DNA of 64,000 bases from Halodesulfovibrio aestuarii DSM 17919 = ATCC 29578. GTDB taxonomy: Bacteria > Desulfobacterota > Desulfovibrionia > Desulfovibrionales > Desulfovibrionaceae. Below the pieces are notes generated by a model that made no database searches, was not told the origin of the DNA, and worked only from the letters and a program-made list of their open reading frames with translations. The stretch spans positions 1-64,000 of the forward strand of contig NZ_ARQF01000021.1 in NCBI RefSeq assembly GCF_000384815.1, written 5' to 3'. Both the position numbers and the translations under genes were made by a program. Each line of letters opens with the position of its first letter. Positions within the stretch are counted from its first letter, which is position 1. Shown piece after piece: positions 1 to 64,000 of this stretch.

Positions 1-54
1 ACCATCGCCGATGATACTGCAGGGGAGCCTGTGGGAAAGTAGGTCGCTGCCAAG
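1..54 (+). rRNA. rrf: 5S rRNA, 3' end (cut by window edge)
   Basis: The first ~54 bases match the conserved 3' part of bacterial 5S rRNA as I recall it for Desulfovibrionaceae: a GATGATACTGC segment, a GTGGGAAAGTAGGTCGCTGCC segment split over the closing helix, and then a terminator. The 5' half lies outside the window, so the coordinates are only the visible part. It marks the end of an rRNA operon reading into the window. Confidence 0.85.
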
Positions 55-63
55 ATTTATTTT

Positions 64-99
64 AAGACCGCGTTTCAAATGAAACGCGGTCTTTTTTTT
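64..99 (+). terminator. rRNA operon terminator 1
   Basis: Perfect 13-bp stem (64-76 with 81-93), 4-base loop AAAT and a run of eight T from 92. It lies 10 bases after the 5S rRNA end: a textbook Rho-independent terminator. Confidence 0.95.
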
Positions 100-154
100 G
101 TCTGATAGAGCGCTAAGAAGTGCTCTGTCTTTCAGGTTTACGAATAAGCGTAAA

Positions 155-190
155 AGAAAGCCGGTTGTCGCATGACAACCGGCTTTCTTT
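155..190 (+). terminator. rRNA operon terminator 2 (tandem)
   Basis: Second perfect hairpin, 15 bp (155-169 with 174-188) with loop GCAT and a short T stretch. Tandem terminators are common after strongly transcribed rRNA operons. Confidence 0.85.
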
Positions 191-192
191 AT

Positions 193-582
193 ATATCCAA
201 ACCTATCTGTAATTATGTCTTAACCACATTTTGTGAATCCGCATTTAAGGGATACCCTTTCTCCTTTTACTTTGTGATTTTTGAACTGCTGAATATGTGG
301 AAGAAACAAAGTATTGCTAAATTTCATTGCCCATAAACTGTGGGGGTGCTATTTTTTGACTAATAAGGTCAGTGTGTGGTTGCTGATTGGTTTGGGGCGT
401 TCTGTAAGAATTTGATGTATTGCTTGGCGCCTTATTTGTAACAAACTCTAATCAAAGCTTATTATTGATCGTAAGGGCTAGCTATTCAACGCAGTTCGAC
501 AATTTGAATCGAAAACGTAATGTTTCCTTTAATGATCTACGTTTTGACCACATAACAAATTATAATCCCAAAGAGGCGAGCT
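193..582. other. gene-free stretch between rRNA operon and USP gene
   Basis: About 390 bases, AT-rich, without a supportable ORF. It ends with an AAGAGG ribosome site (571-576) ahead of the USP start. A TATAAT hexamer sits at 561-566, but it is too close to the start codon and has no well spaced -35, so I do not call a promoter. Confidence 0.6.
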
Positions 583-1473
583 ATGTTTAAAGACATCATT
601 GTGGGAATTTCGCTTACCGGAATTGATGATTGTGCGATGAAGCTGGCCACAGAGTTAGCGGAAAAATTTGAAGCAAATCTTTATCCTATCCACGTAGCAG
701 GCATGGAACAAGGTTGGGGTAGTATTCAACATTTGGAGCACTCTGGGGAAACTGAGCGACTGAAAAAACAACTTGAAGAGCGCTATAGTCTCTCCCTTGA
801 AAAACTTCCCAATTCTGAAGTGATGGTGGTTCCGGGAATTCCTCACAATGAATTACTTAGACTTGCCAGAAAGAAAAAAACCGATCTGATCGTCATGGGT
901 CCCCATACCAAGGAATATGAAGAAAAACGCTCCCATATGTGGGGGATGGCTGGAAGTACTCTTGAAAGGGTAAGCCAGAAGGCGCGATGTCCTATTTTAA
1001 TTATTCGTAAAGATGTGGTGTGCAAGGAGCCTTTGTTTGAAAGAATACTTGTCGCAACTGATTTCTCCAAGCAAGCAGAATGTGCAATAAACTACGGAGG
1101 GCAATTAGCCCGGCAATATAATGCACAAATTAGACTTGTTAATGTTACCGAAGAAGAGTCTCAAAACGCAGAATCAATGAAACGATTAAAAAGAGAATAT
1201 GAGGCTCGACTGAGGGGAGTGAAGGAGTGCGGATATGAAGTGTGCAGTGGCGAAGCCGCCGTGGAAATATTACATATAGCTCAAGAAAGTAATACTGATC
1301 TGATAGTTATGGCGCACCATTCTAAAGAACAAGATCCTGAAAAAGCATTTTTAGGTTCGACGGTGACACAAGTAGCACTAAATGCTCCATGCCCGACCAT
1401 GAGTGTAAATCATTATTTTGATCTGCGGTGTGGCCTTATGTACGATCAATCAGGACAAGTTATCGATGGATAG
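583..1473 (+). CDS. universal stress protein, tandem USP domains
   Basis: A 296-residue cytosolic protein made of two UspA domains (about 1-145 and 150-280). Domain 1 keeps the nucleotide-binding pattern, with G106 and a distal G124-S125-T126. In domain 2 the first Gly of that pattern is Ala244, while G258-S259-T260 remains, so the two halves may differ in nucleotide binding. USPs respond to stress and starvation and may bind ATP or AMP; the exact role here is unknown. The ATG has AAGAGG six bases upstream. The gene stands alone between the rRNA terminators and its own terminator. Confidence 0.92.
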   Translation: MFKDIIVGISLTGIDDCAMKLATELAEKFEANLYPIHVAGMEQGWGSIQHLEHSGETERLKKQLEERYSLSLEKLPNSEVMVVPGIPHNELLRLARKKKTDLIVMGPHTKEYEEKRSHMWGMAGSTLERVSQKARCPILIIRKDVVCKEPLFERILVATDFSKQAECAINYGGQLARQYNAQIRLVNVTEEESQNAESMKRLKREYEARLRGVKECGYEVCSGEAAVEILHIAQESNTDLIVMAHHSKEQDPEKAFLGSTVTQVALNAPCPTMSVNHYFDLRCGLMYDQSGQVIDG

Positions 1474-1511
1474 CTTCCAAAGGCTCGTTTCTCTCCGCTT
1501 ATGTTTAGCCT

Positions 1512-1538
1512 AAAAAACTCCAGTTTCTGGAGTTTTTT
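1512..1538 (+). terminator. terminator after tandem USP gene
   Basis: Perfect 12-bp stem (1512-1523 with 1527-1538), 3-base loop; six A on the left arm pair with six T on the right. Confidence 0.9.
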
Positions 1539-1692
1539 AATGCGTCCCTCCGTGCCATCGAAATGTTTAATTTTTCCCATCCGGATAGAAGTTAACCTTC
1601 AATGAGGATGCTTTTTTTGATGTAAAATGGGTGGAACTGCCTTGCGAATAGCATATTGATATGATTAGGTGATCAGAGGGAGTGTATCTTAT

Positions 1693-2532
1693 ATGAAAAC
1701 GAATTTTGTTCTATCTCATGCTATTAAGGAAGCAAGTGGGCCACTAGTGTTACCAGATGGTAAAACTATTTCGACCTTGGCGGTTCAATCCGTGGAAGTG
1801 TTTTCTAAGGCAGAAGGAGTTTCCTTTCTTGAAGTTGAAAAGGCTGCGTTGGAACAAAATATTTTGCCAGAAAGATATGTTCGGAATTTTTCATTAATTT
1901 CGATAAAGGAACAGCACAAGTTACTTTGCTCTAAAGTTTTTGTTGTAGGACTTGGAGGTTTAGGCGGGTATGTTGTGGAACAGTTAGCCCGACTTGGTGT
2001 GGGAACAATTGTCGGCGCTGATGGTGATTTTTTTGAACCAACAAATTTGAATCGTCAGCTGAACGCAACGGTTGAATCTTTAGGTGAAAAAAAAACCAAG
2101 CAGGCAGAACGGCGTGTTACTAGTGTGAATCCTGCGATCAACTTTATTGCTGTTGACCATTTTTTACACGGCGATGCACTTATTGATTATGCTCAGCACG
2201 TGGATATTGTTGTAGACTGTCTAGGGGGACTAGAGTCTCGGTTGGATATACAGCAAGCTGCATCGGTTTGTAATATACCTATGGTTACGGCTGCCGTTGC
2301 GGGGTTAAGTGGATACGTAGGAACGGTCATGCCGGGTAAAACAGGTCCCGCAGAATTGCTTGGCTCGGGTGATGGTGATGAAAATATTTTGGGTACCCCA
2401 GCTCCTGCAGTCGTTATGGCAGCCTCGATGCAGGCTAACGAGGTGTTAAAAACGTTGTGTTGGAATAATCCAAGTGAATCGTTTCTTTTTTATGACCTTA
2501 GGGACATGAATTTTCAAAATGTAGTGCTATAA
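1693..2532 (+). CDS. HesA/MoeB/ThiF family E1-like protein
   Basis: Belongs to the E1-like family that adenylates the C-terminus of ubiquitin-like sulfur carriers (ThiS, MoaD). Seen here: a Rossmann GxGGxG motif (GLGGLGG, about 86-92), an acidic residue after the second strand, NLNRQ (about 118-122) and the VDCLGG segment. The CXXC pairs that bind zinc in MoeB and ThiF are absent. The ATG at 1693 has AGAGGGAG about ten bases upstream, which is better than an in-frame GTG at 1669 that would add eight residues. The cation efflux gene starts 16 bases downstream, so the two may be co-transcribed. Which sulfur carrier it serves, if any, cannot be told. Confidence 0.85.
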   Translation: MKTNFVLSHAIKEASGPLVLPDGKTISTLAVQSVEVFSKAEGVSFLEVEKAALEQNILPERYVRNFSLISIKEQHKLLCSKVFVVGLGGLGGYVVEQLARLGVGTIVGADGDFFEPTNLNRQLNATVESLGEKKTKQAERRVTSVNPAINFIAVDHFLHGDALIDYAQHVDIVVDCLGGLESRLDIQQAASVCNIPMVTAAVAGLSGYVGTVMPGKTGPAELLGSGDGDENILGTPAPAVVMAASMQANEVLKTLCWNNPSESFLFYDLRDMNFQNVVL

Positions 2533-2548
2533 GAAGCTGCATAATTCT

Positions 2549-3505
2549 GTGAATGGATATTGTATGTCAGAAAATGTTAAACGAGTTGACCAGATTGTTG
2601 CTGTTTCAAAAGTCACGTGGGTTGGGCTTATTGTCAACGTCTTGCTCTCTGGATTAAAGATAGCCGCAGGTATTATGGGTAACAGCAGGGCTGTTACTGC
2701 GGATGGCATTCACAGTCTCTCTGATCTGGTAACAGATATTTCGCTCCTGTTAGGTGTACGTATGTGGACTGCTCCACCAGACGATTCCCATCCGTATGGT
2801 CATCAACGTTACGAAACCTTGATTACTGCCGGAATTGGAATTTTGCTTGCTGCAGTTGCTATGGGAATAGTAGTTGATGCGTCAATGGCTTATTCGGAGC
2901 AACACGTCCACCATGCAAAGTTTGTGGCCCTATGGGCTGCGCTGGCTTCAATTGTTGTTAAAGAGATTTTATTCAGATGGACAGCATATTACGGGCGTTT
3001 GTATAAAGCTCCGTCTGTTGTCGCTAATGCATGGCATCACCGCAGTGATGCGCTTAGTTCTATTCCTGCCGCAATCTCAGTGCTTGTTGCACTTATATTT
3101 CCTGAATTGCATTGGCTAGACCTTGCGGGCTCCATAATTGTCGCATTTTTTATTATGCACGCAGCTTGGGAAGTGACGGTGCCCGCTGTAAACGAGCTTG
3201 TGGATAAAGGCGTCCCTAAAGATACTGTTGAAAGCCTTAAGAGGTTGGCATCCTCAGTTGCAGGTGTTCAGGATGTACATAAGGTGCGAACCCGCTATCA
3301 GGGGATTGCAGTTTTTGTAGACCTGCATATTTCGGTTGATGGCTCTATTTCTGTAGAGGAGGGACATGCCATCGCAGAGGAAGTGGAAAATCTGCTTCAG
3401 CAAAGTGAGTTTGACGTCGTTGATGCACTTGTACATGTTGATCCGCTAAAGCCTGCTGTACGAGAGAATTATCAACCTGGAAGAAGTAGGCTGGAAAATA
3501 ATTAG
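2549..3505 (+). CDS. cation diffusion facilitator (CDF) transporter
   Basis: Inner-membrane divalent metal/proton antiporter of the CDF family (Zn, Fe, Mn or Co). The N-terminal two thirds hold about six membrane helices with the metal-site motif ADGIHSLSDL in the second helix and a second site WHHRSDALSS. A cytosolic ZT-dimer domain follows (about 210-300). HPYGHQRYE is the usual CDF loop motif. Length (318) is normal. An alternative ATG lies at 2564; neither start has a strong ribosome site. It lies 16 bases after the E1-like gene and ends at a bidirectional terminator. The metal is not predictable by eye. Confidence 0.92.
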   Translation: MNGYCMSENVKRVDQIVAVSKVTWVGLIVNVLLSGLKIAAGIMGNSRAVTADGIHSLSDLVTDISLLLGVRMWTAPPDDSHPYGHQRYETLITAGIGILLAAVAMGIVVDASMAYSEQHVHHAKFVALWAALASIVVKEILFRWTAYYGRLYKAPSVVANAWHHRSDALSSIPAAISVLVALIFPELHWLDLAGSIIVAFFIMHAAWEVTVPAVNELVDKGVPKDTVESLKRLASSVAGVQDVHKVRTRYQGIAVFVDLHISVDGSISVEEGHAIAEEVENLLQQSEFDVVDALVHVDPLKPAVRENYQPGRSRLENN

Positions 3506-3517
3506 TTATAATATAGC

Positions 3518-3554
3518 AAAAAAAGCCGAGGCGATTGCCTCGGCTTTTTTTTTT
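3518..3554. terminator. bidirectional terminator
   Basis: Stem 3524-3532 with 3537-3545 (nine GC-rich pairs, loop GATT), flanked by seven A on the left and about ten T on the right. It serves both the converging CDF gene and the FmdB-like gene. Confidence 0.92.
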
Positions 3555-3558
3555 GAAA

Positions 3559-3855
3559 TTAATTGCTGGAGCTGCCTGGACAGCTGCCACATCCGCCGGA
3601 AGGACAGTTAGGCTTTGATTGTGGAATAGGTTTCTTAGGCATAGGAACTTTTTCAAATTTGGCTCCACCGCCACGCATGAGTGTGCTTGGTAATCGGTTG
3701 GTGCCACTTCCAGGGATAGGACTTGGCGCGCATACCATTCGGATTGTATCAGTGCTTCCGCAAGCAGGGCAGGTTTCACCAGAGGTACAGTCAGAAGAGG
3801 CTATCTCTTCGAATACTTCATTGCATTTTTGACAGTTAAAATCATAAAGAGGCAT
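3559..3855 (-). CDS. FmdB/CxxC_CxxC_SSSS family zinc ribbon protein
   Basis: A 98-residue protein of the putative regulatory FmdB family. It starts with the typical MPLYDF, followed by CxxC (Cys8, Cys11) and a second CPAC (29-32), making one zinc ribbon. The linker is rich in Pro, Gly and Lys, and a Cys/Gly/Ser-rich tail carries three more Cys. The start at 3855 has AGGAGAG upstream; the longer reading frame to 4083 lacks both a ribosome site and family similarity. The family occurs widely beside C1 and sulfur genes but has no proven mechanism. It ends at the shared terminator. Confidence 0.85.
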   Translation of the reverse strand: MPLYDFNCQKCNEVFEEIASSDCTSGETCPACGSTDTIRMVCAPSPIPGSGTNRLPSTLMRGGGAKFEKVPMPKKPIPQSKPNCPSGGCGSCPGSSSN

Positions 3856-4003
3856 GTGCGCTCTCCTATGTATATAAGTATTTGTATCGTAACCTGATAG
3901 GCAACGTCTGTTGAATATTTTTGAGTTGCAGTACGTGCTACATGATGCCCCGTTGTCGAGGGCTGTAGAAGAACTATCAAGGCATTGGGGCAAAATCAAG
4001 TGG

Positions 4004-4834
4004 CTAGCGCTTCTTCCTTGACCGGATGCCCAAGACGTTAGGCAAACTCCATTGCTTATTTTCCGTATTCCAGAAATCACCAATATAGCGTCCAGCCCAT
4101 GTGCGGGAAAGTTCTGGTGTATTTAAAAACATGCTCGCTTCAGGCCCTCCTTCAACATACATTGCTGATACTAGCTGTAGTTGGGACTCAAGAAGACGTT
4201 TGGTAAATTTTCGTACAGTCATTGGTGTGCGGCAGTGGATAAAGACAATATTGCCGAAGATGTCCTTAGCAACAGCTGCAATAGATGTTTCTCTGGCTTT
4301 TTCAGGCCATAGTGGCGTTAGTGATGCTGAAAAGAGACGGTAGTTTTGTATTACAGTTGAATAGCTGGAGAGTAGTTTTCTATCCTGTTGCTGGTGTCTG
4401 TCTATAATGTCTACCGCAGGGAGACCCGGTTTTTTAGGATTGGCAACAAAAAATGAACCAAAGCTGTTGTGAATGAATCCATTGTTTATGTGTTCCTTAT
4501 CGCGCATGTACCCGGTACTTTTGGAGTTATCCGGAAGATACATGGAGGCATTAATAAGCGCTGTAAGGTTGTAGTGTGCTGCCCATTGCTCCGGTGTGAA
4601 AGCATCTCCCTCTCTGGAGCGCATAAGCAGAATGAATTCATAGTCATCAGGAGAAATTCGGAGCGCCGTAATCGTAGCAGAAGTGAGTCCATTTGTTTCG
4701 ACGGGAATTTCAGCCAAAGATAATCCTTTGGCAACTGTCGTCCAGTTGACCTCAGCTTTAAGCGGAAGTGTTGAGTTGCAAACCAGAATGAAGCTAGCTG
4801 CAACTATAAGTATGATGCGGCGGTAATGAATCAT
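4004..4834 (-). CDS. secreted phosphodiester glycosidase (NAGPA-like) family protein
   Basis: A 276-residue exported protein. It has a clear signal peptide (charged MIHYRR, hydrophobic IILIVAASFILV, cleavage near ALKA-E28). The mature part has the pattern of the NAGPA/DUF2233 fold: TALRISPDDYEFILL, then INASMY, a central FFV segment, and YVEGGPEASM before the C-terminus. The eukaryotic founder removes GlcNAc from phosphodiesters; bacterial members probably act on envelope glycans, but the substrate is unknown. It is transcribed toward the FmdB gene with a 148-base gap, so an operon is possible but unproven. Confidence 0.8.
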   Translation of the reverse strand: MIHYRRIILIVAASFILVCNSTLPLKAEVNWTTVAKGLSLAEIPVETNGLTSATITALRISPDDYEFILLMRSREGDAFTPEQWAAHYNLTALINASMYLPDNSKSTGYMRDKEHINNGFIHNSFGSFFVANPKKPGLPAVDIIDRHQQQDRKLLSSYSTVIQNYRLFSASLTPLWPEKARETSIAAVAKDIFGNIVFIHCRTPMTVRKFTKRLLESQLQLVSAMYVEGGPEASMFLNTPELSRTWAGRYIGDFWNTENKQWSLPNVLGIRSRKKR

Positions 4835-4883
4835 TAAAAATATTTTCGGTGTGGCGGTGACTGCAAAGAGTCAAGCCGGAAAG

Positions 4884-5141
4884 TTAGTTATTTTGCGTTG
4901 CGTTGGTGCTCCGCTTTAGAAAAGTAATAAAACAGAAGCCGGCAAGGGCAAAAAATGGCAGAGCAGGTAAAAAACCTTGCTGAAAAATTGCGACAAAAGC
5001 AATAGTAATGGAAGTATATGGTGCAAGCCAGTTAAGTATAAAAGTCATAATTTTTCCTGCTGTTCCTTCAGGAGAACGGAGAAGAACAAAGCTTGCAAGC
5101 GCCACAACAAGTACTAAATAAATAATCTGCCAAGAATACAT
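4884..5141 (-). CDS. small inner-membrane protein, unknown
   Basis: An 85-residue protein with two or three hydrophobic segments (about 4-22, 30-52, 56-75) and a short polar tail. GGAGAG lies about nine bases before the ATG, which supports a real gene. No family recognised. It lies just upstream of the phosphodiester-glycosidase-like gene on the same strand, 49 bases apart, so the two may be co-transcribed. Confidence 0.65.
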   Translation of the reverse strand: MYSWQIIYLVLVVALASFVLLRSPEGTAGKIMTFILNWLAPYTSITIAFVAIFQQGFLPALPFFALAGFCFITFLKRSTNATQNN

Positions 5142-5336
5142 AAAAAATATCTCTCCATTATGTTTGTTGTATTTTTATCTTATACATTTAATACGCCTAG
5201 GTTGAAAGTCTGTCTATATGAAACTAAATGACTATATTTAAATATTGACATATCAAGTTCTATTGATATATAAATAGCTATCGCATGAACAAAAGTGATA
5301 CTGGGTTGATTAAATAGAAATGTTGAGGGTAGTTTT

Positions 5337-6209
5337 GTGAAAATTATTGATGCCATTAAAAGTCAGAGTAAGCCTTTTTATTCACTTGAATTTTTTCCAC
5401 CGAAAGAGAAAAAGCAATGGGATTCTTTTTTCTCAACTGTGGAACGTTTAAAGGCGCTTAATCCATTGTTCGCTTCTGTTACATATGGTGCAGGAGGTTC
5501 CACACAAGATAACACTCTTGAAATTACGTCTCGGATGAAGCACGAGGCCGGTATCGAGCCGATGGCCCACCTTACTTGTGTTGGTGCTTCAAAGGAAAAA
5601 ATTAACGGGTTTATTAATAAACTGCGGGAAGCAGATGTTCATAACGTGTTAGCTTTACGGGGTGATCGTCCTGCAGATGAAAAATTTAGTTGGACAGATC
5701 AGCAGCTTAGATATGCTTCTGATTTGGTAGGACTTGTGAGTAACGAGCATCCGGACTTTGGTATTTCTGTAGCCGGTTATCCTGCAGCGCATCCAGAGTC
5801 CCCGACTTTTGCTGATGACTTGCACTACACACGTGTTAAAATTGATGCCGGTAGTGATTTTGTCGTAACACAGTTGTTCTTTGATGTACGGGAATATTTC
5901 GACTTTGTATCACGCTTACGTAGTAATGGAATTAACAAGCCTGTTATTCCGGGTATTCTTCCAATACAATCACTTAGCTCTATTCGTCGTATTTTAAGCC
6001 TTTGTGGTGCAAACATTCCCGGACAGTTGTATCTTTCTTTGGAAGAAGCAAACGAGAAGGGTGGCGACGATGCTGTAAAAGAAACCGGATTAAAGTTTGC
6101 TGTGAACCAGATTCGACAACTTGTTGATGGAGGCGCTCCGGGCATTCATCTCTATACGCTCAACAAAGCTGATATGTGTCTGGAATTAGCAGACAGAGTA
6201 AAGTTATAA
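5337..6209 (+). CDS. metF: 5,10-methylenetetrahydrofolate reductase
   Basis: FAD-dependent TIM-barrel enzyme that reduces methylene-THF to methyl-THF for methionine synthesis; in sulfate reducers it also links to C1 metabolism. Family patterns: YSLEFFPPKE at the N-terminus (with the usual catalytic Glu), VTYGAGGST, MAHLTCVG, NVLALRGDRP, FVVTQLFFD and IPGILPI in order. Length (290) is normal. It starts with GTG, with GAGGGT seven bases upstream. No S-box or cobalamin riboswitch pattern was seen in the 195 bases before it. Confidence 0.96.
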   Translation: MKIIDAIKSQSKPFYSLEFFPPKEKKQWDSFFSTVERLKALNPLFASVTYGAGGSTQDNTLEITSRMKHEAGIEPMAHLTCVGASKEKINGFINKLREADVHNVLALRGDRPADEKFSWTDQQLRYASDLVGLVSNEHPDFGISVAGYPAAHPESPTFADDLHYTRVKIDAGSDFVVTQLFFDVREYFDFVSRLRSNGINKPVIPGILPIQSLSSIRRILSLCGANIPGQLYLSLEEANEKGGDDAVKETGLKFAVNQIRQLVDGGAPGIHLYTLNKADMCLELADRVKL

Positions 6210-6220
6210 GATTTTTTTCT

Positions 6221-6246
6221 GCGGTGGGTATACCTATGCCCACCGC
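6221..6246. other. inverted repeat after metF, no T-run
   Basis: Eight-bp GC-rich stem (6221-6228 with 6239-6246), ten-base loop, between convergent metF and the nitroreductase. Neither strand has a following T-run, so it may only be a weak or non-canonical terminator. Confidence 0.4.
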
Positions 6247-6254
6247 AGGGAAAG

Positions 6255-6893
6255 TTAATCAAAAGAGAGAACTAGCTCATCATATGACTTACGTTTTTTC
6301 TTCGGCAAAACTTCTGCATTTTTAGCATGATGTCCTACTGCCAGAAGCAGTGGAACCCAGTAGTTCTCTGGAATATTGAATTCTTTTTTTACACCATCGT
6401 GATCGAAACCGTCCATCGGATGAGTTTCCAACCCTCTAGCAGCGGCTGCATACATGAGTGACATTGCAAAGAATGCAGTGTTTTTTACCGCAAACGCCAG
6501 TTCAGAATCGTGCGATTTGCCGTAAAGCCGTTCGCATACACCATGGAACCAGTCTATTTGGTCTTCTTTTAATTCCCCGTCCTGCAATTTATGTTTTTTT
6601 ACGAGTTTGAATGCCTCGTTGTCCTTATGCCATGCTTTTGTATCTGCGAGTATAATAAGTGTGACGGGTGCTTCACTTACCTTTAACTGGTTCATAGCCA
6701 GTTTTTGTAAGCGCATTTTTTCTTCTTTATCGCGGAGTACCATGATGTTCCAAGGCTGCAAGTTGAAGCTCGACGGTGAATGAGTTGCGTCCTCAACGAG
6801 CTCTCGGAGCAAGGCTTCCGGTACATCGCGTTCGGGATCAAAAAAGTTAATTGCCCGCCTGTGTTGTAGAATCTGCTTGAATGTTTTTTCCAT
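6255..6893 (-). CDS. nitroreductase family protein
   Basis: FMN-dependent oxidoreductase of the NfsB/FRase I fold, probably using NAD(P)H to reduce nitro compounds or quinones. The N-terminal RRAINFFD segment and SPSSFNLQPWN (about 39-49) are FMN-binding signatures; the C-terminus has LLLAVGHHAKN. It is 212 residues from the ATG at 6893, which has AGGAG upstream; the in-frame extension to 7088 overlaps the divergent gene and lacks family similarity. The physiological substrate is not evident. Confidence 0.92.
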   Translation of the reverse strand: MEKTFKQILQHRRAINFFDPERDVPEALLRELVEDATHSPSSFNLQPWNIMVLRDKEEKMRLQKLAMNQLKVSEAPVTLIILADTKAWHKDNEAFKLVKKHKLQDGELKEDQIDWFHGVCERLYGKSHDSELAFAVKNTAFFAMSLMYAAAARGLETHPMDGFDHDGVKKEFNIPENYWVPLLLAVGHHAKNAEVLPKKKRKSYDELVLSFD

Positions 6894-7060
6894 AATAACT
6901 CCTGTAATAGGCTTAAGCCGAAGCATGATTTGTACTATGGTTCTACTGAGCTTGCTGGAATAGTATAACAATATAGTTATCATGCAAAGAATATTACCGG
7001 AGCGATACACTTTTTCTGGATGAGCGGCAGAGTCCGTTGATTGCTTAAAGGAGATGCACA

Positions 7061-7564
7061 GTGAAAGAACTGCGAATTCTTGTGGCATATGATGCCAGCC
7101 AAAGTGCCCGCGATGCCCTTACGTATTGTCGTGAATTAGTGGAACTTATCGCAGATAAATGCGGAGGGAAATACACCATTCTTGTTCTGACCATAGAACA
7201 ATTACCTGCTTGTTCCTTGTTTTCCAGTATGGGGGCATGGAAAGAACAGTGCGCTAAGGCTCATAAAAAACAGCTTTTAGTGCATGAACAGATTGTTGAT
7301 GAAGTAAAACAGTCAGGGCTTGATCCCTCATGCATTACGAACAAGTTTGTTACACTTGATGAGCGTGATGAACCTTTGGAAGATTCTGAGCGAAAGAGAT
7401 TGATAGCAAAGGCTATTTTGAAAGAGTTGAAGCAAGGGCATTACAACACGCTCGTAATCGGGAGACGAGGAGTTACTCGCAGTGATGCATATTTGTTCGG
7501 TAGTGTGTCGCAGTATCTTTTGCAGGAAGCTAAAAAGTGCGTAATTTGGCTGTTATGTCGATAA
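7061..7564 (+). CDS. universal stress protein, single domain
   Basis: A 167-residue protein with one UspA domain: RILVAYDAS at the first strand, VIGRRG followed by FGSVSQYLL, matching the GxxG...GS nucleotide loop. The last residues are the beta-strand VIWLL. GTG start with AAAGGAG seven bases upstream. It is transcribed divergently from the nitroreductase and closed by its own hairpin terminator. One of four USP genes in the first 14 kb. Confidence 0.88.
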   Translation: MKELRILVAYDASQSARDALTYCRELVELIADKCGGKYTILVLTIEQLPACSLFSSMGAWKEQCAKAHKKQLLVHEQIVDEVKQSGLDPSCITNKFVTLDERDEPLEDSERKRLIAKAILKELKQGHYNTLVIGRRGVTRSDAYLFGSVSQYLLQEAKKCVIWLLCR

Positions 7565-7592
7565 AAAAAGCCCACAAACGAGTGGGCTTTTT
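7565..7592. terminator. bidirectional terminator
   Basis: Eleven-bp stem (7565-7575 with 7582-7592), six-base loop, A-run on the left and T-run on the right, between the convergent USP and membrane-protein genes. Confidence 0.9.
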
Positions 7593-7600
7593 ATGAGTAT

Positions 7601-7972
7601 TTATTGGGGCATAGCGATGACCCGCCATGGCAGATAGGTTTGTGATTTTTCATTTTCTGCATCAGCAATGTATCGAACGTTATCGATGGTTACGATGACA
7701 GGTTTGAATATAGGCTCCTGATTCGGAGTCAGGATCTTGTATGCAGGACTGTCGGTGGTGATAATCTGCACAATAGAATTGCAGACTTGATATCTATTCC
7801 ATTGTACCCATGAAAGCATGGCAAGAAGAACTACAGTGGTAATAACCCCGGTGACCCCTAAGAAACCGCCAACACGCAACGTGCGGCGTAAGAACATAAA
7901 TAGTAAAATGAAAGCAAGACCAAAAAGCATCCAGTCTTGTCCCACCATGAGCAGCATTTCATTCCATGACAT
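7601..7972 (-). CDS. small membrane protein, unknown
   Basis: A 123-residue protein with two predicted membrane helices (about 13-28 and 36-54), then a soluble C-terminal domain with beta character (about 60-123). AAGAGGA lies eight bases before the ATG. No family recognised. Orientation would place the C-terminal domain on one side of the inner membrane; which side is not clear. It ends at the shared terminator and follows the LysR gene on the same strand by 73 bases. Confidence 0.65.
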   Translation of the reverse strand: MSWNEMLLMVGQDWMLFGLAFILLFMFLRRTLRVGGFLGVTGVITTVVLLAMLSWVQWNRYQVCNSIVQIITTDSPAYKILTPNQEPIFKPVIVTIDNVRYIADAENEKSQTYLPWRVIAMPQ

Positions 7973-8045
7973 TCGCTTATCCTCTTTACAAAATCATCCT
8001 GCTTAAACTCTATGTGCGGATATCTTTGTTTGCAAGATGTTGGAG

Positions 8046-8945
8046 TTAGTTTCTGTAGAGTAATTTATCTGTATCTAGATACGAGGTTACAGCTTTTTCA
8101 AACTTGTCGAGTAATCGTGTACGATATTTTACCTTATGAGTAACGGAGTAGAAGAAGCGGCTGATTGGGGGGCCCTTGATGTCAATTGGGAATACCTCTC
8201 CGTTATCCAGTTCTCTTTGAATGGCAAAAGGCGACATGCAGGAAATTGTATTAGGATTGTGCAGAATTCGTTTTATGGATTCCGTGTGATCTAATTCGAG
8301 AACCACATTGAGCTTACTCATTAACGGTCCCATATATTCTTCAAGGGCGTCGCGGACTCCGGCACCCAGTTCTCGGAGAATCCATTTTTTGTCGAGCAAT
8401 TCTTCAATATCATAAGGGCCGTTCTTAGCAAGATTTTCATCAGTGGATACAATGATGAGGTCATCTTCGCAGAGGCGGGTGTAGATGAGTTGCTTGTTCG
8501 GGATTTCATTTTCTACCAAGCCAAGATCAATATCGCCGTTTTCTACCTTTTCTATGATAGCTTGCGGGCTGGAAAAGACCGTTTCGATGGTAACTTTCTT
8601 ATATGAGTCTGAAACTTCAAAAAGAATTTGCGGTAGTATGTAATCGGCAATAGTGGACGAAGCGCCCACTTTTAGAATTCCTGTAAGCAAGTCTCCTTCA
8701 AATGAATGAAGTACGTTATGGAAATTTTCCATGACAGGTTCAAGATTTTGCAGCAGCAAGCGCCCATTGGAGTTCAGGCTTAGTCTGCGGTTGAGACGAT
8801 CAAAAAGCTGAACTCCAAGTTCCTGTTCCAGGCCTTTAATGGCAACTGAAACGGCAGATTGAGTGAGAAAATGCTCTTTTGCCACAACAGAAATGTTAGG
8901 CGTTTTAGCAAGGGATAAAAAAAGTTCTAGCTGTCGAAAGTTCAT
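8046..8945 (-). CDS. LysR-type transcriptional regulator
   Basis: A 299-residue DNA-binding regulator. The N-terminal winged helix-turn-helix has the usual MNFRQLELFLSLA opening, FLTQSAVSVAIKGLE as the recognition helix region and LFDRLNRR at the wing. The effector domain (about 90-295) contains GASSTIADYILP and GDIDLGLVE, typical of the periplasmic-binding-like fold. The ATG at 8945 has GGAGG just upstream. A 12-bp inverted repeat lies immediately ahead (8954-8986) and could be its own operator. Ligand and targets are unknown; the next upstream gene on the other strand is at 9614. Confidence 0.93.
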   Translation of the reverse strand: MNFRQLELFLSLAKTPNISVVAKEHFLTQSAVSVAIKGLEQELGVQLFDRLNRRLSLNSNGRLLLQNLEPVMENFHNVLHSFEGDLLTGILKVGASSTIADYILPQILFEVSDSYKKVTIETVFSSPQAIIEKVENGDIDLGLVENEIPNKQLIYTRLCEDDLIIVSTDENLAKNGPYDIEELLDKKWILRELGAGVRDALEEYMGPLMSKLNVVLELDHTESIKRILHNPNTISCMSPFAIQRELDNGEVFPIDIKGPPISRFFYSVTHKVKYRTRLLDKFEKAVTSYLDTDKLLYRN

Positions 8946-8953
8946 GAGTCCTC

Positions 8954-8986
8954 CATACCAATTCCAAAGTACGGGGAATTGGTATG
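8954..8986. promoter_or_regulatory. 12-bp inverted repeat in the lysR leader
   Basis: Perfect arms cataccaattcc (8954-8965) and its complement (8975-8986) with a nine-base spacer, overlapping the ribosome site region of the LysR gene. LysR proteins usually bind T-N11-A palindromes near their own start, so autoregulation is a reasonable inference; an RNA hairpin hiding the ribosome site is the alternative. Confidence 0.55.
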
Positions 8987-9613
8987 ATAGTCAAAATAGT
9001 CTGCAAATTAATCCATAGATAAGGAGTAAGTGCCAATAATGAGCGTTTACTCATAAAGAAAAGAACATCATATACATTGAATTACGACGATATATTGTTC
9101 TAAAGAATTAATAATCCCTCTGGAGCAAGCTGTACTGCAGAGGGATCACACATACATTTGGTTATTATCCGATCTGTAGAAACGGTGTTAAAAGAGATTA
9201 GATAGAACCTCGGAGCAAACACTAGTTTCTTTTTTGAGATAATAAGGGCGTCAGACACCACTGTACGCCAATTTTGTCATAGTGCAACCCCCAAAAAAGT
9301 ACGGGGGTAAGAAGGCAGACGCGGAAGATATGAAAAGTAAGCTTGTTATATTTTTATCTCAATTCTTACTGATCATATCTTGTAATAATTAGCGCAGAAG
9401 AACAGAGTAAAAACGTATAGAAATATTTGTTGAAGGAGCTGGTTAAAAATTCATGGGAAACCGCAATGCGCGCGAGTAATCGTCTTGACTGACCAAGCTG
9501 TTGGGATTAGCTATGCAGTACGAGTGTATGCTGAAATTACTGGATCCGCTTTGCATGCGTAGCATGTGGCGGGAAAATGTCTTTTACTATATATTATAAG
9601 GTCATAGAAAAAC
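8987..9613. other. 627-base gene-free stretch
   Basis: Between the divergent LysR gene and the ORF at 9614. No long ORF. It holds a 9-bp hairpin (9114-9122 with 9138-9146, 15-base loop, no T-run) and a 20-codon frame at 9330-9392 that looks like a bare signal peptide but has no good ribosome site. It may carry promoters for both flanking units or a small RNA. Confidence 0.5.
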
Positions 9614-9985
9614 ATGCATGATGACGTGTTACAACTGCGTGATGAATTAGTAGAAACTGCATTAGAAGCGTTGCTGGATTCTGGATACAAAGATGTTCGT
9701 ACCTACGGGTTTGAAGGTTTTGATGAGCCGGAAGAAGTTAACGGTTTTATGCCGGAACTGCAGGCAACTAACAGAAAGAATGTTAAATTTATTTTTGATG
9801 TTGTTACTAAAGATTTTTTTGCTTTACCGGAAACATCGCAGCGTTTTAAAGCCTTTGCGGATTTTGCAGATGGTCACGATATTCAGTTTGTTGTCATCGT
9901 TCCGGAAGGTGAAGAAGGATTTGCAAGTGCTTTCATTGAAGATTTAGAAATATCTGATGAAAGTATTGAAATTTGGGAAGCCTAG
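9614..9985 (+). CDS. acidic conserved-looking protein, unknown
   Basis: A 123-residue, strongly acidic protein. The middle has a FIFDVVTKD strand, a helix QRFKAFADFAD and a FVVIVPEG strand; this order resembles small restriction-endonuclease-like (PD-(D/E)XK) folds, but no full catalytic set is visible, so this is only a hint. The ribosome site (AAGG, about 11 bases upstream) is weak. It lies 63 bases before the GAPDH gene in the same direction and is probably co-transcribed with it. Confidence 0.65.
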   Translation: MHDDVLQLRDELVETALEALLDSGYKDVRTYGFEGFDEPEEVNGFMPELQATNRKNVKFIFDVVTKDFFALPETSQRFKAFADFADGHDIQFVVIVPEGEEGFASAFIEDLEISDESIEIWEA

Positions 9986-10048
9986 AACCTGCGGTTGTCG
10001 AGTAGCTTTTGTTTGTTCGACAAGTTGTGTTTTTCAGCTGGGGGAGAG

Positions 10049-11068
10049 ATGTCTGTAACTATTGGGATTAATGGGTTCGGCCGTATAGGCCGGTACCTTG
10101 CCCGTCTACTCTCCGGACATGAGAATTTGCGTCTTGTAACGGTTAATGATCTCATGTCCGCTGAAGATGCGACGCATCTATTACGATACGATTCTGTTCA
10201 TGGTCGCTTTATGGACGCAAAAAGTGTTGAGGGCGGATTTTCGCTGAACAATTCTTTTGTGTCAGTCACCCAGAAAGCTTATGGAGAGTGGGACTGGAGC
10301 GGGTGTGACATTGTAATTGAGGCGGCAGGTTGTTTTGCAGCTCGCGAACATTGCCTGCAACATATAGCAAGCGGAGCTAAAAAGGTTCTTGTTGCCTGTC
10401 CAGCACCGGAGGCTGATGTAACAATTGTTATGGGGGTGAATGAGCAGGATTTGCGCTCTGATCATCATATCATTTCAAATGCATCATGTACTACCAACTG
10501 TCTTGCGCTCCCGTTGTATCATCTCCACAACCATTTTGGGGTAAGACACGGGTATATGACAACCATCCATCCGGTAACGCAACGTCAGAAGTTGCTGGAT
10601 GATGATTACCCTGATCTTCGTCGCGCCCGTGCGTGTCATATGAATATGCTTCCTACTCCTGTTGGTACTGCAAAAACAGTGGCAGAAGTTATTCCGGACA
10701 TGGAAGGAAGATTGCAGGGGATTGCTTTTCGTGTTCCTACATTAAGTGTAGCGATGATTGACTGTGTTTTCGAACTGGAAAAATCCGCTACAGTGGAAGA
10801 CGTAAATAAAGTGCTGCGCGAGGCAGCAAATGAGCATCTTGGATATACTGAAGAACCGCTTGTTTCATGTGACTTTAATGGCTCTACGTTTGGTTCCATC
10901 GTGGATGGCCAGCTTACTGCTATACAGGATGGAACAATGCTTAAGCTGGTAGCGTGGTATGATAACGAAGCCAGTTTTTCTAATCAGCTTCTGCGGCTTA
11001 CAGAAAAAGTTGCCGGAATGATTGAAGCTGAAAGAACATTGAGAAGCGAGATGGCGTCAGTTGTCTGA
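10049..11068 (+). CDS. gap: glyceraldehyde-3-phosphate dehydrogenase, divergent paralogue
   Basis: GAPDH-fold NAD(P)-dependent dehydrogenase, 339 residues. Seen: INGFGRIGR dinucleotide loop, VNDL after strand two, catalytic Cys in SNASCTTNCLA, catalytic His in TTIHPVT, WYDNEASFSN near the end. Differences from usual GAPDH: the phosphate-site STG motif reads TPVGTAK, and the Thr and Tyr of the NETGYSN motif are Ala and Phe. Erythrose-4-phosphate or another phospho-aldehyde could therefore be the substrate. A GGGGGAG ribosome site lies directly before the ATG; a longer frame from 9995 has no such site. It ends at a strong terminator. Confidence 0.88.
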   Translation: MSVTIGINGFGRIGRYLARLLSGHENLRLVTVNDLMSAEDATHLLRYDSVHGRFMDAKSVEGGFSLNNSFVSVTQKAYGEWDWSGCDIVIEAAGCFAAREHCLQHIASGAKKVLVACPAPEADVTIVMGVNEQDLRSDHHIISNASCTTNCLALPLYHLHNHFGVRHGYMTTIHPVTQRQKLLDDDYPDLRRARACHMNMLPTPVGTAKTVAEVIPDMEGRLQGIAFRVPTLSVAMIDCVFELEKSATVEDVNKVLREAANEHLGYTEEPLVSCDFNGSTFGSIVDGQLTAIQDGTMLKLVAWYDNEASFSNQLLRLTEKVAGMIEAERTLRSEMASVV

Positions 11069-11094
11069 TGATGTATTTAGTAATTTGTTGAAAT

Positions 11095-11127
11095 AAAAAA
11101 ATCTGCCTGAGAAGGCAGATTTTTTTT
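11095..11127 (+). terminator. terminator after gap
   Basis: Stem 11101-11108 with 11113-11120, loop GAGA, extended by paired A-run and T-run (eight T). Confidence 0.92.
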
Positions 11128-11187
11128 ATTTCCGGCAGTGGGATTCGTTTCTTGCCTCTTGTTGGATGAAATGATTAGGTGATTTGT

Positions 11188-11994
11188 ATGAATATAGTGT
11201 ATCCGCCATCGCGATATGCCGGACTTGAGATTCTCTCTTGTGCCGGAGGACACAAGTTTCGGGAGCACCTGCATGATGCGTATGTGTTGTGGCTTAATTC
11301 AGAAACTGGTGAGCACTATACGGTGAACGGTGACAGTAAGTTTTTACAGACAGGTGCAGTCAGTTTGATTGAACCTGGAGTCCCTCATGCCAATCGCTCC
11401 TGTGATGAACGCAACAGTCATTTACGTAGTTTTTATTGTACAGAAGAATTTTTTCAGCAGCAGTATTTGCATATTTACGAGACCGAGTACACAGCCCCAT
11501 TGGGAATCAGGCTTTTAGAACATGCAGGGCTTTGGCGAAGTTTTACTGCTTTGCATGAATATATGCTTGGTGTTCAGGATGATCTGAAGGTGGATGAGCT
11601 TGTGTTGAGTTCGTTTTCAGGTTTCTTTGAGCAATGCGGGGGGAGAAACCTCCAACCTGTGCGTGATACGTGTGACAGGCGGGTGGCTAAGGCTGCCGAA
11701 TATTTCCATGCTCATCTTGATTTTCCTATCTTGCTGGAAGAACTGGCAGAAATGCTTGGTTGCACCAGTTTTCACCTTATCCGACTGTTTCGTTTGCAAA
11801 CGGGGATGACCCCCCATGCGTATTTAACACAAATTCGTCTGGAAAAAGCGCGCAATCTTATCGACCATGGTGTTCCCTTTTCTGCTGTTGCGATGCAGAT
11901 TGGCTTGTCAGACCAAAGTCATCTCACCCGGCAATTTAAAAAACGATACGGGGTAACTCCCGGACAATACAAAAAGCAACGGCAGCTTTTGTAG
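11188..11994 (+). CDS. AraC family transcriptional regulator
   Basis: A 268-residue regulator. The N-terminal half is a cupin-like AraC ligand domain (HLHDAYVLWL, then TGAVSLIEPGVPHAN). The C-terminal half has two helix-turn-helix units: LEELAEMLGCTSFHLIRLFRLQTG and the second with AVAMQIGLSDQSHLTRQFKK, followed by YGVTPGQY, the AraC signature. The ATG at 11188 fits a TTAGGTGAT site; an in-frame GTG at 11179 would add three residues. It follows the gap terminator, so it is probably transcribed on its own. The ligand is unknown; the export gene often found beside such regulators is absent. Confidence 0.92.
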   Translation: MNIVYPPSRYAGLEILSCAGGHKFREHLHDAYVLWLNSETGEHYTVNGDSKFLQTGAVSLIEPGVPHANRSCDERNSHLRSFYCTEEFFQQQYLHIYETEYTAPLGIRLLEHAGLWRSFTALHEYMLGVQDDLKVDELVLSSFSGFFEQCGGRNLQPVRDTCDRRVAKAAEYFHAHLDFPILLEELAEMLGCTSFHLIRLFRLQTGMTPHAYLTQIRLEKARNLIDHGVPFSAVAMQIGLSDQSHLTRQFKKRYGVTPGQYKKQRQLL

Positions 11995-12113
11995 TATGTA
12001 ATCATGTCAGTTTTATTCAAGACCGGTTTAATAGTGTCTGATATCTTTTTAATCACAGGTTCCCAGATCTGTTCAGCATTTTCCTGTAACCATATCGAGA
12101 GTGAGAGATAAAG

Positions 12114-12452
12114 ATGGAGACTATTACTTGGAATGATTTTGAGAAAGTTGAATTGCGCGTGGGAAAAATCTTATCTGCAGAAGTATTTAAAGAGGCGCGC
12201 AAGCCTGCCTATGTAATGCACATCGATTTTGGAGAAGAAATCGGTCTGCGTAAGTCGAGTGCCCAGATTACGAAGCACTATACTCCTGAAGAATTGGTAG
12301 GGCGGCTCATTATGGCGGTAGTCAATTTCCCGAAAAAACAGATTGGCCCTATTATGTCTGAATGCCTTGTCACCGGTTTTGCAGACAGAGATGGTGAGAT
12401 TGTTCTATGCGGCGTTGATAAGGATGTGCCACTTGGCGCAAAACTTTGCTAG
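12114..12452 (+). CDS. csaA: CsaA-type tRNA-binding protein
   Basis: A 112-residue OB-fold protein of the tRNA_bind family. The pattern matches CsaA, a homodimeric cytosolic protein with reported chaperone and tRNA-binding activity: VELRVGKILSAE at the first strand, the IDFGEEIGLRKSSAQIT core and VNFPKKQIGPIMSECLVTGF near the end. Length is normal for free-standing CsaA (about 110), so it is not a piece of MetRS or PheRS. It stands alone and ends at a bidirectional terminator. Confidence 0.93.
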   Translation: METITWNDFEKVELRVGKILSAEVFKEARKPAYVMHIDFGEEIGLRKSSAQITKHYTPEELVGRLIMAVVNFPKKQIGPIMSECLVTGFADRDGEIVLCGVDKDVPLGAKLC

Positions 12453-12467
12453 GCGCTACATTGAAAT

Positions 12468-12507
12468 AAAAAGAGGATAACGTGGTGTGCGTTATCCTCT
12501 TTTTTTT
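12468..12507. terminator. bidirectional terminator
   Basis: Perfect 15-bp stem (12468-12482 with 12490-12504), seven-base loop, A-run and T-run on the two sides, between convergent csaA and the USP pair. Confidence 0.95.
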
Positions 12508-12516
12508 GGCTCTATT

Positions 12517-13029
12517 CTATAAGGGCTTTGTTGTTTCGTCTTTTTCTAAATGTACAACCATGACCGGTGTTCTGGATTTTGCAATAACGCCTTGTGCAAC
12601 ACTGCCTGCGAAAAAACTTCCAAGTTTGGAGTGGCCGTAGGTACCCATAACGATCATGTCCACTTCATGAGCGAATTGCAGAATAGTGTGCACAGGATGA
12701 CCTGTTTGTACATGTACAGTTGTGGCAATATGTGCTGCTTCGAGCTCATATTTGTACTGTCGATAGGCGGATTCAATGCGTTCTTTTGCATGCTTTTTAC
12801 TGACTCGAAGGACATCATCCTTAATCTTGAGCCAGGTGTTTTCATTATAGATTGTTGCGAAATCAAGGCCGGAAGCAAGAGTTACATTGCGTGCCCAATC
12901 CGGGATAACATGAAGAAGCATGAGATCCGCCTGATATATCTTTGCAATGGACAGCGCGTACCCTAAGGCATGCTTGGCCGGCCCGGAAAGATCCGTTGCG
13001 TACAGGATTTTTTGAATATGAGGCAGCAT
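12517..13029 (-). CDS. universal stress protein (second of a pair)
   Basis: A 170-residue UspA-fold protein with a complete ATP-binding loop, MGTYGHSKLGSFFAGSVAQG, matching G-2x-G-9x-G-S. Opening KILYATDLSG is typical. The ATG has GGAG about ten bases upstream. It lies 23 bases after the next USP gene (13053-13544), whose sequence is clearly related (FDFA, SVAQGVIAKS, TPV shared); the two arose by duplication and form a short operon. Confidence 0.93.
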   Translation of the reverse strand: MLPHIQKILYATDLSGPAKHALGYALSIAKIYQADLMLLHVIPDWARNVTLASGLDFATIYNENTWLKIKDDVLRVSKKHAKERIESAYRQYKYELEAAHIATTVHVQTGHPVHTILQFAHEVDMIVMGTYGHSKLGSFFAGSVAQGVIAKSRTPVMVVHLEKDETTKPL

Positions 13030-13052
13030 TGCTTACTCCGATACTCTTAAAG

Positions 13053-13544
13053 TTATTCTGAACGGACAATAAGTACCGGTGTAGGACTTTTGGCAATAAC
13101 ACCTTGTGCTACGCTTCCGACAAGTATCCCGCCAATTTTACTGTGCCCTTTGGTGCCCATGACAACGAGATCACAATTTTTTGCGTGCTCTATAATTTTT
13201 TTAACGGCGCTGCCGGAAGAAATTATCGGGGTAAGCTTGAGGGCGGCACACGCCTGTTCGCCACCTGCAAGTTCTTCACACTGCTTGCGCATAAGCTCTG
13301 TTACTGTTTCTTTTGCTTTGTCAGCTCCGGCTTCCAGTAGCGTCTTAAGTGTTTTGTCGTCGTATACGGCGGCAAAGTCGAACCCTGAATTCAAATATAG
13401 CTGTTCTTTCATGTCTGGTAACACATGAAGCAGGATGAGCTCGGCAGTATACTTTTCAGACAAACTGATGGCGTAACGCAGTGCGGCTCCTGCATCATCC
13501 GAAAGGTCTGTGGCAAGAAGAATTTTATTAATTTCTGGGAGCAT
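13053..13544 (-). CDS. universal stress protein (first of a pair)
   Basis: A 163-residue UspA-fold protein with an intact nucleotide loop, MGTKGHSKIGGILVGSVAQG. It leads the two-gene USP operon; AAGGAG lies nine bases before the ATG. The upstream region shared with the divergent creA carries a TTGGC-N6-GCCAA palindrome (13648-13665) that could control one or both units. Related to the protein at 12517-13029 along the whole length. Confidence 0.93.
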   Translation of the reverse strand: MLPEINKILLATDLSDDAGAALRYAISLSEKYTAELILLHVLPDMKEQLYLNSGFDFAAVYDDKTLKTLLEAGADKAKETVTELMRKQCEELAGGEQACAALKLTPIISSGSAVKKIIEHAKNCDLVVMGTKGHSKIGGILVGSVAQGVIAKSPTPVLIVRSE

Positions 13545-13647
13545 TGTCGTCTCCTTATTGGGTTAGTCTTACAAAAATCTGTGCAAGCGTATTCTGCGCA
13601 CATGCAGGTCTCCCACACAGCGGACGCATATTGGTTAGTGTACATCA

Positions 13648-13665
13648 ATTGGCAAAAACGCCAAT
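13648..13665. promoter_or_regulatory. palindrome between divergent USP operon and creA
   Basis: Six-bp arms ATTGGC and GCCAAT with a six-base spacer, about 103 bases before the USP start and 98 before creA. Shape and place suggest a dimeric regulator site. The regulator is unknown. Confidence 0.45.
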
Positions 13666-13763
13666 GATACGCTCGAGTCTGTTCGGGATAACGGCCAAGG
13701 CTTGCAAAAATACCGTTTTTACGGTTGAATCGCCCTCTTGAATTCATTCGGAGAGGAGAGCGT

Positions 13764-14240
13764 ATGAAACTGCGAACGATGGTACTGAGCATGGCACTGG
13801 TGTTTGGTATGACGACTGTTGCCGTAGCAGAAGATATTGGTTCCGTGAGCACTGTATTTAAGATGCTCGGGGCTAACGATAAAATTGTTATTGAAGCGTT
13901 TGATGATCCGGATATTGACGGGGTTACCTGTTACTTGAGCCGTGCAAAGAAAGGTGGCGTCAGCGGAACACTAGGACTTGCAGAAGATACGTCAGATGCA
14001 TCAGTTGATTGTGTTCAAATTGGCCCGATCAACATTCCGGCACGAGTGAAGGCTGGTAAAGAGGATGGTGAGGCTGTATTTAAAAAGCGCACCTCACTGC
14101 TTTTTAAAACAATGCAAGTTGTACGTTTCTACGATGCAAAGCGAAATGTACTGGTGTACCTCTCCTATAGTGACCGTGTTGTAGAAGGTTCGCCAAAAAA
14201 CTCAATATCCACGGTTCCTGTACTTCCGTGGGGCGAATAG
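13764..14240 (+). CDS. creA: CreA family periplasmic protein
   Basis: A 158-residue exported protein of the CreA family (E. coli creA, function still unclear). A signal peptide is visible: MKLR, a hydrophobic stretch to VAVA and a cleavage just before EDIGS. The mature part has the family order: GSVSTVF, a [24 protein letters not shown] block with one Cys, then [29 protein letters not shown]. The ATG at 13764 has GAGAGGAG six bases upstream. The exonuclease gene follows after one base, so they form an operon. Confidence 0.92.
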
Positions 14241-14241
14241 T

Positions 14242-14781
14242 ATGTCTGGATATAAAGGAACATTCGCTGCAATTGATTTTGAAACTGCCGATGCAAAACG
14301 CGACAGCGCCTGTGCCGTTGCTGTTGTGCGTGTAGAGAATGGTGAGATCATCGATAGTCTGTACCGTCTGGTGCAGCCACCGCGAAGTAATTTTAGTCCG
14401 TTCTGCGTGCGTGTTCACAATATACGTTGGAAGGACGTAGAAAATGAGCCTGTCTTTGCTGATGTGTGGCCGCAATTTACGCCGTTGTTCAAAGGGGTAG
14501 ATTTTGTGGCGGCGCATAATGCTTCCTTTGACCGCTCTGTCCTTTCTGCCTGTCTTGCCGCATCTGGTATGCCAGTAGTCGATGAGCGTTTTTTGTGCAC
14601 TGTTAAATTAGCGCGGCAAGTCTGGCCGGATTTAGTGAATCATAAGTTGAATACCGTATCAGATCATTTGGGGATTACTCTCCAGCATCACCATGCCGGA
14701 TCTGATGCTGAAGCCTGTGCCCGCATCGCCATTGAGGGGCTGCGTTTGAAACCTCAGTTTGCTGCTCCGAACATGCTGTAG
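14242..14781 (+). CDS. DnaQ-like 3'-5' exonuclease (DEDDh)
   Basis: A 179-residue exonuclease domain similar to the epsilon subunit of DNA polymerase III. Exo motif I is AIDFETA (Asp and Glu metal ligands), motif II is FVAAHNASFDRSVL, and motif III has HHAGSDAEACARI with catalytic His and Asp, so the set is complete. It contains only the nuclease domain and lacks the polymerase-binding tail, so a role in RNA or DNA end trimming rather than proofreading is as likely. It starts one base after creA ends. Confidence 0.9.
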   Translation: MSGYKGTFAAIDFETADAKRDSACAVAVVRVENGEIIDSLYRLVQPPRSNFSPFCVRVHNIRWKDVENEPVFADVWPQFTPLFKGVDFVAAHNASFDRSVLSACLAASGMPVVDERFLCTVKLARQVWPDLVNHKLNTVSDHLGITLQHHHAGSDAEACARIAIEGLRLKPQFAAPNML

Positions 14782-14997
14782 CGTTAAACTTGCAGAAATT
14801 TCACTTTCCCTTTACACCCATTGCGGATTCTCCGTCACATTGAAGAATACCTTCGATGTGATTATACGCAGCAACTTCATTAGTGTTGTCTTGGTTTACC
14901 CCATGGTATAGTGGCGGCACTGTATTATTCTGCGGCTTATGATTGTAAGTCGCTTGGCGTTGGCTGCGCTTTACTGTACAAATGCACAGGTTTTATT

Positions 14998-15609
14998 ATG
15001 AAAAAATATCGTGATCATTACTTCTTGCGGGCTAAAAAAGATAATTATCCCGCGAGATCAGTATATAAGCTGAAAGAAATTGATAAACGTTTTGCTATCT
15101 TTTCTAAAGGCATGAAGGTGCTTGATCTTGGAGCTGCTCCCGGATCCTGGTCTTTAGGTGCTGCTGAGAAAGTTGGTGCGGATGGCCTTGTTATCGGGGC
15201 TGATCTTCAAACCACAGAAACAGAATTTCCACCGAACGTTCGTTTTATGCAGGAGAATGTTTTTGAGCGTTCTCAGGAATTTGAAGACGTACTTGCCGAA
15301 ATTATGCCGTTTGATGTTGTGATCAGCGATATGGCGCCTAAAACAACAGGCCACAAGTTTACAGATCAAGCTCGTTCTGCTGAGCTTTGTTACGAGGCTC
15401 TTAATGTGGCTTGTTACTGCCTGAAGCCCAACGGAAGCTTTGTTGTAAAGATCTTTATGGGGCCTGATGTGCAGGCATACGCGACTGCTATGCGTAAGTA
15501 TTTCAAAAGTGTGAAGTCTTTTAAGCCAAAGAGTTCACGTGATGAGAGTAAGGAAATTTTTTATATCGGTCTTGGATTTAACGGTAAGAAATTCGAATAC
15601 GAATACTAG
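14998..15609 (+). CDS. rlmE: 23S rRNA 2'-O-methyltransferase (FtsJ/RrmJ)
   Basis: A 203-residue SAM-dependent methyltransferase that methylates the ribose of U2552 in the 23S A-loop. SAM-binding [11 protein letters not shown] and the K-D-K-E tetrad are present (Lys in ARSVYKL, Asp in VISDMAP, Lys in FVVKIFM, Glu in SKEIFYI). The ATG at 14998 is chosen because the protein then begins with [12 protein letters not shown], the usual FtsJ start; a longer frame from 14911 has no similarity. yebC follows in the same direction. Confidence 0.94.
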
Positions 15610-15723
15610 TAGTTATTTCTAAATCGACTTCCTTTGATTTTAAGCACCCTGAATGGTTTAGGTGTATTTATTTTTTATTGTTCCAGTTGCAGTATGTTAG
15701 CTGCAACTACGTAAGGAGGAATC

Positions 15724-16473
15724 ATGGCTGGACATAGTAAATGGGCTAACATTAAGCACCGTAAAGGTCGTCAGGATGCGGTACGTTCTAAGCAGTTCAC
15801 TCGTGCTGCAAAAGAGATCATTATTGCTGCTAAAATAAGTGGTGATATTGCGAACAACCCGCGCCTTCGTTCTGCTATTGCTGCTGCTAAAGCTGTAAAC
15901 CTGCCTAAAGATAAAATTGAGAACGCAATCAAAAAAGGTACCGGCGAACTTGCTGGTGGCGATATCTACGAGATCACCTATGAAGGATACGGTCCCGGCG
16001 GTGTGGCTATCCTTATCGAAGTTGCTTCAGATAATAAAAACCGTATCGTTGCTGAAATGCGTCATACCTTGAACAAAGGCAACGGTAACATGGGTGAAGC
16101 CGGTTCTGTTGCCTGGATGTTCGATAATAAGGGACAGATCATTATTAAGAAAGATGCTGTTACCGAGGAACAGGTAATGGAAATCGGTCTTGAAGCTGGT
16201 GCTGACGATATTATCGAGGAAACAGAAGAATGGGATATCCGTTGTGAGCCTACCGACATGGAAGCAGTTCGTACTGCTTTTGAAGAAGCCGGCATCGCAA
16301 TTGAATCTGCTGAAATGGCAAAAATTCCTCAGAATACTATTGAGCTTGACGCTGACGGTGCAAGAAAAATGCTTCGCCTCATTGATCTTCTCGAAGAAAA
16401 TGAGGACGTGCAGAACGTGTTCACCAACATGGACGTTTCTGACGACGTAATGGCTGAGCTTAACGCTGAATAA
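15724..16473 (+). CDS. yebC: YebC/PmpR (TACO1) family protein
   Basis: A 249-residue protein opening with MAGHSKWANIKHRKGRQDA, the near-invariant family start. Members act as transcriptional regulators and, more recently, as translation factors that relieve ribosome stalling on proline stretches. Three-domain length is normal. AAGGAGG lies directly upstream. In many bacteria yebC sits just before ruvC, as here, with the ruvCAB genes following after about 330 bases. Confidence 0.96.
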   Translation: MAGHSKWANIKHRKGRQDAVRSKQFTRAAKEIIIAAKISGDIANNPRLRSAIAAAKAVNLPKDKIENAIKKGTGELAGGDIYEITYEGYGPGGVAILIEVASDNKNRIVAEMRHTLNKGNGNMGEAGSVAWMFDNKGQIIIKKDAVTEEQVMEIGLEAGADDIIEETEEWDIRCEPTDMEAVRTAFEEAGIAIESAEMAKIPQNTIELDADGARKMLRLIDLLEENEDVQNVFTNMDVSDDVMAELNAE

Positions 16474-16692
16474 GTTGGCTGCTACGTAAAGACTTTTTTG
16501 CCTGTGGCGACGGAGTTTGTATTACTCCGGCGGGCAAGGGGGCAGCTCCTTGCATTCACGCGAGAGGTATTCTCTCGCGACTGCAATTAGATGAGAACAT
16601 TTTTGTTTAAAGTATAATTAGACGTTACCGTGTTCGAGATTTTTTGCAGAAGATGAAAAAAGAAGGGAGGGAGTGTAAGCTCTCTCCTTTTT
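16474..16692 (+). ncRNA. structured 3' region after yebC (hairpins plus terminator)
   Basis: Three GC-rich hairpins follow each other: 16511-16529 (6 bp), 16534-16553 (8 bp with one G-U) and 16559-16579 (8 bp, loop GTATT). An A-rich linker then leads to the terminator at 16663. The first two hairpins look like a degenerate copy of what I take to be the Desulfovibrio intergenic palindrome (see also 49438-49494). It may be the yebC 3' tail or a separate small RNA. Confidence 0.4.
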
Positions 16693-16693
16693 T
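16663..16693 (+). terminator. terminator before ruvC
   Basis: Stem 16663-16673 with 16680-16690 (11 pairs, two of them G-U), loop TGTAAG, followed by six T. It ends transcription from yebC about 200 bases after the stop codon. Confidence 0.8.
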
Positions 16694-16802
16694 ATTGGTG
16701 TGTTTTAATTTGCAGTTGTACTATTCCGCAGTAGACGAGACAATGCAGAAACTTCATAGTGAGCATTTAGGATACATCATCATTTGACCGGTGGAGTTTG
16801 TT

Positions 16803-17294
16803 TTGACTGTAAATCGAGTGCTTGGCATTGACCCGGGGTCCCGCGTGATGGGCTGGGGGATAGTGGAAGAGATTTCCGGCGTAGCAAAGTTAGTAGACTG
16901 TGGTGCTATTCGCGCAACAGATAAGGATTTTGCGTGCCGTATGGGGCTTATTTTTAAAGAACTTAATGCTATTGTACAATTGCACAAACCCACCGTTGCG
17001 GCGGTGGAAAACGTATTTACAGCTAAAAACCCTGCGTCGGCATTAAAACTTGGGCAGGCTCGTGGGGTTGCTCTCGCTGCGTGCGCTGCAAACGATGTGA
17101 AAGTGTTCAGCTATGAACCGACCAAAATTAAGCAGACCATTGTGGGTGGCGGACGTGCTGCAAAAGAGCAGGTCGCTTTTATGGTGGCACAAATTTTAGG
17201 TGTGAAAAAGCCCAATTGGGCTCTGGATACGTCAGATGCTCTTGCTGCCGCGGTCTGCCATCTCAATACAAGCCGCTTTGCTAAGTATCTCTAG
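16803..17294 (+). CDS. ruvC: Holliday junction resolvase RuvC
   Basis: Endonuclease that resolves Holliday junctions made by recombination, working with RuvAB. RVLGIDPGS holds the first catalytic Asp; ENVF holds the Glu; LDTSDALAAAVCH holds the last Asp pair. I choose TTG at 16803 because GGTGGAG lies six bases upstream and the protein then starts at the usual RuvC position; an in-frame GTG at 16791 would overlap that ribosome site. 163 residues, normal length. Confidence 0.93.
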   Translation: MTVNRVLGIDPGSRVMGWGIVEEISGVAKLVDCGAIRATDKDFACRMGLIFKELNAIVQLHKPTVAAVENVFTAKNPASALKLGQARGVALAACAANDVKVFSYEPTKIKQTIVGGGRAAKEQVAFMVAQILGVKKPNWALDTSDALAAAVCHLNTSRFAKYL

Positions 17295-17620
17295 ACCCGC
17301 TTCTAGATTCTAATTGCGTGCTTTCCCCAACATGCTGTGGTATTGAAACAAGTTGGGTTATACCTTTGATTATTCCCCTGTTTGCTTTTCTATACGTATG
17401 GAGTAGGCAGTCTACAGACTTGCAAAATATTTTTAACATCCTGTTGGCCTGCATCTGCCTGAGGTTCTGGCAAATAGATGTTTAAAAGGCAAAACCAGCT
17501 TTATTTATTGGAGCGTCTTGGGTAATAGTCTCTTGATAGCCGGAGACGTTCACGCGTTGTGATGTACAGCCTGTCGCTCCTGATTCACTTCATTCAAAAA
17601 AGTTTTTCAAAGCATATATC
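17295..17620. other. 326-base gap between ruvC and ruvA
   Basis: Gene-free, AT-rich. No convincing terminator, hairpin or ORF seen. The ruv genes are thus not tightly packed here. Confidence 0.6.
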
Positions 17621-18223
17621 ATGATCGCATATCTTGAAGGTAAAATTGCAGAGACAACGGAGCAGAGTGTCATCATCGTTACAGAGGGCGGTGTTGGGTA
17701 CGAAGTCCGTTTGCCTGCCCATACGATGAATCGTGTCCCTGCCAAGGGTGGCGATATTGCAGTCTACGTCTACACGGTCGTTCGTGAAGATGCACTGGAA
17801 TTGTACGGTTTTGAGTCATGGGACGAGCGCCAGATGTATACCACTTTGATTTCTATATCGAAAGTTGGTGGTAAAACAGCGCTGGGCATCTTATCTGTAT
17901 ATCGTCCGGATGATCTGCGCCGTATTGTTTTTGAGGAAGATATTAACGCCTTGACGCAGGTTTCCGGTATTGGCAAGAAAGGGGCACAGCATATTTTTCT
18001 TGAGTTAAAGTATAAGCTTAAAGTGGACGAAATGCCTGTTGTATCCGGTAAGGGTGAGGTTCCAGCAACCAGTGTGTACCGTGATGCTTTAGACGGCCTT
18101 GCCAACCTTGGTTACGGCGAAGATGAAGCCGCACCACTGCTGAAAACTATTTTGAAAAATGAGCCGGATCTTGACGTGGGTAGTGCTCTTCGAAGTGCGC
18201 TTAAAGCTCTTGCAAAGGGATAG
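17621..18223 (+). CDS. ruvA: Holliday junction DNA helicase subunit RuvA
   Basis: Tetrameric junction-binding protein that loads Ruv[10 protein letters not shown] at the N-terminus and [11 protein letters not shown] belong to the OB domain; the helix-hairpin-helix region has [12 protein letters not shown] and [18 protein letters not shown]; the C-terminal three-helix domain that touches RuvB includes [16 protein letters not shown]. 200 residues, normal. The ATG lacks a clear ribosome site. The ruvB start follows two bases after the stop, so the two genes are coupled. Confidence 0.96.
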
Positions 18224-18225
18224 GA

Positions 18226-19194
18226 ATGGATACTGATCAGAATATCTGCATGGACGAATCCGTTCGTCCTTCCTCGCTTGATGACTTTATCGGTCAGGAG
18301 GAATTGCGCCAAAATTTGAAAGTATACATTCAAGCTGCAAAAACGCGTGGTCAGGCAATGGACCACACCATGTTTTACGGCAACCCCGGGCTGGGTAAGA
18401 CAACGTTATCCCAGATTATGGCTGAAGAGCTTGGAGTGAACATAGTTTCCACTTCAGGACCTGTTCTCGAACGGAGTGGTGATCTGGCAGCCATTTTGAC
18501 GAACTTGGGTCGTAATGACATTTTATTTGTTGATGAAATTCATCGGATGCCTATCAGCGTTGAGGAAGTGTTGTATCCGGCAATGGAAGACTTTAAGCTC
18601 GATCTTGTCATCGGTCAGGGACCTGGAGCCCGGACTGTAAAGATTGACTTGGAACCCTTCACTCTGGTAGGAGCCACAACCCGCATCGGATTATTATCAT
18701 CACCGCTACGTGATCGTTTCGGTGTGATCTGTCGGTTAGAATTTTATACTCCGCAAGAACTCGCAACCATTGTTACCCGTACTGCACGTATCTTAGGCGT
18801 AGACATAGCATCAGACGGCGCGTTGGAAATAGGCCGCCGTTCTCGTGGTACGCCTCGTATTGCCAATAGACTTCTGCGTCGAGTGCGTGACTTTGCAACG
18901 GTACAGGGAAACAGAACTGTTGATGCAGATCTTGCAAGTAGCGCATTAAAGATGATGGATGTTGACGAGAGCGGATTGGATCAGATGGACAGAAAGTTGC
19001 TGAGTGTTCTTATTGAACATTATGGTGGCGGCCCTGTAGGTGCTAAGACTCTCGCAGTGGCTTGTTCTGAAGATGTAAAAACAATTGAAGATATTTATGA
19101 GCCGTATCTTATTCAGTGCGGTTTTATTAAGCGCACGCACCGTGGTCGTGTTGCTACGGCCAAAGCATATCGTCATTTGAATTTTCTGGCATAA
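18226..19194 (+). CDS. ruvB: Holliday junction DNA helicase RuvB
   Basis: AAA+ motor for branch migration, acting as a hexamer on RuvA. Walker [10 protein letters not shown] (about 52-60), Walker B FVDEIHRM (about 101-108), sensor and arginine finger region [18 protein letters not shown], and a C-terminal winged helix with [17 protein letters not shown] near the end is typical. 322 residues. It starts two bases after ruvA. Confidence 0.97.
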
Positions 19195-19228
19195 GGCCGC
19201 GCCAATAAAACATAACCTAGGAGGAAAT

Positions 19229-19951
19229 ATGCCTCAGAAAACATGCAGGGTAGAACTTGTTGCTTCAACGCCAGATCCAATGGCTGTTATTTATGCAGCA
19301 TTCAGACAGTGCTACCATGCAGGCTTTGTGGGTGATATGCATACCAAGCTTGTGGACGGGGAGATCTCTGCAGAAAAACAAGCTGCGTTCATCCGTAAGG
19401 TTATGGAGTCCGGTCATGCCAGTCCCATTGAACATGTGTCGTTTACTTTTGCGATAGAAGGTGTCTCGCGTGCTTTAACTCACCAGCTTGTGCGCCATCG
19501 TATTGCGTCTTTTTCTCAGCAGAGCCAGCGATATGTTGATGGAAGTAACTTCGATTACATCCTGCCACCTGCTTTTGCAAAAATCCCAGAGGCAAAAGCT
19601 CGCTTTGAAAAATTTTTAGAAGAAGTCGGTGATGCGTATCAGGATTTGAAAAAAATTCTCGAAGATAACGGGCGAGGTGCGAAAGCAAAGGAAGATGCCC
19701 GCTTTGTGTTGCCGCAAGCTGCAGAATCAAAAATTGTTGTCACTATGAACTGTCGAAGCCTCATTAATTTCTTTGAACACCGTTGTTGCACCCGTGCCCA
19801 ATGGGAAATTAGAGCGATGGCAGATCAAATGCTGAAAATTTGTCGTGATGCGTTGCCGTGTGTCTTTGAAGATGCAGGTGCTCGCTGCGAGAAGTTGAAG
19901 TACTGCCCTGAAGGTGAGAAGTTCACCTGCGGTCGTTATCCGCTTCCATAA
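19229..19951 (+). CDS. thyX: FAD-dependent thymidylate synthase
   Basis: Makes dTMP from dUMP with methylene-THF and reduced FAD; it replaces ThyA in many anaerobes and does not yield dihydrofolate. The signature RHR-X7-S is present as RHRIASFSQQS (89-99), and the preceding HASPIEHVSFTF is usual. The C-terminus has MNCRSLINFFEHRCC, another conserved block. 240 residues. AGGAGG lies directly before the ATG. It is 34 bases after ruvB on the same strand. Confidence 0.96.
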   Translation: MPQKTCRVELVASTPDPMAVIYAAFRQCYHAGFVGDMHTKLVDGEISAEKQAAFIRKVMESGHASPIEHVSFTFAIEGVSRALTHQLVRHRIASFSQQSQRYVDGSNFDYILPPAFAKIPEAKARFEKFLEEVGDAYQDLKKILEDNGRGAKAKEDARFVLPQAAESKIVVTMNCRSLINFFEHRCCTRAQWEIRAMADQMLKICRDALPCVFEDAGARCEKLKYCPEGEKFTCGRYPLP

Positions 19952-20455
19952 CTAATCGGTTCACATCACGTGTAACTGCCTATATTGGCTAGTTGTATAT
20001 TTGCTATTTACAATGTGGGCACAAAATTTACAAAACCGCGAAAGCTTGTTTTTTATAACAAGTTGTTAAATTTATTGTTTCGGTTTGTCTAAACCGTGTG
20101 AGTCGAGTGATATTGTGGCTTCCACATATTTTTTTACAAAAAGGCTAGAATAAAAAGTGCGTCAGATGATTGCCTTTTTCGATTATTAGCCTTAAAAGGC
20201 GAATTCTTCAGTTTTCGACAGTACTAATTGTTGAAAACTTTTCCACAGTGTTGTGGAAACTATAAAGTCTTCCGCGTCAACGCTTGTTGTCCGTGAGTCA
20301 AATAATTCTTCTGAAAATAGTGTTTTATTAAAAAAGATAGATAAATCGAGACATTGTTAAACTTAGCCAGATGATAGTGCCTGTGTAGAGACTAACAGGT
20401 ATCACTGGTTTAACTCGAATTGCGGAATAGCATGAAAGAACGTAGGAACATCCCC
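19952..20455. promoter_or_regulatory. 504-base region upstream of dnaA-like gene, with DnaA-box-like dyad
   Basis: Gene-free and AT-rich, with long A and T runs. At 20239-20260 two DnaA-box-like 9-mers face each other: TTTTCCACA (one mismatch to TTATCCACA) and the complement of GTTTCCACA (two mismatches), separated by four bases. A 6-bp inverted repeat lies at 20045-20062. The dyad fits autoregulation by DnaA; I cannot show this is an origin. Confidence 0.5.
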
Positions 20456-21883
20456 ATGATTGATATTTGGGGCCAAATCCGAGAAATTCTACAAGAAAGC
20501 CTTAATCCCGGCATTTTCAAAGTATGGATTTCACCACTACAGGCTGAAGTCGATGGCACTGCTATCCGACTGACAGCTTCCAATGATTTCGTGGCATCAT
20601 GGGTGCGTGAGCGTCTTGTGAACGATATTGCGGAAGCAGCCACGTCTGTTATGAGTGAACGTCCAACTATTACTGTTGTAGCGGGTGCCGTTAAAGCTGT
20701 TGTAAAGCCGAAAGCTCAAGCTCAAACCGCTGCGCCTAAGCCTACACGTGCGCCTGAACCGCAGAGCGCATCTGCTCCTGTACTTTTTGGTGCTGATAAC
20801 AGAAGGGTTGTACAACAGCAGCTTCCTGTTCAGCACACCTTGGTTTCTAAAGCCATTGACTGGCGATTTGATTTCGACAGCTTTGTAGTGGGACCAAGCA
20901 ACGATCTTGCTTTTGCCGCATCACAAGGTATTACACGTGATTCTCTTTCTTGCAGCACACTCTTTTTGAGTTCCGCTCCGGGGCTTGGTAAAACACACCT
21001 CATGCAGGCGGTGGGTGGTCAGCTCTGTAAGCATAGCAATCGCGTTAATCCAAAAGTTGAATATCTCACCGCTGAAGAATTTGCTACCGGTCTAGTAACT
21101 TCTTTGAAGCATCGTGATACAGAACGGTTTAAGTCCCGCTATCGTGATGTTGATTTGTTGTTGCTCGAAGATGTTCACTTTCTTCAGGGTAAAGAACGCA
21201 TGCAGGATGAAGTTCTTGCAACTATAAAATCTTTGCAGTCCCGCGGGTCCCGCGTAGTGCTGTCCAGTTCTTTTGCTCCACGTGACTTGAAGGATATTGA
21301 TAATCAGCTTGTTTCCCGTTTCTGCTCTGGATTTCTTGCTGACATAGAAAAGCCGGATTTTGAAACCCGACGCAATATTCTTTGCAAAAAGGCTCGTCTT
21401 TATCAGGTAGATTTGCCAGAAAACGTGACTGATTTGCTTGCAGAAAACATTCATTCGGATGTACGTCAGATTGAGAGCTGCTTACACAACCTCATTCTGA
21501 AAGCACGTATCCTTAATGAACGAATTTCTATGGACATGGCTTGGGACGTCATAGGACATTACGCATCCCGTGAAGTCGTCATGAACATGGACTCCATTGT
21601 ACGTTGTGTCTGTAGCTGTTTTGATCTTTCATATGATCAGCTTAACTCACGCAGCCGTAAGCGTGAGCTGGTAACAGCGCGCAACACCGTCTTCTATCTT
21701 GCTCGTAAGCATACTGATCTTTCTTTAAAGCAGATCGGTTTGCAGTTTAACCGTCGCCACTCAACAGTGTTGAAGGGTATTACTAATCTTGAACGGGAAA
21801 TGAGCCGTAGCACACCGACAGGTCGTCAGGTGTCTAACACAGTGAAGATGATTGAAAAAAATGGACGAATTTCCGCCCTCTGA
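20456..21883 (+). CDS. dnaA: DnaA-like replication initiator, divergent paralogue
   Basis: A 475-residue protein with DnaA order: N-terminal domain I ([22 protein letters not shown]), a Pro/Ala-rich linker (about 85-120), an AAA+ core (Walker [11 protein letters not shown] about 173-182, Walker [10 protein letters not shown] about 234-242) and domain IV. The domain IV signature, normally GGRDHTTVLHA, reads [11 protein letters not shown]: the DNA-contacting Asp is Arg. Start at 20456 is chosen for the AGGA site eight bases upstream and the domain I start; an upstream ATG (20432) is possible. Known Desulfovibrio genomes carry two dnaA genes, and this ruv/yebC neighbourhood resembles that of the second one. 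It ends at a strong terminator. Confidence 0.85.
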
Positions 21884-21913
21884 GAATAATCGGGGGACGT
21901 AATCTTGTTAGTG

Positions 21914-21958
21914 ATAAGGCGCGTACCGCTCGATGCGGCACGCGCCTTATTTGTTTTT
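21914..21958 (+). terminator. terminator after dnaA-like gene
   Basis: Eleven-bp outer stem (21914-21924 with 21940-21950), then a one-base mismatch and a four-bp inner stem (21926-21929 with 21935-21938), followed by TTGTTTTT. Confidence 0.88.
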
Positions 21959-22123
21959 CAGGTGGGTACACGTTAAAGTGCCTTGCTTTACATCCCCATT
22001 GGCAATTGTACGTTCCTGATAGCAGAACTAGCGGGTTGGTAGAGGAAGAAAAGCTTTGCTTTTTAACAAAAATGTAATAGCTCTGCTTTGAGCAAGTTAT
22101 TGTATTGTTAGTTTGGAGGAAAT

Positions 22124-22681
22124 ATGCACGAGAATAAAGCATATAAAGAAATTGCTCCCCGATTGCTTGGTCTTCGCGAAGCAGTGGATATGACGGTAGA
22201 AGAGCTTTCCGAAAAAATTGGAGTGAAGCCTGAAACCGTAAAGTTATATGAAGAGGGCGACACAGAAATTCCTGTCAGCTATCTGAAAGATGTAGCAACA
22301 GCCTGTGGTGTAGACCTTACGTCTCTTATCACAGGTCAGGAAGGCCACCTTCATGACTACACTCTTGTACGCAAGGGTGAAGGGCTCAGTGTTGAGCGCC
22401 GTGTTGACTATGACTATTTCAACCTCGCCGCACGGTTTACTAATAAAAAAATGGAACCGTTCCTTGTAACTGTTCCTGCAAAAGATTTAAACGAGCTTAC
22501 TTGGAACGAGCATAGCGGGCAGGAATTCATTTATCTGCTTGAAGGCAAGTTGGAAGTATGGCTCGATCAGACACGCCATAAGCTGGAAGCCGGTGATTCT
22601 ATCTACTTTGATTCACGCATTCCTCATGCCTTGCGTGGTCTAGACGGTGATTCAGCAACCTTTCTTGACGTGATTAGCTAG
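22124..22681 (+). CDS. XRE family regulator with cupin domain
   Basis: A 185-residue regulator. The N-terminal helix-turn-helix (about 10-65) has LRLREAVDMTVEELSEK-like order, read here as LGLREAVDMTVEELSEKIGV and TVKLYEEGDTEIPVSYL. The C-terminal cupin (about 110-180) has EHSGQEFIYLLEGKLEVW and DSIYFDSRIPHALRG, with His residues placed for a metal or ligand. AGGAGG-like GGAGGAAAT precedes the ATG. It is followed by an acyl-CoA synthetase, and such regulator-ligase pairs are common in sulfate reducers and archaea, so it probably controls that gene by sensing a small organic ligand. Confidence 0.92.
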   Translation: MHENKAYKEIAPRLLGLREAVDMTVEELSEKIGVKPETVKLYEEGDTEIPVSYLKDVATACGVDLTSLITGQEGHLHDYTLVRKGEGLSVERRVDYDYFNLAARFTNKKMEPFLVTVPAKDLNELTWNEHSGQEFIYLLEGKLEVWLDQTRHKLEAGDSIYFDSRIPHALRGLDGDSATFLDVIS

Positions 22682-22745
22682 TCTCCTTCCGGTGCAGTAA
22701 TTGAACTGCTGCACCCCGCAAGTGCTGAAGCACGCCGGAAGGGGA
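22682..22745 (+). promoter_or_regulatory. branched RNA structure before acyl-CoA synthetase
   Basis: Outer stem of 11 pairs (22682-22692 with 22735-22745, one G-U) encloses two hairpins: 22692-22714 (gtgcag with ctgcac) and 22722-22733 (gtgc with gcac, loop TGAA). This forms a three-way junction just after the regulator stop codon. No T-run follows, so it is not a plain terminator. Function unknown; it may be an RNA switch or a processing or stabilising element. Confidence 0.45.
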
Positions 22746-22834
22746 CATGACACAGGGGATGTTGTCAAAAAGTTAGTACGTTAATACCGCTGTAGGCGGT
22801 GAATGGTGTCCCTAAGTGGGATAAGGATAGAGTG

Positions 22835-24487
22835 ATGAAAAAGTTTTCCAGTTCCAGCTATGAAGAGTTTGTACACGAGTTTTCCCTAAGTGTTCCTGAT
22901 AACTTCAACTTTGCATTTGATGTATTGGATCCCATTGCAAATGAGGAACCTGAGCGTCTTGCTATGGTGCATGTTGATGATGCAGGTTCGCGTAAAGATT
23001 ACTCCTTTGCATGGTTTCAGGAACAATCCGCAAAACTTGCTGGTGCCTTAGAAACGCAGGGCCTCAAAAAGGGCGACAGAGTAATGCTTATTCTGTACCG
23101 CCGTGTTGAGTTCTGGGTTTCTATGCTTGCTTGCCATAGACTTGGGCTTGTACCAGTTCCGTCTCCCTCACAGTTGACTGTAAAAGATATTGATTTTCGT
23201 GTCCGCCGTGCCAATATTCGCGGTATGATTGTTGAAGATTCTGTGGCGGAACGTGTTGAAGCTGCGCGTGCTACCTGTCCATCTCTCACCTGTCTTGTGC
23301 AGGCCGGTGGTGACTCAGTAGTAGATGGCTGGCATGCCTATGATGAACTTGTTGAATCCGGTCCGTCTGAGTTTTCTCGTCCACAGGAGCCGGAACGTAA
23401 TGCAGGTGGCAATGACCCGCTGCTCATTTTCTTCTCATCCGGTACAACCGGTATGCCGAAGATGGTTGAACATCTGCACACTTACCCATTGGGGCATTAC
23501 GTAACTGGTGCTTACTGGCACGACTTGGAGCCGGGTGATCTTCACCTGACATTAGCTGATACAGGTTGGGGTAAAGCTGTATGGGGCAAATTTTACGGAC
23601 AATGGATGGCAGGAGCCGCCGTGTTCGTATGGGATTTCCGTGGTAAGTTTGAGCCTGAAGAATTGCTTAAGCAGTTGGCAGAGCATAAAATAACCACCTT
23701 CTGCGCACCTCCGACCGTATATCGTTTCCTTATTCGACAGGATCTTGCCAAGTACGATTTGTCATCACTTCGTCATTGCACAACTGCAGGTGAATTGTTG
23801 AATGACAGCGTATTCCGCGAGTGGCAGAAAATGACCGGATTGCCAATTTATGAAGGGTACGGGCAAACAGAAACGACTCTGCAAATCCTTACTCTCCCTT
23901 GCATGGAAGCAAAACCGGGTTCCATCGGAAGACCTGCACCGGGCTGGGATGTTGTCTTGATGGATGCTGAAGGCAACGCCTGTAATCCGGGGCAGGAAGG
24001 TGAAATCTGTGTAAGAACTTCTGAAGGTGCTCCAGTCGGTTTATTCGCCGGCTACCTTGAAGATCCAGAAAAAACTGCGTCTGTAATGTTTGACGGCTAC
24101 TACCACACTGGTGATAAAGCATGGATGGACGAAGACGGCTATTTCTGGTTTTTAGGTCGAGTGGATGACCTGATTAAATCATCAGGTTACCGAATCGGAC
24201 CATTTGAAGTTGAATCAGCGCTAGTTGCGCATCCGGCTGTTGTCGAAGCAGCAGTGACCGGTGTGCCGGACAATCTGCGAGGCCAGCTGGTAAAAGCAAC
24301 GATTGTGTTGGCCCCAGACTATACTGAGTCCGACGAACTGACAAAAGAGTTGCAGAACTATGTAAAAAAAGTCACTGCACCGTATAAATATCCGCGTATT
24401 ATTAACTACGTAACGGAACTACCGAAGACTATCTCCGGAAAAATCCGACGAGTTGAAATTCGTGAGCAGGACGCTAAAGTTGACTAA
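22835..24487 (+). CDS. AMP-forming acyl-CoA synthetase
   Basis: Adenylating ligase that activates an organic acid with ATP and CoA. Motifs in order: FFSSGTTGMPKMVEH (AMP/phosphate loop), YEGYGQTET, YHTGDKAWMDEDGYFWFLGR, the hinge DDLIKSSGYRIGPFEVES and the catalytic Lys in LPKTISGKIRR. 550 residues from the ATG at 22835; AAGG lies about ten bases upstream, and an in-frame GTG at 22799 is possible. Family is close to acetyl- and medium-chain acyl-CoA synthetases; the acid is not predictable. It ends at a terminator and follows the XRE-cupin regulator. Confidence 0.93.
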   Translation: MKKFSSSSYEEFVHEFSLSVPDNFNFAFDVLDPIANEEPERLAMVHVDDAGSRKDYSFAWFQEQSAKLAGALETQGLKKGDRVMLILYRRVEFWVSMLACHRLGLVPVPSPSQLTVKDIDFRVRRANIRGMIVEDSVAERVEAARATCPSLTCLVQAGGDSVVDGWHAYDELVESGPSEFSRPQEPERNAGGNDPLLIFFSSGTTGMPKMVEHLHTYPLGHYVTGAYWHDLEPGDLHLTLADTGWGKAVWGKFYGQWMAGAAVFVWDFRGKFEPEELLKQLAEHKITTFCAPPTVYRFLIRQDLAKYDLSSLRHCTTAGELLNDSVFREWQKMTGLPIYEGYGQTETTLQILTLPCMEAKPGSIGRPAPGWDVVLMDAEGNACNPGQEGEICVRTSEGAPVGLFAGYLEDPEKTASVMFDGYYHTGDKAWMDEDGYFWFLGRVDDLIKSSGYRIGPFEVESALVAHPAVVEAAVTGVPDNLRGQLVKATIVLAPDYTESDELTKELQNYVKKVTAPYKYPRIINYVTELPKTISGKIRRVEIREQDAKVD

Positions 24488-24506
24488 CTATAAGCTAGCC
24501 TGAGAT

Positions 24507-24550
24507 AAAATAAAACGCTCCCTGAAGAAATTCAGGGAGCGTTTTATTTT
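24507..24550. terminator. bidirectional terminator
   Basis: Perfect 20-bp stem (24507-24526 with 24531-24550) with a GAAA tetraloop, between convergent acyl-CoA synthetase and tex. A- and T-rich ends on both sides let it work in both directions. Confidence 0.96.
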
Positions 24551-24585
24551 ATGCTAAGAATTTTGTTAGCCAGCGGTGCTGGTTA

Positions 24586-26715
24586 TTAACTGATGTCTTT
24601 CATGCTGAGCGAAATTCGTTTGCGTGGTGCATCAACTTCAAGCACTTTTACGGTAACTTTTTGTTGCACACGTACGACTTCAGAAGGATCGCTTATGTAG
24701 CGGTCTGCCAGTTGTGAAATGTGGACAAGCCCATCCTGATGTACTCCGACGTCTACAAACGCACCGAATTTGGTCACGTTTGTTACGATTCCCGGCAGTA
24801 TCATTCCTTCGTAAAGATCAGAAATTTTGTGCACATCTGCAAATTTAAATTCAGTAAACTCTTCTCGCGGGTCGCGTCCGGGGCGTGCGAGTTCTCGCAT
24901 AATGTCATTGAGAGTCGGCAGACCAATTGTTTCTGTGACATAGTTTTGCAGTTGAACTTTAGATTTGAGATCAGATTTTCCGATAAGATCAGGAAGGCTT
25001 GAGGCCAAATCTTTCGCAATTTGTTCGACAACTTTGTACGATTCAGGGTGCACTGCAGATGCGTCTAACGGGTTTTTGGCGTCATGGATTCGCAAGAAAC
25101 CGGCGCATTGCTGGTATGCTTTAGGGCCAAGTCGGGCAACTTTGAGAAGCTCTTTTCGGGATTTGAATGCACCATTTTCAGTACGATAGTTAACTATGTT
25201 CTGTGCCAAAACTGCACCGAGACCTGATACATGTGTGAGCAGTTCTTTGCTGGCTGTGTTCAGCTCTACGCCGACGCTGTTCACGCAGGAAGCAACAACA
25301 TCGTCCAGTGCTTTTTTCAATTCTGTTTGGTTTACGTCATGCTGGTACTGCCCGACGCCAATGGATTTGGGATCAATTTTCACCAGTTCGGCAAGTGGAT
25401 CCATGAGGCGACGGCCAATTGAGACTGCGCCTCGTACCGTAATGTCTTCATTGGGAAATTCTTCGCGGGCAACAGCGGATGCGGAATACACCGACGCCCC
25501 CGATTCATTGACCATATTGATAGTGACATCAGGAATATTCAGACTTCGGACAAAGGTTTCGGTCTCGCGTGAAGCTGTTCCGTTACCGATGGCAATAGTT
25601 TCAATGTTGAATTTTTTTACAAGTGTCCGTACACGTTCACCTGCCTGAGCTTCTTTTCCAGCACCTGACGTCGGATAGATAGTTTCGTTGTGTAGCAGAT
25701 CCCCGTGCTCGGAAAGGCATACAAGCTTTGCTCCTGTACGGAAGCCCGGATCAAGAGCAAGTACACGCTTTTGCCCCAGTGGAGCTCCAAGCAGCAGCTC
25801 ACGAAGGTTTGAGGCGAAAACAGATATTGCCTCAATGTCTGCACGAGTCTTCAATTCACTACGGATGTCATTTTCAAGAGAAGGAGCCAGCAGGCGTTTG
25901 TAGGCATCTTCACATGCAAGTTTCATTTGTTTGCCGCAGTCGTTGCGGGAGGCCACAAAATGATTAGTGAGGGCTGTTATCGCCAGCCCTTCGTCGGGTC
26001 TGATAGAAAGGCTTAATAAACCTTCCTGTTCTCCACGGAACATGGCTAGCAGACGATGACCCGGTGCTTTTGCAATGGGTTCTTCCCAATTGAGATAGTC
26101 CTTGTAGGTAGCAGCTTCATCTTCGCTTTTACCGCGAGCCAGTTTTGATGAGCATATACCTTTTACGGTAAAGATCTTGCGGAAGACGGTACGCGTGGGG
26201 GTGTCTTCACTAATACGCTCTGCTATGATGTCTCGTGCGCCTTTTAGGGCTGCTTCAGCGTCCGGAACATCTTTTTCTTCAGAAATATAGGCAGAAACAA
26301 GTGAGGCCAGCTTACAGTTGTCCTGTTCAAAAATAAGGTTTGCGAGAGGTTCCAGACCTCTTTCGCGTGCAGTCTGTGCTCTGGTTCGACGCTTTGGCTT
26401 ATACGGCAGGTAAATATCTTCAAGCTCGGAGAGTGTGCCAGCTTTCTGTAACGCGTTCGAGAGTTCGCCTGTAAGCTGGTCACGTTCTGTAAGCGCTGAT
26501 ATGATGGATTCTCTACGCTTGTTGAGCGCTGTCAGCACGTCGTATTTGTCACGAATGTCTGCAATGGCAACTTCGTCTAGAGAGCCGGTAGCCTCTTTTC
26601 TATAGCGGGCAATAAAGGGAACTGTTGCACCTTCTGCTAATAAATTTAGTACGGAGGCAACGTTTTTTTCGATAAGCCCAAGCTCTTGAGCGATAATTTT
26701 TTGTGAGTTTGTCAT
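24586..26715 (-). CDS. tex: Tex family transcription accessory protein
   Basis: A 709-residue RNA-binding protein. Order: helical N-terminal domain (FIARYRKEATGSLDE near 34-48), an YqgF/RNase H-like domain (LALDPGFRTGAKLV about 320), tandem helix-hairpin-helix motifs (LTHVSGLGAVLAQNIV about 490) and a C-terminal S1 domain (LPGIVTNVTKFGAFVDVGV). Length is a little short of the usual ~770 but domain set is complete. Role is in transcription accuracy or RNA turnover. The ATG has no strong ribosome site; it is divergent from the small gene at 26808. Confidence 0.95.
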   Translation of the reverse strand: MTNSQKIIAQELGLIEKNVASVLNLLAEGATVPFIARYRKEATGSLDEVAIADIRDKYDVLTALNKRRESIISALTERDQLTGELSNALQKAGTLSELEDIYLPYKPKRRTRAQTARERGLEPLANLIFEQDNCKLASLVSAYISEEKDVPDAEAALKGARDIIAERISEDTPTRTVFRKIFTVKGICSSKLARGKSEDEAATYKDYLNWEEPIAKAPGHRLLAMFRGEQEGLLSLSIRPDEGLAITALTNHFVASRNDCGKQMKLACEDAYKRLLAPSLENDIRSELKTRADIEAISVFASNLRELLLGAPLGQKRVLALDPGFRTGAKLVCLSEHGDLLHNETIYPTSGAGKEAQAGERVRTLVKKFNIETIAIGNGTASRETETFVRSLNIPDVTINMVNESGASVYSASAVAREEFPNEDITVRGAVSIGRRLMDPLAELVKIDPKSIGVGQYQHDVNQTELKKALDDVVASCVNSVGVELNTASKELLTHVSGLGAVLAQNIVNYRTENGAFKSRKELLKVARLGPKAYQQCAGFLRIHDAKNPLDASAVHPESYKVVEQIAKDLASSLPDLIGKSDLKSKVQLQNYVTETIGLPTLNDIMRELARPGRDPREEFTEFKFADVHKISDLYEGMILPGIVTNVTKFGAFVDVGVHQDGLVHISQLADRYISDPSEVVRVQQKVTVKVLEVDAPRKRISLSMKDIS

Positions 26716-26807
26716 TATAAATAATGCTCTCTTTCTTGTGTATGGTATGTTAGTTGTTACTTACACTATGTCAAAGCCGCATTGCCCATGTGGGAAAGGA
26801 GGAAGTT

Positions 26808-27044
26808 ATGACGTTTACGTACAAAGATTTGCCATTAGTACTTCGTGAAACTGAGTTACTGACCCTTAAAGATGGCACGCAGTTGCGTTTTGAGTCAAAT
26901 GGCGGAGCACAGGAAGTCTTCGTTAATGATGAATGGACTTCACGGGCATCTCTTTTTCAAGGGATGGATCACGAGTTGAAGACTACAGAGGAACAAGTTT
27001 ATCTTATGTCGGAACCAGATGGGCTCCGAGTAGAACTGAAGTAG
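26808..27044 (+). CDS. small protein, unknown
   Basis: A 78-residue protein, predicted mostly beta, no membrane segment or Cys. AAAGGAGG six bases before the ATG and a strong terminator just after argue for a real gene. An upstream in-frame start at 26754 is unlikely because the ribosome site fits 26808. No family recognised. Confidence 0.7.
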   Translation: MTFTYKDLPLVLRETELLTLKDGTQLRFESNGGAQEVFVNDEWTSRASLFQGMDHELKTTEEQVYLMSEPDGLRVELK

Positions 27045-27101
27045 CTTGATAAGACAAGTGCGAAATCGTGTTCCGTTGTAGTGGTACACTGCAACAAAAT
27101 G

Positions 27102-27139
27102 AAAGACCAAATTCTGAGTGGAATTTGGTCTTTTTTTTT
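27102..27139 (+). terminator. terminator
   Basis: Thirteen-bp perfect stem (27102-27114 with 27121-27133), loop TGAGTG, long T-run to 27139. It closes the small gene at 26808. Confidence 0.93.
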
Positions 27140-27213
27140 AGACTACTGACTCGATTTAATACGAGATATCATATTAAAAAAAGTAGCTGTACAAGGACAG
27201 GGCAAAGATTGTG

Positions 27214-27660
27214 CTAGTGTAGCTGCTCTTTCCGAGCGCCCAAAGCAGTTCGAAGATAACCGCCAAGGAAGTTTCCAACTTCATCAGTGGCGCTGGATTT
27301 TACTCCGAGGTCTGTCAAATCTTTTGCGATTTGTACTTCCATGCGCTCTGATTCCATAAACATAAGGTATACGAGTGCGATGGTTGCATTGCTTTCTTCA
27401 GTGTTGTCACACATGTCGGCAAGCTGGTCTGTCTTAACTGTTTGCAGCATACGGTCTGCAAACATTTCAGCCCATTTTCTATAAATATTTTCCGGCAATG
27501 TTGGAATGTGTTGAGCAATCTCAGCAGAAGCATCTTTTTCAATATTAGGAAGAGTTACGTCCATAAATTCCCTAAGAGCCTCGGCGCGGCTGCTTATGGA
27601 GTTGTCAATGCGGCACATAACAGTTGCAATCAAATGGTCACGTATTGCAAGAATATCCAT
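27214..27660 (-). CDS. helical protein, unknown
   Basis: A 148-residue protein, predicted almost all alpha-helical, acidic, with only two Cys and no membrane segment. AAAGGGA lies seven bases before the ATG. No family recognised; it has the look of a lineage-specific cytosolic protein. It sits between the terminator at 27102 and the tpx region. Confidence 0.65.
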   Translation of the reverse strand: MDILAIRDHLIATVMCRIDNSISSRAEALREFMDVTLPNIEKDASAEIAQHIPTLPENIYRKWAEMFADRMLQTVKTDQLADMCDNTEESNATIALVYLMFMESERMEVQIAKDLTDLGVKSSATDEVGNFLGGYLRTALGARKEQLH

Positions 27661-27941
27661 TTCAAATCCCTTTGTTTCTGGCGAAAAGACATAAAGGCAT
27701 TTCCTAAAAATGCGCGTTCAACGTACAGAATTGTGGCTGTCGGGGCAATAGGAAGGCGAAAGAAAGATGCTGCACGGCAGTGAGTGGTAACTATAGCCAC
27801 GCGTCATGGGATTAGAAAGAATCGTTTGTGTAGTGAAAAAACGCTGTCGAATAGTCAGCGGCGTATATATAAGTTAGCCCCTGTCCAGATATTCTAAACA
27901 GGGGCCTCGGGCTTTTTCCAAAGAGGATGTATGCTATTTAT

Positions 27942-28457
27942 TTATAAAGCGGCTTGCGCTGCTTTGATCGCAGCTTCGTAATCCGGTTCATCGGTTACTT
28001 CCGGAACGATTTGGGAGTAAACAATCTTTTGGTCACGGTTGATGACGAATACTGAACGGGCGAGGAGACGCAGTTCTTTAATCGCAACGCCATACGCGAG
28101 GCCAAGTGAAAGGTCTTTGTGGTCAGATAGTACTTCAACAGATTCAATTCCTGAAGCACCGCACCAGCGAGCCTGTGCAAACGGAAGGTCTGTAGATACT
28201 GTCAGCACTTTAATATCTTCATGAAGATCTGCTGCTTCTTGATTGAAACGACGGGCTTCAACGTCGCATACTGGAGTATCAAGAGAAGGAACAGTTACCA
28301 GAAGAATTACTTTTCCTGTGTAATCTGCAAGGGTTTTTGGTGCTAATTCTGTAGTGAGCACGGAGAAGTCAGGTGCAGAATCGCCAACTTCAATTGGTGA
28401 CCCTTGAAGTGTAAGGCCGTTTCCTTGGAAAGTGATGATACCAGAACGTTCAGACAT
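27942..28457 (-). CDS. tpx: thiol peroxidase, peroxiredoxin family
   Basis: Thioredoxin-dependent peroxidase that removes H2O2 and organic peroxides. From the ATG at 28457 (AGGAGA upstream) it has 171 residues. The peroxidatic Cys64 lies in SLDTPVCD and the resolving Cys99 in ARWCG, the atypical two-Cys Tpx arrangement. SAPDFSV and FVINRDQKIVYSQIVPEV are typical blocks. It lies divergent from the flavoprotein at 28789, sharing a 331-base promoter region with a Fur-like sequence. Confidence 0.95.
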   Translation of the reverse strand: MSERSGIITFQGNGLTLQGSPIEVGDSAPDFSVLTTELAPKTLADYTGKVILLVTVPSLDTPVCDVEARRFNQEAADLHEDIKVLTVSTDLPFAQARWCGASGIESVEVLSDHKDLSLGLAYGVAIKELRLLARSVFVINRDQKIVYSQIVPEVTDEPDYEAAIKAAQAAL

Positions 28458-28788
28458 AAGAATTCTCCTGACAATAAAGTTCATATTATAGCCCTGTTGG
28501 GCTGTTTTTGCGTTTGTTGAGTTTGTTCTACATAAAAAAAGAGATAATGGGAATAGTTATTATTAAGAAAATGTGTTTTTTATTCTTCAAAACTTTAAGT
28601 GGTCATCACTCGTTATACAGAAAAGGCTGCTGCTTTCACTTATTTTATTTGTAAGGCCAGGTGCATCGTTTTATCCAATCTCGTTATAAAAAAGGTCATG
28701 CAATAAAAAACTACATCTAATAGTTGGAAAAAACTAACTGCACGGATAGGATTACGGGTGAATTTTTGTAGAATAAGGAGAAGCGTCC
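28458..28788. promoter_or_regulatory. divergent promoter region tpx / flavoprotein, Fur-family-like site
   Basis: Gene-free 331 bases, AT-rich. At 28543-28561 GATAATGGGAATAGTTATT matches the classic Fur 19-mer at about 14 of 19 positions. PerR, the peroxide sensor, is a Fur family protein, so PerR control of tpx is a reasonable guess only. No terminator or ORF is seen. Confidence 0.35.
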
Positions 28789-30141
28789 ATGACTAAAGTG
28801 GAAAAGCCCGATGTGCTTGTAATCGGTTCAGGACCAGCGGGGGGAGCTGTTGCGCGCATCTGTTCAGCCAAAGGTAAGCAGGTAGTGGTGGCTGATTATC
28901 AGCCTTTTGGTGGAACGTGTCCGCTGCGAGGATGTGAGCCTAAAAAATTTCTTTTTGATGTAACAAACGTAGCACTTCGCCGTAAACATATGACTGAAAG
29001 AGGATTGCACGGCTGTATTGCTGTTGATTGGAATAAGATGATGACAGCAATGGCAGAAATGCGCGATCCCATCCCCTCACTTGTGGAGCAATTCTACGAA
29101 AAGCAAGGTATCACAGGGGTTCATGGCAAGGCAAAATTTCTTTCTCCTGATACTGTTGTCATTAACAGAAAAAAGTATCAGCCGGAGAACATTGTTATAG
29201 CAACCGGAGCAACTCCTCGCGCTGTTGATTTCGAAGGGCACGAGTTAATGATATCTACTGATGAATTTTTTGAGATGAAAGAGCTTCCACCGCGTATAGT
29301 GTTCGTCGGTGGTGGGTTTATTGCGTTTGAGTTGGCACATATTGCTGCTATCGCTGGTTCGCAGGTAGATATTGTACTGCGAAGTGACCGTTTTTTACGA
29401 CGATTTGATTCTTCTCTTGTGGATTGCATGCTTGAAGCAAGCCGGGATTTGGGGATACGGCTTCATACCATGATGCCCCCTAATTCTCTTAAACAAGAAG
29501 GTAATGATCTGATATTGAGCGCAGGAGAAGATGATATCGGTTTTAGGGCTGACTGTGTTGTGCTGGCGGCTGGACGGGTTGCGCATGTTGAAGAATTGGA
29601 CCCAAAAAAAGGTCAGTTGGAGTTGAATAAAAAGGGTGGAATTTCCGTTAATGAGTTTATGCAAAGCACTACAAACTCACGCGTCTACGCAGCGGGTGAT
29701 GTCGTTGGGAATAGCATGGAATTAACGCCGGTAGCATCAATGGAAGGTCTCGTGGTTGCTAGCAATATCCTCAATGGTAATAATGAAAACCCAGACTATT
29801 CCGTAGTACCGTATACGCTTTTTACACATCCGCCGCTAAGCTCTGTAGGCTTGCGTGAGGAAGAAATCAAAGCGAATAATATCCCGTACAAAGTTTTTGA
29901 AGGCAGTGCATCCGGATGGTCAGAATATCGCAGACTTGGTGAACAGTATCCTTCATATAAGATAGTCGTCTCCCGGACTGATGACACCATCCTCGGAGCA
30001 ACTATTAACGGGCATAACTCTGAGGAGATAATTAACATCTTCGCCTTCGCTATGCGGACAAAAACAACTGTGGCTGAGTTGAACAAATGGCTCTGGGCGT
30101 ATCCATCTTTCGGGTACACAATCAGGTATATGCTTAAATAG
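28789..30141 (+). CDS. FAD/NAD(P)-dependent disulfide oxidoreductase, MerA-like
   Basis: A 450-residue flavoprotein of the glutathione reductase/mercuric reductase family. FAD motif GSGPAGGA (13-20), redox pair C44-C49 in GGTCPLRGCEPKK, NAD motif VFVGGGFIAFELAH (about 173-186), FAD motif AAGDV (about 302). The C-terminal His-Glu dyad needed by glutathione reductase is not present: HPTxxE reads YPSFGY. The enzyme therefore is not a normal glutathione reductase; a mercury, persulfide or other substrate is possible. AAGGAGA lies before the ATG. It is divergent from tpx. Confidence 0.9.
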   Translation: MTKVEKPDVLVIGSGPAGGAVARICSAKGKQVVVADYQPFGGTCPLRGCEPKKFLFDVTNVALRRKHMTERGLHGCIAVDWNKMMTAMAEMRDPIPSLVEQFYEKQGITGVHGKAKFLSPDTVVINRKKYQPENIVIATGATPRAVDFEGHELMISTDEFFEMKELPPRIVFVGGGFIAFELAHIAAIAGSQVDIVLRSDRFLRRFDSSLVDCMLEASRDLGIRLHTMMPPNSLKQEGNDLILSAGEDDIGFRADCVVLAAGRVAHVEELDPKKGQLELNKKGGISVNEFMQSTTNSRVYAAGDVVGNSMELTPVASMEGLVVASNILNGNNENPDYSVVPYTLFTHPPLSSVGLREEEIKANNIPYKVFEGSASGWSEYRRLGEQYPSYKIVVSRTDDTILGATINGHNSEEIINIFAFAMRTKTTVAELNKWLWAYPSFGYTIRYMLK

Positions 30142-30243
30142 GTTGTGTCTGCGACGCTAACTAGTCGTTACTCAGAGAGCAAGAGCAAGAGAGGGCGGAT
30201 AACGACGGTGTAGAAGCGCTGTAGACAAAAGTGAAAGAAAAAG

Positions 30244-30272
30244 AAAAGGCCGGAAAAACCGGCCTTTTTTTT
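30244..30272. terminator. bidirectional terminator
   Basis: Ten-bp stem (30244-30253 with 30259-30268), loop of five A, T-run after it, between convergent flavoprotein and ABC transporter genes. Confidence 0.92.
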
Positions 30273-31008
30273 AGAGAATTTGTTCAAGGAATTGCTTGAG
30301 TCGAGGATGCTTAGGGTTTGTGAAGAATTCTTCAGGCGTTCCCTGTTCGATGATTTCACCGTGATCCATAAATACAAGCCGATCTGCCACTTCACGTGCA
30401 AAACCCATTTCATGAGTTACGCAGACCATGGTCATGCCTTCTTTGGCAAGGTTTGTCATAACGTCGAGTACTTCGCCGATCATTTCAGGGTCGAGTGCAG
30501 AAGTAGGCTCATCGAAGAGCATTATTTTCGGATTCATGGCAAGGGCTCGAGCGATAGCAACGCGCTGCTGTTGACCACCGGACAACTTGGAAGGGAACAC
30601 ATGTGCCTTGTCAGATATACCAACTTTTTTAAGCAGTTCCAGAGAGATGGCCTCTGCTTCATTTTTTGGCATTTTTTTAAGGCGCATTGGAGCCATTGTC
30701 AGGTTACCCAGCACTGTTTTATGCGGGAACAGGTTAAAGCTCTGGAATACCATGCCCAGCTCTTGACGTACGGCGTTGATATTGCAATCCGGTGCAGTAA
30801 TATCCTGACCGTCAACTATGATGTGGCCTTTGTTTATTTTTTCAAGGCGGTTGATGGAGCGTAGTAATGTTGATTTACCAGAACCAGATGGCCCGAGGAT
30901 AACGACTTTTTCACCTGAAGCAATGTTCAGGCTTACATCATTAAGCGCTGTGAGCTGTCCAAAAAACTTGTAGACGTTTTCTACTTGGATGATTGGATTA
31001 GTCGTCAT
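30271..31008 (-). CDS. polar amino acid ABC transporter, ATPase
   Basis: A 245-residue ABC ATPase of the GlnQ/HisP type. Walker [10 protein letters not shown], signature [15 protein letters not shown], Walker [15 protein letters not shown], switch His [10 protein letters not shown]. Length and sequence match polar amino acid importers. Its start overlaps the permease gene by 11 bases, so it is translationally coupled to it. It is the last gene of the unit SBP, permease, ATPase. The amino acid cannot be told. Confidence 0.95.
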
Positions 31009-31786
31009 AGTAATTCAGCTTGTTTTCCATGATGCTTACTCCTTTTGAAAGAAGGAGAGTAATTATCAGGTAGATGAGAGCTACCATAAGGTAACATTCG
31101 AAATAGTTAAAAGTAACGGACGCATATTCTCTGCCTCTGCGCAGTAATTCGGAAACCGCGAGGATTGAGACAAGTGAGGAGTCTTTGAGCAAGGCAATGA
31201 ATTCGTTGCCGACAGGTGGAAGAATAGTTCTCCAAGCCTGTGGAAGAATAACCATAAACATAGTCTCTGTCTTGTTAAAGCCAAGAGAACGCGCTGCCTC
31301 AGTCTGTCCACAATCTACCGCATCAATACCCGCACGGAATACTTCACCCATGTAAGCACCATAACATACGGACATGGCAATGATTGCAGCGGTGAGGTCT
31401 GGTAATTGAACAAATTCACCAATTGCATAATAGATGAAAAATAGTTGAACCAGAAGTGGAATACCGCGAATAATTTCTACATAGGTTGAGGCAATAAGGT
31501 TGATAATTTTATTTTCGGACAGTCTTCCCATGCCGGTTGCAAGCCCGATGGGAATAGTGAGCAGAATAGCACTGACTGTCACTTCAAAGGTAACCAGAAT
31601 TCCATCTGGTAAAAATTTGAGAATATCCAGATATGGATCCGGATTTTTTACACAAAGGTAAATGATGGAACTAATCGCAAAAATAAGCGAAATGCTCCAG
31701 GCTGTAATAATGCTTTTGTCTTTGCCGGATGGAATAAGCATGCCGTCTGTAACGGCAATGCGTACTTCTTTTTTTTCTACGCTCAT
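30998..31786 (-). CDS. polar amino acid ABC transporter, permease
   Basis: A 262-residue inner-membrane subunit with an unusually long N-terminal extension (about 25 residues, cytosolic) before a first membrane helix (SIIYL). The EAA loop that docks to the ATPase, [20 protein letters not shown], is present before the last helices. HisMQ/GlnP family. It lies 84 bases after the binding protein gene with a hairpin between them, and its end overlaps the ATPase start. Confidence 0.94.
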
Positions 31787-31819
31787 AATTGGTATCGCTG
31801 TTGGTTGCAGTAAAAAGAA

Positions 31820-31847
31820 AGGACTGGTGCTCTGTAAGTACCAGTCC
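31820..31847 (-). terminator. intercistronic hairpin between binding-protein and permease genes
   Basis: Stem 31821-31831 with 31837-31847 (11 pairs, one G-U), followed on the minus strand by TTTCTTTTT. A leaky terminator here would leave the binding protein more abundant than the membrane subunits, as is common in such transporters. Confidence 0.7.
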
Positions 31848-31870
31848 CTTATTGTAAGTACAGAGACTTC

Positions 31871-32611
31871 TTATTGACCGATCCACTTTTTGCGAAGTTC
31901 GGCTTCAATGCCTTTAGCTTTTACTGCTGCGATACCTTTGTTGAGGAGGTCGAGGAGTTCTTTATTGCCTTTTTTAACTACGAAACCGTAGTACTCAGGC
32001 TTATCGGATTTAACGATGAATGCGAGTTTGAATTTACCAGCGTATTTAGGATTACGCAGCACGTAGTCCGCTGCGATTGCATCATCACAGATTACGCCGT
32101 CAATACGGCCGGTGTAGAGTGCTTCAATAGCAAAGCCGATTTCATCATATTCTTTAGTGTTAACACCTTCAGCACGTTTTGCCACAAACACACCGGTAGT
32201 ACCAAGCTGGCCACCAAGCGTCTTGCCTTTGAGGTCGGTAAGTGAAGCGCCGGATGCGTCGATAGGAAGAATTACGGCCTGAGTTACTTCAAAGTAAGGG
32301 TCAGAGAAGTCAAATTTTTTCTGGCGTTCAGGAGTGATAGATACGGATGAAGAAATCATGTCATATTTTCTACCAACTAAGCCCGCAAAGATACCATCCC
32401 ATGCAACACTTTTGTGTTCAACGGTGAGGCCGAGTTCTTTAGCTATAGCATCGCAGTAATCAACAGAATAGCCCACAATATTTTTGTTTTGATCAACAAA
32501 TTCCATTGGCGGCCAAGTCGCGTCATGTGCAATCACGATTGTTTTTTGTGCGAAGGCGAAGGAAGCGGTCATTGCAACAACTACCAGCGCAAGAACTATT
32601 TTTTTCAGCAT
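31871..32611 (-). CDS. polar amino acid ABC transporter, periplasmic binding protein
   Basis: A 246-residue solute-binding protein of the SBP family 3. Signal peptide MLKKIVLALVVVAMTASFAFA with cleavage before QKT. Mature protein has IVIAHDATWPPMEF, YSVDYCDAIAKELG, FSDPYFEVTQAVILP and GRIDGVICDDAIAADYVL, the usual blocks for amino acid receptors. It is the first gene of the transporter unit and is followed by a weak terminator. AGGAGA lies before the ATG. Ligand unknown. Confidence 0.95.
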   Translation of the reverse strand: MLKKIVLALVVVAMTASFAFAQKTIVIAHDATWPPMEFVDQNKNIVGYSVDYCDAIAKELGLTVEHKSVAWDGIFAGLVGRKYDMISSSVSITPERQKKFDFSDPYFEVTQAVILPIDASGASLTDLKGKTLGGQLGTTGVFVAKRAEGVNTKEYDEIGFAIEALYTGRIDGVICDDAIAADYVLRNPKYAGKFKLAFIVKSDKPEYYGFVVKKGNKELLDLLNKGIAAVKAKGIEAELRKKWIGQ

Positions 32612-32753
32612 TGGGTTCTCCTGCTTTACAAAATTTTTGTTTGATAAACGTCCCGCTTATAATCTGGCGTTGTGAGCCTTAAATGTCAACAGATAATCGC
32701 TTGTATTATGTGAAAAAATACAAAAAAGTAATTTTATGTAGTACTTTTGAGTA

Positions 32754-33353
32754 CTACGTCATGATGAAGGTTACAATAAACGGTACAAGCACTGTTAAAA
32801 CCATGCCGCTAAAGACTGCTATGATGCCATAGCGTTCGCTTGTAAACTTTACAATTATCGGAAGGGTTGTATCCATTGCAGTTGCTCCTCCGGATGCAAC
32901 AGGTGCAAGTTTACCAAAAAAACGGACAAGAAAAGGGGTGCATAAAAGTGTTATTATTTCGCGTATAATATTTGCAAGTAATGCAACAGAACCTAAAAGC
33001 GGGTCGCCTAGATTCGTTATAATAACAGTCGAAAGAGAATAGTAGCCAAAGCCAGCACCTACGGCGAGTACATCATGCATCGACATATCGGCAATAATAC
33101 ACCATGCGGCAATAGAACCGGCTGCAGTTCCTAGAAAAATAGCAAAAGGAACCAGAAGAACTTTCAGGTGCATCTCACGAAGAATAGTCCAGCAGTGAGA
33201 ATCGAACCCGATAGACATCCCAACCAGAAATAGTAAGGCATAAAGCACGTAGGTTGAAAGAGCATCGTTAAGCAGCCATGTCGGCACAGAGTCCATGTGC
33301 CCCACAAAGCAACCTGCAATGAAGAAGGTCAGGATAATGAGGCTACCTTTCAT
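32754..33353 (-). CDS. lysO: LysO-family exporter, C-terminal half (split gene)
   Basis: A 199-residue membrane protein with about six helices matching the C-terminal part of LysO (E. coli YbjE, DUF340, lysine exporter). Blocks include LLFLVGMSIGFD, GAGFGYYSLSTVII, VALLANIIREIITLLCTPFL and ASGGATAMDTTLPII. Its start overlaps the N-terminal half gene by 11 bases; together 293 residues equal one normal LysO (about 299). Ancient split or frameshift cannot be separated by eye, but the regular overlap and a good frame suggest two working subunits. Confidence 0.9.
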   Translation of the reverse strand: MKGSLIILTFFIAGCFVGHMDSVPTWLLNDALSTYVLYALLFLVGMSIGFDSHCWTILREMHLKVLLVPFAIFLGTAAGSIAAWCIIADMSMHDVLAVGAGFGYYSLSTVIITNLGDPLLGSVALLANIIREIITLLCTPFLVRFFGKLAPVASGGATAMDTTLPIIVKFTSERYGIIAVFSGMVLTVLVPFIVTFIMT

Positions 33354-33627
33354 CGAATTGTCCTTTCAGAATGAATTTATCTAGCAGAAAGACAGCGCTT
33401 GCACTTCCCAGCACGCAGCAGGCACTGATGCATGCAGCTTGTACGCCGATGGTGCCAAGCTGTGTAATTATGGTTTCATTTGAACCCGTTGTTACGCCAA
33501 GCATAAACAGGAGCGCGTAGATGGACCACATTGTGAGGCGGTTCACGTTGTCGACAATACATTTGTTGTGGCGAAAGAGGAAACCAAGCGGAATTCCTAT
33601 CAGAATGCATAGGATGGTGATAAGCAT
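33343..33627 (-). CDS. lysO: LysO-family exporter, N-terminal half (split gene)
   Basis: A 94-residue membrane protein with three helices: ILCILIGIPLGFLF, SIYALLFMLGVTTG and a third about 60-80. It corresponds to the N-terminal repeat of LysO. The overlap with the C-terminal half is a typical translational coupling arrangement. It would export lysine or a toxic analogue only together with the other half. No clear regulator is beside it. Confidence 0.88.
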   Translation of the reverse strand: MLITILCILIGIPLGFLFRHNKCIVDNVNRLTMWSIYALLFMLGVTTGSNETIITQLGTIGVQAACISACCVLGSASAVFLLDKFILKGQFDER

Positions 33628-33742
33628 AACGCCTCCCAGAAAAGTAGTTAGAGAAGTCTTTGAAGGAATTGCGGGTATACTTCTACAGAATTATTGTCAA
33701 ATAACAAAGCACGATACTTTGTAGAGAATTGAGCCAGCTTGG

Positions 33743-33781
33743 TGTGATGAATATCACATCTTTTACGTGACCTTCGTCACA
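33743..33781 (+). promoter_or_regulatory. two CRP/FNR-type (HcpR-like) operators
   Basis: Site 1: TGTGA-TGAATA-TCACA at 33743-33758, perfect TGTGA-N6-TCACA. Site 2: CGTGA-CCTTCG-TCACA at 33766-33781, one mismatch. Centres are 23 bases apart and 66 to 90 bases before the cupin start. In sulfate reducers HcpR of the CRP/FNR family is reported to bind TTGTGA-N6-TCACAA, but other family members share the core, so the regulator is inferred. Confidence 0.75.
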
Positions 33782-33839
33782 TATTTATACTGTTAATGCG
33801 TTAGGATGAAATCATACTCTGAATTAAAGGAGCTTTTAT

Positions 33840-34157
33840 ATGCATAAAAATAGTATTCCAGAAAGTCGTAGTTTTAATCCTGACCGGATGCACGTGCAGC
33901 TGGTTCACGAATCGGAAAACGTTAAGGTCATGAACTTTAATTTGAAAGCTGGACAGGAAATGCCAGTGCATTCACATAATCTGGACGGCGAGCTTGTGAT
34001 GGTTGTGCTCAGCGGTGAAGGACAGCTTCTTGGTGAGCATGGTGTGCTTGATTCTATAACAGCTGGTGACGTTCTGATTTGCGAAATAAAAGTGCCGCAT
34101 GGTGTTCGGGCTTCAAAAGATATGAGTCTGGTTGTAACCATTGCACCTCCAATTTAA
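33840..34157 (+). CDS. single-domain cupin protein A
   Basis: A 105-residue cupin. Motif 1 is EMPVHSHNLDGELVMVVLSGEG, shown here as PVHSHN and GELVMVVLSGEG; motif 2 is AGDVLICEIKVPHG. The two His of motif 1 (HSH) and the His of motif 2 keep a metal site. AAAGGAG lies before the ATG. It is followed by a close paralogue (34231) that has lost those His. It is preceded by two CRP/FNR-type operators. Enzyme or sensor role unknown. Confidence 0.88.
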   Translation: MHKNSIPESRSFNPDRMHVQLVHESENVKVMNFNLKAGQEMPVHSHNLDGELVMVVLSGEGQLLGEHGVLDSITAGDVLICEIKVPHGVRASKDMSLVVTIAPPI

Positions 34158-34230
34158 ACAAAAATAAGAGTAAAATACTGTCTGCATAAGGTGCCTTTCG
34201 AGTATGCTCAATAGTGGAAAGGAGGCTCCT

Positions 34231-34566
34231 ATGCAAAAGACTAGTATTTTAGAGAGTGGAATATTTAATCCCGATAGAGTGCATGAACGACTGATTCATG
34301 AATCTGCTGGTGCAAAGATTAAGAGCCTGCATTTACTCGCAGGACAGGAACTCCCGGTTAAGGCATATGGAACAGAAGGCGAAGCCATGTTAGTCGTACT
34401 AAGTGGCGAAGGGCTCTTGCTGGGTAAGCACGGTGTGCTTGACGCTCTGGTTCAAGGTGACGTGGTGATCGCTGATTTGCGTATACCTCATGGGTTGCGG
34501 GCAGAAAAGGATATGTGTGTTCTTGCAAGCTTTACACCTTTGCCTGAAAAAAAGGCTAAGAAATAA
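34231..34566 (+). CDS. single-domain cupin protein B (His-poor paralogue)
   Basis: A 111-residue cupin clearly duplicated from the gene before it (shared SGIFNPDRVH, HES, LSGEG, LGKHGVLD, PHG). Where protein A has HSHN, this one has KAYG, so two of the three metal-binding His are gone. AAAGGAGG lies five bases before the ATG. It lies 73 bases after A in the same direction, likely co-transcribed. It may be a non-catalytic partner of A, perhaps forming a heterodimer. Confidence 0.85.
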   Translation: MQKTSILESGIFNPDRVHERLIHESAGAKIKSLHLLAGQELPVKAYGTEGEAMLVVLSGEGLLLGKHGVLDALVQGDVVIADLRIPHGLRAEKDMCVLASFTPLPEKKAKK

Positions 34567-34692
34567 AACATTGGTTATGACTCGCAAATGATCGAAAATC
34601 GGCCCTGGTGATGATGCAGCGTTTGGTGAGGTTGCGCTTTATTGGAGTGAAATGTTGAACCGCATAACGAGTTCATTACGTAAAAATCGATA

Positions 34693-34734
34693 AAAAAAAT
34701 GCTCTGCTTTAACTTCAAAGCAGAGCATTTTTTT
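34693..34734. terminator. bidirectional terminator
   Basis: Eighteen-bp stem (34693-34710 with 34717-34734), loop AACTTC, seven A on the left and seven T on the right, between the converging cupin and mla genes. Confidence 0.95.
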
Positions 34735-34750
34735 ATTTAGCAAATTGTAC

Positions 34751-35608
34751 TTAGTTTTCAATCTGTGCTGTACGCAACTGAGAATACGCGTTGCGCAAGG
34801 CTATGTATGGTTCAATTGCGGTGCCTACAATATCTTCGTACACTGTGATTCGTTTGTCCAATGTATTGAACTGAGCCCCAGCAAAGAGAGCGTAGTTTAA
34901 GTAAACAGGATCTAACGAAGGAGGCAGGAAAGCTCCCCCGACAAGGCCTGCGGTATCACGAAAGTTGGACGCACCAAAGAATGGTAGAACAAGGTATGGC
35001 CCAGCAGGTATGCCCCAAGTTCCGAAGGTTTGGCCAAGATCTTCTTTTTCACCAGTGTGTGGAATAACAGGTTTTAGGTCTTTGGCAATGTCAATCATAC
35101 CGCCAAAGCCGAATGCTGTGTTTACCACAAATCGAGAGAACTCAATGCCGGCAAGTGCAAATTTAGCCTGCAGAATTGCGTTAATAAATCTGCGAGGCAT
35201 GCCAAACCAGTTTATAACGACGTTATCAAGTGTCTCGCGCGCAAATGTAGGAACTACAATACGGTATGCAGCGTGTGCGGGCTTACCAACGTCGATGTAT
35301 AACCAATCGTTGATACTAAACCACATTCTGTTCCAGCCCTCGAGAGGGTCGGTTACGGCTACAGCCGAATTTTCTTCATCATACTCTGAGTCATCAAAAT
35401 AGTCTGATGAGTCATCAAAAAATTCTGGTTCATCACTGAAAGGGTCATCATTGTCCGCAACAAGTGTGGATGATGAATAGAGCAGAGACGTAACAGGGGG
35501 GGAAAGAAATGTGTCGTTAGACATTGCTAACGGAATTTCTCCATCCGCATACGCTGGCTGTGTGTTAACAATGAGAAGAGCAAGAATAAGCCAAAAACAG
35601 TTTCGCAT
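34751..35608 (-). CDS. mlaA: MlaA/VacJ family outer-membrane lipid-asymmetry protein
   Basis: A 285-residue exported protein of the MlaA family that removes misplaced phospholipids from the outer leaflet. Blocks are DPLEGWNRMWFSINDW, TLDNVVINWFGMPRRFIN, RFVVNTAFGFGGMIDIA, GQTFGTWGIPAGPYLVLPFFG. The signal peptide ends with PAYADG and carries no lipobox Cys, unlike E. coli MlaA, which is a lipoprotein. An acidic linker (40-85) precedes the domain. Last gene of the mlaEFDC-A array. Confidence 0.92.
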   Translation of the reverse strand: MRNCFWLILALLIVNTQPAYADGEIPLAMSNDTFLSPPVTSLLYSSSTLVADNDDPFSDEPEFFDDSSDYFDDSEYDEENSAVAVTDPLEGWNRMWFSINDWLYIDVGKPAHAAYRIVVPTFARETLDNVVINWFGMPRRFINAILQAKFALAGIEFSRFVVNTAFGFGGMIDIAKDLKPVIPHTGEKEDLGQTFGTWGIPAGPYLVLPFFGASNFRDTAGLVGGAFLPPSLDPVYLNYALFAGAQFNTLDKRITVYEDIVGTAIEPYIALRNAYSQLRTAQIEN

Positions 35609-35619
35609 TATTACCTCAA

Positions 35620-36273
35620 TTATTTGGTATCAACTGTTGCTTGCTGCTGACGTACTCGCTGGGCTTTTTCCTGAAGTTTTGCAATAAGCTCTTCAGGTGT
35701 ACCTTTGCGTAAGAGTTCCTTGAACTGGATTCGGTAGTTTTTAACAAGGCTTACACCTTCAACTAATACGTCATAGACCATCCATTTGCCGTTTTCGTCT
35801 AGCATACGGTAATTTACTGGTACGTCTTCGTTTTTATAGTTAACGGAGGTACGAACTTCGACTTTTGTACCGCCTTTATTTGAACGACTACCCAAAATCG
35901 CAAGGTTTTGTCCGTCGTATTCTCTAACATGCTTAAAATACGTTACTTTGAGCAATTCAATGAAAGCATCTTTAAATTTTGCTTTTTGTGTCGGAGTGAA
36001 CGAATGCCACTTTCTACCGACTGTACGCATAGAAAATTCTTCCATGCTAAAAATGTTAAGTATCATTTTCTCAAGGTCAGCTATAACGGCACTGTCTTCA
36101 TTGACATTCTGAAGGCTTGCATTCTTGAGTGTATATGAGATTTCATTAACGGCATGACGTAATGCTTCTTCTGCGTCATGTTCCGCATCTGCAAATGCTG
36201 TACTTATAAGACACAAGATCAATATAAAAATGCAAGTTACAGATGATAAAAGTCTTTTGTAGGTTTTAGTCAT
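35620..36273 (-). CDS. mlaC: MlaC/Ttg2D family periplasmic phospholipid carrier
   Basis: A 217-residue exported protein. The signal peptide has LLSSVTCIFILILCLIS and cleavage near AFA-DAEH. Family blocks are FSMEEFSMRTVGRKWHSFTPTQ and VYDVLVEGVSLVKNYR. It ferries phospholipids between outer-membrane MlaA and the inner-membrane MlaFED complex. It sits 11 bases upstream of mlaA in the same operon. Confidence 0.93.
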   Translation of the reverse strand: MTKTYKRLLSSVTCIFILILCLISTAFADAEHDAEEALRHAVNEISYTLKNASLQNVNEDSAVIADLEKMILNIFSMEEFSMRTVGRKWHSFTPTQKAKFKDAFIELLKVTYFKHVREYDGQNLAILGSRSNKGGTKVEVRTSVNYKNEDVPVNYRMLDENGKWMVYDVLVEGVSLVKNYRIQFKELLRKGTPEELIAKLQEKAQRVRQQQATVDTK

Positions 36274-36397
36274 AAAACCTCCCCCTGTATGTAATATAAG
36301 TAGCGTCGGTTTTGCTGAAAAGTATTTTAAATCTTAAATAGATAGTTCGTAAGTATATCAGGTGTGGAGTAAAAGTACATACGAAAAATTTATTAGA

Positions 36398-36844
36398 TTA
36401 AACTCCACCGAAAACGTATTTACTAATGAGTTCTTCAATGTCGACAGCTGATTCTGTATCAGTGATTTCACTGCCGTCTTCTAACAAGTCCGGAGATCCG
36501 CCAGGCGTAAGCTTTATGTACTTATCCCCAATAAGTCCACTTGTCTTGATAGAAGCTATGATATCGTCACTGAGCTTAACGTTGTTTTGAATCGCAAGGG
36601 CTACAGTTGCAAGGTAGTCTTCTTGATCAAGTGATACGCCTGCTACTTTCCCGACAGGTACTCCGGCAATTTCTACCCCTGCGCCTGCGCGAAGTCCTGC
36701 TGCAGATTCAAATTTTGCGTATACCGTATATGTATTTGAAGAACCAAGCTGCATTTTTCCCAGCTTAATAGTCAAATATCCGACGCATAACAGGCATATT
36801 AAAACGAAAATGCCCACAGCGGTTTCTTTTGAGTATGATTTCAT
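36398..36844 (-). CDS. mlaD: MlaD family lipid-binding protein
   Basis: A 148-residue protein with one N-terminal membrane anchor (VGIFVLICLLCVGYL) and one MCE domain: ESAAGLRAGAGVEIAGVPVGKV is the MCE signature, IKTSGLIGDKYIKL follows. It is a periplasmic subunit of the MlaFEDB complex. Length is close to single-MCE MlaD proteins of other Proteobacteria. It lies 37 bases after mlaF. Confidence 0.93.
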   Translation of the reverse strand: MKSYSKETAVGIFVLICLLCVGYLTIKLGKMQLGSSNTYTVYAKFESAAGLRAGAGVEIAGVPVGKVAGVSLDQEDYLATVALAIQNNVKLSDDIIASIKTSGLIGDKYIKLTPGGSPDLLEDGSEITDTESAVDIEELISKYVFGGV

Positions 36845-36881
36845 GGAGACTGCTCTTATACTTTATTTTTATAATATTCTA

Positions 36882-37700
36882 CTACTTTTCTAGCCAGTTA
36901 GCTAATTCAGCTTTAATGTCTGCTCCAAGGTCGATTGAAGGCTGCTTAATGCTGTTTGGTTGTCTTCTAAGAAGCTGTCTTAGGTAAGGATCCTTACTGC
37001 TCTGTAATCCTTCAAGATTTCCGCAGTAAGCAGCCTGACCCTGATTGATGACGAGAACATTGTCGGCAATTTTGTGCAGACTTTCTAAATCATGACTTAC
37101 CACTATAATAGACATAGAAGGAAAATGTTCCTTCATGCTGAGTAACAGCTGATCCATTTCTGCTGCGTTGATGGGATCAAGACCGGATGTCGGTTCGTCG
37201 CATAGTAAAATTTGGGGATCCATTACAATTGCTCGTGCAAGTCCCGCACGTTTTCTCATCCCGCCGGAAAGTTCGTTCGGGTAGTAGTCTATGTAGTCCG
37301 CAAGGCCGACTAAACCAAGTTTATGCAGCACAATTTTACGAATCGTTGCCTGCGGAAGTTTCGTATGTTCGGAAAGCGGCAGCCCGACATTCTGGCCAAG
37401 TGTGAGGGAACCAAGCAGGGCACCATCTTGAAAAAGTACTCCCATGCGGCGGCGAATTTTTCTGAACTGTTTTGTATCCAGTGCAAAAAAGTCGTATCCA
37501 CCAATCTGGATACTGCCTTGCATCGGGCGGTTGAGGCCAAGGATGTGCCGGAGAAGAGTTGATTTCCCACAACCGGATCCACCAAGAATGATAGATATTT
37601 TCCCGGCAGGAAGCTCGCCGTTAATACCTTTGAGGACTTTGGTATCATTATACCCTCCCCAGAGGTCTTGTATTTCAATGTCCCATGTAGTCGTTGACAT
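36882..37700 (-). CDS. mlaF: MlaF family ABC ATPase
   Basis: A 272-residue ABC ATPase of the Mkl/MlaF group. Walker A GGSGCGKST, signature LSGGMRKRAGLARAI, Walker B LLCDEPTSGLDPINA, switch region VVVSHDLESL. It drives phospholipid movement by MlaE. It follows mlaE after about 20 bases. Length is normal. Confidence 0.95.
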   Translation of the reverse strand: MSTTTWDIEIQDLWGGYNDTKVLKGINGELPAGKISIILGGSGCGKSTLLRHILGLNRPMQGSIQIGGYDFFALDTKQFRKIRRRMGVLFQDGALLGSLTLGQNVGLPLSEHTKLPQATIRKIVLHKLGLVGLADYIDYYPNELSGGMRKRAGLARAIVMDPQILLCDEPTSGLDPINAAEMDQLLLSMKEHFPSMSIIVVSHDLESLHKIADNVLVINQGQAAYCGNLEGLQSSKDPYLRQLLRRQPNSIKQPSIDLGADIKAELANWLEK

Positions 37701-37718
37701 AGCAATATCCGCCCTGCG

Positions 37719-38525
37719 TTATAAGAGGAAGGAAGTGATTACGTAGTCACTTACCAGAATTAGTACACAGGAAAGTACAACAGCGGCGGTTGTTGAGTTA
37801 GAAACACTTTCAGGGCCGACACTGTCTGTTCGTTTGTGCGTATTATACCCTTGGTAGCAGCTGATTGTGGCAACAATGATTCCGAAGACAAATGCTTTTA
37901 AAAAGCCTTCGGTGATATCCGACATGACAACACTGGTGTCGATTCTGTAGAAGTATACACCGGAATTAATGCCGAGCATTGTAACACCAGTCAGATAGCC
38001 ACCTAAAATGCCAATAACGTCGAAGAGTGCCGTAAGCAGCGGGAAGCATATAATGCTGGCTGCAATTCGTGGTGAAACAAGATAGGCCATCGGGTTGATG
38101 TCCATAACATCAAGTGCATCGATCTGGTCAGATATACGCATGACCCCGATTTCTGCTGCCATTGATGAGCCGGCACGACCGGTAACCATTATTGCAGTAA
38201 GAACTGGCCCTAGTTCGCGGATGAGTGTGAGAGATACCGCTGCTCCGAGCAATCCTTCAGAACCAAATTTGACCAGTGTATAGTATCCTTGAAGCCCTAG
38301 TACCATACCGGTAAATATTCCGATAAGCGAAATAACGAAAAGGGATTTAGACCCGATAAAATACACCTGACGAATAATTTTAGTCAGTTGCTTCGGGGAG
38401 GAGACGATGAGGCTGGCACCTTCTAAGAAAAAAAGAAAAATTTCCCCCAGACTATTGACGAAATCGATAGTTGAGCGGCCAAGCGCGGCTATCGGGTTAG
38501 TCTGGAAGCCTGTTTGCTGTTGCAT
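37719..38525 (-). CDS. mlaE: MlaE family permease
   Basis: A 268-residue inner-membrane subunit with five to six helices. Blocks are ALVTGRAG-like VTGRAGSSMAAEIGVMRISDQIDALDVM, with the usual coupling to the ATPase, and YLVSPRIAASIICFPLL. The ATG at 38525 is chosen for AAGGAG nine bases upstream; the reading frame extends to 38585 but without a ribosome site. First gene of mlaEFDCA and downstream of the SPOR gene. Confidence 0.93.
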   Translation of the reverse strand: MQQQTGFQTNPIAALGRSTIDFVNSLGEIFLFFLEGASLIVSSPKQLTKIIRQVYFIGSKSLFVISLIGIFTGMVLGLQGYYTLVKFGSEGLLGAAVSLTLIRELGPVLTAIMVTGRAGSSMAAEIGVMRISDQIDALDVMDINPMAYLVSPRIAASIICFPLLTALFDVIGILGGYLTGVTMLGINSGVYFYRIDTSVVMSDITEGFLKAFVFGIIVATISCYQGYNTHKRTDSVGPESVSNSTTAAVVLSCVLILVSDYVITSFLL

Positions 38526-38625
38526 GAATGCAGGCTCCTTATGGTCACAAATTGAATCGGGGGATGATAGAGAAGTTACTATCATCCCGTCAAGTGAAGC
38601 CTTGTGATTCTGCAGTAATAACTTG

Positions 38626-39435
38626 TTAACGCTGCTTTTTCTTTTTCAATAACGGATTGCTGTATCCTGCGACAGCAAGACGGCTTTTGAAGCCTGAGAG
38701 ATCTGCAGGAGAACCGACAAAGTGTACATTTACGCGATACCATTGAGTGGAGTTGATAACTGCAGTGGCTAACGATGTTGTAAATCCTTTAGCCGCGATG
38801 GTCTTGCGAAGTGTGGATGCAGCCTCTTTATTAGTAGATGCGGCAACCTGATAAATGTATTCAAATTGAACAGCATTTTTTTCAAGTGCTGCTTGTTGGT
38901 TTTGTACAGATGGTTTGGATTCCGTAGTCTTTTTAGGTATTGGTACAACCTTTTGGGGAGCTACGTGAGCCGTTTTTTGATGCGTCGCAACAACGTGTGC
39001 TGTTTTAGGCTTGCGTGCAGTGGCCGGACTATTTGATGCTTCCTTGGCTTTTAACTGCTCAAAAAAGTTTAACTGCTCAGGTTTGATAACGCTCTCTTTT
39101 TGCTGTTCTGTAATGGGCTTGGCCTGTGCAGTGCTAAGAGGGCGCGTTGCGGATGAGTTGCTGGAACTTGCTGAAGTCTCCGAACCAATATTCTGTTCAA
39201 TAGGCATAAGAGGAGCTTCTGCCACTTGCTGCTGCGAGGGCATAAGGTGCTTCAGTTCCGGCACTGCTTCTTCCGGCTGGTAGCCTCGGCCTACAAGCAG
39301 GCCAAAGATAAAGACCCAGACAAATCCGACAAGAATAATGACGTTCAGGCCAATAAGCTCAGGAAGACGCAGGGAAAAAGTGAAAAGCTTTTTCCCTGTG
39401 TCTTTATCTTTTGATGTAATCGGTGCAAAGCCCAT
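38626..39435 (-). CDS. SPOR-domain membrane protein
   Basis: A 269-residue bitopic protein: short cytosolic N-terminus, one membrane helix (about 28-50), a long low-complexity periplasmic linker rich in Ser, Gln, Lys, Ala (about 55-190), and a C-terminal SPOR domain (about 192-262, YIYQVAASTNKEAASTLR, WYRVNVHFVGS). SPOR domains bind denuded glycan strands at the division septum. The arrangement fits a division or sporulation-related role of the FtsN kind. It lies 24 bases after argS on the same strand. Confidence 0.88.
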   Translation of the reverse strand: MGFAPITSKDKDTGKKLFTFSLRLPELIGLNVIILVGFVWVFIFGLLVGRGYQPEEAVPELKHLMPSQQQVAEAPLMPIEQNIGSETSASSSNSSATRPLSTAQAKPITEQQKESVIKPEQLNFFEQLKAKEASNSPATARKPKTAHVVATHQKTAHVAPQKVVPIPKKTTESKPSVQNQQAALEKNAVQFEYIYQVAASTNKEAASTLRKTIAAKGFTTSLATAVINSTQWYRVNVHFVGSPADLSGFKSRLAVAGYSNPLLKKKKQR

Positions 39436-39459
39436 TCAGGCAAACATCCTATAGTTAAA

Positions 39460-41106
39460 TTACATAGATTCAGGTGCTTCAACACCCACAAGGCTAAGCC
39501 CGTTACGGATTACCTTGGAAACACTCTGGAGCAGGCAAAGGCGTGCTGCAATGATGTTTTCATCCTTAGCATTAAGGATTGGGTTGTTAGCGTAGAAGCT
39601 GTGCAATGCACTTGCGAGTTCCTGCACGTAGAAACTAATCTGGTGCGGAGCAAGCTGACGTGCTGCTGAATCAACAACATCTTCAAATTGATCGAGAAGC
39701 TTGATCAAGTCAAGTTCGCTGTCTTCTTTTATTGCAGAAAGGATTTCAGCGGTTGCTTTTTCAGGTACTGTAATGCCGCGTTCCGTGGCTTTTCGCAGAA
39801 CAGAACAGATACGTGCATTTGCGTACTGTACATAGTACACAGGATTGTCCATAGATTTTTGTTTCACCAGCTCAAGGTCGAAGTCGAGGTGACTGTCGCT
39901 TTTGCGGGAAAGGAACATGAAGCGTGCAGCATCACAACCAACATCTTTAACAACTTCTTCCAGTGTGTCGAACTGACCTGCACGGGTGGACATAGCAATC
40001 TGTTCACCATTACGGAGCAAGTTGACAAGCTGAATGAGAATTACGTCAAAGCTTTCTTTTGGTTTGCCTAATGCTTCAACAGCTGCGCGCATACGCGGAA
40101 CATACCCGTGGTGGTCTGCTCCCCAGATGTCTACGTTCAATTCAAAACCACGGTCATATTTATTGTCGTGGTATGCGATATCTGAAGCAAAGTAGGTGAG
40201 GGAGCCGTCGGACTTACGCAGAACGCGGTCTTTATCGTCACCGAATTCAGTGGTGCGGAACCAGAGAGCGCCGTCCTGTTCAAAAGCGAGACCGGCTTCT
40301 TTAAGGCGGTTGAATGTCTTTTCGACAGCACCGGCGCTAACGAGAGAACGCTCTGAGAACCAGTTCTGATGTTCAACACGGAATTCACCAAGGTCTTTCT
40401 TGATGCCGTCGAGAATCTGGTTGAGAGCATATTCGCGGCAGATTTCAAGAGCATCGTCTTTTTTCAGCAGATCCGGATGCAGTTCCAGAACTTCTTTTGC
40501 GATGTCTTTAATGTATTCGCCACGATAAAAATCTTCAGGATCAGGAAGGTCTTCACCTTCAAGCTGTCGGGCACGGAAGAGAACAGACTGGCCAAGGATA
40601 AGCATCTGACGGCCTGCGTCATTGATGTAGTATTCGGTGTACACGTCGTATCCGGCAAAACGCAGAAGGCGTGCAAGGCTGTCGCCGACAGCTGCACCGC
40701 GGCCATGGCCAATGTGCAGCGGACCGGTAGGGTTTGCAGAAACGTATTCAACCTGAACTTTTTTACCTTTACCTTGATCGACAGAGCCGAAGGCTTCTCC
40801 GCGTTCTTCGATAATAGCAATGGTGTTTCTCCAGAAATCAACGGAGAAAGTGATGTTCAAGAAGCCCGGGCCTGCAATCTCAACGTTGTCAATCATTGGA
40901 TCTTCAATGAGTTTTTCAGCGATGAGAGAAGCAAGTTCGCGCGGGTTACGTTTTGCAGGTTTGGCCAGAACCATGGCAATGTTTGCCGCCATGTCACCGA
41001 ACTTTTTCTCTTTTGGAGGTTCAATGGTTGTTCTGGCAGGCCATTCAAGATCAAGGTCAGCCACAATTGCTTGCAGAGCTGTGTATAAATGATTCTTCGC
41101 GCGCAT
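39460..41106 (-). CDS. argS: arginyl-tRNA synthetase
   Basis: A class I synthetase of 548 residues charging tRNA-Arg. N-terminal Arg_tRNA_synt_N domain, then HIGH motif as [18 protein letters not shown] (about 125-135), ADHHGYVPR, and a KMSKS-like position read as [12 protein letters not shown], which is usual for many ArgS. C-terminal anticodon-binding DALR domain ends near ESM. AAGGAG-like GGAAAG precedes the ATG. It follows fabD after a 324-base leader with several small hairpins. Confidence 0.96.
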
Positions 41107-41430
41107 GTCTTTCCATTCACGTATAAAGTTGAGTATATCAAATAAGCTAAAGCAAAGTGTGTCGCATGCTTTAGCGGGTCTAACGTATTGTCTCAGGAGA
41201 TTCTCCAGAGGACGGGGTGTTTGGTGCCCCGATACTCCGCAAGGGGAGAAGCTCCATTTACCATAGTACGGTTGCGTCTGATATCGTTAATTATTCTTAC
41301 AAGATGTGTGAAAATAATAAGCGACAAAAAAGGAACTAATCTTTCTAGCAAACTTTTCGATGGCTGAAAAGACGTGCTTGAGGGGTAACTCCGGCAGCGT
41401 ATAGAATTTATTACGCTGCCGGTTACAGAA
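41107..41430 (-). promoter_or_regulatory. argS leader with several hairpins
   Basis: Gene-free 324 bases between fabD and argS, read on the minus strand. A strong hairpin (41391-41401 with 41412-41422, extended by four outer pairs around 41385 and 41426) lies just after the fabD stop but has no T-run. Three small GC-rich hairpins follow (41235-41248, 41213-41231, 41196-41206). The leader may carry a promoter and an RNA element; a T-box is not recognisable by eye. Confidence 0.4.
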
Positions 41431-42387
41431 TTATTTTGTTGTCTTAAACGTTTCAACAGCTTCAAGGCTGCCCAGATTCAGACTTTCCCATTCGGAAGAG
41501 TCTGCAACTGGTTTTAAAATCTGTCCGAGCATTTTGGAAAGAACACCTTTTGGACCAACTTCAACAAACTGACGAATGCCAGCGTTGAACTGGTTGGTAA
41601 TGGTATCAATCCAAAATACTGAAGATGTCATCTGCTTTGGCATAATCTCTTCGAGATCAGTGGACTTAGTTGCAGGCTTGCCTGTAACGTTGCAGTATAT
41701 TGGGTACTTAGGGTTGTTCCAGGAAAGCTTTGCAAAGTAGCTGGAAAGTTCTTTAGCAGCATCAGCCATGAGCGGGCTATGAAACGCACCGGAAACTTTC
41801 AAAGGAATCGCACGGCCTTTTTGTTCTTTGATCTTAACCCCGGCTTCCGCAATAGCTGTTTTGGTGCCGGAAAGAACAAACTGACCCGGTGTGTTGTAGT
41901 TAGCAATGCGAATCATTTCCCCTGTAGATTCTGCAACTTCTGCAACAACAGCCTCAACAGCTTCAAGCTTCATTTTCATTGCAGCAGCCATTGCGCCGCT
42001 GCCGCTTGGGTCAGCTTCTGCCATAAGGCGGCCACGTAAGGAGACAGCTTCAAGAACAGCTTCAACGGAAAGAGCCTCGGAAGCAGCAAGTGCGCTGAAT
42101 TCACCTAAAGAATGACCAGCCATGCAAGTAGGACGTAATGAGCCGGAAGCTTCAATCCACAGGCCGATGTTTACGAGAGTAAGCGCAGGCTGCAAGTTAC
42201 GGGTATCTGCCATGGCGGCTTCGTCGCCATCCCAGTATATTCCGCGGAGATCAATGCCGCTGATTTTTTCAGCTTTTTTCCATAAAGACATGACGTCTGC
42301 ATTTGTTTCTGCAACATCACGTCCCATGTTCGGCTCCTGCGAGCCCTGTCCCGGAAAGAGAACAGCTATATCGGTGTTCATTGTCAT
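41431..42387 (-). CDS. fabD: malonyl-CoA:ACP transacylase
   Basis: Loads malonyl groups onto acyl carrier protein for fatty acid synthesis. FPGQGSQ at the N-terminus, the nucleophile in AGHSLGE, and the catalytic His in SGAFHSPLM are present. About 318 residues. Start is uncertain: ATG at 42387 (chosen), ATG at 42381 or GTG at 42399, none with a strong ribosome site. It stands alone, without other fab genes, and leads into argS. It is divergent from rsmG. Confidence 0.95.
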   Translation of the reverse strand: MTMNTDIAVLFPGQGSQEPNMGRDVAETNADVMSLWKKAEKISGIDLRGIYWDGDEAAMADTRNLQPALTLVNIGLWIEASGSLRPTCMAGHSLGEFSALAASEALSVEAVLEAVSLRGRLMAEADPSGSGAMAAAMKMKLEAVEAVVAEVAESTGEMIRIANYNTPGQFVLSGTKTAIAEAGVKIKEQKGRAIPLKVSGAFHSPLMADAAKELSSYFAKLSWNNPKYPIYCNVTGKPATKSTDLEEIMPKQMTSSVFWIDTITNQFNAGIRQFVEVGPKGVLSKMLGQILKPVADSSEWESLNLGSLEAVETFKTTK

Positions 42388-42570
42388 AACTATGCTCACA
42401 TTTTTGTTTGATTCATTTTTTATAAGTCGCTTGGTACAGCCTAATAGGCTATCTCAGTTTCTCTTGCAAGAGAAGACAAGGTACAGTACCACGTAGCCCG
42501 TAGTGAACACCACTAAGGCGGCACAGAACTTTTGTATATGTTATGTCGTTAGCAAGTAAGGATAGATACC

Positions 42571-43215
42571 GTGAAGAAAAATGATTCTCCAACTGTTGCT
42601 GATGTAGCCCGACTGCTTAAGCGAGAAGGTTTTACACCATCTGAGTCAGAACTCGAGGCCCTAACAGGGTACCTCAATCTTGTCATGAAGTGGAACAAGG
42701 TCATGAATCTTGTGGGACCATACTCATGGCAGGATGCTCTTACTATCCTTATTATCGACAGCTTACATCTTAACAAGTTTTTGCGTTCCTTGTCACTTCC
42801 ATCAACACCAGTTACATGGGATTTTGGTGCAGGGGCCGGACTTCCCGGCATTCCGCTTCGGGCCTTGTGGCATGAGGGGGAATATTACCTTGTTGATGTG
42901 CGTGAAAAACGCACCATGTTTATGGAACAAACTGTGAAGCGGCTGGGAATCTCTAATACAACTGTATACAAGGGGCGTGTGGAAGACTTCATGGAAGAAC
43001 ATGAACCGGCAGACCTCATGCTCAGCCGAGCCTTTATGCCATGGAAAAAACTTCTCGATCTCGTAGGCCCAAAGATAAAGGATCAGGGGCGGATTGTTGT
43101 CCTCGCTCTTGAATCAGTGCCAAGCGACCTTACGGAAGGCTGGAACGTTGAAAAAGAAATTTCATATAAAGTTGGCAAGGATACCAGATTCTTTTGGTCG
43201 CTGGTCAAAGCGTAA
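42571..43215 (+). CDS. rsmG: 16S rRNA (guanine-N7) methyltransferase RsmG
   Basis: Methylates G527 of 16S rRNA with SAM. Blocks are YLNLVMKWNKVMNLVG near 50-65, a SAM motif DFGAGAGLPGIPL, DVREKRTMF, and SRAFMPWKKLLD. 214 residues, normal. It starts with GTG behind AAGGATAG. It is often next to parAB or mnmG near the origin; here it is divergent from fabD. Confidence 0.93.
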   Translation: MKKNDSPTVADVARLLKREGFTPSESELEALTGYLNLVMKWNKVMNLVGPYSWQDALTILIIDSLHLNKFLRSLSLPSTPVTWDFGAGAGLPGIPLRALWHEGEYYLVDVREKRTMFMEQTVKRLGISNTTVYKGRVEDFMEEHEPADLMLSRAFMPWKKLLDLVGPKIKDQGRIVVLALESVPSDLTEGWNVEKEISYKVGKDTRFFWSLVKA

Positions 43216-43261
43216 CCGTTGAGCTTGTGAGATGTTCTTATATCTCAGTGCGTAAAAGTTA

Positions 43262-43299
43262 AAAAAGGCTGTACCTTGTGAAAAGGACAGCCTTTTTAT
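43262..43299. terminator. terminator after rsmG
   Basis: Stem 43262-43272 with 43287-43297 (11 pairs) plus an inner stem of four (43274-43277 with 43283-43286) after one bulged A; T-run at the end. A-run on the left side allows the reverse direction as well. Confidence 0.88.
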
Positions 43300-43388
43300 T
43301 TTGCAAAATGTAGTCGAGCATACGCCGTGAGGTTACGAAAGTAACGGGCTAAACTCGTAGGTAAAAGGTTTTGAAGAGTTCATAGAAG

Positions 43389-43445
43389 CCTTTTTTCAAA
43401 AAGGGTCTCTGGCCTGATTGGGCAAGCACTGCATGGGCGCCGAAA
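43389..43445 (-). repeat. possible copy of Desulfovibrio intergenic palindrome
   Basis: Read on the minus strand: GGCGCCCATGC, then GGCCAGAGACCC, then a CCTTTTT/AAAAAGG hairpin. I see the same general layout (GC-rich block, then a paired tract) as at 49438-49494 and 16500-16553. Weak evidence, listed because it fills an otherwise empty stretch. Confidence 0.3.
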
Positions 43446-43472
43446 TCTTTCGCAGACGTATTTTTTGTGAAC

Positions 43473-43688
43473 TTACTTAGTGCCGGTTAAGGCGCCGAGC
43501 TGAGAATTTTTAAAGATAAGCTTGGTTGCGGTTTCGTCCGCTACTTCGGCTACATCCATAAGCGTTTCGAGGAACTCAAGCATTTCGAGACGGCGTTCTT
43601 CAGGAGAGCATTCAAAGTCTTCCTGCATGTGGCCGGATGTCATGTATTCTTCGAGTTCCTGAAGGTATTTTAAATGTAGGGCAGCCAT
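43473..43688 (-). CDS. small helical protein, unknown
   Basis: A 71-residue acidic protein, probably helical (YLQELEEYM, RRLEMLEFLETLMDVAEVADE). AAGGAGA lies six bases before the ATG at 43688; a longer frame to 43721 lacks a ribosome site. No family recognised. It follows rlmH on the same strand after about 79 bases. Confidence 0.6.
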   Translation of the reverse strand: MAALHLKYLQELEEYMTSGHMQEDFECSPEERRLEMLEFLETLMDVAEVADETATKLIFKNSQLGALTGTK

Positions 43689-43767
43689 GGTCTTCTCCTT
43701 GCTTTTATTTAGGCTGGGCACCTGTAGGGGCAGGTGAAACAGCGCGATAAGAATTAGTGTATTCTAC

Positions 43768-44247
43768 TTATTTAATTTCAACGTGATGATAGGGGCTACC
43801 GCGAAGGATAGCATCTGCACGATAGAGTTGTTCGTAGAGAACGACACGTGCCATCTCGTGAGTAAAGGTCATGGGCGACAGACTGATTTTGTATTGGCAT
43901 TTTTTCAGTACTTCTTGTGACAGTCCGAACGCACCGCCGATAATGAGTGTCGGGGTGCGGTTGTTGTCCATGCTGATTCGGTCAAGCATCTGGGAAAATT
44001 TTACAGAGGTGTATGTTTTTCCGTGCTCATCCATACAGATAGGTATATCTGTGGGGGCGAGGGCAGCGAGAATCCGTTTGCCTTCTTCGTTGTTACGTTC
44101 GAGCGGCTTCATTTTTGCGTTGCCGTCTTTAACGGTGATCTCTTGAAATTTATAACTGCGCTTCAAGCGGGTAATGTAGTGATCTGCTGCATCTGCCCAG
44201 AAGCGTTCTTTAATTTTGCCCACGGCAACAATTTTAAGCTGAATCAT
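43768..44247 (-). CDS. rlmH: 23S rRNA pseudouridine1915 N3-methyltransferase RlmH
   Basis: SPOUT-class methyltransferase acting on pseudouridine 1915 in helix 69 of 70S ribosomes. Blocks are LKIVAVGKIKE, LIIGGAFGLS (SAM knot), and the C-terminal LSLSPMTFTHEMARVVLYEQLYRA-like segment ending GSPYHH. Length 159 is standard. It is divergent from the TsaC gene at 44353. Confidence 0.95.
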   Translation of the reverse strand: MIQLKIVAVGKIKERFWADAADHYITRLKRSYKFQEITVKDGNAKMKPLERNNEEGKRILAALAPTDIPICMDEHGKTYTSVKFSQMLDRISMDNNRTPTLIIGGAFGLSQEVLKKCQYKISLSPMTFTHEMARVVLYEQLYRADAILRGSPYHHVEIK

Positions 44248-44352
44248 GTAGGTACTCCATCATTGGAGATATATTCGGGTTGATAATCCGTATTGGCTGC
44301 CTGTGTATCGTGTAATGGGCAGTTTCTCAATGAAAAGGATAGAGGTAGTTTT

Positions 44353-44991
44353 ATGACTATATCAACATTTAGCATTTCCGAAGCAGTAGCAGCCCTTAAA
44401 CAGGGTGAAGTTATTTGTTATCCCACCGAAACATTTTACGCTGTGGGTTGTAACGCGCTCGACCCGCTTGCAGTAGAATCTGTATACAAGGTTAAGAAGC
44501 GTTCAGACTCCATGCCGTTACCGGTACTTATCGGCAGCATGGAGCAATTACCGCTGGTAACAGAAGTAACGTCTGAAATCGTGCAGGCGCTGGCAAACCG
44601 CTTCTGGCCCGGTTCATTATCTATTCTTGTGACTGCATCTGACCGCATTTCCCCTGTACTTACCGGCGAAACAGGCAGGGTCGCAGTTCGTGTTACGCCG
44701 CATCCTGTAGCGCAGCAATTGTGTCTTGAGGCAGGAGTGCCGCTTGTTTCTACCAGTGCCAATCTGAGTGGGCGTCCGGCCGTGATTGCCGCATCAGAAA
44801 TTGATCCTGAGCTCTTAGAGAATGTAGCTGGCGTGGTGAATCTTGAACCGGCTCCGGCTGGCGGGTTACCATCAACTCTTATCGAGATCGTAGGGCCCCG
44901 TGCAGTAAGCATTGTCCGCAATGGCGCTGTTTCCGGTATTGAGTTGCGCACATCAGGCCTTGCGGTTGTACCGCGTGTGGCTGGTGCGTAA
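44353..44991 (+). CDS. L-threonylcarbamoyladenylate synthase (TsaC/Sua5/YrdC family)
   Basis: Makes threonylcarbamoyl-AMP for the t6A base at position 37 of tRNAs reading ANN codons. Blocks are VICYPTETFYAVGCNA, KKRSDSMPLPVLIGS, WPGSLSILV, and VPLVSTSANLSGRPAV. 212 residues from the ATG at 44353, which has AGAGGT upstream; a frame from 44293 has no ribosome site. The Sua5 extra domain is absent, so it is the YrdC-only form. Confidence 0.92.
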   Translation: MTISTFSISEAVAALKQGEVICYPTETFYAVGCNALDPLAVESVYKVKKRSDSMPLPVLIGSMEQLPLVTEVTSEIVQALANRFWPGSLSILVTASDRISPVLTGETGRVAVRVTPHPVAQQLCLEAGVPLVSTSANLSGRPAVIAASEIDPELLENVAGVVNLEPAPAGGLPSTLIEIVGPRAVSIVRNGAVSGIELRTSGLAVVPRVAGA

Positions 44992-45354
44992 TTTTCTAGA
45001 GATATACTTAAGAATGGCAAAAAGCAAAGAACACTCTCTGGTCGTATACCATGCTGAGAGTAAAAAGTTTTTTGCACTATTATCGGCCTCTCTTGAGACT
45101 GGTTCAAATCTTTTGACAAAATGCAGGGTGTGATTTTTTTTGTGTATATTGGGAATGCTACGGTTACCAAAGTCTAGGAAGATTCTAAGATGATCTAAGA
45201 TAAAGTGGCATCTTTTGTGCAAAACATTTCATATCCTTCTTTTTTTTAAAAGCGCCTCTCTAGTGGTCAGAGAGGTGCTTTTTTGTTGTACTTCCTAAAC
45301 TTGTCACACAAGAATATACATATGATCATGTTATGTAAGAAAGGAGAGAGACTT
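44992..45354 (+). other. gene-free stretch with terminator
   Basis: 363 bases between the TsaC and NUDIX genes, AT-rich. It holds the terminator at 45248-45284, and otherwise nothing recognisable. A tRNA-like GGTTCAAATC at about 45101 has no matching arms. Confidence 0.5.
45248..45284 (+). terminator. terminator after TsaC gene region
   Basis: Fourteen-pair stem (45248-45261 with 45269-45282, one G-U), loop AGTGGTC, followed by T-run. It is about 260 bases after the TsaC gene. Confidence 0.85.
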
Positions 45355-45816
45355 ATGAGTATAACGCACGATATACCGTGTCCTAATTGTTCTGCGCCTG
45401 TCACCATGTACCGTAATCCAGCACCGACAGTTGATATTGTTATTTATGATCCCATAAGAGGCGTTGTACTGATAGAGCGCGCCAACGAACCTCATGGATG
45501 GGCTTTGCCCGGCGGCTTTATTGATTATGGTGAAACCTGTGAGGCCGCTGCAATTCGTGAGGCAAAAGAAGAGACAAATCTGGATGTGGTTCTAACAGAA
45601 CTCATTGGTGTGTATTCCGACCCAACGAGGGACCCAAGACACCACACTATGAGTGTTGCGTATAGTGCTGTGGCAAATGATGTTTCGATGTTAACCGCAG
45701 GGGATGATGCACAAAATGCACGGTTCTTTCCTCTGGAAGCCTTGCCGCACATAGTCTTTGACCACAATCTGATTGTGGCAGATTTTGCAAACCGTCTTAA
45801 AAGATTGAACAAGTAA
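45355..45816 (+). CDS. NUDIX hydrolase
   Basis: A 153-residue hydrolase of nucleoside diphosphates linked to another group. The NUDIX box GGFIDYGETCEAAAIREAKEE is complete apart from length differences: the pattern GX5EX7REXXEE is readable as GGFIDYGE then REAKEE. An N-terminal CPNCSAP gives one Cys pair, perhaps half of a zinc ribbon, as in ADP-ribose/NADH type enzymes. AAAGGAGAG precedes the ATG at 45355. The substrate is not evident. It is followed by the glycogen genes, so a link to ADP-glucose turnover is possible. Confidence 0.9.
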   Translation: MSITHDIPCPNCSAPVTMYRNPAPTVDIVIYDPIRGVVLIERANEPHGWALPGGFIDYGETCEAAAIREAKEETNLDVVLTELIGVYSDPTRDPRHHTMSVAYSAVANDVSMLTAGDDAQNARFFPLEALPHIVFDHNLIVADFANRLKRLNK

Positions 45817-45930
45817 TAAGCCCGAAACGATAAATAATGTCCTGAAAAAAGTAGGTGCGCTATCTTCGTTACAGGTCGACATTTACACGGATGTCGGCCT
45901 TTCAATACGAAAACTAACGAGGAGTTTAGT

Positions 45931-47385
45931 GTGGGGGCAGACGTAGTATTTATTGCATCTGAAATGTTTCCTTTTTCTAAAACAGGTGGTCTTGGTGATG
46001 TGTTGGGTGCGTTACCTTTGGCTTTACATAATAAAGGAATTAACACAGCGGTTATAACTCCATTTTACGGCAGAATAGGTACCGCTGAGTACGATATTCG
46101 TCTTGCATGGTCAGATCTTCAGGTTGGGTATCCATGGGAGCCTATTACTGCTGATGTGTATCAAGCCGATTATAAAGGGATGCATGTCTATTTTATTCAC
46201 CGTAGTGAATATTTCGACAGGCGTTTTTATTATTGTGATCATCGGGGAGATTTTTTTGATAATGCAGAGCGCTTTATCTTTTTTAACAGGGCTGCGCAAA
46301 GCTTGATGGAACGGTTTGAAAACGCACCGCAAATTATTCATGCGCACGATTGGCAGGCGGCGCTTTCGCCTGCCTATCTTCATTACTCACGTATGAGTGA
46401 CCCGTTCTGGGAAGATACTCGCTCCGTCTTTACTATTCATAATTTAGCCTTTCAGGGGCGCTTTGCTTCCCGTTTGTTCGAGAATTGCGGGCTTCCTCCA
46501 TCTGCATGGTCGATGCATGGAGTTGAGTTTTATGGTGATTTTAATTTTATGAAAGCGGGAATTTCGTATGCGGATAAAATCACAACTGTTTCTCCAAATT
46601 ATTCTAAAGAGATATTAACGCGTCAGTTTGGTTGTGATCTGCACAATGTTTTGATGGGACGAAAAGACCGTTTGCATGGGATTTTGAACGGTGCTGATTA
46701 TGGAGTTTGGAATCCGGAAGAGAATAAATATCTGCCTAAGACCTATACCAGCAATAATGTCAGGGGAAAACGTGCGTGTAAAAGTTGTTTGATAGAAGAA
46801 CTTGGCCTCGATTCTGCGCTCAAGAAGCGTCCGATGTTTGGCTTTATCGGGCGGCTTCGTGAGCAGAAAGGGGTAAACATGCTGATAGATGTTATTCCTC
46901 AACTTATGGAAAAAAACGTAGGACTGGTTGTGCTTGGTGAAGGTGATCTGGAACGGGAAGCCACTCTTCTTAACTTCATGGAAACGTATCCCAAACATAT
47001 GTGCACGATTGTGGATTACACGGAAGAGCTGGCACATAAAATACAAGCAGCTTCGGATATTTTCCTTATGCCTTCCACCTATGAACCGTGCGGGTTAACA
47101 CAGTTGTATGCCTTGCGGTTTGGGACTGTGCCTGTTGCAAGTGCTGTTGGCGGATTGCATGATACTATTGTTTCGTGGCCGCATCCACATGCGACAGGAT
47201 TCACCTTTGAGAATATAAACAGCGGAGCATTTATAGATTCGATTACAGATGCCATAGATGTATGGGAAAATAATCCTCGTGAGTTTCGTAGAATTATTGG
47301 ACGAGCCATGGCAGAGGAATTCTCTTGGGACAGCTCTGCAGATGAGTATGCAGCTTTGTACAAAGAACTTGGTTTACGCATGTAA
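45931..47385 (+). CDS. glgA: glycogen synthase (ADP-glucose type)
   Basis: Transfers glucose from ADP-glucose to growing glucan. 484 residues of GT5 type: [13 protein letters not shown] near the start (ADP-glucose binding), [21 protein letters not shown], the second domain [12 protein letters not shown], and [24 protein letters not shown] with the catalytic Glu. GTG start with GAGGAG six to seven bases upstream. glgB follows 24 bases on. Confidence 0.95.
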
Positions 47386-47409
47386 CTGTAGAGAACCGTG
47401 GAGCATATA

Positions 47410-49332
47410 ATGAGGGGTACTTTGAAAAGCGTTCCAGCATTTTTTGAGCCGTTCGATTTGCATTTATTCGGAGAAGGGACACATTGGCATTTATACCGGT
47501 TTCTTGGCGCGCACCCTGCCGAGATGGATGGTAAGAAAGGCTATCGTTTTGCGGTGTGGGCACCCAATGCACGCGAAGTACACGTGGCCGGTGACTTTAA
47601 TAGATGGCATTTTAGAGAACTTCCCTTGTATCCCGTGGGAGTCTCGGGTGTCTGGGCTGCGTTCATTGCTGGCGTTGAGAAAGGAGAGCTATACAAATAC
47701 AGTATTGTAGGTAGTGATGGGCGGGATGTATATAAAGCAGACCCTCTGGCTTTTTATTGTGAACTGCGCCCCGGTATTGCCTCCCGTACTTGGGATTTAG
47801 ATAACCATACATGGACAGATGATGTATGGATGGAAGCCCGTCGTCAGCAGGGGCCTCCACTTGATAAGCCCATTTCCATTTATGAAGTACATCTTGGCTC
47901 CTGGTGTCGTGATCATGATCCGGAAAGCAACGGATTCCTTCGATATGGGAAACTTGCGGAACTGCTTATTGAGTACGTAAAAGACATGGGGTTTACCCAT
48001 GTTGAATTACTCCCTGTAGCGGAGCATCCTCTTGATGAATCGTGGGGATATCAAACCAGTAATTATTTTGCTCCCACATCACGTCATGGCACGCCTGAAG
48101 AGTTTAAGGGTTTTGTTGATGCCTTACATAACGCAGGTATCGGCGTTTTTCTTGATTGGGTGCCAGCGCACTTCCCTAAAGATGACTGGTGTCTAGGGCG
48201 GTTTGACGGCAGTGCCCTTTACGAACATTTAGACCCACAGTTAGGCGAGCACCCCGACTGGGGAACGTACATATTTAATTACGGACGACATGAGGTTCGT
48301 AATTTTCTGTTCGCAAATGCTCTTTATTGGTTGCATGAATTTCATATAGACGGGCTTCGTATAGATGCCGTCGCTTCTATGCTGTATCTTGATTACTCCC
48401 GAAAGGAAGGGCAGTGGCGCCCGAATAAATACGGTGGGCGTGAAAATCTGGATGCCGTAGATTTTTTACGTGAACTTAATCGCGTTGCGCACGAGCAGTT
48501 TCCCGGTGTGGTCATGATCGCAGAAGAGTCTACTTCGTGGCCGGGCGTCTCTCGTCCCCTCTATACAGGCGGGCTCGGCTTTACCTTCAAATGGAATATG
48601 GGTTGGATGAGCGATAGTCTCAGCTACTTTTCAACAGATCCAATTTATCGAAGTTACAATCATAACAGTCTCACCTTCAGCATGCTCTATGCCTTTAGTG
48701 AGAACTTTGTACTCCCGCTTTCCCACGATGAAGTCGTACACGGAAAAGGAACGATACTTAGTAAAATGAGCGGTGATGTATGGCAAAAGCAAGCAAATCT
48801 TCGGCTTCTGTACTCGTATATGTGGGCTCATCCCGGTAAAAAAATGATTTTTATGGGCAGTGAGTTCGGGCAGTGGAACGAATGGAATCCTCGTGAAGAG
48901 CTTGATTGGTGTCTTTTACAGTTTCCGGCACATGATGGCATTCGTGCCCTCGTACGTGATCTGAATCATATGCTCACAACTGAAGAAGCCATGCATAAAG
49001 ATGATTTTAGTTGGACCGGTTTCAAATGGGTCGATTTTTCTGATTATGGTGCATCCATCATCAGTTTTGTTCGTATGGGTGGTGATGGTGCGCCTTTGTT
49101 CTGGATATTTAATTTTACACCTGTAGTGCGGAACCATTATCGTGTTGCCAGTCCCAAAAGTGGCGTTTGGAAAGAAGTGCTTAATAGCGACAGTATGTAT
49201 TATGGTGGATCCAACGTAGGAAATATTGCACCGATCGAAACATGCCCTGACGATTTTGGTGGCGAAGGCTATATAGAACTGACGCTTCCGCCGCTCGGTG
49301 CATTGTGTCTGAAGTATCAAGGGGGGAGATAG
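47410..49332 (+). CDS. glgB: 1,4-alpha-glucan branching enzyme
   Basis: GH13 enzyme that makes alpha-1,6 branches. CBM48 domain near the N-terminus (FAVWAPNAREVHVAGDFNRW), catalytic barrel with GLRIDAVASMLY (nucleophile Asp), VMIAEESTSWPGVS (acid/base Glu), PLSHDEVVHGKG (third Asp), then the C-terminal beta domain. 640 residues from the ATG at 47410 (GGAG seven bases upstream); an in-frame GTG at 47398 is less likely. Forms an operon with glgA. No glgC, glgP or glgX seen in the window. Confidence 0.95.
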   Translation: MRGTLKSVPAFFEPFDLHLFGEGTHWHLYRFLGAHPAEMDGKKGYRFAVWAPNAREVHVAGDFNRWHFRELPLYPVGVSGVWAAFIAGVEKGELYKYSIVGSDGRDVYKADPLAFYCELRPGIASRTWDLDNHTWTDDVWMEARRQQGPPLDKPISIYEVHLGSWCRDHDPESNGFLRYGKLAELLIEYVKDMGFTHVELLPVAEHPLDESWGYQTSNYFAPTSRHGTPEEFKGFVDALHNAGIGVFLDWVPAHFPKDDWCLGRFDGSALYEHLDPQLGEHPDWGTYIFNYGRHEVRNFLFANALYWLHEFHIDGLRIDAVASMLYLDYSRKEGQWRPNKYGGRENLDAVDFLRELNRVAHEQFPGVVMIAEESTSWPGVSRPLYTGGLGFTFKWNMGWMSDSLSYFSTDPIYRSYNHNSLTFSMLYAFSENFVLPLSHDEVVHGKGTILSKMSGDVWQKQANLRLLYSYMWAHPGKKMIFMGSEFGQWNEWNPREELDWCLLQFPAHDGIRALVRDLNHMLTTEEAMHKDDFSWTGFKWVDFSDYGASIISFVRMGGDGAPLFWIFNFTPVVRNHYRVASPKSGVWKEVLNSDSMYYGGSNVGNIAPIETCPDDFGGEGYIELTLPPLGALCLKYQGGR

Positions 49333-49437
49333 CTGGAGATGCCTGTAGCTTTTTTCACCTCAGAAGTTCTTGCACCTATTTTTTTGTACGAGTACAGGTG
49401 ATAAGTTCGTAAGGCGATAAATTTCCCTATTCGGGGT

Positions 49438-49494
49438 CAAAGGGGGGGTAACCTCCTTTGCGGGTTGTAGCGCGGCGCTCTGCCCGACGGAGGC
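49438..49494 (-). repeat. possible Desulfovibrio intergenic palindrome, minus-strand copy
   Basis: On the minus strand it begins GCCTCCGTCGGGCAGAG and ends with a hairpin (49438-49446 with 49452-49460, nine pairs, one G-U). An inner GC-rich stem (49461-49464 with 49483-49486) lies between. The region after yebC (16500-16553) has the same order: GCCT plus GC-rich block, then a CAAGG...CCTTG hairpin. I judge both as degenerate copies of a dispersed element I recall in Desulfovibrio genomes; this is recall, not a search. Confidence 0.45.
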
Positions 49495-49524
49495 ATTACC
49501 GATAAAAAAACAGGTGAGAAAGCA

Positions 49525-50430
49525 ATGGAACCGAAAATTATTGTTCACGGTGGTGCATGGACAATTCCGGACGATCGAAAGCAGGCTCACCGTGACGGAT
49601 GCCGCAATGCTGTTGAAGCGGCCTATCCACTGTTGTTGAAAGGAGTGAGCGCCCTTGACGCTGTTCAGACTGCGATTAATGTTCTGGAACAGGACGATAC
49701 GTTTGATGCAGGCCGCGGGGCGGTCTTGAATGCTGACGGACAGATAGAGCTTGATGCATCCATTATGGATGGCAAGGATTTAAATTTTGGCGCAGTTGCC
49801 GGTGTACGTCGTTTTATGACGCCGGTAGATATCGCTCGCAAAGTTCTGGAAACAGAATTTTGTTTTTTAATCGGTGAAGGTGCTGAGCGTTTTGCCCGAG
49901 AACAGGGACTTGCAGAATGCGATCCGCGTGATCTGTTTGTTGAACGGGAACTGCAGCTGTACGAAAAACTTCGCAGTCAGGACGGGTATTCAACGCATGA
50001 TGCCTTTGCTCCGAGGCCGAAAGGAACCGTGGGCGCAGTTGCGATCGATAAAGACGGCAACATTGCAGCATCAACGTCTACAGGCGGTACGCCCTATAAG
50101 CTACCGGGGCGTGTCGGAGATTCTCCAATCTGCGGAGCTGGAGTCTATGCAGATAACGAACTTGGCGGGGCCTCATGTACAGGTTTTGGAGAGGGGATTA
50201 TTCGCACGCTTATGTGTTCTAAAGCATGTGAATATCTAAGTCAGCGTGATGCCTCTGCTGCGGCGGTTGAAGTGATCAATATGTTGTATCGACGTGTGCA
50301 GGGCCATGCGGGAATTATCCTGTTGGATAAAGAGGGCAACTACGGAGTGTATCACAATACAGATCATATGGCGCATGCGTATGTGTTACCAGACGGTACA
50401 ATTCATACCACAGTGCATATGAATTCGTAG
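49525..50430 (+). CDS. isoaspartyl peptidase / L-asparaginase (Ntn type)
   Basis: A 301-residue Ntn hydrolase of the type 2 asparaginase family (IaaA), which self-cleaves. The N-terminal nucleophile after cleavage is Thr168 in PKGTVGAVAID. VHGGAW at the start, GRGAVLNADGQIELDAS and GEGIIRTLMC are family blocks. It can release beta-aspartyl peptides or aspartate from asparagine. AGGTGAG lies seven bases before the ATG. It ends at a strong terminator. Confidence 0.93.
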   Translation: MEPKIIVHGGAWTIPDDRKQAHRDGCRNAVEAAYPLLLKGVSALDAVQTAINVLEQDDTFDAGRGAVLNADGQIELDASIMDGKDLNFGAVAGVRRFMTPVDIARKVLETEFCFLIGEGAERFAREQGLAECDPRDLFVERELQLYEKLRSQDGYSTHDAFAPRPKGTVGAVAIDKDGNIAASTSTGGTPYKLPGRVGDSPICGAGVYADNELGGASCTGFGEGIIRTLMCSKACEYLSQRDASAAAVEVINMLYRRVQGHAGIILLDKEGNYGVYHNTDHMAHAYVLPDGTIHTTVHMNS

Positions 50431-50567
50431 GAATATGCGTGCTTGCACTATGTAACAAATTGCCGACGAAGCGTGTAGTTATGATTTTTAAATAATAAGA
50501 ATATTTTTAGCATACCAGTAACCGCCGGCTTACTAAGGCTAATATACTACTTCGCGTACTTTTTTAT

Positions 50568-50612
50568 AAAAAAAAAACGGATGTTCTAGTGATAGAACAT
50601 CCGTTTTTTTTT
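50568..50612. terminator. bidirectional terminator
   Basis: Stem of 20 pairs (A-run plus 50578-50588 with 50593-50603 plus T-run), loop GTGA. It lies between convergent asparaginase and sulfite reductase genes. Confidence 0.96.
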
Positions 50613-50630
50613 GAAAATCTGCTTGGGAGC

Positions 50631-51269
50631 TTAGACGCCCAAAGCTTCGCGGATTGCTTCGATACCGTGTTCTTCTACATAGCGTGCTACGCGCTGTTTC
50701 TTTTTAGCCGTTTCGTTGTAATGGGCAAGGAAACGATCAAGCAGGTCGAGAGCATCCTCTGTGGTAAGTTTGTCAGCAAGAGTATCGGCGATGCGTGGAC
50801 GGGAACCGGAATTACCACCGATTACCATGGTCCAGCCGCTTTTGCTGCCAATGAAACCAATGTCGCGGATATGGCTTTCGGAACAGCTGATAGGGCAACC
50901 GGAAACGCCAACTTTGATTTTAGCAGCAGTTTTGAGTGTACCGATTTTTTCGTTAAGAGCTTTACCAAGTCCTAAGGCATCGCTCTGTCCCATTTTACAC
51001 CAGTCAGTACCGGGGCAAGCTTGAATATAGTGACCACCAACGCGGAATGGTACTTCTTCAGCAGCATTAGCCATGTCTTCTTCGTTAAGACCTATGAGAG
51101 CAATGCGCTGACCGGAAGTAATTTTAAGAAGAGGTACATCGTACTTGTCTGCTACGTCTGCGAGTTGGCGAAGTTCGTCTGCTGTTACAACACCGGATGG
51201 TGGAGTGAGACGGATCTGGTATGTTTCTTTATCGCGCTGAATAAGTGCGCTTGCAGGTAATGTTGCCAT
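50631..51269 (-). CDS. assimilatory-type siroheme sulfite reductase (small, single subunit)
   Basis: A 212-residue protein with the core of sulfite/nitrite reductases: CPGTDWC (Cys85, Cys91) and GCPISC (Cys125, Cys129) ligate a 4Fe-4S cluster bridged to siroheme. Length matches the short low-spin sulfite reductase reported from Desulfovibrio vulgaris (about 218 residues). Whether its role is assimilation or detoxification of sulfite is open. The ATG at 51269 has GGAG six bases upstream; a TTG four codons further upstream is possible. It is on its own, upstream of a terminator. Confidence 0.93.
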   Translation of the reverse strand: MATLPASALIQRDKETYQIRLTPPSGVVTADELRQLADVADKYDVPLLKITSGQRIALIGLNEEDMANAAEEVPFRVGGHYIQACPGTDWCKMGQSDALGLGKALNEKIGTLKTAAKIKVGVSGCPISCSESHIRDIGFIGSKSGWTMVIGGNSGSRPRIADTLADKLTTEDALDLLDRFLAHYNETAKKKQRVARYVEEHGIEAIREALGV

Positions 51270-51598
51270 GTTTGACTCCAATCTATGATGGTACGTGCAT
51301 AAGTTTACGTTTTGTTTGTAGTAAGGGACTCAAATAGCAAAACAGTTTTGTTTTGTACAAGGGAGAAATAGATAATGAATTTTGTCACGATCTAAAGCTA
51401 ATAATAACAGTATGTTATTTGCATTGTGTTTTGGGGTGCAGCATTATTTTGAAAAGATTGTACCGTTTATAGTACGAAATGGCGCGGAGTCGGGGATTTA
51501 TTTTTTGAGTTGTAGGCTCGACTAGTCGCAGTCAAGAGAACCAACAAAATACAAAAAAAGGCATCGCAATTGCTACTCGTGGAATAAATGTAGACAGA
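51270..51598 (-). promoter_or_regulatory. region upstream of sulfite reductase, with a dyad
   Basis: Gene-free 329 bases. A 7-bp inverted repeat AATAACA-GTA-TGTTATT (51403-51419) lies about 135 bases before the sulfite reductase start. On the minus strand this region separates the phosphatase-YkgJ gene from the reductase. No clear terminator seen for the former; a T-run follows the weak GCAATTGC palindrome near 51567-51574. Confidence 0.4.
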
Positions 51599-52750
51599 CT
51601 ATCTTGCAGCTTTCAAAAAGGAAAAAAGGCGTTGCACGTATTTTCCGGAGAGGACTTCAGGAATGGTGAACATGAGTACTGTATGGTCTGGCAGGGTGCC
51701 TGTCAGGTTTAAGTAGACCTGTGATGATAGATGTTCGAGCGGTGTATGGAGAATATCTTCCCATGTCTTTGCCTCTAACTCCGGAGTAATGCCGGAGAGA
51801 CGACAGCGTAGAGGCCGGTATTCATACAGAAGGCACGTGCCGTTTTGTAGAAGTGGGCAGCGTATGGCTGTCTTGTACAGACAGAACGTGCCGGAAAGCC
51901 CTTCGGCATTTTCTTTTTCGTATCGTACGGCATCAGCGGCGTGTTTGATGATATCGGTACGGACAGTACTTGCAATGGAGGTGTTAAGATGTGTTGCGAG
52001 TGCCAGTGATTCTATAAGCGTGAGAGGCACACATGTGTAACAACACGTATTGTCCAATTTGCCGCACACCGAGTCTGCATGATGCAACTGTAGTTGATCA
52101 TCAATGGTTTCTTGCAGATGATGGTAGTCTGCTAAAAAAGGCGCAAGTGATTCAGCGGTATCCTCACCAAACTCAAGAGTAGGTGTTTTTACTTTAAGCG
52201 GGGCATTTTGTGCTCCATATTTTCGTATGGTACGCCACTGCTTAAAATTCGTTGGTTCAGCCCGCAGTTTGTTCAGCATTTTTGCTGCACGTTTGTGTCC
52301 TAACCCTCTGCGAAGAAGGTAGGCATTAAATACCGTTCCCGTACGCCCGATTCCGTGTCTGCAATGAATGTAAGCATGTTTGCCAAGGAACAATTGCTCA
52401 TCAAGCCAATCGAGGGCTTTGTCGAGTTGTTCCAGTTCCGGTGCTTCTTCGTCTTCAATAGGAAGAAAATAGACCTCAAATCCAGCGTCTTCTTCCAGTC
52501 CGGGCAAATCTTTCATTTCTGCGCACAGGTTAAGAATACAGGATATTTTTTGTTCTTTGATTGCTGCAAAATGTCGTTTTGTGCTGGGCGCAGGGCCAAG
52601 CGCAAGACGTGAGGAAACCCAGTGCACCGGAAAAGTTGAATGATCGGACGCACTGGGAGGCGCCGTATACGTGACGGCTTGCAGCATGCAGGAGGCGATG
52701 TGCGAAGCGCTGGAACGTATGCGAGCAAAAATCGGGCGCGGGTCAATCAA
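51599..52750 (-). CDS. dual-specificity phosphatase fused to YkgJ-like Cys cluster domain
   Basis: A 383-residue fusion. Residues about 45-180 form a dual-specificity (Cys-based) phosphatase with the P-loop HCRHGIGRTG (catalytic Cys130, Arg136) and a general-acid loop near PIEDEEAPEL. Residues about 225-320 hold seven Cys in a YkgJ-like pattern: Cys229, 236, 237, 240 and 298, 306, 316, a likely zinc or iron-sulfur site. The start is TTG at 52750, which overlaps the stop of the dikinase-like gene (TTGA), so the two are coupled. I have not seen this fusion described. The substrate is unknown; it may act on the partner's product. Confidence 0.82.
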   Translation of the reverse strand: MIDPRPIFARIRSSASHIASCMLQAVTYTAPPSASDHSTFPVHWVSSRLALGPAPSTKRHFAAIKEQKISCILNLCAEMKDLPGLEEDAGFEVYFLPIEDEEAPELEQLDKALDWLDEQLFLGKHAYIHCRHGIGRTGTVFNAYLLRRGLGHKRAAKMLNKLRAEPTNFKQWRTIRKYGAQNAPLKVKTPTLEFGEDTAESLAPFLADYHHLQETIDDQLQLHHADSVCGKLDNTCCYTCVPLTLIESLALATHLNTSIASTVRTDIIKHAADAVRYEKENAEGLSGTFCLYKTAIRCPLLQNGTCLLYEYRPLRCRLSGITPELEAKTWEDILHTPLEHLSSQVYLNLTGTLPDHTVLMFTIPEVLSGKYVQRLFSFLKAAR

Positions 52751-55194
52751 TAGGTAAGGCTCCCTAAGTCACGTGTAAATTCTTTTTCAAGGGAATCAAG
52801 GTCACTTGTCTCTTCAAGACGCATGTCGAGCATACGGGTTTTGGCAAGAAGCAAACCGAGCAAGGCAAGACGCTGCTGAATGATATGCTCTTCTTCCATT
52901 CCGTGACGCGCGTTGAGCATGTCCCCTTTGCGTTCAATGGAAAAGTTGTTCTTTGAAAGAATACGCTCAATAAAATCTAACCGTAAGGTACGCTGATGAG
53001 ATTTGCCACCACCACCCATAAATCGGAAGCGGATATAGTTCTGCCTGTCTTTGTCACCGCACATGCAATCCACGACTGAAAAGTGGTAGCCGAAGCGCAT
53101 CATCGCATGCATGTATTTGTCCGAAATAATAGCGTAGCTTGCCAGCAGCGGGGAGTCTTTTGATATGATTCCTGCGCTGACTTTGTCAAAGTGTTCCCAG
53201 TCAAAGTGCGGGAGTGCGTCATGCCATGTGACCAGTTCAGAAGAAAGACCGAACCAGAATGCCCACATAGGAACGGATGCAATGTCGCTTTGTTCTACTT
53301 CCTTTTTGCCGGCGGCTGAATGGAAGAGCCCCTTATCAAGGTTCAGTACATACATACTGAGCGGCAGATGTGTTTGAAGTTTGCGCGAGCCGGAAAGTCC
53401 CCTGCTGGATTTGTCTACAAGAGAGAACATTTCCTCTACGCCTTTTTCATGCACGAACCGTACAAGATCATGGAGAGACTTACAGTATTCCGGGGCAAAC
53501 GACTCAGACTCTGGATCGAGCAACGTCAACCGTGCAATGCGTGGCAGAACTTTGCCAAGGCGAGGGATGACTCCTTGTTGGGGTGCTTCGTTTTCTTGAT
53601 TGCATTCCGGAAGGATGCCGTCGAAGACAGAGCCTGTAGTACCATCTACTGTTACAAGCTGGTCGTTGGTATACCGTGAACATGCATCTGCGACACCACA
53701 AAGTACTGGGACGTTAAATTCGCGCGCAACGGAGGCAAAATGGCTCGCAGCACTGCCGCGCTCTGCGATCACACCGTTCAGTCGATGGATAACCCGGGTC
53801 AGTACCGGCCCCAGTCCCCGTGTCACAAGAATTGTTCCGTGCGGCAGTTCTGTAATGTCCTGACAGTTTGCGACAACGCGCACTTTTCCGCTGGCAATTC
53901 CCATTGAGGCACATTCATGGTTAGTATCAAGTGCGCGTAAATCGTGCGCTGGGCACTCAGTCGGTTGTGTTCGTCTGCTCTGCGGTATCGGTCTGCTTTG
54001 TACAATAAAAATTCTGCTGCGGTGGTCTACAACCCATTCAACATCCTGCGGTTCTCCAAAAAAAGCTTCTAGCTGCTGCGCCTGTGCGGCAATGCGTTTG
54101 AGTGTAGGTGTAGGCACAACACTGTGCGACGGTTTCTCCATAATGCGTGGCTTGGCTGCCTTGCTGATGAAGGTTGTCTGGGCTGTGATAGAGCCGGAAA
54201 CTAACTTTTCGCCAATACCCGAAGTTGCATATACTGCAATTGCAGGTTCATTCAAATGAGCTGCATGTTCAGCAGGTGCGGTTGAGTAGGCAACGCCGGA
54301 GCATACAGCATCTACCATTGGCATAATAAGAACCGCCATCGATGTTTCTGTGTCGGCAAGACCGTTCATAATACGGTACGCAATAGCACGGGGAGTGTAC
54401 TTGGAAGCTACAACTTCTTTCCATGCCTGAATAATATTGGCTGGTGCCACATCAAGGATGGATGAATATTGTCCGGCAAAGGAGGCTACTCCGTCTTCTG
54501 CAACGGCACTGGAACGTACAGCAAGTTTGACGCCGTTTTTACCAAGTTCGAGAGCAGCAATTTCAATCTCATTGGCAATAGGGTCAGGCATATCTGCCTG
54601 TAGAATAAGCTCCTGCATTTCATATGCAAGTTCATCCAGTGTAACGGCATCTGTAAGGGAAATGACACTCAGGCGCTTATCCAGTTCTTCCCGCAGGTCG
54701 TTCGCCTCTATAAAATAGTGGTACGCATGGGCAGAGATAACGCGTGCTGGAAGAAGGTTGATGTCTCTTTCGAAGCTGATGCGTGCAAGGTTTGCCGCCT
54801 TGCCACCTGCAGCTTCGAGCATTTTGGTTGCTTCGGGGAGGGTGAAAACAAACGGTGGCTCAATCCGTGGATTTTCTACACTTACTCCCATGCGAACATA
54901 GAAGTTGAGTTTTGTCGCGTAGTCTTGCAAGTCCATGTATTTCACAGGACTCATAATCTGTAGTTGTTCGATAAGGCTACGGATATCGCGTCCGAGTTCT
55001 TCAGTTAGCCATACCACGCGTGTCCAGTCTGCTTGCTCGCGACCATAGTGGATTTCTTCCAGATCAGCTATGTGCTCCAGACAGCGTTCGTCGAGTTTAA
55101 GGAGTTCTTTGAAGGCATTGTATTTTGTGCGCAAAAGTGTGCCCGGAGCAAATGCCCGGAATGTCCAGTGCTTAAACAGCTCTGTGATAAACAT
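52747..55194 (-). CDS. PEP synthase/PPDK-like protein lacking the PEP barrel
   Basis: An 815-residue protein. Order: helical N-terminal region (1-110), an ATP-grasp domain of the PPDK_N kind (about 115-400, GGKAANLARIS, LAVRSSAVAEDG-x-ASFAGQY, VEWVVD), a mobile phospho-His domain (about 425-505, GERGSAASHF-like, His485 in AERGSAASHF) and a C-terminal ~300 residues I do not recognise. PPS and PPDK have a C-terminal PEP barrel with its own motifs; these are absent. It therefore resembles rifampin phosphotransferase or phenylphosphate synthase in layout: ATP makes phospho-His, and the phosphate goes to an unknown acceptor. AGAGGGA precedes the ATG. It is coupled to the phosphatase-YkgJ gene. Confidence 0.82.
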   Translation of the reverse strand: MFITELFKHWTFRAFAPGTLLRTKYNAFKELLKLDERCLEHIADLEEIHYGREQADWTRVVWLTEELGRDIRSLIEQLQIMSPVKYMDLQDYATKLNFYVRMGVSVENPRIEPPFVFTLPEATKMLEAAGGKAANLARISFERDINLLPARVISAHAYHYFIEANDLREELDKRLSVISLTDAVTLDELAYEMQELILQADMPDPIANEIEIAALELGKNGVKLAVRSSAVAEDGVASFAGQYSSILDVAPANIIQAWKEVVASKYTPRAIAYRIMNGLADTETSMAVLIMPMVDAVCSGVAYSTAPAEHAAHLNEPAIAVYATSGIGEKLVSGSITAQTTFISKAAKPRIMEKPSHSVVPTPTLKRIAAQAQQLEAFFGEPQDVEWVVDHRSRIFIVQSRPIPQSRRTQPTECPAHDLRALDTNHECASMGIASGKVRVVANCQDITELPHGTILVTRGLGPVLTRVIHRLNGVIAERGSAASHFASVAREFNVPVLCGVADACSRYTNDQLVTVDGTTGSVFDGILPECNQENEAPQQGVIPRLGKVLPRIARLTLLDPESESFAPEYCKSLHDLVRFVHEKGVEEMFSLVDKSSRGLSGSRKLQTHLPLSMYVLNLDKGLFHSAAGKKEVEQSDIASVPMWAFWFGLSSELVTWHDALPHFDWEHFDKVSAGIISKDSPLLASYAIISDKYMHAMMRFGYHFSVVDCMCGDKDRQNYIRFRFMGGGGKSHQRTLRLDFIERILSKNNFSIERKGDMLNARHGMEEEHIIQQRLALLGLLLAKTRMLDMRLEETSDLDSLEKEFTRDLGSLTY

Positions 55195-55288
55195 AATCCC
55201 TCTGAACTCTGTGTAAGTTAAAAATCAAGCCGAGATATAGGAGTAAGGGCACAACTATACGTACAGTGTGCCGGAAATATTTGATTAG

Positions 55289-55383
55289 AGAACGGGCAAA
55301 GTTGAAAAACTCTGTAGAGATAATAAGAGCTGTTCAAGGCATGATGGAGCTGGTTGGGAGCATCCAGAATGTTTGCCCGTTCT
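55289..55383 (-). repeat. 12-bp inverted repeat with 71-base spacer
   Basis: Perfect arms AGAACGGGCAAA (55289-55300) and its complement (55372-55383) between the receiver gene and the dikinase-like gene. It may form a long-range RNA fold that separates the two transcription units. No T-run at its end on the minus strand. Confidence 0.45.
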
Positions 55384-55403
55384 ACAGAACGTACCCACGT
55401 TGC

Positions 55404-55769
55404 TTATACAATTGCAGCGAGTACTTCCTGTACTTTATTTTCCAGTTCCTCTTTATCAATTGGCTTTACACAGTATTCGTTAGCACCAAGTTTGAGAGAT
55501 TCACGAGCGGTTTCCAACGTTGGATACCCTGTAAGCATGATGACCTGTGTTTCGGGTGAGCGTGCTTTGAGCTCTGCCAGAACTTCTACTCCGGTCATTT
55601 TGCGTAGCTTAATGTCTAGAATTGCGAGGTCTGGTGTATCATTCTGGGCAAAGGTCAGGGCTTCATCTTCGTCGGTAAAAACCTGAACGGAATGTCCCTT
55701 GCGCTCTAAAATTCGCTTGATAAGAATGCCTGCGTCGATAACATCATCAAGCACCATGATTTTTGCCAT
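55404..55769 (-). CDS. single-domain response regulator (receiver only)
   Basis: A 121-residue receiver without output domain. Acid pocket D8-D9 in MVLDDV, phosphoacceptor Asp in LAILDIKL (about 52), switch Thr in MLTGYP and Lys in CVKPID. It lies 155 bases downstream of the histidine kinase (55925-57973) on the same strand, and is the probable phosphoacceptor. Output must lie elsewhere, perhaps by binding a partner protein. Confidence 0.94.
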   Translation of the reverse strand: MAKIMVLDDVIDAGILIKRILERKGHSVQVFTDEDEALTFAQNDTPDLAILDIKLRKMTGVEVLAELKARSPETQVIMLTGYPTLETARESLKLGANEYCVKPIDKEELENKVQEVLAAIV

Positions 55770-55924
55770 AGCTATTTCCTTGTATCATAAGGTAAGCGTA
55801 GGCAGCAGGGTGTTTCCTGCTGCTCAAACTGAATTCCGACGCGCTATGACGATCGCACAAATACACAGTCCGTTGACAGCATATCTTGAATAGCGTGGTC
55901 TACGCGTTGCATGTTTCAGCTATA

Positions 55925-57973
55925 TTATTCGTATCCAATTTCATCTAATGGGAGAACAACTTTAAAGGTTGTTCCCGGTCCCCAGTTTTCTGTGCGGGTA
56001 GCACCATCTTCCAATAATTGTTTAGGAGCCGGACTGATAGCAAAAATTCGTCCGCCATGATCCTTAATAATGCCAAATGATACAGAAAGACCTAGTCCCG
56101 TTCCTTTTCCCACAGGCTTTGTGCTGAAGAATGGGTCAAAAATAGAGTCGATGTCATTTGTTGCTATGCCTGAACCGGAATCCGTAAACCATGCAGAGAT
56201 GGTTCCTTTATTAATATCCAGTTCTGTGCGGATATTGATCACACCGTTATGTCCTATTGCTTCAATAGCATTAGACATAAGGTTCATCCAGACCTGTTTT
56301 AATTGCTCAGGATTTCCGTAAATAATAGGAAGTCTGTCGTCCAGATGCGGAATAATTTTTACATTATCAAGCTTAAAAGCATGCCGTACAAGTTGAACAA
56401 CTTCCATGATGGAGTTGTTGAAGCACATTTCTTTCTTTTCACTTTTTGTCTGGCGTGAAAAATTAAGCAGGTCTGCGACAATCTTACGGCAGAACTTAGC
56501 TTGTTTTTCAACTATGACCAAATCTTTATGTACCTGCTCGTCTTCAGGAAAATCTTCCTGCAAAAGCTGTGAGTATCCGAGGATAATCCCGAGAGGCGTA
56601 TTAATTTCGTGAGCAACACCGCCTGCAAGTTTGCCAATAGATTCAAGTTTTTGTGAATGTATGAGTTGGTTCTGGTAGTCTTTTACATTGGTAATGTCGC
56701 GGGCTGTACCGAGTACCCCGATGGATTCTTTATGTTCATCATGAACAGGTACTTTTAATACGTTAAACCACTTACGGGAACCGTCTTCCAGAACGATGCG
56801 CACCTCGCGGTTAACGGGCTTGCTAGTGCTGATTATCTGCTGTGTTTCTTGAAGAGTATTGGCAGTATTCAGGAGCGATTGAATTTCATACTCTTTTTTG
56901 CCAACAATTTTTTCTTTGGGTTTCTTTACAAATGATGCAAATGCCTGATTGACGGAAATGTATGTGCCGTTCTTGTCTATTAAGGACAACTGATCAGGAC
57001 TGGATTCAAAGATTGTCCGTAAAATCTCCTGCTGCTGGGTCAAATCGTTTTTTGCTTCTTCCAGTTCTGCAATGTGGCCTCGCAATGAAAGAGACATAAC
57101 GTCAAACGTTTCTGCAAGCTCATGAATTTCGTCACCGGAATTTTTAGCAAAAACAGGGCACTCTTCGCAGTTGTTCAAATCCCGTGCAGACTTGTTACTG
57201 CAGTAGTTAGTGCACAGCGTTTCACCAAATTGCCAGCATCTTTGCTCAGTGTTTCCGTACGCAGGGCAGTCCTCTTGGTCGCACTTGTAGATTTCCCAGC
57301 AGTTTCTGTTGAGACCGGATGTCTGATTAAGCTTTAGCTCTCCACGTACAATGCTTTCGGCATATTGTCCGAGCATACCGAGCCGGTAAGTAATCTTGTG
57401 AGCGAACTGTGTTGAGATGGCAAGGCTGATGATAAGGGTGATGCCGGTAACAATAGAGATGGTGAAAATGAGTCCATTAACTACGCTTTGCACCTGACTT
57501 CTGGATAGCCCCAGACGTGCCTGCCCGATAACGAGTCCACCTGCTGTTACTGGTACTGCAAAGTCATAAAATTTATCAGAACCTGTATCGACAAGTTTGA
57601 TGGAGGGCTTTGCATCATCGGTAATGACGTTGGCGTGTTTTAAATCAATCGGAAAACCGTTTGTGAACGTGTGGGCCAGAATTTGGCTATTGCTGTTTAT
57701 GAGAAATGCATACGCAACATCTTTATCGACAGTGCGCAGTTCATCCACCATTTCCTTCATCTGTAAAAGATCGCCGGAAAGCATGGAGCTGGTTGTCCGT
57801 AGCGCAATGTTATCTGCCAGAACTTGTCCGCGCCGTTTAGTTTCGTGAACGAGCGAGTTTGCTGCGATCTGGGTAACCACAACAGCAAGCATAAGTGAAA
57901 GGGAAATGATGATTATACTCATTCCCGCGTTAAGTTTAGTACGAAAACGCATCCTGCTTAATCTATTTAGCAT
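55925..57973 (-). CDS. sensor histidine kinase with two-CW-like Cys-rich domain
   Basis: A 682-residue membrane kinase. Order: two membrane helices (about 14-38 and 172-195) around a periplasmic sensor of about 130 residues, a juxtamembrane Cys-rich module (about 224-275) with CWEIYKC, CPAY, RCWQ, CTNYC, CEECPVF (many Cys spaced like the two-CW domain), a HAMP-like linker, a PAS domain (about 310-430, SSPDQLSLIDKNGTYISVN), a HisKA with VAHEINTPLG and a catalytic domain (NLMSNAIEAI, DSGSGI, GKGTGLGLS). The gene overlaps the upstream lipoprotein gene by 11 bases. It may sense a ligand delivered by that lipoprotein. Confidence 0.92.
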   Translation of the reverse strand: MLNRLSRMRFRTKLNAGMSIIIISLSLMLAVVVTQIAANSLVHETKRRGQVLADNIALRTTSSMLSGDLLQMKEMVDELRTVDKDVAYAFLINSNSQILAHTFTNGFPIDLKHANVITDDAKPSIKLVDTGSDKFYDFAVPVTAGGLVIGQARLGLSRSQVQSVVNGLIFTISIVTGITLIISLAISTQFAHKITYRLGMLGQYAESIVRGELKLNQTSGLNRNCWEIYKCDQEDCPAYGNTEQRCWQFGETLCTNYCSNKSARDLNNCEECPVFAKNSGDEIHELAETFDVMSLSLRGHIAELEEAKNDLTQQQEILRTIFESSPDQLSLIDKNGTYISVNQAFASFVKKPKEKIVGKKEYEIQSLLNTANTLQETQQIISTSKPVNREVRIVLEDGSRKWFNVLKVPVHDEHKESIGVLGTARDITNVKDYQNQLIHSQKLESIGKLAGGVAHEINTPLGIILGYSQLLQEDFPEDEQVHKDLVIVEKQAKFCRKIVADLLNFSRQTKSEKKEMCFNNSIMEVVQLVRHAFKLDNVKIIPHLDDRLPIIYGNPEQLKQVWMNLMSNAIEAIGHNGVINIRTELDINKGTISAWFTDSGSGIATNDIDSIFDPFFSTKPVGKGTGLGLSVSFGIIKDHGGRIFAISPAPKQLLEDGATRTENWGPGTTFKVVLPLDEIGYE

Positions 57974-58955
57974 GGGTCACCCGCTGCGCTGGTAGTAAAG
58001 GTATGGACGGAAATGTTGATGTGATTTTGTCAGCTTCAACTTTCTGAATAAGAGTACGAACAGCATCATAGTCGGAATCTGTGGCCGGAATGATACCGCT
58101 TGTACGTGCGTTTGTAAGAATTGCGGCTTCTGTAGGGTTGTCCATGGATAGCTTGAACATAGCCTCAGCAATCTTTGAAACAATCTCTTTATCCATGCCT
58201 CTTCTGGCAGAATATACCCACCCCGGGTATTCTGGAGTCACTGCCAGTACACGAATGTCCTGCAAGTTTATTTTATCTTTTACGGTGTCGAGTGCGCCTT
58301 CACGAACAGAAGCAACATCACATTTTCCGGCGTAGACCGCGAGTGCGGCTTTTTCCTGTTTGCCACCGGGGCCGGGGGCAAATGCAATTTCACTGAAGTC
58401 ATGGGCGTGTATGCCGTGATCTAAAAAGTATCCAAGCGCATAAAGATAGCCCCCAGCAGAGTGAGGATCTACCGCCATCCAGCGTTTTCCGATTACGTCT
58501 TTAAGTGTTTGAATAGCTTTGTTCTGTGCGTGTACAATAATTTGACCGCGGAATGTGGGACGCCCGTCCGGTTCCTTTATGCGCGCAAACGCGGTTGAGC
58601 CCATCTGAGCTAGCTGGACGTAGACAACGGGGTTAGAGAACGAAATATCAATTTCACCACTCTGCACCATGCGGACATGCTCTGCGAAAGTGTCAGGAAA
58701 GACCTGACGCATGGGCAATCCTGTTTCTTTTGTAAGGTATTGGATGAGTGGATTGTGACGGGCGTAAGAAACTTCGTGTGAATATTGAGGTAAATAAGCG
58801 TAGGTTATTGCAGGTTCCGGAACTGGAACTTTAACAGATTCCCGTTTTGAAAAATCGACTTTGACAACGGGTACGTCTTCACCACACCCTTGTAATAATA
58901 CGGAGGTGCAGACTAGGAATGCTAAAAAAAATACACGCAACGATTGATGTTTCAA
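57963..58955 (-). CDS. PhnD-like phosphonate/phosphate-type substrate-binding lipoprotein
   Basis: A 330-residue lipoprotein. Lipobox LQGC with Cys24, then a PhnD-type periplasmic-binding domain: YAYLPQYSHEV, HNPLIQYLTKETGLPM, DISFSNPVVYVQLAQ, RGQIIVHAQNKAIQTLKDVIGKRW, DPHSAGGYLYALGYFL. The family binds phosphonates and similar anions and often serves transport, but here it is fused in a gene chain with a kinase and a receiver and no ABC permease or ATPase follows. It overlaps the kinase gene by 11 bases. So it is probably the ligand sensor for the kinase. Ligand unknown. Confidence 0.88.
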   Translation of the reverse strand: MKHQSLRVFFLAFLVCTSVLLQGCGEDVPVVKVDFSKRESVKVPVPEPAITYAYLPQYSHEVSYARHNPLIQYLTKETGLPMRQVFPDTFAEHVRMVQSGEIDISFSNPVVYVQLAQMGSTAFARIKEPDGRPTFRGQIIVHAQNKAIQTLKDVIGKRWMAVDPHSAGGYLYALGYFLDHGIHAHDFSEIAFAPGPGGKQEKAALAVYAGKCDVASVREGALDTVKDKINLQDIRVLAVTPEYPGWVYSARRGMDKEIVSKIAEAMFKLSMDNPTEAAILTNARTSGIIPATDSDYDAVRTLIQKVEADKITSTFPSIPLLPAQRVTHAK

Positions 58956-59006
58956 GTGACAACCCCATAACAGAACAGAACTCTATTCGTTTTTTGATAA
59001 GGATGG

Positions 59007-59699
59007 TTATCCTGCTGTCGCGGTGTCTTCTTGTGGTTGTTGCATTGCTTCAGTCACCGGAGCAGATGTGTTAAGCTCGTCCCATGATTTGATTTGGTTG
59101 ATAAGCTCAGCATCTTCTTCGCGCATAGCTTCGATATTGCGAAGGAAAGGAATATATTTACGTGTCTTATACAATGTATAACGTAAAGCAATATAGCTGG
59201 TAAGAAGCACAAATGCATATCCCAAAGACACCGTGGTAGAAGATATAAAATCTGTACTTAGGTTTGTAAGGCTGAACTTGTCAAAGTCAACAGAGAGCAT
59301 AGGAAAGCTCACAATGTCAACACCGGTGAAGCGGGTCTGCATCCAGCCAAGAGCAAAAGGAACTGGCCATAAGGAAACCGCGAAAAAAGCGGCTTGCGCG
59401 AAGAATACTTTACCGAAGTATTCGTTTGCCCAAGTATTGGCGGCCTTAAAGTTAGCTTTGTCTTTTTGCTTGATGGCTTCAATAGAGAGGTTGTGCATGC
59501 GTACCATCTTCGCGTTGAGCTTTGCATAGTAGGCTCTGTTAACATGATAAATGAAGATGGAAGAAATTTCTCCTGCAAAAACGCACCAGAGACCTAACAC
59601 GATAGAACCCATCCAAACTGCCATCTCCGGATTACTGATCCAGCGGTAGGGGGCAATAAAGAAGGGATCGAGTGCGAAAAAAATACTCTGCATATCCAT
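59007..59699 (-). CDS. inner-membrane protein, unknown (EMC3/DUF106-like topology)
   Basis: A 230-residue protein with three membrane segments (about 30-50, 100-118, 158-185) and a charged helical loop between the first two (IEAIKQKDKANFKAANTWANEYF). This order is like DUF106 and Oxa1/EMC3 insertase-type proteins, but I see no definite motif. The tail is acidic and Pro/Gln rich. The gene lies after the TauE/SafE gene on the same strand, separated by a terminator-like pair of hairpins, so it may be only partly co-transcribed. Confidence 0.65.
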   Translation of the reverse strand: MDMQSIFFALDPFFIAPYRWISNPEMAVWMGSIVLGLWCVFAGEISSIFIYHVNRAYYAKLNAKMVRMHNLSIEAIKQKDKANFKAANTWANEYFGKVFFAQAAFFAVSLWPVPFALGWMQTRFTGVDIVSFPMLSVDFDKFSLTNLSTDFISSTTVSLGYAFVLLTSYIALRYTLYKTRKYIPFLRNIEAMREEDAELINQIKSWDELNTSAPVTEAMQQPQEDTATAG

Positions 59700-59711
59700 G
59701 CGTTACCTCTC

Positions 59712-59788
59712 AAAAAAAAAATGTATCAATCTGCAATAGTGCAGATTGTTGTTTATGTCAGGGATGGAGCATAGTTGCTCCATCCCTG
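59712..59788 (-). terminator. tandem hairpins after tauE/safE
   Basis: Read on the minus strand: first a perfect 13-bp hairpin (59759-59771 with 59776-59788, loop TAGT in plus orientation), then a 9-bp hairpin (59727-59735 with 59740-59748) followed by a run of nine T (59712-59720). The second is probably the terminator; the first may stabilise the 3' end. The next gene (59007-59699) begins only 12 bases later. Confidence 0.75.
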
Positions 59789-59808
59789 AAAGATGCTGTG
59801 TGCGTGGG

Positions 59809-60972
59809 CTAGAATGGAGGGAGAAGGCTCATTCCAAGGAAGCCTTTAGATGCGTAACGGATACCAACGTAGAAGGCGAGGAAGATGAAGAGGCGTTTGA
59901 GCCATACTTCCGGGATGTACTTGGAGGTACGTGGGCCGATAAAGGAACCTACGAGTACACCAAGGAGTTCTACGCCGATGAGAGGCCAGAATACTGGGGT
60001 GTCTTTAACTACCATGTAAGTGAAGATAGAGGTGGTCATACCGACGAGTACTGCCAGTGCAGAAGTACCAGCAACGAGGTACATAGGAAGACCGGCAACA
60101 CTTGTAAGGAATGGTACCAGAAGGAAGCCGCCGCCTACACCGAGGAAGGAAGCAAGACCAGCGATAACAAAACCGCCACATACAGGTACGAGTGGGTTAA
60201 AGGAGAATTCAACACCGTAGAAGGTGAATACGCATTTGGTTGGAGAGAAAGAAACTACTTTTACACCAAGTGCGGAAGTATCTACAGCAGAGCCGGAGCG
60301 TTCTTCTTTAATAGTGGATTCAAAAGCGCGTGCTGCTTCTTTAGCCTGTTTTTTGTTAGCCTGACCACGCGGGGTGGTTTCGTAAAGAAGGTAGCAGCCC
60401 AAGAAGAGTACGAAGAGGCCGAAGTAGCCGATGTACGCTTTAAGGGAGATCTGGCCTGCAGTGAGCCAAGGAATAAGGTAAGAACCTAAAATGGAGCCGG
60501 TTGCGAGGGAAAGACCCAACGGCAGTACAAGGCGACCCATTTTGTAGTAGTTGAAAGAAGACATGCCGGCTGAAGTACCAACAAGCCACTGGTTAGAAAC
60601 ACGGATGGAGTCTGTTACCAGTTTGTTGAGAACAGGAGACTGTTTTTTAAAGCTGGATGCGTAGTTACCGAATCCGAAGATGGTAATATGACCAACACCA
60701 GCCATGATGCCGCCGAATGCGCCAACAGTGGAGAAAATCCAACCAACCCAGATCGCCCATAAGAAGCCGATCACGAGGTTAACAGATGGTGCGCCCGGAA
60801 TGCCTAAGAAGCCGGTAGCAGCAGAATTATTGATTTCGCCAATGCCAGTACCTTTTGGGGTAGCGTTAATTGCATCAGAAAGACGGTCAGCCAGTGCTGG
60901 CTGAGAAAAAACAAGCAGAATAGCTGCGGCGAGTAGGGTAAGGCTTACCCAGTTACGTCTGTTGGAAAACAC
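59809..60972 (-). CDS. TauE/SafE family membrane exporter
   Basis: A 387-residue membrane protein of the TauE/SafE (DUF81) family, which moves sulfite, sulfonates or similar anions. About eight helices in two repeats, the second with GFVIAGLASFLGVGGGFLLVPFL and PLIGVELLGVLVGSFIGPRTS. A signal-like segment or first helix starts the protein (TLLAAAILLVFSQPALA). GTG at 60972 is chosen: GAGGAGG lies five bases upstream, whereas the ATG at 61002 is preceded by an anti-SD-like CCTCCT. A 9-bp hairpin (61007-61030) lies between the DUF169 gene and this one. Confidence 0.9.
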   Translation of the reverse strand: MFSNRRNWVSLTLLAAAILLVFSQPALADRLSDAINATPKGTGIGEINNSAATGFLGIPGAPSVNLVIGFLWAIWVGWIFSTVGAFGGIMAGVGHITIFGFGNYASSFKKQSPVLNKLVTDSIRVSNQWLVGTSAGMSSFNYYKMGRLVLPLGLSLATGSILGSYLIPWLTAGQISLKAYIGYFGLFVLFLGCYLLYETTPRGQANKKQAKEAARAFESTIKEERSGSAVDTSALGVKVVSFSPTKCVFTFYGVEFSFNPLVPVCGGFVIAGLASFLGVGGGFLLVPFLTSVAGLPMYLVAGTSALAVLVGMTTSIFTYMVVKDTPVFWPLIGVELLGVLVGSFIGPRTSKYIPEVWLKRLFIFLAFYVGIRYASKGFLGMSLLPPF

Positions 60973-61006
60973 GTGTACCTCCTCACGTAAATTGCGTTCC
61001 ATAGGA

Positions 61007-61030
61007 GGAGCGGTATGTGCGTACCGCTCC
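61007..61030 (-). other. intercistronic hairpin between DUF169 and tauE/safE
   Basis: Nine-bp stem (61007-61015 with 61022-61030), loop of six, no T-run on the minus strand. It lies just ahead of the TauE/SafE gene and may be an mRNA-processing or stability element inside an operon. Confidence 0.55.
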
Positions 61031-61046
61031 GGTATATGACAAAAGA

Positions 61047-61823
61047 TTATTTAGATTTCTTGAAGATGATGAGTGGACAGTTTTTGCATACGTCCTGACC
61101 AGGGAAGCCGTCGCCAGGTTTGGTGATGGAAGAACTGCCAAGCTCTTCGATACGTTCGAGAAGACGCTCGTATGTCGCGATCATCTTTTCGCCCGGAATC
61201 ATAACGTTGATTTCACCGCGTTCTGTTTTACCTGCGTTGTAGCTACCGGAGCATGCAGGAACCATGTTGAATTCATTAGCAACATGAGAGAATACGGAGC
61301 CACCACATGCAGAAGAGTTCATGGTAATTGCAGGGCGGAGCGGATGAGTATCTGTAGCTGCCATGTAATCAACAGCAAGGTGGTATGCCTGCATGTTATC
61401 TACATAGAAATGAACAACGTCTGGAGTCTCAGTTGCGTTGGCAAGCGGCATAACAGCCATACCAACCATACCTTCAGGCATCTGGGACTTTGTTTCTACA
61501 AAACGCTTTGCCTGTTCAGGATTGCGAGTGTATTTTGCGTGGCTTTTTACTTCTGCTTCATCAAGACCTTTCCAGCCGAAGCTGTAATGAGCATTGGAGC
61601 AGGAGAGCATTTCTTTAGTGGCGTATACATTCTGGCCTTTCATGCGTGCTGCAATTTCCCACTGACAGAAAGTCATTGGCTTAACCGGCACATGTACTTC
61701 GTTTTCTTCGAGGTACTTGTCTGCTTCTGCCTGATCGTAGAAATATTTAATTGCGATCGGGTAGTGGTAAAGGCGCATTTCGCGCATCAAAGTTGCTTGC
61801 ATTTCTTTAAAATCTACGGACAT
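61047..61823 (-). CDS. DUF169 family protein
   Basis: A 258-residue protein of the DUF169 family, cytosolic, common in sulfate reducers and methanogens and of unknown function. Two blocks seen: YHYPIAIKYF near residue 20, and NSSACGGSVFSHVANEFNMVPACSGSYNAG with Cys residues, which could bind a cofactor. The C-terminus ends CKNCPLIIFKKSK, so a CKNC pair is near the end. GGGAGAAG lies before the ATG. It leads a unit with TauE/SafE. A perfect HcpR-like operator lies about 190 bases upstream. A role in sulfite or organosulfur handling is inferred from the partner. Confidence 0.88.
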   Translation of the reverse strand: MSVDFKEMQATLMREMRLYHYPIAIKYFYDQAEADKYLEENEVHVPVKPMTFCQWEIAARMKGQNVYATKEMLSCSNAHYSFGWKGLDEAEVKSHAKYTRNPEQAKRFVETKSQMPEGMVGMAVMPLANATETPDVVHFYVDNMQAYHLAVDYMAATDTHPLRPAITMNSSACGGSVFSHVANEFNMVPACSGSYNAGKTERGEINVMIPGEKMIATYERLLERIEELGSSSITKPGDGFPGQDVCKNCPLIIFKKSK

Positions 61824-62258
61824 GATTCTTCTCCCGTTTTTTTATGTGAAGATCCAGTCAGTTCACCAAATGTTGGTGTACGAGCTCATTGCTTTCTGAA
61901 GCTGGAATTATCAATGAGGCATATAGCCAGCAATAAAAACTGAAATAAAGAATTAAGTCACATTAATTCACAAGCAAAGTGCTTATTTTGGGAGTATTAC
62001 GGTAAAACTTTGTGAATTAAATCACAAATAAATATAAAATTAACATTAAATCAGATAATTAGATTGTATTATTGATATATGAATATATGTTTATAGGAAT
62101 GCTTTTGAGGTGTTTTTCCACGTAAAGTGCATGCTAACTTTTGTACAAGGAGTCTGGGTTGTTCGCTTTTTCGTAGCAGTGCAATCCCCCCAATACAGTT
62201 CCTCATTTGCTGTTTTATCTATATTAATAGGGGGATTAAGTCTGACGCGTGAGGCAAA
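61824..62258. promoter_or_regulatory. 435-base region upstream of DUF169 unit
   Basis: Between the DUF169 start and the MscS gene end. AT-rich with the HcpR-like site at 62009-62028 and a half-site TTGTGA at 61967-61973 on the minus strand. No ORF supported. Confidence 0.5.
62009..62028 (-). promoter_or_regulatory. HcpR-like operator before DUF169-tauE/safE
   Basis: TTTGTGAATTAAATCACAAA, a perfect palindrome around N6 with TTGTGA-N6-TCACAA at its core, the consensus reported for HcpR of Desulfovibrio. Centre about 195 bases before the DUF169 start. The site fits other CRP/FNR proteins as well. Confidence 0.8.
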
Positions 62259-64000
62259 TTATTTTTTGGGTACCTTGGTTAATGGCGTTGACGGGCCACT
62301 CGGAGGCCGTTTGCTTTGGGAGCCTTCCGGTGGATAGTCAAGGCTGTCTCTAAGTTCTGCCAGCCGTTCTTCGGCAAAATCAGGGAAAGGCAATTGATCC
62401 TTTGAGCGCCACTCTTGAACTTCGGCTTCAGCTTGTTGGCCTTGTTCTTTGTTAATGCCTTCGTCACGACAGGTATAGATAGTTTGTGAAGGGAAGGCGA
62501 AGCCGCTACCGGATTCATTTATGATGTCTTCTATGCGCAACAGAATATCTTCTTGAATAGCAAGAAATGTGTTCTGGTCCTGACAGTAAAAGTAAGCGAA
62601 TATAAGAATGTCTTTGGAAAACGCACCGTAACCGGTAAACCGGACGCGGGCAGGGTCAGGTGAAATCATTGGGTGGCTTAAGAGCAGTTCACGCAGCTTG
62701 ACTAGCACCCAGCGCATTTGTTCTGGTGTAGTTTCGTAACGTAATTGAAGAACTGTCTTGAACAATCGTTGGTCGCGTAATTGAAAATTATCTAAATGCA
62801 TTTCAGAGAAGTCTGCATTTGGTACAGTAATAACTGTTCGCTCCAAAGAACGGATGCGTGTCGAAATTAACCCGATGTGTTCTACCGTACCAAGTTGATC
62901 ACCATAACGACAGAAATCACCTACTTTGACCGGTTTATTAAAAAGCAGAATCAGACTGCCTATGATGTTTGCAAAAGTCTGTTTAGCAGCCAACGCAACA
63001 GCCAGACCTCCAACACCGAATCCAGCCAGCAGCGGGAGCATATCAATACCAAGTCGCTGACCTCCTTTTATAATAATCATGGCACCGATCAGAGCACCGA
63101 CGACTCGTGACCCTAGCCTGAGTATGGTTGCATTGATACTCTGAGGGGGAATTTGCGGTGAGGAGATTATTGTTTCCGCTATAGCTTTGCAGAAGGCAAA
63201 GGCTGCCCAAGCGGAAACTATGATCATGAGTGACTTGCCACCGCCAAAGACGACAGTAAGAACATCACCTGTAAGGTTGATATCTTCATCCAAAAAAACA
63301 ACAAACACGTGTATGGTGATCATTATTATGATGGGAACCAAAAGGCGCAGCCAGTTCTTGAGCGGTTTTTCTTTTGATTTTGCAGGCAGCCAGATGAATT
63401 TGAAGGAAGTATAGGTTACAAAAAATATTATTGTCAGGCAGAGCGCTAAGGCTACCCACTGCCAAAGAGTCTGCTCTCCATAAAGTTTTTTAAATGACTC
63501 TGGCAGACTGCTGATTATGCCGCTCAGGAAATGAGCCTGAGGGACCAGAATGCCGGGTGTTGATATGTAGAATTTGTAAAACCCCTTACTTTGCTTGGAG
63601 GGCAGATAGTCTTCGGGAGATGCTCCTGCAAGATAGTTCGGACGGTATGGATGATTCTTGATCTGTGCATAGAAGTCCTTAAGGCGAGCCACAGTCTCTG
63701 CGCTAAAAAGAAATTGCCCTTGTTTTGCACCTTCGCTAATTTCTACAATTTCAATTTCGGTATTCGGAAATCGCCAGTGATACTGGTATGCTTTTCCAGA
63801 ACTTTCTTTATGCAAGGCTAGTTGTGCTGCCACCATAACAGCATCAGGGATGAAATCTTCCGGTGGAAGCGGCATGCGGTCGATTATCTCTTTTAGTAAT
63901 AATACTGATTCAATCCCGACGTCCTTACGGTGCTCTTCAGGAACTTTACGCAAATCTAATGTGGCAATGGCTCGTTCAAAAAGATCTTCCGCCGCCTCCT
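62259..64000 (-). CDS. MscS family mechanosensitive channel, 5' end outside window
   Basis: The reading frame is open to the window edge, so the first codon is unseen (the TTG at 63953 is only an internal candidate). About 580 residues visible. Long soluble N-terminal domain (periplasmic), a first membrane segment near the middle (LALCLTIIFFVTYTSF), several more helices, the pore helix GVGGLAVALAAKQTFANIIGSLILLF and the beta domain QLGTVEHIGLISTRIRS and TVITVPNADF. The C-terminus carries a Pro/Ser-rich tail. This is the large type, with N-terminal extension, opening on hypo-osmotic shock. Confidence 0.9.
   Translation of the reverse strand, partial: EAAEDLFERAIATLDLRKVPEEHRKDVGIESVLLLKEIIDRMPLPPEDFIPDAVMVAAQLALHKESSGKAYQYHWRFPNTEIEIVEISEGAKQGQFLFSAETVARLKDFYAQIKNHPYRPNYLAGASPEDYLPSKQSKGFYKFYISTPGILVPQAHFLSGIISSLPESFKKLYGEQTLWQWVALALCLTIIFFVTYTSFKFIWLPAKSKEKPLKNWLRLLVPIIIMITIHVFVVFLDEDINLTGDVLTVVFGGGKSLMIIVSAWAAFAFCKAIAETIISSPQIPPQSINATILRLGSRVVGALIGAMIIIKGGQRLGIDMLPLLAGFGVGGLAVALAAKQTFANIIGSLILLFNKPVKVGDFCRYGDQLGTVEHIGLISTRIRSLERTVITVPNADFSEMHLDNFQLRDQRLFKTVLQLRYETTPEQMRWVLVKLRELLLSHPMISPDPARVRFTGYGAFSKDILIFAYFYCQDQNTFLAIQEDILLRIEDIINESGSGFAFPSQTIYTCRDEGINKEQGQQAEAEVQEWRSKDQLPFPDFAEERLAELRDSLDYPPEGSQSKRPPSGPSTPLTKVPKK

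Follow-up and report, generated by a model that had tools for sequence, protein, structure and literature searches.

The window, a stretch of 64,000 nucleotides from Halodesulfovibrio aestuarii, encodes a dikinase-like protein and a phosphatase-YkgJ fusion that form a genuine evolutionary unit, and the conserved position of this pair at the end of an anion sensing and transport cluster points to a possible phosphate switch, not described before, that would turn an anion transporter on and off. The two genes are the tail of an eight-gene operon on the minus strand, the other six genes of which lay beyond the view of the first-pass annotation. The operon opens with a DUF169 protein (61047..61823; the Dde_0597 position by Pfam and synteny) and continues with a TauE/SafE-family permease of 397 residues (59809..61002; the DVU0251/Dde_0598 position, also by Pfam and synteny), a 230-residue membrane protein that matches no family above cut-off (59007..59699; the DVU0250 position), a 330-residue PhnD/PtxB-type periplasmic anion-binding protein (57963..58955), a sensor histidine kinase whose gene overlaps that of the binding protein (55925..57973; sCache_3, a weakly matching HAMP, PAS, HisKA and HATPase), and a receiver-only response regulator of 121 residues (55404..55769) directly upstream of the dikinase (52747..55194) and the phosphatase (51599..52750).

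Among 119 family genomes, the two genes of the pair occur in an identical set of 60, in 53 of which they are adjacent on one strand. At the level of the phylum, all 22 genomes with an orthologue of the phosphatase-YkgJ protein also have a top-scoring dikinase. In addition, one distant genome has a single ORF of 1252 residues that joins the dikinase to the dual-specificity phosphatase (DSP) and a Cys-rich YkgJ-like part; genes for the receiver, the kinase and the binding protein lie upstream of it. This association is far beyond chance, and the 60/60 co-occurrence, the adjacency and the natural fusion bear out the earlier pairing of kinase and phosphatase; the genes were not routinely apart in the 119 family genomes, an arrangement that the first-pass annotation had named as damaging to its reading. 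A second candidate fusion, L134, was rejected because its phosphatase is split over two frames, making a frameshift likelier. The two enzymes may place and remove a reversible phosphate mark on a common target.

The dikinase-like protein (815 residues, ATG start) was delimited from the ORF list, Pfam, an orthologue alignment and a structure model, and comprises a helical N-terminus that matches no family (residues 1-110), an ATP-grasp domain (113-412), a phospho-His domain (about 420-530) and a C-terminal domain (about 540-815). Pfam searches assigned residues 128-412 to PPDK_N (PF01326, E 5.8e-63) and residues 451-521 to the PEP-utilisers mobile domain (PF00391, E 7.5e-19), and both H485 and the ATP-grasp residues K132, R227, E386, Q399 and R401 are invariant among 63 orthologues, in agreement with the two domains and His485 as originally described. 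The phospho-His domain also gave a fold match to PDB structures, and the matches to PEP synthase, PPDK and rifampin phosphotransferase were confined to residues about 112-547. A PEP/pyruvate barrel was found neither by Pfam (residues 522-815) nor by PDB profile search nor in the secondary structure of the model, which predicts a mixed alpha/beta C-terminal domain. Since the dikinase lacks this barrel, as had been claimed, pyruvate is an unlikely acceptor, which supports the earlier suggestion that a different acceptor would be phosphorylated. The protein also fell below the NCBIfam equivalog cut-offs for PEP synthase (251.3 bits vs 598; 239 vs 739.75) and below that for rifampin phosphotransferase (164.5 bits vs 999).

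Residues 522-815 have no Pfam family, and the C-terminal 280 or so residues gave no family or fold match in the searches run, so the description of the last 300 residues as unrecognised stands; the N-terminal 110 residues, which that description overlooked, were likewise without a match. The profile and structure searches that had been proposed for the C-terminal part revealed no PEP barrel: a PDB profile search with its alignment returned only two matches (E 0.61 and 0.85), Foldseek with the domain alone found nothing at E 0.001 or better, and the best VIA match for the domain alone (Z 7.6 over 72 residues, a ferredoxin-like piece) lies within that tool's stated noise. The modeled fold is left unassigned, and hence we make no claim of a new fold. 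Strongly conserved polar residues are nevertheless present in this domain (H575, D576, R579, H582, E583, H704, N719, GGG727-729 and R738).

The phosphatase (383 residues, TTG start; from the ORF list, Pfam and orthologue alignment) combines a dual-specificity-type Cys phosphatase domain (residues 45-180, Cys130) with a YkgJ-like domain (229-316). The former matches PF00782 at 44.6 bits (cut-off 33.5) and carries the signature HCRHGIGRTG; D100, H129, C130 and R136, which include the CX5R signature and the general acid Asp, are invariant in 46 of 46 sequences, so that the Cys-based phosphatase noted earlier is confirmed. The YkgJ-like domain is a weak match to the CxxCxxCC family (PF03692, E 0.0088, 17.1 bits), under the Pfam cut-off of 23, and the phosphatase query also finds short proteins that match this region alone. 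The count of seven Cys given previously needs correction, as eight lie between residues 229 and 316, six of which are conserved (229, 236, 237, 298, 306 and 316, each in 45-46 of 46). The ORF coordinates do agree with a phosphatase start on the TTGA that ends the dikinase gene (52747..52750), in which the minus-strand TTG (52750-52748) and TGA (52749-52747) overlap. This overlap is limited to close relatives; the gap between the two genes ranges from -1 to +338 bp in the family genomes, with the stop codon left out of the count.

Examination of the orthologue loci showed the phosphatase directly downstream of the dikinase in 60 of 66 and the receiver upstream in 49 of 66, with the histidine kinase nearby in 40 of 47, the binding protein in 31 of 42 and TauE in 21 of 37; no catabolic enzyme was seen as a fixed member of the cluster. 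The association with TauE extends to the dikinase family as a whole. Of 25 Halodesulfovibrio clusters with a dikinase of this family, 22 place it no more than 7 kb from a TauE gene (about 1 expected); these include paralogues with other membrane partners, and the pairing recurs in Desulfobulbales-type clusters with a different gene order. Receivers adjoin many of the paralogues as well. At L080 and L084 the TauE, membrane protein and dikinase genes are contiguous and the sensor genes absent, and these loci and L082 have dikinase-TauE pairs without the orthologous receiver alongside.

A motif search identified a perfect copy of the palindrome TTGTGA-N6-TCACAA at 62010..62027, which lies 187 bp before the start of the DUF169 gene and is one of only two perfect sites in the genome. 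With up to one mismatch the palindrome lies no further than about 700 bp from the first gene at 13 of 24 loci, and each of the 15 sites of this kind in 1.3 Mb precedes the cluster or its divergent form. The HcpR/Rex regulon of sulfate reduction has an operator of this sequence, which has been predicted for sat and apsAB (PMC545781, PMC5701242); the predicted operator in the window is identical to it. Because HcpR and Rex have the motif in common (PMC5701242) and only 2-mismatch sites were found upstream of sat, we assign the operator to neither factor. The operator upstream of the operon and the association of the dikinase family with TauE are new here.

Compared with the published table, the gene order in the window is that of Table 3 of Korte et al. 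2014 (PMC4001038), where a "nitrate cluster" (DVU0251-DVU0245/Dde_0597-Dde_0605) that makes sulfate reducers nitrate-sensitive contains the same eight families in identical order: DUF169 (in G20 alone), TauE, membrane protein, PtxB/PhnD, histidine kinase, receiver, PPDK-like protein and DSP phosphatase. The pairing is thus not new to the literature, as first thought, having been published, without an explanation, as DVU0246/DVU0245. In D. vulgaris, mutants in TauE, the membrane protein, the receiver or the dikinase grow as well with 100 mM nitrate as without it, nitrate inhibits phosphatase mutants as it does the control, and the phenotype involves no nitrate consumption (PMC4001038). G20 cluster mutants are reported to be mildly sick on thiosulfate. 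However, the phosphatase mutant too gained fitness in nitrate in G20 pools (+2.08), and in DvH the receiver retains its effect even though the histidine kinase gene there carries a pseudogene annotation (PMC4001038), so the signal does not run along a simple linear path. The mutants in D. vulgaris fit opposite roles of kinase and phosphatase, whereas the G20 pooled data do not, and the control-like D. vulgaris phosphatase mutant is compatible both with an antagonist and with a gene that plays no role in the nitrate assay. All operon mutants could also act through lost expression of the permease and not lost activation, and polar transposon effects are possible. Our literature search, whose coverage left out most subscription journals, found nothing useful on the pair beyond this study, and Price 2014 (PMC4215793) does not mention the cluster locus tags.

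The reading that we prefer, at slightly less than even confidence, is that the pair forms the output stage of an anion-transport operon under two-component control and turns a TauE permease for sulfur oxyanions on or off. Judging from their families, the PhnD-type protein and the histidine kinase would sense an extracellular anion, and the kinase would phosphorylate the stand-alone receiver, which presumably acts by protein binding because it has no DNA-binding output. Synteny and the mutant phenotype point to the neighboring dikinase-like protein as its partner. The dikinase would autophosphorylate His485 from ATP, as the invariant residues and the fold support, and pass the phosphate to a putative acceptor held by the C-terminal domain. 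Phosphorylation would then switch on, or be required by, the TauE permease and its membrane partner, which may carry a sulfur oxyanion and also admit nitrate; Desulfovibrio genetics supports this pathway but not its chemistry. Finally, the phosphatase, perhaps metal- or redox-gated through its Cys domain, would strip the phosphate and reset the switch. TauE could not be located in 16 of the 37 orthologue loci whose flanks were long enough, which counts against this switch. It is rather doubtful that the fuller version holds in every part. In it, a PEP-synthase-type dikinase with a new C-terminal acceptor domain would serve as a two-component effector and, together with a Cys phosphatase bearing a Cys-rich metal/redox domain, would add phosphate to the TauE-family permease (or to the membrane protein that partners it) and remove it again, so that sulfate reducers would gate their anion uptake reversibly at the post-translational level.

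Alternatively, the dikinase might phosphorylate a small molecule imported, or destined for export, through TauE, with the phosphatase removing surplus product; phenylphosphate synthase and rifampin phosphotransferase treat their own small-molecule acceptors in this way. The nearest solved enzymes act on small molecules, the conserved polar residues from H575 to R738 may resemble a ligand site, and paralogues are repeatedly paired with TauE permeases; nevertheless, we consider such metabolic activation unlikely, since we saw no fixed catabolic enzyme in the cluster and the single nitrate phenotype of sensor, receiver, dikinase and permease mutants, without nitrate consumption, is easier to explain as permease control (PMC4001038). 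Direct coupling to the membrane pair is less probable again: in such ATP-driven group translocation, TauE, its partner and the dikinase would form one machine and phosphorylate the substrate on entry, much as the PTS does with PEP. Their contiguity in clusters without sensor genes and in paralogue clusters, together with a phospho-His fold that is also that of PTS enzyme I, would suit this decidedly improbable scheme, but it predicts no common phenotype of sensor and receiver mutants, and neither nitrate nor a sulfur oxyanion would be an evident acceptor of phosphate.

The frequent placement of a receiver immediately upstream of the dikinase (49/66 loci) or beside its paralogues, and the swivelling type of the phospho-His domain, could instead reflect a phosphorelay in which the dikinase trades phosphate with either the receiver or the histidine kinase to tune two-component signaling while the Cys phosphatase acts on the chain. 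This is improbable, though less so than group translocation, given that DSP-type Cys phosphatases act on phosphoesters and not phospho-Asp and that three dikinase-TauE pairs have no adjoining orthologous receiver. In plants a dikinase (GWD) works with a DSP phosphatase (SEX4) on starch, a precedent for phosphorylation and dephosphorylation of glycogen by the pair, and genes that we take from their sequences to be glgA (45931-47385) and glgB (47398-49332) lie 2-6 kb away in the window. They are near the pair in only 1 of 30 loci with enough flank, in Halodesulfovibrio only, and this scarcely credible idea was dropped.

Nitrate dosing is used against souring caused by sulfate reducers, and cluster loss is a published route to nitrate resistance that has gone unexplained since 2014. 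If the preferred reading is true, a dikinase/phosphatase switch on the TauE permease would explain that resistance and would be a case of signaling by a fold otherwise familiar from metabolism and from the inactivation of drugs. In addition, TauE/TSUP proteins are abundant in sulfate reducers and their function is not predictable (PMC5840216), and a whole dikinase family that travels with TauE offers a handle on it.

Korte et al. provide phenotypes and annotations; in the parts consulted, they do not address the lack of a PEP barrel, the fusion to YkgJ, antagonism between kinase and phosphatase, the association of paralogues with TauE or the operator (PMC4001038). Among known enzymes, the same ATP-grasp and phospho-His folds occur in rifampin phosphotransferase (PDB 5hv3; Z 37.0, 396 residues, rmsd 3.2), and the PEP barrel is absent from both. 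That enzyme, however, has its acceptor-binding domain between ATP-grasp and His domain, and phmmer puts its His domain at the chain end, whereas in the dikinase the His domain (451-521) is followed by 290 residues that include the C-terminal domain; no match to the rifampin-binding part was found in the dikinase. Glucan water dikinase and SEX4/laforin-type DSPs are a dikinase and a phosphatase on one target, but the domain order of glucan water dikinase is opposite to that here, glycogen genes are not conserved neighbors, and no carbohydrate-binding module was found in the pair. Phenylphosphate synthase carries out PEPS-type phosphorylation of an acceptor other than pyruvate but is split over separate subunits. 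Finally, PEP synthase and PPDK (PDB 2ols, 8a8e, 1kbl) share with the dikinase the order of ATP-grasp and phospho-His domains and the catalytic residues, and the dikinase differs in having a domain of about 280 residues instead of the PEP/pyruvate barrel and an extra N-terminus of 110 residues.

The dikinase-like gene (815 aa, minus strand, 52747-55194) and the phosphatase gene (383 aa, minus strand, 51599-52750) form adjoining open reading frames, the TTG start of the second lying within the TTGA that ends the first, as the first-pass annotation had read them. The genus Halodesulfovibrio is supported by 89-90% identity to Halodesulfovibrio records, which are close named relatives. Family matches place an ATP-grasp domain (PPDK_N of Pfam) at dikinase residues 128-412 and a phospho-His domain at 451-521, past which no family was recognised. 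Residues K132, R227, E386, Q399, R401 and H485, which we take from family knowledge to serve ATP binding and phosphoryl transfer to histidine, are invariant in 63 orthologues from Desulfovibrionales and other Desulfobacterota, as are H575, D576, R579, H582, E583, FGYH 701-704, N719, GGG 727-729, R738, D758 and D790 of the C-terminal domain.

The AlphaFold model of the dikinase (mean pLDDT 85.9) matches rifampin phosphotransferase, PEP synthase and PPDK across about residues 112-547; structure comparison returned no match for residues 1-110 or about 540-815. Folded alone (pLDDT 80.9), the C-terminal domain is predicted to comprise four adjacent strands, helices and a beta hairpin but no barrel, and had no significant match in the PDB, in keeping with the earlier claim of an unrecognised C-terminal part lacking the PEP barrel. 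The protein thus belongs to the dikinase superfamily without being a PEP synthase. The conserved N-terminal domain (residues 1-110; 54865-55194), predicted to be all-helical and likewise without family or PDB match, could be a candidate docking site for the receiver.

The phosphatase combines a dual-specificity-type Cys phosphatase domain, whose nearest solved structures are those of small DSPs from bacteria and eukaryotes, with a weak CxxCxxCC (YkgJ) match. Among 46 orthologues D100, H129, C130 and R136 are invariant, as is an additional Cys76 within the phosphatase domain, and Cys 229, 236, 237, 298, 306 and 316 of the C-terminal region are kept in 45-46. Cys 240 and 290 are not conserved; the count of seven given at first gives way to six conserved and two non-conserved cysteines. 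Directly downstream lies a 216-aa nitrite/sulfite-reductase-like gene (50631-51281), found near the pair in 1 of 30 loci, in close relatives only. Glycogen genes on this downstream side, considered as functional partners, also occur near the pair in just 1 of 30 loci and were set aside as irrelevant.

Orthologues were taken as the high-scoring class of each protein, drawn by eye on score tables (roughly at least 220 bits for the phosphatase; at least 460 bits, or two neighbouring pieces summing to that, for the dikinase). By this definition, exactly the same 60 of 119 family genomes hold both proteins, with the genes adjacent on the same strand in 53 (spacing, leaving out the stop codon, -1 to +338 bp) and separated by a contig end in one of the remaining seven, so the suggested kinase-phosphatase pairing is not one of genes routinely apart. 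Nine of the ten Halodesulfovibrio genomes carry the adjacent pair, and the tenth (G002) lacks both orthologues. In the phylum sample, a phosphatase-YkgJ orthologue was present in 22 of 247 genomes, each of which also had a top-scoring dikinase C-terminal domain, in most cases encoded by a neighbouring gene (counted from the tables by reading). A single 1252-aa frame in a Syntrophobacteraceae MAG (L171) spans dikinase, phosphatase and Cys-rich part with no stop, in one assembly where an error is possible. Five genomes of one genus, g10 (G018, G058, G082, G100, G111), were not counted as carriers; in these, the dikinase-like frames are longer and the phosphatase match lacks the Cys domain. At its loci (L145, on G082:C25, and L151-L153) the frames stay open for about 1060-1450 aa and the phosphatase matches mostly lie apart from them, making this genus a natural comparison for the contribution of the Cys domain.

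The surrounding genes alter the sequence-only reading of the pair. Upstream on the same strand are a receiver-only regulator, a histidine kinase overlapped by the gene for a PhnD-like binding protein, a membrane protein without family, a TauE/SafE permease and DUF169. Among 76 orthologue loci, counting for each neighbour only loci with enough flank, the phosphatase lies downstream of the dikinase in 60 of 66, the receiver upstream in 49 of 66, and the histidine kinase, binding protein and TauE nearby in 40 of 47, 31 of 42 and 21 of 37, respectively. Some Desulfobulbales loci (L080, L082, L084) keep TauE, membrane protein and dikinase together without orthologous sensor genes or phosphatase; the phosphatase of these genomes lies at another locus, which in two cases has a second dikinase and a second TauE alongside (L173, L174).

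Dikinases with this C-terminal domain sit beside TauE permeases as a family-wide rule, which is new in the literature searched. A TauE gene lies within 7 kb of 22 of the 25 dikinase clusters in ten Halodesulfovibrio genomes, against about one expected by chance (91 TauE genes); in one of the three exceptions TauE is 8.9 kb away, and the other two are matches stopping short of the C-terminal domain. Paralogue clusters have other membrane partners (Alph_Pro_TM or without assigned family), often with receivers or kinases nearby. Beyond Halodesulfovibrio the rule is looser, with TauE within search reach in 8 of 20 sampled paralogue loci (L151-L170), probably an underestimate from tblastn with three seeds. 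In the source genome, one paralogue cluster (L142, C20:322000-341000; locus positions 8419-18797) holds TauE, an Alph_Pro_TM protein and a tandem of three dikinase-like genes (873, 958 and 911 aa), interrupted by a receiver-like stretch; the second of the three may have a degenerate ATP-grasp part, as PPDK_N did not match it at E 0.01. A second (L143, C15:10000-27000; 7087-12873), also in G002, which lacks the pair, holds a histidine kinase, receiver, TauE, a 254-aa protein without family and a dikinase.

The first-pass annotation knew of no such pairing in the literature, yet the cluster is described by Korte et al. 2014 (PMC4001038). In that paper, Dde_0597-0605 of D. alaskensis G20 and DVU0251-0245 of D. 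vulgaris Hildenborough (DvH) equal this operon in gene families and order, from which we infer orthology. There, G20 insertions in every listed cluster gene increase fitness at 150 mM nitrate (dikinase +3.41, phosphatase +2.08). DvH insertions with a gain are those in TauE (+11.44), receiver (+9.14), binding protein (+3.86) and dikinase (+2.18), and for isolated DvH mutants in the dikinase, receiver, membrane protein and TauE, growth is unaffected by 100 mM nitrate (PMC4001038). DvH phosphatase transposon and deletion mutants are inhibited like the control, and its pooled score is -6.04 (PMC4001038); since a neutral mutant may score strongly negative in a pool ruled by few resistant strains, this value would mean "not resistant" rather than "harmed".

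The span 62010-62027 is a perfect TTGTGA-N6-TCACAA, placed 187 bp upstream of where DUF169 starts and one of two in the genome; the other (C19:229941-229958; L187, 3442-3459) precedes a methyl-accepting chemotaxis protein gene by ~240 bp. Related loci totalling 1.3 Mb contain 15 sites with one mismatch or none, every one of them within ~710 bp upstream of a cluster gene; of the 24 clusters whose first gene is clear, 13 carry such a site. This motif has been predicted to precede sat and apsAB (PMC545781) and is bound by HcpR1 and shared with Rex (PMC5701242), and PMC4001038 also reports nitrate resistance in rex mutants; the putative operator thereby connects the operon with both sulfate respiration and the nitrate-resistance phenotype. 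Further upstream on the same strand is a 564-aa frame (62259-63953) resembling an MscS-type channel by eye.

Kinase, phosphatase and TauE permease quite probably work in the same pathway. The most economical account, which as a whole we hold tentatively, at slightly under even chances, is that an anion would be sensed by the histidine kinase and signalled through the receiver to the dikinase, the effector required for the permease, with the phosphatase serving as a reset. Behind this account stand the gene linkage, the conserved catalytic residues, the fold predicted for the ATP-grasp and His domains and the phenotypes published for the syntenic genes, while contact between receiver and dikinase, the acceptor, the direction in which the phosphatase works and the part played by the Cys domain are its inferred elements. 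The protein families and the cluster itself were previously known; the papers found neither read the cluster as a permease under kinase/phosphatase control nor describe the C-terminal domain, the TauE rule, the naturally fused frame or the conservation of the operator. Korte et al. 2014, in the part accessible, left the kinase-phosphatase pair uninterpreted and proposed a leaky thiosulfate transporter (PMC4001038).
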